In this document: piece by piece, positions 1-23,551 of the stretch | Numbering within the stretch: position 1 is the stretch's first letter | Layout of the letters: each line of letters begins with the position of its first letter | IMG/VR virus record: IMGVR_UViG_3300044648_000615 | Span: 1-23,551 of that record | DNA length: 23,551 bases | Direction: 5' to 3' (one strand) | From: a virus | Position numbers and translations under genes: made by a program | The notes under the pieces: generated by a model | Seen by the model: only the letters and a program-made list of their open reading frames with translations | Database searches by the model: none | What the model was told of the DNA's origin: nothing

Positions 1-735
1 TTATTGTTGAGTTGCTGGAGGAAGTATTGACGAAGGAAAAAACCTTCTCGCAAATTCCCTCAGGTCGATTTCCGTCTCGCCGCCATCCTTGAATCGGAAT
101 CTCCATACATTCTGTTGCTCGTCTGAATCCAGTTGCAAAGGGTCATCTGCAAGCGCCAATCCGCCTTTTTCAAGGATTTCTCTGGCTTTCCCGGCGTTCC
201 CGGTTAACAGGGAGTTCAGCGCATCGGGAATTCCCCTTTTCTTCGCTGCGTAGGCTTTGTTCATCCAGGGTGCCATTTCTTCCAGAAGGCCGTATTTCTT
301 GTAAATGTTCGCCATGCGCGTCAGTTCATCCGCATCTTCAAGCAGGTTGCCAGTCAACATGCGCTTGGCAACCATTTCATCCGATGGAATTTGTGTTGCT
401 GGTTTGCTCAGGCTGGAAAGGCCCCCACCATCGGCTTCTACGACAACAGGTGTTTTCGTCAACCCGGTGCTCAGGCCGGGCATCGGGTAACCAGGAGTAG
501 ATGGCTTCTGCTTATCCTGCTGCCATGGAATCACTATCTCATCGTTGGCGGCACGAAGCCGCTCGCGTTTTTCCCTGTTAAAATCTGCCTTGTCGATCCT
601 CGCCCGATGCAACTCCGCCTCGCGCTCACCCGTCTTTCTCAACCGGTTGGCATCCTGCTGCCGGAGCCTCATATCCTGCCCCGTGCGTATACCTTGTGCA
701 AGGCCGCCAGCAAAGGCGCCCAGACTTTCAAGCAT
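1..735 (-). CDS. Putative virion-associated (internal/ejection-type) protein
   Basis: This 244-residue protein opens with a short hydrophobic Gly/Ala stretch (LGAFAGGLAQGI). A long, very charged, Arg/Glu-rich helical segment follows at about residues 18-65, then a proline-rich linker, then a mostly helical C-terminal half. The ATG at 735 overlaps the end of the upstream gene by 8 bp and is preceded by a very strong GGGAGGGGGG ribosome-binding site. The stop codon is the first three bases of the window, so the gene is complete. I recognise no enzyme domain. Position after the nozzle and next to another Gln/Ala-rich internal-type protein suggests one of the small ejection or internal virion proteins of podoviruses. 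That role is inferred from context only. Confidence 0.6.
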   Translation of the reverse strand: MLESLGAFAGGLAQGIRTGQDMRLRQQDANRLRKTGEREAELHRARIDKADFNREKRERLRAANDEIVIPWQQDKQKPSTPGYPMPGLSTGLTKTPVVVEADGGGLSSLSKPATQIPSDEMVAKRMLTGNLLEDADELTRMANIYKKYGLLEEMAPWMNKAYAAKKRGIPDALNSLLTGNAGKAREILEKGGLALADDPLQLDSDEQQNVWRFRFKDGGETEIDLREFARRFFPSSILPPATQQ

Positions 736-1852
736 GGCCCCCCTCCCTATTGTGTTTATTCACTGTCGCCTTGTGCCTCATCAACCCCGAGGCGACATTG
801 AGCCGGTGGATGAAATCCTCTCCTACAAGTTCCACCGCTTTCCTGTTGAGTACCGCTTCGCCATTGGATAAACGGATGGGTTGCACGCCTTCAATCGAAG
901 CTGGAATGGAATCGCTGGTGCCGGTACCGGGGCCTTGTACTATGCCACCGTCCGCATAGCCTTCGCGCTTTACTGTGGATAAACCATAGGCATTGTAGTT
1001 CCTGATAACGCCGCCCGTTCGCAAGCCCAGGGTCCTTATCAGGTAAGCTCCGCCCAGGGTGCCGACCAGACTGCCTAATCCGCTGAGCCCTCCCACTTTA
1101 TTCTGCTGCTGTTGCTGCCATGCATTCAGTTGGCCCTGATACTGGTTCAGCATCAGGTTGCCGCATGAGTTATTCGCGCTGAGGGCGCCGTCATACCAGT
1201 GTTGCGCCGCATTCATGCCGGCGGTATGCACCCCGGCTTTCGTTGCCAGATTGTCAGTGGCGGCGTTACCTGCATTGAGCGCTGCCGCATCGGTAGCTAT
1301 TCCCATGGTGGGCATATTACGCCCAAATTGGGCCATGCCTTGCCGCATGGCCATGCCCTGCAATTCTGTCTCGCGCCGGGCCTTATTCATGGCTCCCGCT
1401 GTGTCTTTGGCAAGCCCAAGGTTGATCTCGTGGGCCAGACCTTGAAACTTGCCTGAATTAGGATTGACTCCCATATGTTCCATCGCCCGTTGGATCGAGT
1501 CCAGGGCGCTATTATAACTTTTTGCGATATCCGCTCCTGCCTCGGCTGCCATCCGCTCTTTACGCTCAGTCGAGTCGAATTCGTTGGCCTCCCTCACCAT
1601 GCGCTCTTCTATCGGCGCAAACAGGTTGCGGTATGCCTGCCATTGCGATTCGGCCCTCGCTGCATTGGCTTCGCTTGAAGCAATCTGTTGATCCACAATT
1701 TTTTGGATCAGCGGATCCTGTACCCTGGCTCTGTCCTTCTCCCATTCGAGCTGTTGTTTTGCCACATCCAGTTGTTGCTGGGCGATATCGGCCTGTTGTT
1801 TTGCCGCCTGCCCAATGAGCGGATCCGGTCTTGGTGGCTTTGAGCTACACAT
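728..1852 (-). CDS. Internal virion/DNA-ejection-type protein with tape-measure-like C-terminal motif
   Basis: The likely start is the ATG at 1852, with GGAG eight bases upstream, giving 374 residues beginning MCSSKPP. An in-frame TTG two codons earlier is less likely. Residues about 15-115 are Gln/Glu/Arg-rich and should form long helices or a coiled coil. The middle is Ala/Met/Asn-rich, and a Gly-rich hydrophobic patch lies near residues 254-278. Residues 300-318 (ADGGIVQGPGTGTSDSIPA) match a motif common at the ends of phage tape-measure and internal virion proteins. The gene overlaps the GNAT gene by 8 bp upstream and the 244-residue gene by 8 bp downstream. A role in genome ejection, analogous to podoviral internal core proteins, is inferred from composition, motif and position. 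Confidence 0.7.
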   Translation of the reverse strand: MCSSKPPRPDPLIGQAAKQQADIAQQQLDVAKQQLEWEKDRARVQDPLIQKIVDQQIASSEANAARAESQWQAYRNLFAPIEERMVREANEFDSTERKERMAAEAGADIAKSYNSALDSIQRAMEHMGVNPNSGKFQGLAHEINLGLAKDTAGAMNKARRETELQGMAMRQGMAQFGRNMPTMGIATDAAALNAGNAATDNLATKAGVHTAGMNAAQHWYDGALSANNSCGNLMLNQYQGQLNAWQQQQQNKVGGLSGLGSLVGTLGGAYLIRTLGLRTGGVIRNYNAYGLSTVKREGYADGGIVQGPGTGTSDSIPASIEGVQPIRLSNGEAVLNRKAVELVGEDFIHRLNVASGLMRHKATVNKHNREGGHA

Positions 1853-2459
1853 TTTCAATCTCCAATATTTTGGTCAATCCATTTTCTACGTGCCTGTAGC
1901 CGAGCAATCGGAAAAATCGTGCGGCCTTACTAACTGTCTTTACGGTAATGTTGATTTCCCGAACGCCAAGCAATTTCATGGCATTCTCGACATACCTTAC
2001 AAAACGCTTGGCAATAGTGCCGCGTCGTGCCTCGGGCAAAAGATACAGCGTGTCTTCCGTGGCAATAAGTGTTTGCGTGTGGGCGCTCTTGTCCAGATAC
2101 ATGGCGCAATTGCCCAGTAACTTCCCTTCGCTCCTTACAGTAAAAAGAAGGTAGCGGCCCGCCTGCTCATACCGGATAAAAGTCTCGTAATCCGGCTGAA
2201 GCGGTAGCCGGTGTCCGTGTCCCTCGGTTTCATTCCAATGGGCGCGATGCAAATGCTTTATTTCTTCTGTAATGTTCTCAATACGCTCTACAGCGAATAC
2301 TATGCGACCGTTATATCGGGGCTTGATCTGTGCAATATCTCTCGGTTGCGCAAGCGTCTCCATGCGGCTGGCGGCAACGCAGATATCAGCGGCCAGATCA
2401 GATGTCAAGGCCAAGCCCATATTTGCCTTGAGCAGCGAAATCAGTTCAATATTCATCAT
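1845..2459 (-). CDS. GNAT-family N-acetyltransferase
   Basis: A protein of about 204 residues with the GNAT pattern: a central beta-strand ending in LYLLPEARRG, followed by the acyl-CoA pyrophosphate-binding turn (RRGTIAKR, the R/QxxGxG/A-type motif A) and a helix. Then come the strand INITV and a C-terminal RFFRLLGYRHVE, typical of motif B (the residue-side 'FxxxLGF/Y' element). The start at 2459 forms an ATGA overlap with the stop of the upstream LamG gene. The longer reading frame from 2531 would run 76 bp into that gene and is less likely. GNATs transfer an acetyl group from acetyl-CoA to an amine; the target here is unknown. Its place among virion genes suggests it modifies a virion or host protein late in infection. 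Confidence 0.78.
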   Translation of the reverse strand: MMNIELISLLKANMGLALTSDLAADICVAASRMETLAQPRDIAQIKPRYNGRIVFAVERIENITEEIKHLHRAHWNETEGHGHRLPLQPDYETFIRYEQAGRYLLFTVRSEGKLLGNCAMYLDKSAHTQTLIATEDTLYLLPEARRGTIAKRFVRYVENAMKLLGVREINITVKTVSKAARFFRLLGYRHVENGLTKILEIENV

Positions 2460-3967
2460 CCATCCATACGTGAAATAAGCTGTTCGAGAGAATCGCGAAC
2501 AGAATTTATGTACGCATACAACGCCTCGCATTCAGCTTGAGTAGGGGGAGCAGAGAATGTAAGTGCGCGAAAGGCGGGAAGCGCTATTCGGTTTCCGCGT
2601 CGTCCGGTCAGTGTCTCAAGCATGGTTTTCAGCCAGGGAGGTGTTCCAACCGGAATGCCAGGCTTCTTGATATAAGTCGCTTCAGCAGGTTTGCTGAAAA
2701 GCGCGGATTCAATCACAACCCCGTCACTTATCGCTTTGGAGCTTGCTTTATTGATTTGGATGCAGAAAGTGGCGACAAGAATGTGTATCTGGGTAATTAC
2801 GCCCGTTCCGCCAGCATTGGCTTGCATGGAGGGCGTCCCGACAAGCGTGCCACTGCCGATGGATATAGGGAGGGCGTCACCTGCATTAAACTGCGCCAGG
2901 TCGGCTTCAATCAGGGTATGAGTTTGCGTGATTGCTCCGCCTGGCAATATCTTCCCTTGGGTCAATGCGCCCATCCTGAGCATGTGCGCCTGACTTACTT
3001 TCCCTGTGTCCCAGGTTCTGGCTGGTGCAATTACAGCACTCGCCAGGGCAATACCTCTGGTAATGCCGACAGTGCTACCCAGGTTGGATTGAACGAGGGC
3101 AGTCGTCGCAAGAATTTGATTCTGCTCGATCTTGCCCGTATTGGCGCCACCCGCCTGTGTTAATCCCGCAACAGCAAGCGCGCGATGTTGAGCAATTTCT
3201 CCGGCGCTGCCGCTATTTGCCTGTATTGCAGCTACACCATTTAATGCAAGCCTTGTATCACCGGGCCACAGTTTTCTTGCAGGAGCCTTGAATAGCTGCC
3301 ATGGGTTTTGGTGCAGCGAGAATACTTCGGCGGGAGCAAAAGCCCGGTCAAAAATTCCGACCGTATCGATGTCGCCATTGAAAACATATGATGAGGTGCC
3401 AGCAAGACCATACGCTCCTACGTATACCGTTCGCGCTGCGGACGGCGCAGTAGCTGAGCTAATGGCGACCTGGATACCATTTACATACAGGATACGGTTC
3501 GAGCCATCGAAAACGCCACAAACAAAATCTCTTTGAGATACTGCTGGTTGCCCTCCAATGCAACCTTCAACGGCGGCATTGTTGACGATCCAGCAGTATT
3601 TTCCAGAGGTATTCAGCCCAAGGAAAAACCCGCTGGCAAAGTCTGTCTCGACGATACGCGCATAAGAACTCAGAGAAGCCGGCCTGCACCATGCGAATAC
3701 CGTAAAAGTCGCTCCGGGAGTTACCGGCCTCGCACTTTGGAGCCTTGTTGTCGATCCATCAAAATATAGAGTCCTGCCTTGATTCCTTATAGCAAGGGCA
3801 GGAGCGGCCGCCGCGCCAGATGAAAAATTATTGCGGGTGGCAATATCTCGGGCGAACTGTTCGGTCAAAGGCGCGACAATGACCGCACCTCGTTTCCAAT
3901 AAGGGGCAAGCTCAACCGAGACTTGCGGCCGTGCATTAAACCTGCCAGACAGGATTATTTCAGCCAC
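2456..3967 (-). CDS. LamG/concanavalin-like domain structural protein with 22-residue repeats
   Basis: A 503-residue protein starting at GTG 3967, immediately after the TAA of the preceding gene; no internal ATG offers a better start. Residues about 60-220 look like a LamG/concanavalin A-type jelly roll: LYFDGSTTRLQ, then TFTVFAWCRP, RILYVNGIQVA and FNGDIDTVGIFDRAFAPAEV. After the family-typical NPWQLF linker, residues 243-419 are eight tandem repeats of 22 residues (one has 23), consensus xxAxLxQxNxGxTGxIxQxHxL. The last ~78 residues form a separate domain ending in a predicted helix. This is probably a virion decoration or fibre-like protein that binds carbohydrate or forms an extended beta-structure. 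Its position between the small structural genes and the GNAT gene supports a virion role; the ligand is unknown. Confidence 0.72.
   Translation of the reverse strand: MAEIILSGRFNARPQVSVELAPYWKRGAVIVAPLTEQFARDIATRNNFSSGAAAAPALAIRNQGRTLYFDGSTTRLQSARPVTPGATFTVFAWCRPASLSSYARIVETDFASGFFLGLNTSGKYCWIVNNAAVEGCIGGQPAVSQRDFVCGVFDGSNRILYVNGIQVAISSATAPSAARTVYVGAYGLAGTSSYVFNGDIDTVGIFDRAFAPAEVFSLHQNPWQLFKAPARKLWPGDTRLALNGVAAIQANSGSAGEIAQHRALAVAGLTQAGGANTGKIEQNQILATTALVQSNLGSTVGITRGIALASAVIAPARTWDTGKVSQAHMLRMGALTQGKILPGGAITQTHTLIEADLAQFNAGDALPISIGSGTLVGTPSMQANAGGTGVITQIHILVATFCIQINKASSKAISDGVVIESALFSKPAEATYIKKPGIPVGTPPWLKTMLETLTGRRGNRIALPAFRALTFSAPPTQAECEALYAYINSVRDSLEQLISRMDG
2711..3241 (-). repeat. Eight tandem 66-bp units encoding 22-residue repeats
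   Basis: Within the LamG-domain protein, residues 243-419 divide into eight consecutive units of 22, 22, 22, 22, 22, 23, 22 and 22 residues. Conserved positions are a hydrophobic residue before Gln (xLxQ), then Asn/Gly, Gly-x-Ile, Gln-x-His and Leu. The DNA has diverged between units, so the array is conserved at protein level only. The period and the alternating hydrophobic/polar pattern fit an extended beta-structure. Confidence 0.8.
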
Positions 3968-4402
3968 TTAGGCAGATATCCCTGTAATGTCTGCGCGATA
4001 GACGTTACCTGACATAAGGGCTACCCCCATGTCGTTTTTAACGACCAGCTTCAGGTAACGGCTGATTGGCAGACCTTGCAAGCTGAAAAGCTTCCGGTGC
4101 ACGTTCGTGTCATTGCACGGCAATGTGCCAATCCAATGCAGGTCAGCCTCGTTGGTGGCATCGGCTCCGCCTTCCGGGCCGCTCCCAAAATTCACATTAT
4201 CGAGCGATAGTTTTGCGAATAATATGAGTTGGCGGCTGCCGGTTGGAGTCCCGTTAGGATCGCATTCAATCTCTAAAGTAATATCCAGCGGGATAGCAGG
4301 TCCGAGATCAATGGCTGACGAAGTTATGTAGGTGCCGCTAGCCAGCGTTCCCAGATTGAGCACGACGCTGCGTGCGCTCTGCGCTTGGGTAAATGTTGCC
4401 AT
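3968..4402 (-). CDS. Small phage structural protein, unknown role
   Basis: A 144-residue protein starting at ATG 4402, 33 bp after the preceding stop; no strong Shine-Dalgarno is visible. It is rich in Ser/Thr/Gly and alternating hydrophobic residues, as expected of a beta-sandwich. Short segments such as LDITLEIECDPNG, QLILFAKLSLDNVNFG and SRYLKLVVKND read as successive strands. No signal peptide, membrane segment or catalytic motif is visible. It lies between another small beta-rich protein and the LamG-repeat protein, all with direct or near-direct junctions. A minor structural, tail-decoration or head-fibre role is plausible, but this is inference from the neighbourhood. Confidence 0.6.
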   Translation of the reverse strand: MATFTQAQSARSVVLNLGTLASGTYITSSAIDLGPAIPLDITLEIECDPNGTPTGSRQLILFAKLSLDNVNFGSGPEGGADATNEADLHWIGTLPCNDTNVHRKLFSLQGLPISRYLKLVVKNDMGVALMSGNVYRADITGISA

Positions 4403-4435
4403 AGTTTGATTTCGGGAATATCGCCAGGAGTTGAG

Positions 4436-4819
4436 TTAGGTGGGCTGGGAGCTCGTGTAAGTCAGGCTTGGGAAATTGACTGTATTGCCGCTCGTTACCA
4501 CCTGATCGGTGGTTTCATCGGTCACCAGCAAGACCTTGCCCACGTTGTCCGTGAATGCAATGTGAAGATCCGGCGCGCTGCCCGAATTGGCCGAGGCTGT
4601 TCCGCTGCGTGCCGCGACTGTCAGCACGCGTGCTGCGCCGTCGGCACCTGACAGTGCATAATCTCCGGGCGCCATTGCAACCGCACAAATTGCATTAGCA
4701 TTAACGGTTGCATAACTGTCAGCAAAGGAATATGCCTTTAACAGCAGCATGCGGCCCGCATTGTTTTTTATCGCATTCAATCCACCATCCAGTACATCGG
4801 AATGAACATACTTCGCCAT
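4436..4819 (-). CDS. Small phage structural protein, unknown role
   Basis: A 127-residue protein from ATG 4819, with AAAAGGA six bases upstream. It starts MAKYVHSDVLDGGLNAIKNN and continues as a beta-rich, Ala/Ser/Thr-rich protein with the phrase DLHIAFTDNVGKVLLVTDET. This resembles a widespread small phage virion protein of unknown function in which a 'tossed' N-terminal helix precedes a beta-barrel. It is the first gene after a strong intrinsic terminator, only 21 nt from the U-tract. It probably belongs to the same minor structural module as the next two genes; I cannot assign a precise position in the virion. Confidence 0.6.
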   Translation of the reverse strand: MAKYVHSDVLDGGLNAIKNNAGRMLLLKAYSFADSYATVNANAICAVAMAPGDYALSGADGAARVLTVAARSGTASANSGSAPDLHIAFTDNVGKVLLVTDETTDQVVTSGNTVNFPSLTYTSSQPT

Positions 4820-4840
4820 ACAATTCCTTTTCTCATAGTC

Positions 4841-4868
4841 AAAAAAAGCCGCCCGAATAGGGGCGGCT
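4841..4868 (-). terminator. Intrinsic terminator after the tail nozzle gene
   Basis: On the minus strand an 8-bp perfect stem (AGCCGCCC at 4847-4854 pairing with GGGCGGCT at 4861-4868) with a 6-nt loop is followed by seven Ts (4847-4841). It lies 108 bp past the nozzle stop and 21 bp before the next start codon. The next gene therefore has no room for its own promoter between the two. Confidence 0.9.
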
Positions 4869-4928
4869 GCGTTTGGGCGACAAAAATCAGGAAGAAAAAC
4901 TGCTTGAAATACCTTTAGCGGCTCGAGA

Positions 4929-4964
4929 GCACTCCCTGGAGTGCCAATCCGGCCCCTCGATTGG
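4929..4964 (-). promoter_or_regulatory. Pair of adjacent hairpins downstream of the nozzle gene
   Basis: Two perfect 6-bp hairpins lie side by side in the 157-bp spacer after the nozzle stop: GCACTC/GAGTGC with a 4-nt loop (4929-4944) and CCAATC/GATTGG with a 9-nt loop (4944-4964). Neither is followed by a U-tract, so they are not classic terminators. They could protect the 3' end of the upstream message or be a processing site. The function is unknown. Confidence 0.45.
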
Positions 4965-4976
4965 GACTTATGGTAG

Positions 4977-7013
4977 TTATGCCTGCTTCAATCCATCCAT
5001 TGTTTCAGCCAGGACAAGGCTGTTTACCTTCACATTGCCGGATAGCACAAACTCCACGTTATCGGCCTTATAGCCGCCGGGAAGCCGAAATGCCCTGTTA
5101 TTCTTGACCTGTTTGGTAAACTTCAGCGACCCGTCGCTCCATAATTGAAATTGCAGGGAGTCTATGGATAAGAGGGGAATATCCTGGGTCGCATCACCCC
5201 CGATCTCGTATTCACCGAGACAGGTATCTGCCAGTCCGTCATTCATGGAATAAGAACTGATCAATGTCTGGTTGGCAGCGATAGCCTCCTTATAGGAGGA
5301 TTGCGCCGCTGCTCTTTCTTCTTCCGTCATTTCAAAATCGGCATCGATCTTCCCCGCACCATAATTAAGCGGTGGAGCAGTAACGAACCGTTTGCTTTTC
5401 CACTCATAGAAAAGCTTGGCTCCCGTATCCCCTTCCCATTCGTAGATTTTCTTGTTTGTGGCGATGTAAAGCTTGCCGGTTATGGGATCTGTCCAGACGC
5501 AACTGATGTTCTGGTTGATTTTTGTAAAGGATGCATCCTCCGCCTTATCGATCACGAACATCAGGGAGCTCTCACCAGCCGAATAGCCACAGTAATAGCG
5601 GTTATCGGCAGAGGTCGCGATAAAGGTATCGGGATTCAGTTCGGACCACTCCTTCTGGGTAAACAAATCTTTGGTGACAATATCGCTACTTGCCCCGATC
5701 ATTACCATTCCTTGCGGAGCGGGATACCCGATGCCAAATGCAAAATTCGCTACTCCTCGTTTCGAGCTGCAAGGCCAAGCCACCCCCAGCTTCTCCATTC
5801 CTCCGCCCATGGTCGCAGGCTCAACCCCGGTCAGGGTGAAGGGGTTGCCCTTGGTCATGCCAACCAATGTGGTTCCCATTGCAGCGATGGCTACAATTTC
5901 CTGGTCGTATGTTTGTCGATACGAAGTAGGCCAGGCGTAAGGTTTGAACGGTTCCGAGAAAAGCACCTCATTACCCGTGAATCCTGCGGCAATTCCATTC
6001 GCAAGCATAACAATGCCTTTCATGTTGACCGGGGGCATTTCCCAGTTCGTGGAGGGCAGTATTTCTCCCAGGGCAATAACCGTATCAGGAACAGTATCGC
6101 TGTAACTTTTTGTAACCGCTGAAAGTGTTGCGACATAGCGATACTCGGTCCCTGACGAAGTGGTAAGCGTCCGATAGATGCGCTTGTTCATCCCCCCGGT
6201 ATTGTGTGGCGCCTGGCGCTTCCACCTCCCACCACCGGCGTAGACCTGGTCTGTAGAAAGGGATATGACTACCTTTTTGGTTACCGGATCCACGCTTATC
6301 AGAATGAATTGACCGTTCAAGTCAGTCACGCCTGATACCGATTCAAACTGGATTTCCTCGCGCGCTCTTAAACCGAAGACGGTATCAAGGCTGATTTCCA
6401 TTTGGCCGGCAACTGGAGAATTCCTGGAAACAGCAGTAATTGTCCCGGAATTGGGGGGTGCTGAGTCCAGATTTGAAATCATCCAGGTTGCGTCTATCTT
6501 TCCACTGGTCACTATCGAAGCGGGAGAAGGTTGCGACTCTTCCCCCCATTGCGTGACAAATGTATAAACATAGGCACGGGAAGTCACTGCTCCGCTTCCA
6601 CCCGACGCAGTCACCAGTGGCTCGCTAACCGGGGGTGTAACCCCAAGTACATAGCAGGTGGACGGATAAGTATTGGTGCCCGCTGTTGCCATTTCAAAGT
6701 TGGAGGTGCGCGGCTCCCCGTCACCCGTGTAGTAGAACCGCTGAAGCGTATCCCCTGCAACAGGCGAGCGGGCTACATCGACATCCCTGCTCCAGACGAG
6801 CCACTTTTCGCTCCCATCCTTTTCCATCCTGAACATCGACTGGATTTCGCCATTGATCTGGGGAGAAAAAACAAGTAGCGGCGCGTTCCTGGGCCGCAAG
6901 TCGCCAGCGGCAAGGTTGCAATTGGTCGCCGTCTGCGCCTGGTTCGAGCTGAGCAAGTGCTTTGCCAGCCGCGGCACAAGGCCGGAGAATCCGGAAATCC
7001 TGAATGCGCTCAC
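4977..7013 (-). CDS. Tail nozzle protein, T7 gp12 (tail tubular B)-like
   Basis: A 678-residue protein starting at GTG 7013 (AGGAG upstream), with a GTGA overlap with the endolysin stop. The N-terminus, with SGLVPRLAKHLLSSNQAQTA and NCNLAAGDLRPRNAP, is typical of podoviral nozzle proteins, which begin with a 'GG.../P...LP..QA..A.N..l..G.l.p' pattern. Fibronectin-like or insertion segments follow (YVYTFVTQWGEESQPSP, then KRIYRTLTTSSGTEYRYVA). A beta-propeller-like region has blades such as MKGIVMLANGIAAGFTGNEV and GMVMIGASSDIVTKDLF. Nozzle proteins form the hexameric distal tube of the short tail and gate DNA exit. The length is within the usual 600-800 residues. Context within the structural operon agrees. 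Confidence 0.8.
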   Translation of the reverse strand: MSAFRISGFSGLVPRLAKHLLSSNQAQTATNCNLAAGDLRPRNAPLLVFSPQINGEIQSMFRMEKDGSEKWLVWSRDVDVARSPVAGDTLQRFYYTGDGEPRTSNFEMATAGTNTYPSTCYVLGVTPPVSEPLVTASGGSGAVTSRAYVYTFVTQWGEESQPSPASIVTSGKIDATWMISNLDSAPPNSGTITAVSRNSPVAGQMEISLDTVFGLRAREEIQFESVSGVTDLNGQFILISVDPVTKKVVISLSTDQVYAGGGRWKRQAPHNTGGMNKRIYRTLTTSSGTEYRYVATLSAVTKSYSDTVPDTVIALGEILPSTNWEMPPVNMKGIVMLANGIAAGFTGNEVLFSEPFKPYAWPTSYRQTYDQEIVAIAAMGTTLVGMTKGNPFTLTGVEPATMGGGMEKLGVAWPCSSKRGVANFAFGIGYPAPQGMVMIGASSDIVTKDLFTQKEWSELNPDTFIATSADNRYYCGYSAGESSLMFVIDKAEDASFTKINQNISCVWTDPITGKLYIATNKKIYEWEGDTGAKLFYEWKSKRFVTAPPLNYGAGKIDADFEMTEEERAAAQSSYKEAIAANQTLISSYSMNDGLADTCLGEYEIGGDATQDIPLLSIDSLQFQLWSDGSLKFTKQVKNNRAFRLPGGYKADNVEFVLSGNVKVNSLVLAETMDGLKQA

Positions 7014-7564
7014 CCCGCCAGCTCTCCTGTTCCGGGAGAGCTATCCTGCTGTAAATCAGTTCCTCGTCCCTCGCATAATGCCCGTTCCTTGGCACGCCTC
7101 TTCACGAGCCCCGGCAGTACTTTTTTACCGGGGCCATACTTGAATGCCTCTATGCGCTGACACGCTTCCGCATACCGTCCGGCATTGAGCAGGTCGATAA
7201 GATTAGGCGGTTTTCCAGGTAAGGCTTTTCGGCAGAATGCACCGACACCGATGTTATAAGCGAGGCTCACATACGCCTCATACTCATGCTGATATAGAGG
7301 CACAGTCACGCAGCGTCTGACTCCAGCCGCATAAACATCCTCGATTTCATCCAGCAACCGGATCAAAGACCTCTCAGGAGTTGTCTTGTCTCCCACTTTC
7401 ACGCCCATAGTCGTACCAAACCCGATGGTGGGGACATCCCCGCGCACAGGGATATATGCTTCATCCTTATACCCCTCGTTCACCGCGATTCCAACCAGTG
7501 TTGATGCAGCCACCACTAATAACGCTACAGCGGACCTGCCTTGGCTAAACAATGGCTTACTCAT
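7010..7564 (-). CDS. SAR-type endolysin, GH24 lysozyme
   Basis: A 184-residue protein from ATG 7564, with GAGGA eight bases upstream. Residues about 11-28 are a weakly hydrophobic Ala/Val/Ser/Gly segment with no charged residue (VALLVVAASTLVGIAV). This is a typical signal-anchor-release sequence that exports the enzyme by Sec and holds it in the inner membrane until the membrane is depolarised. The GH24 core follows: E30 in NEGYKDEAYIP, T46 in DVPTIGFGTT, then YVSLAYNIGVGAFC and the C-terminal LPGLVKRRAKERALC. The Asp expected nine residues after Glu is a Pro here (P39); D43 is the nearest acid. It cleaves peptidoglycan glycan strands during lysis. Cys residues (C85, C111 and others) could form isomerising disulfides. 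Confidence 0.9.
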   Translation of the reverse strand: MSKPLFSQGRSAVALLVVAASTLVGIAVNEGYKDEAYIPVRGDVPTIGFGTTMGVKVGDKTTPERSLIRLLDEIEDVYAAGVRRCVTVPLYQHEYEAYVSLAYNIGVGAFCRKALPGKPPNLIDLLNAGRYAEACQRIEAFKYGPGKKVLPGLVKRRAKERALCEGRGTDLQQDSSPGTGELAG

Positions 7565-7615
7565 CTTTCGATTCCTCGTGTTCCATGCTTATTTATGCGT
7601 ATCGGTATGCAGGTG

Positions 7616-7891
7616 TCAGGGAATAGTTTCTGTGATGCAATCCAGCTTCGCCTTTATGGTCTCCTTCACATTGCCTGCATTCAGTGTGGCGCACGAGGAT
7701 ATTTCCGGAATGGGAGATGCTGGCTTGGATTTTGGCTTCGAAACCTCCGCGGGATTCATCGATGTTTGCGGTTGTACCGTCGAAACGTGTGGCTCCATTG
7801 GGGTTTCGTTCGTCACCGGCGGTTCATTCGTCACGAGGGGCGTAAGCATGGTGCACGATGCCAGAAACAAGGCTGCCAGCAAATACCTCAT
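7616..7891 (-). CDS. Small proline-rich lipoprotein, candidate second o-spanin
   Basis: Starting at ATG 7891 the protein has 91 residues, and the start makes an ATGA overlap with the stop of the upstream membrane protein; GGGGGAG lies upstream. A longer start at 7912 is possible but would remove the coupling. Residues 1-13 (MRYLLAALFLASC) are a lipoprotein signal peptide with lipobox LASC and lipidated C13. The mature part is rich in Pro, Thr and Ser (TNEPPVTNETPMEP), as in Rz1-type outer-membrane spanins, and has two more cysteines. With the upstream coiled-coil membrane protein and the downstream endolysin it looks like a lysis cassette. A clearer Rz/Rz1 pair exists at the other end of the window, so the spanin role is a hypothesis. 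Confidence 0.65.
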   Translation of the reverse strand: MRYLLAALFLASCTMLTPLVTNEPPVTNETPMEPHVSTVQPQTSMNPAEVSKPKSKPASPIPEISSCATLNAGNVKETIKAKLDCITETIP

Positions 7892-8199
7892 GCCTTTCTC
7901 CCCCTCGCCCATTTCTCGATGATTCTGTCGAGCTTGTCATTGAATTCCTTCATCGTTTCACGCTGCTCGGCTCTCACCGATTTGAGTTCCTCATCAAGGC
8001 GTTCATTAGTTCTTTCCTGATACAGCTCGCCTCGTTTCAGGGTCGCGATATCATTTTGCACCGTGTTATACGTCGCTACGCCAGATGCAACCAAACCCGC
8101 CACTGCAATAATTCCACCGAAGGATAATGTGTAGGTGGATGGTCCACGCCGCCTCTCGACCCTGTTCGCGACCTCATGGTCGCCTTCATCCTCAGCCAT
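7888..8199 (-). CDS. Single-pass membrane protein with coiled coil, candidate i-spanin or holin-like
   Basis: The chosen start is ATG 8199, two bases after the stop of the upstream small gene, giving 103 residues; ATGs at 8217 and 8265 would extend into that gene. The sequence begins acidic, has a basic patch at residues 13-18 (RVERRR), one transmembrane segment at about 23-44 (TLSFGGIIAVAGLVASGVAT), then a charged heptad-like coiled coil to the end. The basic patch before the segment predicts N-in, C-periplasmic topology, as in inner-membrane spanin subunits. It overlaps the lipoprotein gene by ATGA. Alternatives are a holin-like or antiholin-like membrane protein. No conserved Rz signature is recognisable. 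Confidence 0.6.
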   Translation of the reverse strand: MAEDEGDHEVANRVERRRGPSTYTLSFGGIIAVAGLVASGVATYNTVQNDIATLKRGELYQERTNERLDEELKSVRAEQRETMKEFNDKLDRIIEKWARGRKA

Positions 8200-8201
8200 G
8201 A

Positions 8202-8378
8202 TCAGGACAAACCCCATAAAACTATTGCAAATACGACCGCACCCAGCAATATTGGAGCGGTCCATTTCGATTCCTTCAACTTTTCCAATAAACCATCTGC
8301 GCGGGCTTCAGCTGCGGCACGTTGACTTTCCACTTCTTCCTGGATGGCTTTGATACGTTTGCGTTGAAACATGGTCAC
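8202..8378 (-). CDS. Small C-terminally anchored membrane protein, possible holin
   Basis: A 58-residue protein. The start is decided by a perfect AGGAGG at 8391-8386 placed seven bases before GTG 8378; the ATG at 8372 two codons on would have a 13-base spacer. Residues 3-37 are a charged helical stretch (QRKRIKAIQEEVESQRAAA). The last 20 residues (WTAPILLGAVVFAIVLWGLS) form a single transmembrane segment reaching the C-terminus, so the protein is probably tail-anchored. It is the first gene of the cluster that continues with two membrane-associated proteins and the endolysin. That suggests a holin or a lysis regulator, but the sequence alone does not prove it. Confidence 0.6.
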   Translation of the reverse strand: MTMFQRKRIKAIQEEVESQRAAAEARADGLLEKLKESKWTAPILLGAVVFAIVLWGLS

Positions 8379-8385
8379 AATAATT

Positions 8386-8391
8386 CCTCCT
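8386..8391 (-). promoter_or_regulatory. Consensus Shine-Dalgarno that selects a GTG start
   Basis: AGGAGG on the minus strand lies seven bases from GTG 8378 and thirteen from ATG 8372. The optimal spacing supports the GTG as the true start of the small membrane protein. Confidence 0.75.
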
Positions 8392-8402
8392 GGGTATTGA
8401 AT

Positions 8403-8443
8403 AAAAAAGCCCGTTCGAGCAAAAAAAAAAGCGGCTACGCCGC
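8403..8443 (-). terminator. Tandem intrinsic terminators after the fibre gene cluster
   Basis: Reading the minus strand, a GCGGC-GTA-GCCGC hairpin (8443-8431) is followed by ten Ts (8430-8421). A second, weaker hairpin (GCTC GAAC GGGC) with six Ts (8408-8403) comes right after. They separate the tail-fibre genes from the lysis-like cluster, whose GTG start is only 24 nt further on. Confidence 0.8.
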
Positions 8444-8479
8444 ATCTTGTTGTCTCGTTTAAAAAATTTCGATCATGTT

Positions 8480-9070
8480 TTACCACTTGATGTCATCCAA
8501 TTGCTGCCGAGTGGGAAAATCACCAAGCGCAGCAATCATCTCCTGTAATCTCTGCCTCTTGCCCGTCAGTTGGCCATGCACTCTCGCAAATGCAGCAGCC
8601 TTGGCAATAATTTTGGCCGCCAGATCTGCCTTACTCATATTTCGAGCCTCAGCAGCGCTGTCCAGCCAGGGAGTATGGGCTTGAGGATTCGAAAACCATG
8701 CCTTTGCTTCCCCTTCCTGTAATGCCCAGCTTTTAACTTCTTCCTCTGGATAAACTGCTGTCAACTCCCTTACATCGGACTGATAAGCAGTGTTGATCCG
8801 GGCGACAGCCGCTGCTTTCATTTGATCCGGACCCGCTGCAGTCAACACGGTGATTTGTTCTGATGCCGCGGTTTTCCATAGATCCACAAATGGCTGAAAC
8901 TCCGCCATGTTTGTGAGCAGCGTATTTGCAGTATCGTCATACTCTATATGGCCGCTTGTATCGTTCCACTGTACAGCGCGCACGTTGGCCCTCAACGACG
9001 ATAAATCGATTCGCCTGAATACGCCATCGATTCCAACCACGCTGTCGTCCCGAATGATTGTCACTCGCAT
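8480..9070 (-). CDS. Putative tail-fibre accessory/assembly protein
   Basis: A 196-residue protein from ATG 9070, overlapping the upstream gene by 10 bp. The N-terminal ~50 residues are beta-rich, with the phrases GIDGVFRRIDLSSL and VRAVQWNDTSGHIEYDD. These recur in small phage proteins encoded beside tail fibres. The rest is helical and Ala/Glu/Gln-rich; the segment SKADLAAKIIAKAAAFARVHG followed by GKRQRLQEMI resembles the C-terminal helical domain (DUF4376-like) of fibre-associated proteins. The terminator behind it closes the fibre gene set. A chaperone or fibre-attachment role is inferred from these similarities and the position after the collar protein. Confidence 0.6.
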   Translation of the reverse strand: MRVTIIRDDSVVGIDGVFRRIDLSSLRANVRAVQWNDTSGHIEYDDTANTLLTNMAEFQPFVDLWKTAASEQITVLTAAGPDQMKAAAVARINTAYQSDVRELTAVYPEEEVKSWALQEGEAKAWFSNPQAHTPWLDSAAEARNMSKADLAAKIIAKAAAFARVHGQLTGKRQRLQEMIAALGDFPTRQQLDDIKW

Positions 9071-9411
9071 ATCTCGCTCTGCTCCAATAAACCGTTACCC
9101 TGGACCTTCCTGTTGGCCAGGTGCGCTGCCACAAGCAGCACCTGTTGCGTTTTCTCGCTGTGCTTCACCATCTCATTACGGAAGGATTCTGTAGCTGCGG
9201 CGCCCTTGCGGGATTCGTTGGCAGTGTTGATCATTAACGTGGGCAGCCAGCCTATAGCGCATCCCCATGAATCGGTTTCCTGTCCCGTATTGGTATTTAC
9301 GCCGCGAACCTGCACATACCATGGACATCGATAAAGGACAGGTTTGTCATCCTCGAGCTTAAGCTCTTCACATTTTGCCTCCAGCGGACAATTGGCTATG
9401 CGTATTTCCAT
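9061..9411 (-). CDS. Cysteine-containing small phage protein, unknown role
   Basis: A 116-residue protein starting at ATG 9411, whose A is the last base of the preceding TGA (TGATG junction); a TTG one codon earlier is unlikely. The N-terminal half has cysteines in IANCPLEAKCEEL, YRCPWYV and SWGCAIG, a spacing that could bind a metal or form disulfides. The remainder is a predicted helix with many polar residues, ending in a Cys near the C-terminus. It is sandwiched between the collar fibre and the fibre accessory gene, with overlaps on both sides, so it is made together with them. I cannot name a family with confidence. Confidence 0.55.
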   Translation of the reverse strand: MEIRIANCPLEAKCEELKLEDDKPVLYRCPWYVQVRGVNTNTGQETDSWGCAIGWLPTLMINTANESRKGAAATESFRNEMVKHSEKTQQVLLVAAHLANRKVQGNGLLEQSEICE

Positions 9412-10307
9412 CAATCCTTACTCGCTATGATTATGTCGATGTATTGCACGGCAAGGTTGATGGCCGTCCCGGTAAAAATATGGCTGTGCGAGCCACCGCC
9501 ACCTGTGCCGGTATCCGTAATTGGCATTCCGGTAATAGTTCCACCTCCCCCACCGCTGGGGTTAGCTCCTCCGCCTGATGTCCCATACACGCTCAAACTG
9601 TGGGTATGCGCCGGCATCTGCGCCGAAGTCAACGTCGTCGCGCTGTTCCAACCCGAAACTGCCTGCGACGTGAAGGCTGACGTGAACGCGACCGAACCAC
9701 CCGAACCGCCACCGGCACTTCCTACAACACGCAGTGCCTTATTATGATGCGTCGTGACCTGAGTCCAGCCTGCCGGAGCCGTCGCCTGAAAAAATGACAT
9801 AACGGTTCCAGGGGGAATGAGGCTCGCAGGCGCAGCGCCTAGAGTCGCTCTTGCAGCCGCCGCATTATCATCATTCAGCAAGCTCCGGATATAGGAACTC
9901 AGATTCGCCAATGCAGCTGTGCCCGGTCCAGTGAAATATGCCATCTTATCGGCTGACGTTTCCAGGGCGCCAAGCGCCTGGAGATTTGGATTTGCAAGGG
10001 ATTCCTGCAAGGCGATGTTGGTCACCCCGGCAACGAAGTAATCGCCTGCTGCCCAGGTACGGGGAGCCGTACCGTCCAGTCCTCGTCCTCCTTGCGCGAT
10101 GGTTAAGCTGTCGGTCGTACGTGCCTCGATTTTCACGATTTCCCGGTTGCCGGAAGCATCCTTGAATATGCCGTAGAAATAATCGCCGATGCCCGGCGAT
10201 GGAAAGAGAACGCCCTTCCCGGCCTCCACCGTGAAGCTCAATCCTGTTGTCCCGCTCGGGGCGGAACTGATAATGGCCTTGCCAAAATTCGAGAATTTGA
10301 GTCCCAT
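9411..10307 (-). CDS. Tail fibre protein with phage tail-collar domain
   Basis: A 298-residue protein from ATG 10307, with GAGGA six bases upstream and 2 bp after the previous stop. Residues 1-100 are a virion-attachment-like beta domain (LTIAQGGRGLDGTAPRTWAA is typical of phage fibre N-termini). Residues 164-195 carry the tail-collar signature (IPPGTVMSFFQATAPAGWTQ). The C-terminus has glycine-rich loops and two His-x-His motifs, HTH at 234-236 and HSH at 274-276. Such motifs coordinate metal in trimeric short tail fibres such as T4 gp12. It ends with a beta-strand (VQYIDIIIA). It is probably a trimeric fibre that contacts the host surface. No C-type lectin variable domain or diversity-generating element is seen with it. 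Confidence 0.85.
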   Translation of the reverse strand: MGLKFSNFGKAIISSAPSGTTGLSFTVEAGKGVLFPSPGIGDYFYGIFKDASGNREIVKIEARTTDSLTIAQGGRGLDGTAPRTWAAGDYFVAGVTNIALQESLANPNLQALGALETSADKMAYFTGPGTAALANLSSYIRSLLNDDNAAAARATLGAAPASLIPPGTVMSFFQATAPAGWTQVTTHHNKALRVVGSAGGGSGGSVAFTSAFTSQAVSGWNSATTLTSAQMPAHTHSLSVYGTSGGGANPSGGGGGTITGMPITDTGTGGGGSHSHIFTGTAINLAVQYIDIIIASKD

Positions 10308-10309
10308 GT

Positions 10310-10933
10310 TTATCCTCGTCTCAGGATCGCTGTCTGGAGGGGCGCTCTGGCATAGCTTCTGGCTACCCTCATGCCTGCTGCCGCCGTCTTGATAATGAAC
10401 TGTTGCTGGTGATAGGCGGCTAGCTGGATATTGGTATAGGGCTTTTTAGGGGACAGCATTAGCCGCGTCAGCGCGCCGTGAATGATGGCTTCGCGGTATT
10501 CGTGGAATAGTCCGTCATCAATCCCTGTACTGGTGGCCGAAGGTTTTAACGCGACCCTTATTGCCAATACTCCGTTACTATCCGGAGTTGGAATCAGGGT
10601 CAGCGAAGATGGGCCACCAAGAACATACCGCGGTTTGCCAGTTTGGCGACCCCAGTTTTTGATCGTGATGTTCTTCTCGCAGGCAAAAGACTCTATTTCT
10701 TCTCCATCCAGCACTGCATTTATGATGGCATGAACTGCCGCGCCTTCAGGTGGAGAAAAGGGATACTCTGCAATGCCCCCCATTACGAAGACAGGCTGAT
10801 GCTCGGTTTGCCAGGCCACGGATTGCTCACAAAACGCTATAGAAGATTGGCGCAACGCACTGTCGGCTGCAGCAGCAGGACATCCAGGCAGGTCTGGCAT
10901 AAGCAGATCATAAAAATCGCTCCAGAATTTCAT
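10310..10933 (-). CDS. Putative tail/neck connector protein
   Basis: A 207-residue protein from ATG 10933, with an ATGA overlap with the upstream adaptor gene. It starts with a short helical segment (FWSDFYDLLMPDLPGCP), followed by a helix that contains RQSSIAFCEQSVAW. A beta-rich middle part includes GGPSSLTLIPTPDSNGVLAIRVALKPS, and the end is helical, with REAIIHGALTRLMLSPKKPY resembling ring-forming connector proteins. The arrangement helix, beta domain, helix and the location between the DUF6682-like adaptor and the fibre resemble the head-to-tail or tail tubular A-type proteins of podoviruses. The exact ring it builds is inferred. Confidence 0.6.
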   Translation of the reverse strand: MKFWSDFYDLLMPDLPGCPAAAADSALRQSSIAFCEQSVAWQTEHQPVFVMGGIAEYPFSPPEGAAVHAIINAVLDGEEIESFACEKNITIKNWGRQTGKPRYVLGGPSSLTLIPTPDSNGVLAIRVALKPSATSTGIDDGLFHEYREAIIHGALTRLMLSPKKPYTNIQLAAYHQQQFIIKTAAAGMRVARSYARAPLQTAILRRG

Positions 10934-11262
10934 GGTTGCGCCTCGGAGCCGAACAACTGCATGAATAGTGCGGCACGACCGGAATTGACGTGCTCATCGT
11001 CAGACATTTCTGCTCTGGCCGTAACATAGTCTGCTACTGTCTGGAGGTATATAGGTGGTAGCGGAAAAGCATCATCCAAGGCGCGTTCCCCATCAGGCAG
11101 GTTGTTGAACCTGCCTATGAACAGATCCGGTCGTCGCTTGAGTATCTGCAGCATCCCCTGATTGGCAAAGGACAATAATACGGTATCCGGATAACGCGTC
11201 TTGTCGTCGTCATTGAGCGGGATGCGAGCCAACTCGACAATTGACTGATATGAGAACGGCAT
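10930..11262 (-). CDS. Head-tail adaptor-like protein (DUF6682-type)
   Basis: A 110-residue all-helical protein starting at ATG 11262, in a TGATG junction with the preceding stop. The pattern LARIPLNDDDKTRYPDTVLL followed by SFANQGMLQILKRRPDLF is characteristic of short phage adaptor proteins: an inserted-residue N-terminal helix, a 'RY.D..LL...N.G' motif, then 'RPDLF'. Next come PLPPIYLQTVADYVTARAEMSDDEHVN and the final helix RAALFMQLFG. Such adaptors bind the portal and extend the connector. Position between the capsid genes and the connector supports this role. Confidence 0.7.
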   Translation of the reverse strand: MPFSYQSIVELARIPLNDDDKTRYPDTVLLSFANQGMLQILKRRPDLFIGRFNNLPDGERALDDAFPLPPIYLQTVADYVTARAEMSDDEHVNSGRAALFMQLFGSEAQP

Positions 11263-11630
11263 CAGTCCGGCATCTCGTTCTTGGAAAACAGGGCAATCAC
11301 TTTATGCCGTATCGTCCCCTCGTTTTGGCGCTTATCCAGCCGTTCGTTGTATTTACGCTCGGCAAACTCAAGCAGAGCTTTTTTACCCATGGAATGAAAG
11401 TCGATCACCGGCAGCGGTTCTTCAACCGGTTTCTCTGGTTGCGCCAACCCGATCGGCACAACGTTATCCAGCGTCTCATCGTGGACGCGCATCCACGTAT
11501 CGGAGTAGACGAGCAGCCTCTCAGTAACTTCAGCGCTTACATTCCGCACTTGGCCCGGTTCCCAGCGCAGTCCCACCCCATTGATGCTGTCAATCTTGAT
11601 GCCGGCGGCAATATATTTGACTTTTGGCAT
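11262..11630 (-). CDS. Conserved phage protein of unknown function
   Basis: A 122-residue protein from ATG 11630, with AGGA seven bases upstream. The first ~60 residues look beta-rich (KVKYIAAGIKIDSINGVGLRWEPGQ, then LLVYSDTWMRVHDE), like the small beta domain that many phages encode near capsid genes. A proline/glutamate linker (QPEKPVEEPLP) leads to a charged helical tail (GKKALLEFAERKYNERLDKR). The gene begins only 10 bp after the U-tract of a strong terminator, so it must be reached by readthrough. It lies between the cement and adaptor genes; a structural or head-completion role is plausible but unproven. Confidence 0.6.
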   Translation of the reverse strand: MPKVKYIAAGIKIDSINGVGLRWEPGQVRNVSAEVTERLLVYSDTWMRVHDETLDNVVPIGLAQPEKPVEEPLPVIDFHSMGKKALLEFAERKYNERLDKRQNEGTIRHKVIALFSKNEMPD

Positions 11631-11640
11631 ATAAAATCCT

Positions 11641-11679
11641 AAAAAAAGGCGATTCCTAGAGACCTTGGGAATCGCCTTT
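11641..11679 (-). terminator. Strong intrinsic terminator after the capsid genes
   Basis: A perfect 12-bp inverted repeat (11645-11656 with 11668-11679) with an 11-nt loop is followed on the minus strand by a run of seven Ts. It lies 23 bp past the cement gene stop and 10 bp before the next start codon. It probably caps the abundant capsid message while letting some polymerase read into the tail genes. Confidence 0.9.
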
Positions 11680-11702
11680 GACTTCCTGATTACTGCTTGC
11701 TT

Positions 11703-12143
11703 TTACTTGACGCCTATTGCCTCGCCCGTGACGATTGCAGTGATATTGCCCGAAGCAAATGCAGTGGCCGGTGCAGTTACCGTCAGGATAACATACACAT
11801 CTTTTTCGAATTTGATGGGTTGAAATCTCAGGTCGGTAAGAGCCACACCGGATAAAATCGTTGTAGCAGCGGAAAAATAATCGTCATCCTCGACAGGACC
11901 TTGCCCGGAGTCGACTGGGGTATAGCCGATTTTTACAGCAAACGTGGTGCCCCCTGTATCCAGATCGTCATTTACTATCCGTAACGCCGTAACACTCATG
12001 CCAGCCGGAATTCTGACCGGACGATAGATGCTTCCAACCACCCCGGATGAGGGCGTTGCTGTCCCATAAATCATCGCGGCGTTGCCATAGTTGCCCATGG
12101 GCATCGCTTTGCTGTTCAGATCTGGTGCACTAAAAGTAGCCAT
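11703..12143 (-). CDS. Head cement/stabilisation protein
   Basis: A 146-residue protein immediately downstream of the major capsid gene, from ATG 12143 with GAGAG upstream. It starts MATFSAPDLNSKAMPMGNYG, then reads as a series of beta-strands: IYRPVRIPAGMSVTALRIVN, TTFAVKIGYTP, LRFQPIKFEKDVYVILTVT and NITAIVTGEAIG. Length, composition and position match the jelly-roll cement proteins that BPP-1-like phages encode next to the capsid gene. Such proteins bind the capsid surface and stabilise the packaged head. The assignment rests on these features. Confidence 0.72.
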   Translation of the reverse strand: MATFSAPDLNSKAMPMGNYGNAAMIYGTATPSSGVVGSIYRPVRIPAGMSVTALRIVNDDLDTGGTTFAVKIGYTPVDSGQGPVEDDDYFSAATTILSGVALTDLRFQPIKFEKDVYVILTVTAPATAFASGNITAIVTGEAIGVK

Positions 12144-12169
12144 TTATATCTCTCGGAAAAGTGATGGTT

Positions 12170-12196
12170 GAAAGCGGACATTAAAGCTCCGCTTTC
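12170..12196 (-). promoter_or_regulatory. Perfect hairpin between capsid and cement genes
   Basis: GAAAGCGGA (12170-12178) and TCCGCTTTC (12188-12196) form a perfect 9-bp stem with a 9-nt loop in the 78-bp gap between the two genes. No U-tract follows on the minus strand, so it is not a normal terminator. It may be an mRNA-stability or processing element that sets capsid against cement levels; this is inferred. Confidence 0.5.
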
Positions 12197-12221
12197 ACTG
12201 TATCAAACTGGTTAAAACGGA

Positions 12222-13493
12222 TTAAAGTGGTACAGCCGAGTCAACCGCAATCACGCCAAAGTCGGTGGGTACCTTGAAACCTGTTCCATCGTCGATAGAG
12301 AAACGGGTTTTCGCTTTGCCGCAAACCTTCTCGCCCATCACTTCCAGGTTACTTTCAAAGTTATACCAATGCTCCTTCCATCCGAACTGCATTCCACTGA
12401 CCCTGGTTTTGCCATAAGCGACACCCAGTGCTTGTGCGCCTAATAATAATCCGCGCTCGATCGCGTACCCGGCAGTCAATGCTCCATTGACAGCCTGATC
12501 GGTTTCTGTTGCAGTTGCCGCGTTTGCTGCGGTGACTATCTTCGTGCTTTCGCCAGGCATGAAGCGGATCGCGCGCTCATTCTTGATCACCAGAATGCCA
12601 TTCCACATTCCAACCTCACCGGCAAACAGCGGATGGCGCTCGTCAAAATATGACGCCCGATTGATGGCGTTCTGCTGGAATGCACGCAACGAACCTTCGG
12701 TCAAAAGGAGCGAGTACTGATTGGGTGTGGCGAGAAATACCCACATCCTGGAAGTCTGCGCGGCTCGATCCCCTGCCAGTTTGACGGATTGCAATGGCTG
12801 ATCCATGTCGTCAAGCCTCTTCCGCAGCTGATCCAGATGCGACAAGCGCAGGGCGTCCGTTGAAACGATGGTTCCCAACTGCTGTCCCCCTGAAGTCAAA
12901 TTGGCGCCGTTCACTACAAAATGACGATTATAGGTAGGTGCCTTCACGGGATTCACCATTATGGAACTGAAGTTCGGTGCGCTTTGAAGCGGTACTGTCC
13001 AGTCCGAACCGGTTTGCGAACCACGTGCTCCTGCAAGATGCACCAGTGTTTCCTGAGCGTCGAGACGGGGGAAATAACCTGACAATTGCGCCAGGGCAAT
13101 TTCACGCAACTGATGCTTGGTGCGTTGCTGCGACATGCTGCCACCGGCATCGATGACTTTACTGGATAGATCGATCTTGATCTCCATTGAGGAAAACGAA
13201 AGTGCACTGCCCCGTCCTTCACGATTGACATCGCCCATCAACGGCTCACCGCCCACCGTATCGACCAGATCGAGCGATACGACATCACCAGCACTTTTCA
13301 TTAAATTATCGATACGCACAACAGGCATGCCCGGATTTGTTTGACCGGCAATTTTCTGCATTGCTACTGAAGGCTCGACCGGGCCGACAAGGCTGTCAAT
13401 CGCTGTGGATCCTTTGAGTGTGTTGGCGAAGAGCGCCGCGCTATAATGTTTGACTGCCAGTGAACTTCCGCTTGCTACGTTTGTTTCAGCCAT
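12222..13493 (-). CDS. Major capsid protein (DUF4043-like, HK97-type fold expected)
   Basis: A 423-residue protein from ATG 13493, 14 bp after the scaffold stop. The segments VVSLDLVDTVGGEPLMGDVN, GSALSFSSMEIKIDLSSKVI and AGGSMSQQRTKHQLREIAL follow the pattern of DUF4043 / N4-gp56-type capsid proteins: a 'G..v...l...L.G.p..Gd...eG.e..l.f' region, then 'm..qr...dlr..a...L..y'. Later parts include NQYSLLLTEGSLRAFQQNAI, WNGILVIKNERAIRFMPG and the C-terminal domain with FGWKEHWYNFESNLEV. It assembles the icosahedral head together with the portal, scaffold and cement protein. Length and context fit well. Confidence 0.9.
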   Translation of the reverse strand: MAETNVASGSSLAVKHYSAALFANTLKGSTAIDSLVGPVEPSVAMQKIAGQTNPGMPVVRIDNLMKSAGDVVSLDLVDTVGGEPLMGDVNREGRGSALSFSSMEIKIDLSSKVIDAGGSMSQQRTKHQLREIALAQLSGYFPRLDAQETLVHLAGARGSQTGSDWTVPLQSAPNFSSIMVNPVKAPTYNRHFVVNGANLTSGGQQLGTIVSTDALRLSHLDQLRKRLDDMDQPLQSVKLAGDRAAQTSRMWVFLATPNQYSLLLTEGSLRAFQQNAINRASYFDERHPLFAGEVGMWNGILVIKNERAIRFMPGESTKIVTAANAATATETDQAVNGALTAGYAIERGLLLGAQALGVAYGKTRVSGMQFGWKEHWYNFESNLEVMGEKVCGKAKTRFSIDDGTGFKVPTDFGVIAVDSAVPL

Positions 13494-13507
13494 TTAATCA
13501 ATAATCC

Positions 13508-14470
13508 TTAATCAAGTTCGGCTCTCAAGGCTGCCGCCTGATGCGTGGGCATCTTCATCAGCTTCTGAGCAAGTTCAAATGGGCTCAGACTCTCAAGCTG
13601 CTCACGTTCAGAGGCTGGATTTGCTCCACCCTGAATGTCCGATAGAGTTACAGGCTTCCTCACCGGGGCTGCCTCAAGCTTGGCTTGCACATTGGCTTTC
13701 ATCATTCCCGGATCGGATTTCTTTTTTAGAGTGGAGGCTTCCGGCATGATTGCCCTGACACGCCGGACAACCTCCTGGAACCGTTCCGCATAAGGCTTTC
13801 CTACCCACTTTGTATTGGTTCTCAGAATTTCGTCCTGCTTCAGTGCTTCTTCCCACGCGTCGGCGTCATTACTTTCCCAATGCACGAGATCAGGATTATT
13901 GTCTTTTGCCTCAGCGACTTGCTCTGCAGTACTCAATTGGTTTATGCGCTCGGATTCCTCTTTTTCGCGCTCCAGTTCCCGCAGTGTTTGCTCCAGCTTT
14001 TCGCCTTGCTTCCGACTTCCCTCAAGCAGCGTGCTGAGTACCTGATGAAGTTGAGGCATTTCTTCTTTCAGAGCCTCCAGGTGCGTCTTGAGTTTTTCAT
14101 CCAGCGCAACGGTCTCTACTTCCTTTGCTTCCTCTTTCCGCATCAGGAATTCATCGAGTTTGCCTTGCGCGGATTTTAGCTGCTCACGCAGCGCCGAGTT
14201 CTCTACCCGCAATTCCTTGTGCTTCTGGTAGGGAATGGTCCCCTTGCCGCTCTTGTTCAGAACGACAGGCTCATCTTCACTTTCATCGTCGCTCGCCTTG
14301 CCGGGCATGTCGTCCTTCACACCGGAGCTGGATTTCTCCGTTTCCTCTTCCTCAGATGCTTCCTGCCTGTCTAGAATTTCTGCAAGCTTGTTCGGGTCGC
14401 TTTCCAATATTTCAATTTGTTCCGGCGTTAGATTTGCGATTTGCTCATCCGTAAGCTGATCCACTTCCAT
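13508..14470 (-). CDS. Capsid scaffold protein
   Basis: A 320-residue, extremely charged, Glu/Lys/Gln-rich protein predicted to be mostly coiled coil. It starts at ATG 14470 with a consensus GGAGG six bases upstream. Residues 1-30 include TDEQIANLTPEQIEILES, a helical motif frequent at phage scaffold N-termini. A Ser/Asp-rich linker (about 38-75) and long heptad-like helices (about 85-190) follow, with a helical C-terminus (SPFELAQKLMKMPTHQAAAL) that probably binds the coat. It directs capsid assembly and is then released. It sits right before the capsid gene, as usual. The first ~90 codons and the upstream leader are duplicated, in broken form, 2.1 kb upstream. Confidence 0.88.
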   Translation of the reverse strand: MEVDQLTDEQIANLTPEQIEILESDPNKLAEILDRQEASEEEETEKSSSGVKDDMPGKASDDESEDEPVVLNKSGKGTIPYQKHKELRVENSALREQLKSAQGKLDEFLMRKEEAKEVETVALDEKLKTHLEALKEEMPQLHQVLSTLLEGSRKQGEKLEQTLRELEREKEESERINQLSTAEQVAEAKDNNPDLVHWESNDADAWEEALKQDEILRTNTKWVGKPYAERFQEVVRRVRAIMPEASTLKKKSDPGMMKANVQAKLEAAPVRKPVTLSDIQGGANPASEREQLESLSPFELAQKLMKMPTHQAAALRAELD

Positions 14471-14502
14471 CTTTCCTCCAACTACTTAACCCAGTGAGCG
14501 GG

Positions 14503-14517
14503 CCTGCCTTGAGCAGG
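14503..14517 (-). promoter_or_regulatory. Leader hairpin upstream of the scaffold start
   Basis: CCTGC-TCAAG-GCAGG forms a 5-bp hairpin 33 bases before the scaffold ATG. It is flanked by AACCC and GGGTT, which could pair as an alternative, larger structure. It is preserved in the duplicate copy (16606-16620), which argues that the leader structure matters, perhaps for translation of the scaffold. Confidence 0.45.
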
Positions 14518-14617
14518 GTTCAAAAAAATCCCCGAGCAACACAAGAAGTACATTGATCAGAGGTTTCCAGGACTACTACTGCAATATTGTCGCTAGCCTA
14601 TTCACATGAAAGCCAGT

Positions 14618-14648
14618 AAAAAAGCCGCCACTGTTTCCAGAGGCGGCT
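14618..14648 (-). terminator. Intrinsic terminator after the second tailspike cassette
   Basis: On the minus strand AGCCGCC (14648-14642) pairs with GGCGGCT (14629-14623) around a 12-nt loop, followed by six Ts (14623-14618). It lies 21 bp past the stop of the lyase-like gene. The same element recurs after the first cassette, at 16728-16757. Confidence 0.88.
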
Positions 14649-14669
14649 CGATAGAGTCTGATTAAAACG

Positions 14670-15407
14670 TTATTGCCGCAGCATTCTTAAGGGCGACACT
14701 GGCACTTCCCCCATAACTGCCGGAAAACTTTCGTTGCCAGTCCATTGCTTGACGTTCCGTACCCACATTCTCACCATGTCATAGTCCTGAGAAAGGGTTC
14801 TTGGTCCGACCTTGAAATAGGGACCATTTGCGTCCTCATAAGCCGTGGGCACGTTGTATTCCCCGAAAATCTTCATGCGGTCCAGATAAACCTCGCGCCA
14901 GCCGGTAGCATTTGTTTGCAGATTTGCGCGAATCGTGACGTTATACCACTTGCCTTTTTCCACCTTCCTTGCTGCTACAATCCTTCCGATTGAAGTGACT
15001 GCCGGAAGCGTAGTCGCGGGAACGGCCACAAAAAGCGTTTCCTGATCGACAATGCGCAGACCGATGTTAACGTGCTTAACAAGCAACTGTTCCCCGGCAT
15101 CCGGTGTCGGATACCAGGAACCCAGGCCAGAAACCCCGTTAGTTGTCCACAAGGGATCAATCATGAAATCCAATGAGGACCAGCATTCGCCGGAATTAGG
15201 AAATGCAGGAAAACTGACTTCGGTTCTATAACCGAAATTTGTTTCTGCGTCTGTGCCGTACAGAGTCAGTCGTGCCGCTCCATCCACAATCTCGATACGA
15301 TCGCTCATCCCGGTCAGCATGGTATTTCCAGGCCCCTCCATGCCATTTGCCTGTAAATACGTACCGGCGAAATCGACGTCAAGAGGAAAATTGAATAACT
15401 GAGTCAT
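14670..15407 (-). CDS. Polysaccharide lyase-like tailspike/depolymerase
   Basis: A 245-residue beta-rich protein from ATG 15407, in a TGATG junction with the adaptor-bearing partner upstream. The order of motifs fits the heparin lyase I / PF14099-type jelly roll: TNFGYRTEVSFPAFPNSGECW (the R-x-E strand), LDFMIDPLW, a central strand LLVKHVNIGLRIV, then VEKGKWYNVTIRANLQTNAT and GWREVYLDRMKIF. The region PYFKVGPRTLSQDYDMVRMW closes the sandwich. Lyases of this fold cut acidic polysaccharides, so it may degrade a host capsule or exopolysaccharide. Substrate and activity are inferred. It could instead be a lectin-like binding protein with the same fold. A strong terminator follows. Confidence 0.68.
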   Translation of the reverse strand: MTQLFNFPLDVDFAGTYLQANGMEGPGNTMLTGMSDRIEIVDGAARLTLYGTDAETNFGYRTEVSFPAFPNSGECWSSLDFMIDPLWTTNGVSGLGSWYPTPDAGEQLLVKHVNIGLRIVDQETLFVAVPATTLPAVTSIGRIVAARKVEKGKWYNVTIRANLQTNATGWREVYLDRMKIFGEYNVPTAYEDANGPYFKVGPRTLSQDYDMVRMWVRNVKQWTGNESFPAVMGEVPVSPLRMLRQ

Positions 15408-16285
15408 CAGAACGCGCTCCTCAAAATGGGATTGCCCGGATTCGAGCGAAGCTGCTGGAAAATACTTGTCAGAGCTTTCACGGAGGGCATGGGATAGTTG
15501 GCAGGCAGCCTGAGTATTACCAAAGCCCTCGTAGCCGTTGCGATACCCGCAGTGGATTTGGCAGACGCAGGGTAGGATGTGCCGATGTTGAACGTGTTGG
15601 AATTGCGTGTATCTATCCCGCCGGCTAGCGAAGTATATGAGCCTTCAGAAAGTGAATATTCCTCGTCCACCCATATGCCGTGCTGCCCCCCCTGCGCACC
15701 ACCGCTTACGGCTATGGCAAAACTGTGCAAGCCGCCGGAAATGCTCTTGTGCCCGTTTGAAGAGTAAACTTCGGTAGCACCCGACAGTACGAAACCGACA
15801 CGTCCGGTTGTGTATAATGCGATACGAATGCCTCCCTGTCCCGGGGACGTACCATAACCATCGCCCATCATCCGGGCAGGTGATGTTTCTGCCGTAACCT
15901 TGCCAAGCCACCAGATAATCAGCTTCTCGCCACCCGCATAGTTATAGTTCAGATTGGGAATGCGCAATACGGAATCGGTTGCGCCGCTTGCCGGATCAAT
16001 CGTGGACGCATAGCCGGAATTCGGCGTCCAGAGTTGCGAGACCGACAGGTTTACGCCGCGCGCGGCATGGTTTATTCCTGTCAGATCGTAAAATTTATCG
16101 TCGTCTGCAACCTGGTTTCCCGTGAAGCCGTGAAAGTGGTAATAAGGATGGAATCCGTCAGGATCGTACGCTTCAGCACTCTTCAGTGTTATCAGACTGT
16201 CCTCAATACTTTTATCGAAGGAGACAGCAGTTCCTTTCCCGTAAAGATATCCTGATAAAGTTGTGTCGCTCAGAAATCGAATCAT
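15407..16285 (-). CDS. Receptor-binding protein with N-terminal adaptor and lectin-like domain (second cassette)
   Basis: A 292-residue protein from ATG 16285. Residues 1-43 (MIRFLSDTTLSGYLYGKG, then FDKSIEDSLITLKSAEAY) match residues 1-42 of the first-cassette protein and resemble a small domain seen at the start of many phage fibre-type proteins (GYxxG, then a helix with E-x-x-L-I). The rest looks like a LamG/concanavalin A-type jelly roll: LIIWWLGKVTAETSPARMMG, GRVGFVLSGATEVYS, HSFAIAVSGG and GIWVDEEYSL, ending in ATRALVILRLPANYP. It is co-translated with the lyase-like protein. I infer that it anchors the cassette to the virion and binds sugar. Confidence 0.7.
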   Translation of the reverse strand: MIRFLSDTTLSGYLYGKGTAVSFDKSIEDSLITLKSAEAYDPDGFHPYYHFHGFTGNQVADDDKFYDLTGINHAARGVNLSVSQLWTPNSGYASTIDPASGATDSVLRIPNLNYNYAGGEKLIIWWLGKVTAETSPARMMGDGYGTSPGQGGIRIALYTTGRVGFVLSGATEVYSSNGHKSISGGLHSFAIAVSGGAQGGQHGIWVDEEYSLSEGSYTSLAGGIDTRNSNTFNIGTSYPASAKSTAGIATATRALVILRLPANYPMPSVKALTSIFQQLRSNPGNPILRSAF

Positions 16286-16318
16286 ATTTGCCCTTTCCGT
16301 TTATCCAAATATTAAATG

Positions 16319-16572
16319 GTTCTCTACCCGCAACTCCTTGTGCTTCTGTAGGGAATAGCCCTTGCCGCTCTTGTTCAGAATGACAGACTCATCTTCATCG
16401 CCGCTCTCTTTGCTGAGCATGGCATCCTTCACATCAGGGCCGGATTTCTCCTTTCCCTCTTCCTCCGGTGCTTCCTGCCTGCCTAGAACCTCCGCAAGCT
16501 TGCCCGGGTCGCTTTCCAATATCTTGATTTGTTCCGGGGTAAGATTTGCGAATTAAGCTGATCCACTTCCAT
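16319..16572 (-). pseudogene. Broken duplicate of the scaffold gene 5' end
   Basis: The ATG at 16572 and its GGAGG site match those of the real scaffold gene, and the DNA follows scaffold codons 1 to ~91. A net 10-nt deletion around codons 6-11 shifts the frame, leaving a 29-codon reading frame that ends at TAG 16485-16483. Further small deletions follow. The original scaffold frame can still be read from about 16519 downward (SDPGKLAEVLGRQEAPEEEG, KSGKG, QKHKELRVEN) until homology ends at 16319 and a stop follows at 16301. It cannot make scaffold protein. It is the truncated arm of the direct repeat that flanks the second receptor-binding cassette. Confidence 0.88.
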
Positions 16573-16624
16573 CTTTCCTCCAAACTACTTAACCCAGTGA
16601 GCGGACCTGCCTTGAGCAGGGTTC

Positions 16625-16670
16625 AAAAAAGAAACCCCTGAGCAAGCACAAGAAGCGCATTGATCAGGGG
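16625..16670 (-). terminator. Second intrinsic terminator in copy B
   Basis: On the minus strand CCCCTGA (16670-16664) pairs perfectly with TCAGGGG (16641-16635) around a 22-nt loop, followed by TTTCTTTTTT. The equivalent place in copy A has mismatches, so the stem is intact only here. Confidence 0.7.
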
Positions 16671-16727
16671 CTTCAACACTACGACTGCATAATCGCCGCT
16701 AGCGCGTTCGCATAAGCGAAAGCCAAT

Positions 16728-16757
16728 AAAAAGCCGCCAATGTTTCCAGAGGCGGCT
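16728..16757 (-). terminator. Intrinsic terminator after the first tailspike cassette
   Basis: AGCCGCC (16757-16751) pairs with GGCGGCT (16738-16732) around a 12-nt loop with a TTTTT tract (16732-16728). It lies 20 bp past the beta-helix gene stop and is the counterpart of the terminator at 14618-14648. Confidence 0.88.
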
Positions 16758-16777
16758 CCTGATTGATCTGTTTGGTT

Positions 16778-18358
16778 CTATCTATATCTCAACGTATAAC
16801 GCGGGGTGTTCGTTACGTCTTCCACTGCCCCAATATTGGGAGTGTTATAAAACTGTTTTCCGTAGAAGTCCTTGCCCCCCAGGTAAACGCCCTTGCGCTT
16901 TATCGCATCTGCCAGAGGGCGATAGGAATTATTCAGTTGTGGATCGGCTGTAATTGTCGATGCTGCCAGAGTATGTTTGGATGGTGCGCCAAATCCATAA
17001 AAGCAGTTATTAGATTCGCCGGTCCACGAAGCCGAATCTACCTTCACTGCCGGAAGAATCTTGTTGCTTGTGGTGAATATGTTATTGCGCACAATATTTG
17101 TCGTATTGTTAGCCCCACCGACGAGATACACGCCACTTTGGAAACAATTAACAAAAGTGTTGTTGTGAATATTAGATGATTGCCCCGGACCCTTGTTTCC
17201 GAATGCAACACCAGTCACGCAATTTACGATCAAGTTTCCGTAGGCGGTTACATTCGTCGCGTCAAGAACGAGTATGCCGAACCCGCTTCTGTAGTTGCCG
17301 GTCGAACTGTCGCCGGTAATGTTTCTGAATTCGTTGGAGAAAGCCACCGAGTCCTTGCATTGATGATCGAACAACACACCACAACCATCTATGTCAGTAC
17401 TGGTGATGTTCTCCGCGTAATTATTGAAAATGCGGTATGTCCCATACATCGGGTTGCAGAAGCCAGTTAATCCAGCCAATCCATAGCACTTATTGTTGTA
17501 AATATCGTTTGTTCCAAACCCTGGCGTTGTAGATTTCTCGAAACCTCCAAGGGCAAATCCTCCGCCCAAAATCCCGACTTGAGACTGGTTCGTTATAGTA
17601 TTGTTGTAGATACGTATTCCGGTATGCACTCCGTATGTTTCCGGCCCATACGCCTCCACCGCTACCGCAGAGCAATTGGTAAAGGTATTGTCCCGGATCA
17701 CAATGTCCGACAGCTTGGTCCCGACGGCTACGGTATTCAGCGCCCTGAGCAGGATCACGGCTCGTTGCGATGAGCAGTTGGTAAAAGTGTTGCCGTAAAT
17801 CTGAAGGTTGCTTACCGTGCTCACCACGGCTGCCGTGTTATACCACTGGATTGCAGAGCCACCAGTCGAGCCTGCGCCTCCGTTGAAAGAGTTCCCGCTG
17901 ATGATGCAATCCTCATAGGCCCAGGTATTGAATGTCCTAAATCTGATTGCAGCTTCGGCGCCGCACGAAAATGTGCAGTTTGTGACCCAAAGGGCTTTTA
18001 GTGGTGTGCCCCCTGGGGAGATGCAAGCGTTATTCCCCGCGTTGATTGTCAGCGCAGTTATAGTCGTATAATTTCTGTTGGCATCAATGTAGTAAGTCCC
18101 GGAAGAAAACGTGATTACGCCCGGATGCCCCGTATAATCCCCCCGAATGGTCACGCGGCTGCCTGACGTTGCGCCGTGCGCGCCTATGGTAAGGATTGCG
18201 GCATATGAATGTGAGTCGCACACGTAGAGAGTATCACCGCCAACCACTCCCGCACCGCCCCAAACAATCTCAGACCAGCCTCCCCAGGCAGAAGTGTAGG
18301 ATTGTCCGTTGCGCATTCCGTTGTGGGTTGTATCGGGACGAACATACCAGCCTGCCAT
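16778..18358 (-). CDS. Right-handed parallel beta-helix tailspike, probable depolymerase
   Basis: A 526-residue protein from ATG 18358, directly abutting the stop of the adaptor gene (TAAATG), with GGGGGA before it. From about residue 60 to 440 it shows repeated short strands with Asn/Thr/Val ladders: YTTITALTINAGNN, NLQIYGNTFTNCS, DIVIRDNTFTNCS, GIRIYNNTITNQS and SNIHNNTFVNC. These are PbH1-type coils of a pectate-lyase-like beta-helix. The N-terminal MAGWYVRPDTTHNGMRNGQS with GGAGVVGGDTLYVC is the usual lead-in of such proteins. Phage tailspikes of this fold bind and often cleave capsule or O-antigen polysaccharide. Whether this one is catalytic cannot be told from sequence. Confidence 0.82.
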   Translation of the reverse strand: MAGWYVRPDTTHNGMRNGQSYTSAWGGWSEIVWGGAGVVGGDTLYVCDSHSYAAILTIGAHGATSGSRVTIRGDYTGHPGVITFSSGTYYIDANRNYTTITALTINAGNNACISPGGTPLKALWVTNCTFSCGAEAAIRFRTFNTWAYEDCIISGNSFNGGAGSTGGSAIQWYNTAAVVSTVSNLQIYGNTFTNCSSQRAVILLRALNTVAVGTKLSDIVIRDNTFTNCSAVAVEAYGPETYGVHTGIRIYNNTITNQSQVGILGGGFALGGFEKSTTPGFGTNDIYNNKCYGLAGLTGFCNPMYGTYRIFNNYAENITSTDIDGCGVLFDHQCKDSVAFSNEFRNITGDSSTGNYRSGFGILVLDATNVTAYGNLIVNCVTGVAFGNKGPGQSSNIHNNTFVNCFQSGVYLVGGANNTTNIVRNNIFTTSNKILPAVKVDSASWTGESNNCFYGFGAPSKHTLAASTITADPQLNNSYRPLADAIKRKGVYLGGKDFYGKQFYNTPNIGAVEDVTNTPRYTLRYR

Positions 18359-18934
18359 TTAGTCCCCCACGAAATGCAGCACTCGATAGTATTCGAGTTT
18401 AAGCGCATCGCCATTGTTTGCTCTCTGTCCGATGATATCGACCGTGACATTCGTTGCAAAATCGATAGTGTAAGTTGCAGGCGAGCCCGTTCCTGCCGTT
18501 ACGTACGCATTGTCGTAAGGTTGTATCTGCGATGCCAGGGAATTACGGTTTGCCAGAACGATCAGGGGCGCTTCTTTGACAGACGTAGTGCGCGTGGCAC
18601 TGTAAACCGTCACACCGCCAACCTTGACTTTCAGAATCTTGTTGTTCGCGCTACTGCTGAATGTCCACAACGGCTCGATCTGGAGGATGCTATTGACGCC
18701 GATGATTCCCGCATGAACGGTAAACGATCCCAAAACCTCATCCGTCGCCGTCGAGGCGCATGAGGCAGTCACAGCCGAACTCGACAGTACCTCTACCGGC
18801 TTAGTAACTGCCGGATAATCTTCAGCATCACCTTGAGCAATCAAAATCGCCTCAGTCACATCATCAAACCTGGAAATTGCGCCCTTACCGTATCTGTACC
18901 CCGCCACAGTTTCATCATTCAGAAACCGAATCAT
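18359..18934 (-). CDS. Adaptor-bearing tail protein of the first receptor-binding cassette
   Basis: A 191-residue protein from ATG 18934, with AAGGAG seven bases upstream and 13 bp after the portal stop. Residues 1-42 (MIRFLNDETVAGYRYGKG, then FDDVTEAILIAQGDAEDY) are the same adaptor as in the second cassette. The remaining ~140 residues form a beta-sandwich common in phage tail proteins: ILQIEPLWTFSSSANNKILK, VKVGGVTVYSATRT, LIVLANRNSLASQIQ and VTVDIIGQRANNGDALKLEY. It is directly coupled to the beta-helix tailspike. I infer that it links the spike to the virion or acts with it in receptor binding. Confidence 0.7.
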   Translation of the reverse strand: MIRFLNDETVAGYRYGKGAISRFDDVTEAILIAQGDAEDYPAVTKPVEVLSSSAVTASCASTATDEVLGSFTVHAGIIGVNSILQIEPLWTFSSSANNKILKVKVGGVTVYSATRTTSVKEAPLIVLANRNSLASQIQPYDNAYVTAGTGSPATYTIDFATNVTVDIIGQRANNGDALKLEYYRVLHFVGD

Positions 18935-18947
18935 CTTGTTACTCCTT

Positions 18948-20939
18948 TTATGCGGATAATGCGTTACCTATATGACAATCAGCTATCTTCTCCGCCTCCA
19001 GACGGAGTTTCGCATCATCCATATCCTCTTTGTGCGCCTGCGCACGCGCTTTTAAGTGAAGGTCGCATGCCTTGTCCTTAAGCTGCTGCTCAGCCTCTCC
19101 CAATCTCTGCTGCAACTCACCAATCTGCCCTTGCGCCTCCTGTATCATCTGCTGCACTTGCTGCTGCAAAGCCTGAAATTGGGGATTATCGTCGCTACCG
19201 GCCGCTTGCCTTAACTGATGGGCCAACTCATGCCGGTTCGGGACATTGGACAGCTCGAGCATTACCGGATAAAGTACAGCCTGGAACCGAGGGGGCGCGG
19301 CTTGTACGATTTGCGACATAGCTTGCAACTGCTGCGCCCGAAATGTCGGAGTAGCAGGAATATCCTCAAGCACAACTTTGACCGTTGCAGAAGCAATGTC
19401 GTTGTGTACCAACCCGTCATCCAACTGGCGATTGAAATAAACCACCTTTGGTTTATTACCTTGCTGGACTGTAATTTGCGCGGGTCTTCCAATCAGGTCC
19501 TCCTTGATCAGTGCAAGAAGTTGCTGGCCAACAAGTCGGCGAGCATGGCGAAAATTATCATTGGGCTCCCCCAACACGGTCGACCCCTGTTCCACCAGAC
19601 TGTTGATCGCCACACCGCTGCTTGCTGAGGTATGCGCTCCCAGCATAGTGCGGTAGATTCCGCCCACTTCCTCGATCTTGCGCTTGCGTTCCTGCACGAG
19701 CTGAAACACTTGGGCGGCAAGCTGATGCTCGCGTATTACCCTGAAGCCACTGGTATTCCTTCGCTGAGAGTTGAGGATGGTCATCGAGCGCAGACTGCTT
19801 ATATTATTCGCAACCTCCTGATAAGAATTCTGGCTGAGATCGAGCGCATCATTGTCCACTTCGACTTTTACCGAATTGAGGACTTCGTAGAGAAGAATAT
19901 CCAGATCGATAATCTGATCCTGTGGTCCCCGCATGTCACGAATCAGCCCGTAGGGAGCTCGGCTCCTATCCTTGCGAAAGCACCAGAACGGAACATATGG
20001 AAAATCTGAATGAGGTAATGGACTCCGAACATCCATGAGTTTATGCGGCCCCAACCAGATCGAGACCCGCATCCTGGTGAGAACCGACTTCTGGACCTGC
20101 ACGAGACCTTGGGCAACCGCTGCCTGATGATATGGGTTATCCTCGCGATATTCGATTACCTTTCCATCAGGCAATCCCAGAACGTATGCATCCTCGAAAT
20201 GCCGATACCATAATTCGGAGAGCCTGACCATACCTGAGTTCCGGTTCAGGTAATCTTCCTGGTTGCGATTCCATGCCTGCTCGATTTCATACGCTCTCGC
20301 CAGGCCTCTGTCATAACCTTCATATACGTCCGTCCCGTTCCACCCCTTCCAGCTATTTGCAATGATTTCCGCCCGGTCAGGGAACATAAGTGTAGCCTGA
20401 AGCCGGTCTATCCACTTGTCGCGTCGCAGATATCGCGCATCGGACAAATCCGGCTCCCTTGAACTCCAGTCCCAATAAATTTCGTTACGGTGCACCTCGC
20501 GGACGCGATATGGATATTTGAGCGCATCAAATTCCCGGGATATTTCTACCCACCCAATGCCCGCCCGAATCATGCTGGAATATGCGTCTGACATGGTCCG
20601 GTCAGCGCGTGACTCGGTCTCGGCCTCTTTGATTTTTGCGGAAAGACCTTCCGCAATCTCTGTCTGACTCTCATCATCCGCCGTCACCCTGTAATCCGTT
20701 CGGCTACGCGCTTCCAACCCCAATACTGCGTTAATCGTCGGTTTGATCAGATTGGAATCCTGAGGCGGGATACCGGCCATCTTCAGTCGTCCGATCACCT
20801 CCGAACTGGTCTGCGCTCCGTCGTAATAATCACAGTCCGTGTCCGAGTCCGACCGCCACTTCGGTTGATCCCGAATATCGCGGCATATTTTGTCGTAAGC
20901 CTCAATCGAAATATCTGCCGTAACACCTGCCTCAGTCAT
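18948..20939 (-). CDS. Portal protein, P22-like
   Basis: A 663-residue protein. The ATG at 20939 makes an ATGA overlap with the large terminase stop; an in-frame TTG at 20948 is less likely. The start (QPKWRSDSDTDCDYYDG), NLIKPTINAVLGLEARSRTD and the following VREVHRNEIYWDWSSREPDL with ARYLRRDKWIDR are typical of P22-type portals. The central wing/crown part contains FWCFRKDRSRAPYGLIRDMRG and PQDQIIDLDILLYEVLNSVK. The last ~120 residues are Gln-rich helices forming a coiled-coil or barrel. Twelve copies would form the ring at the capsid vertex through which the terminase loads DNA and to which the tail connector attaches. Confidence 0.92.
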   Translation of the reverse strand: MTEAGVTADISIEAYDKICRDIRDQPKWRSDSDTDCDYYDGAQTSSEVIGRLKMAGIPPQDSNLIKPTINAVLGLEARSRTDYRVTADDESQTEIAEGLSAKIKEAETESRADRTMSDAYSSMIRAGIGWVEISREFDALKYPYRVREVHRNEIYWDWSSREPDLSDARYLRRDKWIDRLQATLMFPDRAEIIANSWKGWNGTDVYEGYDRGLARAYEIEQAWNRNQEDYLNRNSGMVRLSELWYRHFEDAYVLGLPDGKVIEYREDNPYHQAAVAQGLVQVQKSVLTRMRVSIWLGPHKLMDVRSPLPHSDFPYVPFWCFRKDRSRAPYGLIRDMRGPQDQIIDLDILLYEVLNSVKVEVDNDALDLSQNSYQEVANNISSLRSMTILNSQRRNTSGFRVIREHQLAAQVFQLVQERKRKIEEVGGIYRTMLGAHTSASSGVAINSLVEQGSTVLGEPNDNFRHARRLVGQQLLALIKEDLIGRPAQITVQQGNKPKVVYFNRQLDDGLVHNDIASATVKVVLEDIPATPTFRAQQLQAMSQIVQAAPPRFQAVLYPVMLELSNVPNRHELAHQLRQAAGSDDNPQFQALQQQVQQMIQEAQGQIGELQQRLGEAEQQLKDKACDLHLKARAQAHKEDMDDAKLRLEAEKIADCHIGNALSA

Positions 20940-22189
20940 GCCCGCCAACCTTTCATATTAATACCTCGTGCACTCACAGCCGGTTTATCCTCCTCGATTG
21001 CCACGGCAAAATAGCGAAAGGCATCGGCTGCATGGCTGTGATAATCATGTAGGGGCCTTGCGCTGAATTGACCGGAATCAGGATCGACATCAAATCGATA
21101 ATGCCTCAGGCTCTGCAGGCCTTCTGCGCAATTCAGCTCATCAAAATAGCAACGTGGAAAGATGGTTCTCGCCGCGTTGATACCATCATGAATGGAGAGA
21201 CTTGGCACGATTCTTACTTTTCGCCCCGCCGCAAGCATAATTTCCTCCACGCTGCGCCCGGTTGTCAGTGTCCGGGCTTTGGCATCGTGCGGTAACCAGT
21301 CTGTACCATACATATACCCTTTGTTTTGCAGCACTCCGATATAATGCTGAATTGGCATCTGGCTATTACTGTAGTAATCGATCAATCTGAGTTCGTTGCC
21401 AACGGTCTGCGCAAACCAGATGCTGGTGTTGTCGGCCCAACCGAGATCAAAGAAGGTATGTACCGGCTTTGCCTCATCATATGGCACGCCTCGTATCCTT
21501 CCTTCTTCCTGTGTCAATCGAAGCTCCTTCGCATAAACCGCTCCCTCCAGCGTTACCCTGCAATTCCCTTCCCATACGTTCTGGTAAGCATCCGGATCAC
21601 GCGCTTTCAGTTCATCCTTTTCCCGTCGCAAGGTCTCCGGAAACCATGGGTTGTCATTCCAATTGATTTTTACTACGACAGCGCCAACAGGGGGATTGAC
21701 TACAAACCGCTGATGAGTCTCATCGGTATTGAGCTCAGGGTTGTAAGTCACCCAGATTTCCGACCCCTCTTTACGAATAGTCGGAATAAGTGTATTCCAA
21801 CTTGTTTTGCTCACTGTCTGTGCTTCTTCCACCCAGACCCTGTCCACACCCTCGAACGATTTGATTCTGGTTACGTTGCTATGCAGACCGGCAAAGATGA
21901 ACTCGGAACCGTTTGTTCCACGTATAACGCTGTTTTGCACCTCGTAAAATGAGCTTAAACCAATGGCCTCTATCTGAGCTTTCAATAAATGATGCACGGA
22001 TTCGACGATAGAATTCTGAAATTCTCTCGCACACAAGATGCGCAATGGGGTTGCAGCCGCCTGAATCAATAATGCCCTGGCAACCCCCCAGCTTTTTGCA
22101 CCCCCTCTTCCCCCGTATAAGATCTTGTAGCGTGCTGGTTCAAACAGACACCTGAGTTTTATCGGAAATTCAGCTCTATGGGGAGTCAT
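20936..22189 (-). CDS. Terminase large subunit (PBSX/T4-type, Terminase_3)
   Basis: A 417-residue packaging motor from ATG 22189, 17 bp after the small subunit. The ATPase domain has Walker A at residues 26-33 (GGRGGAKS), Walker B at 118-123 (VWVEEA, with the catalytic Glu at 121/122) and the coupling motif TYNP at 148-151. The nuclease domain begins with FFDLGWADN (D248 as the first metal-binding Asp), followed by PHDAK and HSHAADAFRY near the C-terminus. The length is normal for the family. It pumps DNA into the head and cuts it, probably by a headful mechanism given the Sf6-like small subunit. The stop codon overlaps the portal start. Confidence 0.95.
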   Translation of the reverse strand: MTPHRAEFPIKLRCLFEPARYKILYGGRGGAKSWGVARALLIQAAATPLRILCAREFQNSIVESVHHLLKAQIEAIGLSSFYEVQNSVIRGTNGSEFIFAGLHSNVTRIKSFEGVDRVWVEEAQTVSKTSWNTLIPTIRKEGSEIWVTYNPELNTDETHQRFVVNPPVGAVVVKINWNDNPWFPETLRREKDELKARDPDAYQNVWEGNCRVTLEGAVYAKELRLTQEEGRIRGVPYDEAKPVHTFFDLGWADNTSIWFAQTVGNELRLIDYYSNSQMPIQHYIGVLQNKGYMYGTDWLPHDAKARTLTTGRSVEEIMLAAGRKVRIVPSLSIHDGINAARTIFPRCYFDELNCAEGLQSLRHYRFDVDPDSGQFSARPLHDYHSHAADAFRYFAVAIEEDKPAVSARGINMKGWRA

Positions 22190-22206
22190 AGCATTTGAGC
22201 CGCCAT

Positions 22207-22779
22207 TTACGACGATACATTTGGCTCATTGCCTCTATCTTCTGGAGCGACAAAAGCTATCGTGATGTTATGCACGGATTTCCTGGCATCCCCGCCCTCG
22301 TTGGTAACAGGTAATCTGTCGCCATATTTCCTGGGGGCAAGTCGTGCGGCATACCATTTGCGTGCGTCGATACGCAATTGTGCACGCGCAATAACCTCCC
22401 GGTTTATGATCTCCCGTCCCTTTTCATCGACATACGTATCTCTCGATCCCTCGTCCGAAATTTCGATGATTTCCTCCGCATAGGCATCCACGCAAAGCTC
22501 CTTGGCGCGTTGATATTGGCGCATGAGTTCTTCGTCACTCGCCAGCCAGTTCCATAAAACCCTCTGACTGATACCGACCTCCACGCACATCGCACGAGCC
22601 GATTTTCCAAGTGAAATGCCAGCAAAGATCGCGTCAAGTACCTCACGCCTCTTTATGGCTCGGCTGCTCTTTTTCGGACTCTCAGGCTCTACGCTTACTG
22701 CACCCTTTTCTGCTTCTTCGCTGGATACTTCACCCTCAAATTTACACATGCCCGGCTTTATCAGCGCTTCCCTCTCCAT
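22207..22779 (-). CDS. Terminase small subunit (Sf6-like)
   Basis: A 190-residue protein from ATG 22779, six bases after the Rz1 stop, with AAAAGGA upstream. After a Glu/Lys/Ser-rich N-terminal tail (about 1-40), residues about 44-82 form a helix-turn-helix (REVLDAIFAGISLGKSARAM, then GISQRVLWNWL). Further helices include RIDARKWYAARLAPRKYGDR, a hallmark of Sf6-type small terminases. The C-terminal ~35 residues are a beta-strand and disordered tail. It would assemble as a ring, recognise the pac site and hand DNA to the large subunit. Its position directly upstream of the large subunit confirms the assignment. Confidence 0.9.
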   Translation of the reverse strand: MEREALIKPGMCKFEGEVSSEEAEKGAVSVEPESPKKSSRAIKRREVLDAIFAGISLGKSARAMCVEVGISQRVLWNWLASDEELMRQYQRAKELCVDAYAEEIIEISDEGSRDTYVDEKGREIINREVIARAQLRIDARKWYAARLAPRKYGDRLPVTNEGGDARKSVHNITIAFVAPEDRGNEPNVSS

Positions 22780-22785
22780 TTCCTT

Positions 22786-23145
22786 TTACATGCTCCTCAT
22801 ACCTTTCTTGCATCCTCTCAATGCAGCAAGTAATTTGACCTCACATGCCGATCTTTCTTCTATTTCCGTACGCAGCGCTCTATTGATCGTCAGGGGGTCG
22901 TCGTTGATTGACACGCGATCAACCGCGTAGGCCGATTTGCACTCGGGCGGACTGTCAACGAGACAAGGGACAGCCACAGGTTTCTCGATCACCTGAGTCT
23001 GAATCACCGGCTTCCCCGCGCAACTGGCCAATAAGGTTGCAAAAACCAGCGCCAGGTGGGCTGGTAGGCAGCGATTGAATCGCGAGGAAGCGCTACGGCA
23101 ATACGCAAGGGTGGATCTAATCGGTCTGATGGCGGCTCTGCACAT
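22786..23145 (-). CDS. Outer-membrane spanin, Rz1-like lipoprotein
   Basis: A 119-residue protein from ATG 23145, overlapping the Rz-like gene by 29 bp in another frame. A rather long basic N-terminus leads to a hydrophobic stretch and lipobox (LVFATLLASC, lipidated C42). The mature part begins AGKPVIQTQVIEKPVAVPC and contains PPEC, typical of Rz1 proteins of Gram-negative phages. It ends in a helix (RALRTEIEERSACEVKLLAA). It would sit in the outer membrane and join the inner-membrane subunit across the periplasm to fuse the membranes in the last step of lysis. Only one in-frame ATG fits. The long pre-lipobox segment is slightly unusual. Confidence 0.82.
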   Translation of the reverse strand: MCRAAIRPIRSTLAYCRSASSRFNRCLPAHLALVFATLLASCAGKPVIQTQVIEKPVAVPCLVDSPPECKSAYAVDRVSINDDPLTINRALRTEIEERSACEVKLLAALRGCKKGMRSM

Positions 23146-23551
23146 ACTCTATCTGCTCTCTCGTGATTGCCTCATATTGATGTTCGGCTGCTACTGCTGG
23201 AAGGGCACGAGTTTTCTTTGCGCGACTCGTGTGCTTTGCCGCAACAGCCGCCGCATGACGCATTGCCTCAGTTGCATTCTTCTCCCTCTCAGCCGCCACT
23301 TCTGTCAACGTACTCATAGCTGTCCTCACCGATCGGATATCCAACGCGCACTTTTCGCTTGCCGCGGACAATATTGCATTCTGCGAATTCAAGCGCTGCA
23401 GCTGCGATTCAGATCGCCAATCACTGACAGAGTATCCACCGGTAAAAGCAAGCGCTGCAAAAATGGCACCCAGGATTACCGTAATCCTTGGTCTGATTGC
23501 CTCAATTACTGGTTCGATGGCGTTAATCACTGGTTTGAGTGCCGGAATCAT
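23117..23551 (-). CDS. Inner-membrane spanin, Rz-like (starts at window edge)
   Basis: At least 144 residues. The ATG at the very edge (23551) gives a sensible protein, but the frame could extend beyond the window. An amphipathic PVIxAI-repeated N-terminus (PVINAIEPVIEAIRPR) precedes a transmembrane segment at about 23-43 (ITVILGAIFAALAFTGGYSV). A long charged periplasmic coiled coil with one Cys follows. This is the N-in, single-pass layout of i-spanins. The 3' end overlaps the Rz1-like gene. It acts with that lipoprotein to disrupt the outer membrane at lysis. Matching holin and endolysin genes, if they are beside it, would lie outside the window. Confidence 0.82.
   Translation of the reverse strand: MIPALKPVINAIEPVIEAIRPRITVILGAIFAALAFTGGYSVSDWRSESQLQRLNSQNAILSAASEKCALDIRSVRTAMSTLTEVAAEREKNATEAMRHAAAVAAKHTSRAKKTRALPAVAAEHQYEAITREQIEYVQSRHQTD

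Follow-up and report, generated by a model that had tools for sequence, protein, structure and literature searches.

Conserved terminator hairpins directly before ribosome-binding sites in a genus-wide late-gene cluster of Nitrosospira

In bacteriophage T7, a strong hairpin and U-run following the capsid gene form the terminator Tphi, which leaves 17 nt to the start of gene 11. Expression of genes 11 and 12 is described as dependent on readthrough of Tphi (PMC5592923). A strong terminator right after the major capsid protein (MCP) gene is likewise reported for phage LUZ100 (PMC10134795). In the GenBank record of Pseudomonas phage H66 (Hollowayvirus), terminators are annotated upstream of the scaffold gene, downstream of the MCP gene and downstream of the next structural gene. 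Gene transfer agents (GTAs; RcGTA and other viriforms) combine phage-derived late genes with a fixed chromosomal locus, host co-evolution, purifying selection and the lack of a nearby integrase.

Here, we analysed a stretch of 23,551 nt (positions 1 to 23,551 of IMG/VR record IMGVR_UViG_3300044648_000615; hereafter the window), which gave no match in a megablast search against named phages. Its late genes follow the same order as those of H66, and homologous clusters occur in Nitrosospira, an ammonia-oxidising genus of the betaproteobacterial class. All genes concerned lie on the minus strand and are given below in the direction of transcription, together with the RNA features.

18948..22779 (-): genes for the portal and for both terminase subunits (large and small), part of this late cluster
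16731..16758 (-): duplicate of T1
16634..16671 (-): duplicate of T1b, strong (-22 kcal/mol)
16593..16605 (-): duplicate of the leader hairpin m2
14622..14649 (-): T1, first of two terminators upstream of the scaffold-like gene
14522..14556 (-): T1b, a second, weaker hairpin that resembles a terminator; 59 nt separate its U end from the scaffold start
14490..14502 (-): m2, conserved hairpin of the leader RNA with a 3-bp stem and the loop GCUCACU, immediately ahead of the scaffold-gene Shine-Dalgarno sequence
13508..14470 (-): scaffold-like gene (phrog_479)
12222..13493 (-): major head protein, MCP (phrog_334)
12155..12185 (-): hairpin in the gap from MCP to g11703, lacking a U-tract
11703..12143 (-): g11703, head protein (phrog_486, weak)
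11641..11678 (-): T2, terminator after the head gene g11703, 10 nt before the ATG of g11262
11262..11630 (-): g11262, read after T2
8403..8443 (-): T3, two successive hairpin/T-run units downstream of g8480, with 24 nt to the GTG of g8202
8202..8378 (-): g8202, read after T3
4977..7013 (-): internal virion protein (phrog_511), encoded just upstream of T4
4841..4868 (-): T4, terminator downstream of the internal virion protein gene, with 21 nt to the ATG of g4436
4436..4819 (-): g4436, read after T4

The initial annotation had placed three terminators on the transcribed strand, 10 nt (11641), 24 nt (8403) and 21 nt (4841) before the next start codon, and mapping of stems, T-runs and starts bore out all three. 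T2 comprises an 11-12 bp stem (11678-11646) and a T-run ending at 11641, with the ATG of g11262 at 11630; the T-run abuts the Shine-Dalgarno sequence (AGGA) of this gene, so that the U-tract does almost reach the ribosome-binding site, as claimed. At T3, a 5-bp hairpin (8443-8431) followed by ten T is weak by itself (-7.1 kcal/mol), and a second small hairpin (8420-8409) is followed by six T ending at 8403, with the GTG of g8202 at 8378; scored as a single hairpin, T3 of the window is weak relative to shuffles (z -1.1). T4 has its stem at 4868-4847, its T-run ending at 4841 and the ATG of g4436 at 4819. These spacings of 10-24 nt are too short to hold an intervening promoter, again in agreement with the earlier claim. 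Beyond these three sites, and missed by the initial annotation, terminators precede the scaffold gene (14649-14622 and about 14555-14522) and recur as duplicates (16758-16731 and 16671-16634). Most terminators lie about 15-45 nt past the preceding stop codon and close to the next Shine-Dalgarno sequence.

T2 closely resembles Tphi in lying directly 3′ of the capsid block (MCP and g11703), with the next gene within about 20 nt and no promoter between; the distance from U-tract end to start is 10 nt here and 9-20 nt in the sites scored among relatives. T7 differs in having a single terminator, which acts on the phage-encoded RNA polymerase, and a promoter close to its capsid gene, whereas the present cluster has four such junctions, no phage single-subunit RNA polymerase among the annotated window genes and no sigma-70-like local promoter that we could find.

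A first scorer proved too permissive (27 sense matches, compared with 11-30 across 30 shuffles), and we turned to a stricter one. With a cut-off of ≤ -12 kcal/mol, the window contains six strong sense-strand terminator matches, five of them intergenic and one within a gene, whereas 200 dinucleotide shuffles gave 1.7 on average and at most 6; a looser scan found 25 against 19.8 ± 4.6 expected. The count alone is modest evidence, while conservation at orthologous junctions is strong evidence. Among genome sites and the window, terminators were scored at T1 in 24/26 and, for junctions with gaps of 20-450 nt, at T2 in 20/22, at T3 in 18/19 and at T4 in 16/18, and among IMG/VR relatives, some of whose loci are redundant, at T2 in 61/65, at T3 in 28/28 and at T4 in 21/26. 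Hairpins are visible by eye in both T2 misses (G009 and G012a), and G013 has no terminator immediately before g11262; T1 is missing in G007b and G026, and T4 in some sites. Control junctions rarely scored as terminators (g7616>lysin 0/19, MCP>g11703 1/25, g4436>g3968 2/12). Stem sequences have diverged among relatives while the junction positions stay. Since relatives carry terminators at the same four junctions and almost nowhere else, we rejected a chance origin; here the weak count statistics yield to positional conservation, which is decisive.

Alternatively, the hairpins may serve mainly in RNA processing or 3′-end protection, with a cut between hairpin and Shine-Dalgarno sequence stabilising the upstream piece and stoichiometry arising through mRNA decay instead of termination. 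The T2 junction of 12 named distant phages speaks for this: 11 have a hairpin, several with weak shuffle support (DC1, BcepMigl, Parlo, Skulduggery), and only five have at least five T within the next 8 nt; the T2 hairpin of H66 has a poor U-tract. Hairpin conservation thus outlasts the U-tract in distant phages, which counts against termination as the sole account. The hairpins of the MCP>g11703 junction point the same way, being without U-tracts yet more stable than shuffles (median z -2.2). Within Nitrosospira, however, T2 keeps its U-tract together with a hairpin whose stability exceeds that of shuffled sequences (median z -2.6, genome sites and window) while the adjacent MCP>g11703 hairpin lacks one, as expected of a terminating T2, and we regard processing as an unlikely main role.

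A different view would give each block its own promoter, located within the gene upstream, the terminators simply ending separate transcripts. T7 has a local promoter before its capsid gene, one is also reported for LUZ100 (PMC10134795), and a scan for sigma-70-like sites leaves room for promoters of other kinds. Yet the 1000 nt before g11262 contained no sigma-70-like promoter common to the 26 sites scanned (seven promoter-like sites in all, mean 0.27 versus 0.40 in shuffles), and 15 sigma-70-like sites were found in 20 kb against 16.6 expected. Moreover, the T1 U-tract abuts the leader motif in three relatives (L045, L049, L057), and therefore no promoter space exists there. We consider independent promoters improbable.

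The leader of the scaffold gene bears on processive antitermination, in which a Q-like protein or a put/nut-like RNA would let polymerase pass T1-T4 when the cluster is on, the terminators silencing it otherwise. This reading, raised in the initial annotation, would suit several terminators in series and a conserved leader hairpin located after T1 and before T2-T4. RNAalifold predicted seven pairs in the leader, two with compensatory changes; after subsequent re-alignment of the motif on its loop, this hairpin proved conserved with covariation. Of 40 unique leader sequences, 20 were used in one step of the leader analysis. The stem of the upstream copy, m1, is nearly invariant and therefore carries no information for or against pairing; relatives G001 and G002, like the window, show two matches to m2. 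No Rfam family was found in the window at gathering thresholds. Against antitermination, m2 adjoins the Shine-Dalgarno sequence, where translation control would suit it equally well. For the antiterminator gene proposed for the region outside the window, the Q-type families PF06530 and PF03589 were each matched in 0/19 genomes or records (15 genomes and four virus records), a difference from lambda Q-type late antitermination. An early region with an infection or induction programme, also envisaged earlier, was absent beside the cluster in G001 and G014, the other sites being judged by their common host neighbours. Antitermination therefore has little to recommend it in our estimate.

The cluster is present in 23/23 Nitrosospira genomes and, outside the genus, in 1/102 family genomes (42% identity). 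It occupies one common locus, with the same neighbours, in 20/21 primary sites; the exception (G026) lacks them because its contig begins at the cluster. This comparison covered the 21 primary sites and two second copies, excluding G024, G027 and the upstream side of G002. The flanks carry host metabolism and surface genes. In G001, one transposase gene lies close by. Apart from a stop in the portal gene of G023, the genes for structure, packaging and lysis are intact, and the cluster genes are under purifying selection. Mantel tests (excluding the window, second copies and the interrupted portal) and a split count show that the cluster tracks host rpoB, although three of the ten rpoB splits with support of at least 0.9 are missing from the cluster tree (calculated without G024, the window and second copies, and with g11703 left out of the concatenation). 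Exchange of cluster genes with phages is likely, because the second copies (G004b, G007b, G012b) branch within the tree of the cluster and the correlation with rpoB is lowest for MCP (0.36).

Among the matches listed (about 58 bits and above), the nearest integrase (PF00589) is more than 130 kb from any MCP gene on the same contig. Because the cluster is congruent with rpoB and has no integrase close by, we rejected ordinary prophages at a common integration site as the main reading. Prophage induction has been reported in N. multiformis 25196, as cited in PMC9502458. Titles and abstract openings on Nitrosospira GTAs, the N. multiformis prophage and comparative genomics of Nitrosospira/Nitrosovibrio phages, from sources with few subscription journals, mention no such cluster. 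Judged from its genes, the window is not an ordinary prophage but a domesticated, possibly GTA-like element. It shares with GTAs the features listed above, and differs in its podovirus-type gene set and its ammonia-oxidising host genus; H66, in turn, is a phage that carries NinB/NinG genes along with a CsrA-like one.

The initial annotation had left the choice between graded attenuation and an antiterminator. With terminator positions conserved and at module boundaries, and with Tphi as the closest known case, where gene 11 is expressed only by readthrough, graded attenuation is the best reading, and we favour it with some reserve. The hairpins would be intrinsic terminators that halt only part of the RNA polymerases and so divide a single long late transcript at four points. 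The first block, with the packaging and fibre genes, would end at T1, and the second, with scaffold, major head protein and g11703, at T2; neck and fibre genes would follow as far as T3, lysis genes and internal virion genes as far as T4, and the distal genes would come last. Lying near the next Shine-Dalgarno sequence and mostly 15-45 nt past a stop codon, each hairpin would neither be melted by the ribosome nor block it. We infer that readthrough at these terminators would be obligatory for the genes downstream, so that capsid proteins would exceed neck and tail proteins. The suggested drop from capsid to tail proteins fits T2, after MCP and g11703; T3 and T4 fit it less well because they lie within lysis, internal virion and unassigned genes. 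As the cluster is chromosomal, vertically inherited genus-wide, composed of late genes only and without an early region where examined, host RNA polymerase is its only evident and most likely transcriber. More tentatively, and with rather less confidence, the window may represent a podovirus-derived GTA late cluster inherited throughout the genus, in which phage-coded late control was lost and particle stoichiometry depends in cis on four terminators that host polymerase partly reads through, together with the conserved leader hairpin (loop GCUNAC[G/U]) before the scaffold-capsid genes.

Terminators directly before a ribosome-binding site have usually been noted singly, as for Tphi; here four keep their place across a genus. 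These sites are fixed while their stems change, which offers a comparative test of how terminator strength relates to the proportions of virion proteins. More weight falls on the context: with late genes and no nearby integrase or early genes in every Nitrosospira genome examined, the cluster is a strong candidate for a domesticated (GTA-like) particle in bacteria that drive soil nitrification.

Every gene of the window lies on the minus strand, in the order spanin, terminases, portal, variable fibre/depolymerase cassette, scaffold-like gene, major head protein gene (MCP), g11703 (g-numbers follow window coordinates), neck and fibre genes, lysin, internal virion protein and distal genes. Inspection of the window sequence confirmed the three terminators claimed in the initial annotation as real, at the distances it gave, and bore out its claim that they leave no room for a promoter, with just 10–24 nt from U-tract to start codon. 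The terminator between g11703 and g11262 (T2) has an 11–12 bp stem and a T-run adjoining the Shine-Dalgarno sequence, that between g8480 and g8202 (T3) consists of two small tandem hairpins, each with a T-run, and that between the internal virion gene and g4436 (T4) has a GC-rich stem of 8 bp. Two more lie upstream of the scaffold gene (T1), with duplicated copies at 16.6–16.8 kb. The terminator count by itself (six strong matches in the window vs a shuffle maximum of six) is marginal evidence against chance; position is the decisive evidence. A 108-nt non-coding stretch (4869-4976, minus strand) separates the internal virion gene stop from T4; its counterpart is present in the N. multiformis group and short in many other relatives. 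Further features of the window are:

12155-12185, minus strand: hairpin between MCP and g11703, its U-tract mostly missing in relatives
14198-14649 and 16319-16758: two copies, 83-100% identical, of the 5' part of the scaffold gene, the leader and both terminators
14670-18934, minus strand: fibre/depolymerase cassette with a beta-helix protein and a polysaccharide-lyase domain, varying among relatives

The duplicated copies flank the g15407/polysaccharide-lyase genes and mark the trace of a cassette insertion.

Gene-by-gene mapping covered MCP-bearing relatives, hosted by Nitrosospira and Nitrosovibrio: 80 retained from the 182 loci in IMG/VR, and 29 in genomes. A terminator was present at T2, T3 and T4 in 61/65, 28/28 and 21/26 junctions of the IMG/VR loci, and at T1 to T4 in 24/26, 20/22, 18/19 and 16/18 of the genome sites plus window, with none or nearly none at control junctions (g7616 to lysin, 0/19; MCP to g11703, 1/25; g4436 to g3968, 2/12). 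Stem pairing is retained although sequences diverge between clades, and the T2 U-tract ends 9–20 nt before the start codon in the genome sites scored (10 nt in the window). In three Nitrosospira genomes (G013, G021, G023) a fibre cassette instead separates g11703 from g11262. Directly 3' of g11703, G013 keeps a terminator-like hairpin, as does G021, where the U-tract is poorer; immediately 5' of g11262, such a hairpin stands in G021 and G023 and is missing in G013. The portal gene of the G023 cluster (L174) carries an in-frame stop inside the region aligned to the window portal.

Sigma-70-like sites in the 1000 nt before g11262 numbered seven in 26 sequences, rarer than in shuffles, and were not shared among them. 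Q-type antiterminator families matched 0/19 genomes or records, while positive controls did match. Given these results and the missing promoter space, the downstream genes are most simply supplied by readthrough of partial terminators. Of the two mechanisms originally proposed, graded attenuation is thus the one we favour as the probable reading of the terminators, and antitermination, left without a matching Q-type gene, appears very unlikely. T7 is arranged in the same way, with Tphi at 24210 and gene 11 at 24228, and a passage in PMC5592923 describes expression of its genes 11 and 12 as solely via Tphi readthrough. A strong terminator immediately 3' of the MCP gene of LUZ100 is described in PMC10134795, and the GenBank record of H66 annotates terminators at equivalent junctions; the layout here is one version of an arrangement already known. 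Among named distant phages, 11/12 have a hairpin at the T2 junction, yet only 5/12 have at least five T in the next eight bases; since the hairpin outlasts the U-tract, it may serve RNA processing or stability as well as attenuation. A CsrA-like regulator gene lies among the structural genes of seven named distant relatives (L112, L113, L116, L118, L119, L120, L122), and none was recognised in the window.

All 61 unique leaders carry a hairpin, m2, with heptaloop GCUNAC[G/U], between T1 and the scaffold start; in the window it occupies 14490-14502 (minus strand), directly before the scaffold gene Shine-Dalgarno sequence. Its three stem pairs hold in 32/32 unique windows, two of them kept by compensatory changes, against shuffle means of 23.8 (maximum 29) and 16.3 (maximum 26). 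The m2 19-mer, allowing up to two mismatches, gave 24 matches in 20/23 genomes (reversed control, 0), and all matches whose place was determined fall at scaffold leaders. A second copy, m1, occurs in 41/61 unique leaders, ~45 nt upstream of m2 in many relatives; it was not detected in the window. Translation control, an RNA-binding site and antitermination are candidate roles for m2.

The late-gene-only cluster (window 1-23551; relative loci L082-L101 and L125-L177) is present in 23/23 Nitrosospira genomes. MCP was found in 22; in the 23rd (G027), the contig holds terS, terL, portal and scaffold genes and stops before MCP. Family-wide, matches occur in 23/125 genomes, of which one lies outside the genus and has 42% identity. 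Neighbouring host genes are common to 20/21 primary sites examined (upstream, TPP enzyme, FMN reductase, 198-aa and 528-aa genes; downstream, glycosyltransferase, O-antigen ligase, TonB receptor and DUF1264). Second copies at other loci in two genomes (G004 C2:1075312 and G007 C24:370263; L153-L156) share no conserved neighbours, have a 2,227-2,278-aa gene downstream and may be real prophages of the same lineage. No tyrosine integrase lay within 130 kb of any MCP among the matches listed.

For 11 genes of the cluster, distances are correlated with rpoB (Mantel p 0.001-0.002; Spearman 0.36-0.86). Of 18 splits, the concatenated cluster tree has 10 in common with rpoB (at random, 0.2 on average and no more than 3 in 1000), and it recovers 7/10 well-supported rpoB splits. 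Cluster dN/dS is 0.00-0.49, mostly <0.3. The cluster thus bears the signature of a domesticated element maintained by selection, and the shared locus, rpoB congruence and purifying selection together make it a candidate domesticated, GTA-like element. A review (PMC9502458) mentions that prophage induction in N. multiformis 25196 depends on cadmium. For the specialist, the surprise would be this genus-wide, putatively domesticated cluster and its leader RNA, rather than the terminator layout.

Follow-up and report, generated by a model that had tools for sequence, protein, structure and literature searches.

A decaying scaffold-gene relic records the stacking of a second tailspike gene pair in a phage-derived block of Nitrosospira

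The window analysed here, a stretch of 23,551 nucleotides listed in IMG/VR as a virus record, contains a diverged direct repeat, a decaying scar left when a second pair of genes for a sugar-cutting tailspike was stacked behind an earlier pair. We favour, with reasonable confidence, the view that this tailspike array lies in a phage-derived, GTA-like structural block fixed in the chromosome of Nitrosospira, a soil ammonia oxidiser, and was built by stacking, addition and contraction of gene cassettes. It is unlikely that the window represents an ordinary phage, and the block may be a domesticated gene-transfer-like particle with a growing and shrinking tailspike set.

The block codes for spanins, terS, terL, the portal, the tailspike array, the scaffold, the major capsid protein, an SU10-type adaptor, a tail fibre, a lysozyme and internal virion proteins. 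Genes for an integrase, a repressor or replication were not found in 1–23551. The features relevant to the array are as follows.

1–23551, minus strand: phage-derived structural and lysis block, spanning the whole window
18948–20948, minus strand: P22-like portal, bordering the cassette array
18359–18934, minus strand: cassette 1 adaptor, with a 40-aa anchor-like N-terminus (β-hairpin and helix) and a β-sandwich domain (AlphaFold pLDDT 85, Foldseek)
16778–18358, minus strand: cassette 1 enzyme, right-handed β-helix, PF13229
16877–18196, minus strand: exchanged core of the cassette 1 enzyme, from a DNA identity comparison with four close relatives
16728–16758, minus strand: terminator of cassette 1 (copy B), hairpin of -17.9 kcal/mol plus T-tract
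16319–16727, minus strand: copy B, decaying relic of the leader and 5' scaffold, with the edge of similarity at 16319
16286–16318, minus strand: stacking junction, where the scaffold relic is joined to the short adaptor 2 leader with its RBS
15407–16285, minus strand: cassette 2 adaptor, with an anchor-like N-terminus as in cassette 1
15709–15716, no strand: best-fit crossover in adaptor 2; upstream as in tandem copy 2a, downstream as in copy 2b, of locus L004
14670–15407, minus strand: cassette 2 enzyme, a polysaccharide lyase (PF14099) that weakly matches the glucuronan lyase 2zzj
14619–14649, minus strand: terminator of cassette 2 (copy A), -20.5 kcal/mol
14471–14618, minus strand: scaffold leader, copy A
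13508–14470, minus strand: scaffold-position gene, phrog_479 without function annotation; its first ~90 codons complete copy A, which reaches to 14198
12222–13493, minus strand: major capsid protein, PF13252, our marker for genus-wide presence and tree tests

A promoter scan of the window returned nothing that stood out, with fewer promoter-like sites than in shuffles; the promoter/terminator scan missed the terminators of interest, which were folded separately.

The repeat and the scaffold relic

Copy A (14198–14649) and copy B (16319–16758) are direct repeats with 82.4% identity over 461 gapped columns (E 2e-127) and 83–100% identity within ungapped blocks, and their bounds are exactly those reported in a first-pass annotation of this DNA. 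The similarity spans the terminator, a leader of about 150 nt, the RBS, the start codon and about 80–90 scaffold codons, and is not limited to terminators and RBSs, the outcome that the annotation had named as contrary to its reading. Copy A supplies the scaffold gene with its working terminator, leader and 5' end; an Rfam search of the leader gave no match. Copy B is a pseudogene: its old start codon lies at 16570–16572, and a 10-bp deletion after codon 6 causes a frameshift with a stop at codon 30. This pseudogene state is absent from the first-pass annotation.

The relic is present in all six compared loci that stack this lyase cassette and in one complete genome (G010, the seventh relic). 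In the six loci aligned it stops at one common position of the scaffold gene, and the 10-bp deletion is common to four of the six aligned relics. Copy-B relics form their own group in a tree (support 76; modest support of 43–80 within the group). The deletions that have worn down copy B differ from relative to relative, and next to nothing of it is left in L006 and L008; the terminator hairpin, kept in every copy-B relic folded, is the sole part intact everywhere. The common relic and its shared end point make it probable that the lyase cassette was stacked once in this clade. No relic was found in the other two-cassette loci searched (L011, L022, L115 and L012), suggesting that stacking there was probably independent. 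The event would have taken place in an ancestor of the N. multiformis group, by illegitimate joining of one copy, at scaffold codon ~90, to the short leader that precedes a lyase cassette in a related copy; this would have placed cassette 2 behind cassette 1 and left copy B as a dead scaffold fragment.

Cassette content, number and recombination

Two complete ORFs lie between the repeat copies (15407–16285 and 14670–15407) and two upstream of copy B (18359–18934 and 16778–18358). Each cassette pairs an adaptor gene bearing the 40-aa anchor-like N-terminus with a gene for a predicted polysaccharide-active enzyme, and closes with a terminator. Between adaptors 1 and 2, similarity is confined to residues 1–40, which are 52% identical; the enzymes differ (PF13229 β-helix versus PF14099 polysaccharide lyase). 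The first-pass picture of a complete two-gene cassette between the copies, and of an upstream cassette with the same N-terminal adaptor and another enzyme fold, is borne out. In homologues, the shared N-terminus is also fused directly to β-helix and S74-chaperone tailspikes. By N-terminal profile matches and enzyme families, the locus holds at least two units with a common N-terminal anchor and different enzymes, as in stacked modular tailspike/RBP loci. The C-terminal domain of adaptor 2 is probably lectin/LamG-like, in a low-confidence model (mean pLDDT 56) taken as a hint only; a PDB sequence search with adaptor 1 gave nothing significant. We infer that the cassette products attach to the virion and act enzymatically on polysaccharide. 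Among the 50,697 phage records of INPHARED, there was no protein match to either adaptor or enzyme of the window, no close DNA match to the window, and only matches below 60% to the portal.

Between portal and scaffold, 38 of 57 non-identical loci have one cassette, nine have two, one has three and nine have none, and the fixed two-cassette layout that would have spoken against the first-pass reading is not what relatives show. The third cassette occurs in two genomes (L004 and G010), with the same junction at the terminator T-tract. Compared with tandem copies 2a and 2b of L004, the second cassette of the window reads as a 5'/3' hybrid: of 225 informative sites, those to the left of the crossover favour 2a over 2b by 56 to 4 and those to the right favour 2b over 2a by 149 to 16 (maximum χ2 141, versus 20 in 2000 shuffles). 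Repeating the test with G010 gave a χ2 of 57 versus 18. In G010 itself, 2a and 2b reach 98–100% identity in three of the first four blocks of 200 columns, a pattern suggestive of conversion between the tandem copies. The cassette 1 enzyme also shows exchange, its core having about 41–64% DNA identity to four close relatives, versus 73–98% upstream and 84–95% downstream. The visible recombination sites are homology inside adaptor 2, the terminator T-tract and the flanks of the cassette 1 enzyme.

Such a hybrid second cassette is what a reduction from three cassettes to two would leave behind, had the recombination taken place within the adaptor gene. Following the stacking event, a third cassette (2b) would have been joined behind 2a at the terminator T-tract, and the window lineage would then most likely have lost one cassette through recombination between its two adaptor 2 genes; we infer this order of stacking, addition and contraction from sequence comparisons. 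The site pattern fits a single crossover whatever its origin, and so could also reflect a crossover between a 2a-type and a 2b-type genome, without a three-cassette ancestor of the window. We regard that as possible but rather unlikely, since 2a and 2b stand in tandem in two close genomes and no lone 2b cassette was seen among the genomes compared. Far less probable is the proposal that the A/B repeats are maintained as arms through which cassettes are deleted or exchanged by recombination. Two direct copies of ~450 bp at ~82% identity, one on either side of a cassette, would suit such a role, but the predicted product, cassette 1 joined to leader A, occurs in no member of this clade, the observed recombination lies elsewhere, and we rejected the proposal because copy B decays independently in each lineage. 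Of the first-pass interpretation, then, the stacking of two receptor-binding-type cassettes by recombination and the variation in cassette number stand, and a role of the repeats as recombination arms is not supported.

The block across Nitrosospira

The block, ~23 kb in genome G001, was found with an intact capsid gene in 22 of 23 Nitrosospira genomes, versus one of 102 others in the family. In about 18 of the 22, host genes are shared on both sides, placing the block at one syntenic chromosomal position; in the others the comparison is restricted by contig ends, by flanks outside the sequence retrieved or by weak matches. The window, a record without host flanks, probably comes from this position too. 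The flanks consist of host genes and IS transposases, and no phage integration or replication/early genes were detected in the block or syntenic flanks except rve-type (IS) transposases (best 25 of 39 families). Block genes are under purifying selection (dN/dS 0.05–0.30; terL ~0.1). Strain Nl18 has two ORFs in place of one for the 678-aa virion protein, together with a frameshift in the C-terminus of the portal, so that decay seems likely in this strain.

Of 19 bipartitions, 10 are common to the capsid and rpoB trees, and none of 5000 label shuffles gave more than 4 (Mantel p 0.0002); the trees disagree at some well-supported deep nodes, a pattern of mostly vertical inheritance with some deep conflicts left. 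Most genomes carry the block once. Two genomes have second copies, which are surrounded by phage early genes and are likely full prophages; they branch inside block diversity, indicating that exchange with phages occurs.

The IMG/VR listing, the uniformly phage-like structural genes and the likely full prophages with early genes in the same genus would fit an ordinary temperate podovirus in which a stacked tailspike pair widens host range. We consider this improbable, given the one chromosomal place genus-wide, the lack of integrase and early genes, the mostly single copy and the co-divergence with rpoB; a structural block without linked integration and replication/early genes does not resemble an autonomous temperate phage. 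A role in phage host range, as in the first-pass annotation, is conjectural, and the element has the look of a chromosomal block passed on vertically, not of a mobile phage. A somewhat stronger candidate, though still doubtful, is a fixed defective prophage kept as a killer particle or for lysis-based polysaccharide release, with the array setting the particle's target cells. Its genomic evidence is identical to that for the GTA-like reading, and lysozyme and spanin genes are present, but both terminase subunits and the portal are kept and terL has a dN/dS of ~0.1, suggesting that DNA packaging is still selected. On the GTA-like reading that we prefer, the block most likely makes GTA-like or other non-replicating particles, whose putative spikes would open the extracellular polysaccharide of kin cells. 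More tentatively, and with the odds somewhat against it, the genus could carry a working podovirus-type GTA whose targeting spikes change by adding, fusing, swapping and deleting cassettes at a fixed locus adjoining exopolysaccharide-type genes.

Should the block indeed make GTA-like particles, they would give a major group of soil ammonia oxidisers its own dedicated route of gene exchange, in a lineage not among the GTAs reviewed in PMC9662315. The array is also a natural record of tailspike set expansion and contraction: a single orthologous locus preserves a scar, a third cassette and a contraction hybrid, and the strains are open to culture and testing.

Comparison with known systems

GTAs have tailed-phage-derived particle proteins, are fully endogenised in the host and are inherited mostly vertically with host co-diversification; they also package mostly random host DNA in a head too small for their whole own genome and deliver it to other cells (PMC9662315). 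The block has tailed-phage-derived proteins (terminase, P22-like portal, capsid, SU10 adaptor, fibre and lysozyme), shared host flanks with no integrase inside, and mostly vertical descent. It thereby resembles RcGTA, BaGTA and BhGTA (viriforms) in its structural genes, conserved chromosomal place, predominant host co-divergence and purifying selection (PMC9662315). It differs in having podovirus-type proteins, in an ammonia-oxidising betaproteobacterium; the established GTAs in PMC9662315 belong to lineages other than Nitrosospira. The RcGTA tailspike TspA (PMC13420450, preprint), likened here by description, is also a polysaccharide-active spike accompanying a GTA, whereas the Nitrosospira spike genes form part of the structural block itself, in one to three exchangeable adaptor and enzyme pairs.

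Among phages, the Klebsiella KP34-type systems share separate anchor and depolymerase proteins and modular horizontal exchange (PMC8262889); the adaptors and enzymes of the window, however, have no sequence match in the 50,697 phage records. The branched tailspike clusters of Ackermannviridae likewise comprise several tailspike genes with conserved N-termini. Their spikes branch on each other via XD/TD domains, unlike those of the window, and the passages of PMC11414711 considered here describe neither a two-gene adaptor/enzyme unit nor a scaffold relic. When a tailspike gene was added to such a cluster experimentally, neighbouring genes recombined or a deletion arose (PMC11414711), an outcome much like the contraction from three cassettes to two that we propose for the window.

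A diverged repeat within a two-cassette array

The first-pass annotation had proposed a long direct repeat around a two-gene receptor-binding cassette, and alignment bore this out: copies A and B are 82.4% identical over 461 columns (blastn). The similarity goes beyond the terminator and ribosome-binding site, as it also takes in the leader and about 90 codons of the gene at the scaffold position. Copy A is intact. In copy B, 10 bp are missing after codon 6, and a stop follows at codon 30. On the minus strand the order is terS, terL, portal, adaptor 1, beta-helix enzyme, copy B, adaptor 2, PF14099 lyase, copy A with the scaffold gene, and capsid:

18948-20948 (-), portal gene
18359-18934 (-), adaptor 1
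16778-18358 (-), beta-helix enzyme (PF13229), cassette 1
16319-16758 (-), copy B, a scaffold-gene relic
15407-16285 (-), adaptor 2
14670-15407 (-), PF14099 lyase, cassette 2
14198-14649 (-), copy A

In a model of good confidence, adaptor 1 opens with a hairpin and helix at its N-terminus and continues as a beta-sandwich; its fold matched fibre and spike proteins of phages, as well as TNF-like lectins, with modest TM-scores. The low-confidence model of adaptor 2 has a core like carbohydrate-binding lectin folds, and the lyase weakly matched glucuronan lyase.

Searches with capsid and scaffold collected about 100 viral and 29 genome loci; 20 of the latter are close (83-98% capsid identity) and come from Nitrosospira or Nitrosovibrio. 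Adaptors between portal and scaffold were counted with a profile of the 40-residue N-terminus. Cassette number varies from 0 to 3 among 57 non-identical loci (none in 9, one in 38, two in 9, three in 1); two loci with long intervals, L020 and L064, may contain a second unit that lacks a recognised adaptor. The enzymes are of beta-helix, PF14099 lyase, GH5-like and GH42-like groups. An anchor role for the 40-residue N-terminus is supported by its fusion to complete tailspike-like proteins, single genes downstream of the capsid gene that also encode a beta-helix or S74-chaperone protein:

L045, 13166-14764
L056, 13254-14918
L032, 5535-7220

The portal-scaffold interval lacks a cassette in L036, L040, L048, L050, L080, G009 and G011; in the last five of these, segments of adaptor-1-like and beta-helix type are instead found downstream of capsid.

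Probable stacking, contraction and exchange of cassettes

The copy-B relics of the window and of five relatives (L003, L004, L006, L008 and L070) form one group, separate from the copy-A leaders, and all six break off at one common point of the scaffold gene; a further relic is present in the complete genome G010. A 10-bp deletion is common to four relics, that of L070 lacks a start codon, and those of L006 and L008 are reduced to pieces. The relics are best read as the product of a single stacking with later decay. In every relic folded, the hairpin of the terminator is preserved (-17 to -18 kcal/mol). No scaffold relic was found at two-cassette loci elsewhere in the genus, which probably arose separately; in L064 only a short leader/terminator piece is left. 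The leaders of three single-cassette loci (L005, L007, L103) fall within the copy-A group, so that replacement of the array with retention of the leader is likely.

A third cassette is present in L004, in L101 (the GTDB locus of G002, with the same array as L004) and in G010, a separate complete genome. At the joint of the tandem cassettes 2a and 2b, the terminator T-tract leads directly into the adaptor-2 leader. Towards its 5' end, cassette 2 of the window resembles 2a, and towards its 3' end 2b: informative sites divide 56:4 (2a:2b) on the left and 16:149 on the right, with a breakpoint near 15709-15716 (maximum chi2 141, against 20 in 2000 shuffles; 57 against 18 with G010). L070, L003, L006 and L008 gave no such signal or a weak one only. 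A crossover between two genomes could also yield a hybrid cassette; the simplest reading, however, is that contraction from three cassettes to two within one lineage made cassette 2 of the window.

Exchange of cassette 1 took a different form. Its enzyme core is only about 41-64% identical to four relatives, whereas portal, adaptor 1 and the enzyme start are 73-98% identical to the same relatives and the enzyme 3' end 84-95%. For the C-terminal ~80 residues of the portal (gene at 18948-20948), relatives with other cassette types often align only to residue ~584-597, and cassette exchange thus seems to have one edge within the portal gene.

A structural block in Nitrosospira chromosomes

In N. 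multiformis strains Nl18, Nl7 and Nl12, the ~23-kb set of structural and lysis genes matching the window is found at a single syntenic position. An intact capsid gene was found in 22 of 23 Nitrosospira genomes, in single copy in 19; the remaining genome, G018, is a fragmentary assembly of 2.5 Mb in which rpoB is split. Of 102 genomes elsewhere in the family, only one had the gene, at 42% identity. Reference flank genes matched on both sides in 18 of the 22 (including the three reference genomes), and in the other four, contig ends, weak matches or unfetched flanks set the limit. The flanks carry genes for host metabolism, O-antigen ligase and glycosyltransferases along with IS transposases, and no phage early genes among the families listed (25 of 39).

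Most block genes are common to the genus, with dN/dS of 0.05-0.30 in the N. multiformis clade and a genus-wide dS near 2. Of 19 bipartitions, 10 are common to the capsid and rpoB trees, where 5000 label shuffles gave no more than 4; the distances of the two genes correlate (Mantel p 0.0002), with a few supported deep conflicts. In GC content the block and its flanks differ by no more than 2 points. The window record includes no host sequence on either side, and we infer its chromosomal place from G002 and G010, to which it is closely related.

Second capsid copies occur in three genomes (G005:C2:1075312, G006:C24:370263 and G013:C38:8789), and the reference flank genes are missing around them wherever flanks were fetched. 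Around the copies of G005 and G006 are phage early genes, including NinB, RusA and methylases, and both are likely full prophages. All three copies fall within the diversity of the block, which points to exchange of the fixed block with phages.

In many Nitrosospira genomes the block, which encodes predicted polysaccharide-active spikes, is bordered by glycosyltransferase and O-antigen ligase-like genes (g1 41276-43717, L167). A LamG-domain protein gene (2456-3967 of the window; 31-62% identity over long matches) is far more variable across the genus than most neighbours; it is a second hypervariable gene and possibly receptor-binding.

Comparison with gene transfer agents

Taken as a whole, from 1 to 23551, the window matches a structural block of G001:C12, G002:C15, G003:C20 and other Nitrosospira genomes that keeps a constant chromosomal position and has neither integrase nor early genes, a candidate gene transfer agent (GTA). 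The published GTA criteria comprise features accessible to sequence, which the block shows, and functional ones, namely packaging of random DNA, a head-size limit and delivery (PMC9662315). On genomic evidence, it may work like a GTA or another domesticated particle. In Nl18 (L100/L166), a 678-residue virion protein is split into ORFs of 237 and 431 residues and the portal C-terminus is frameshifted; the split speaks against function in that strain, and the two changes together are a sign of decay. No report of a GTA in Nitrosospira was among the matches listed in the literature searched, which covered few subscription papers. In function, the closest parallel to the array is the spike of RcGTA, TspA (PMC13420450); in behaviour, it is the contraction that followed addition of a tailspike to an Ackermannviridae phage (PMC11414711).
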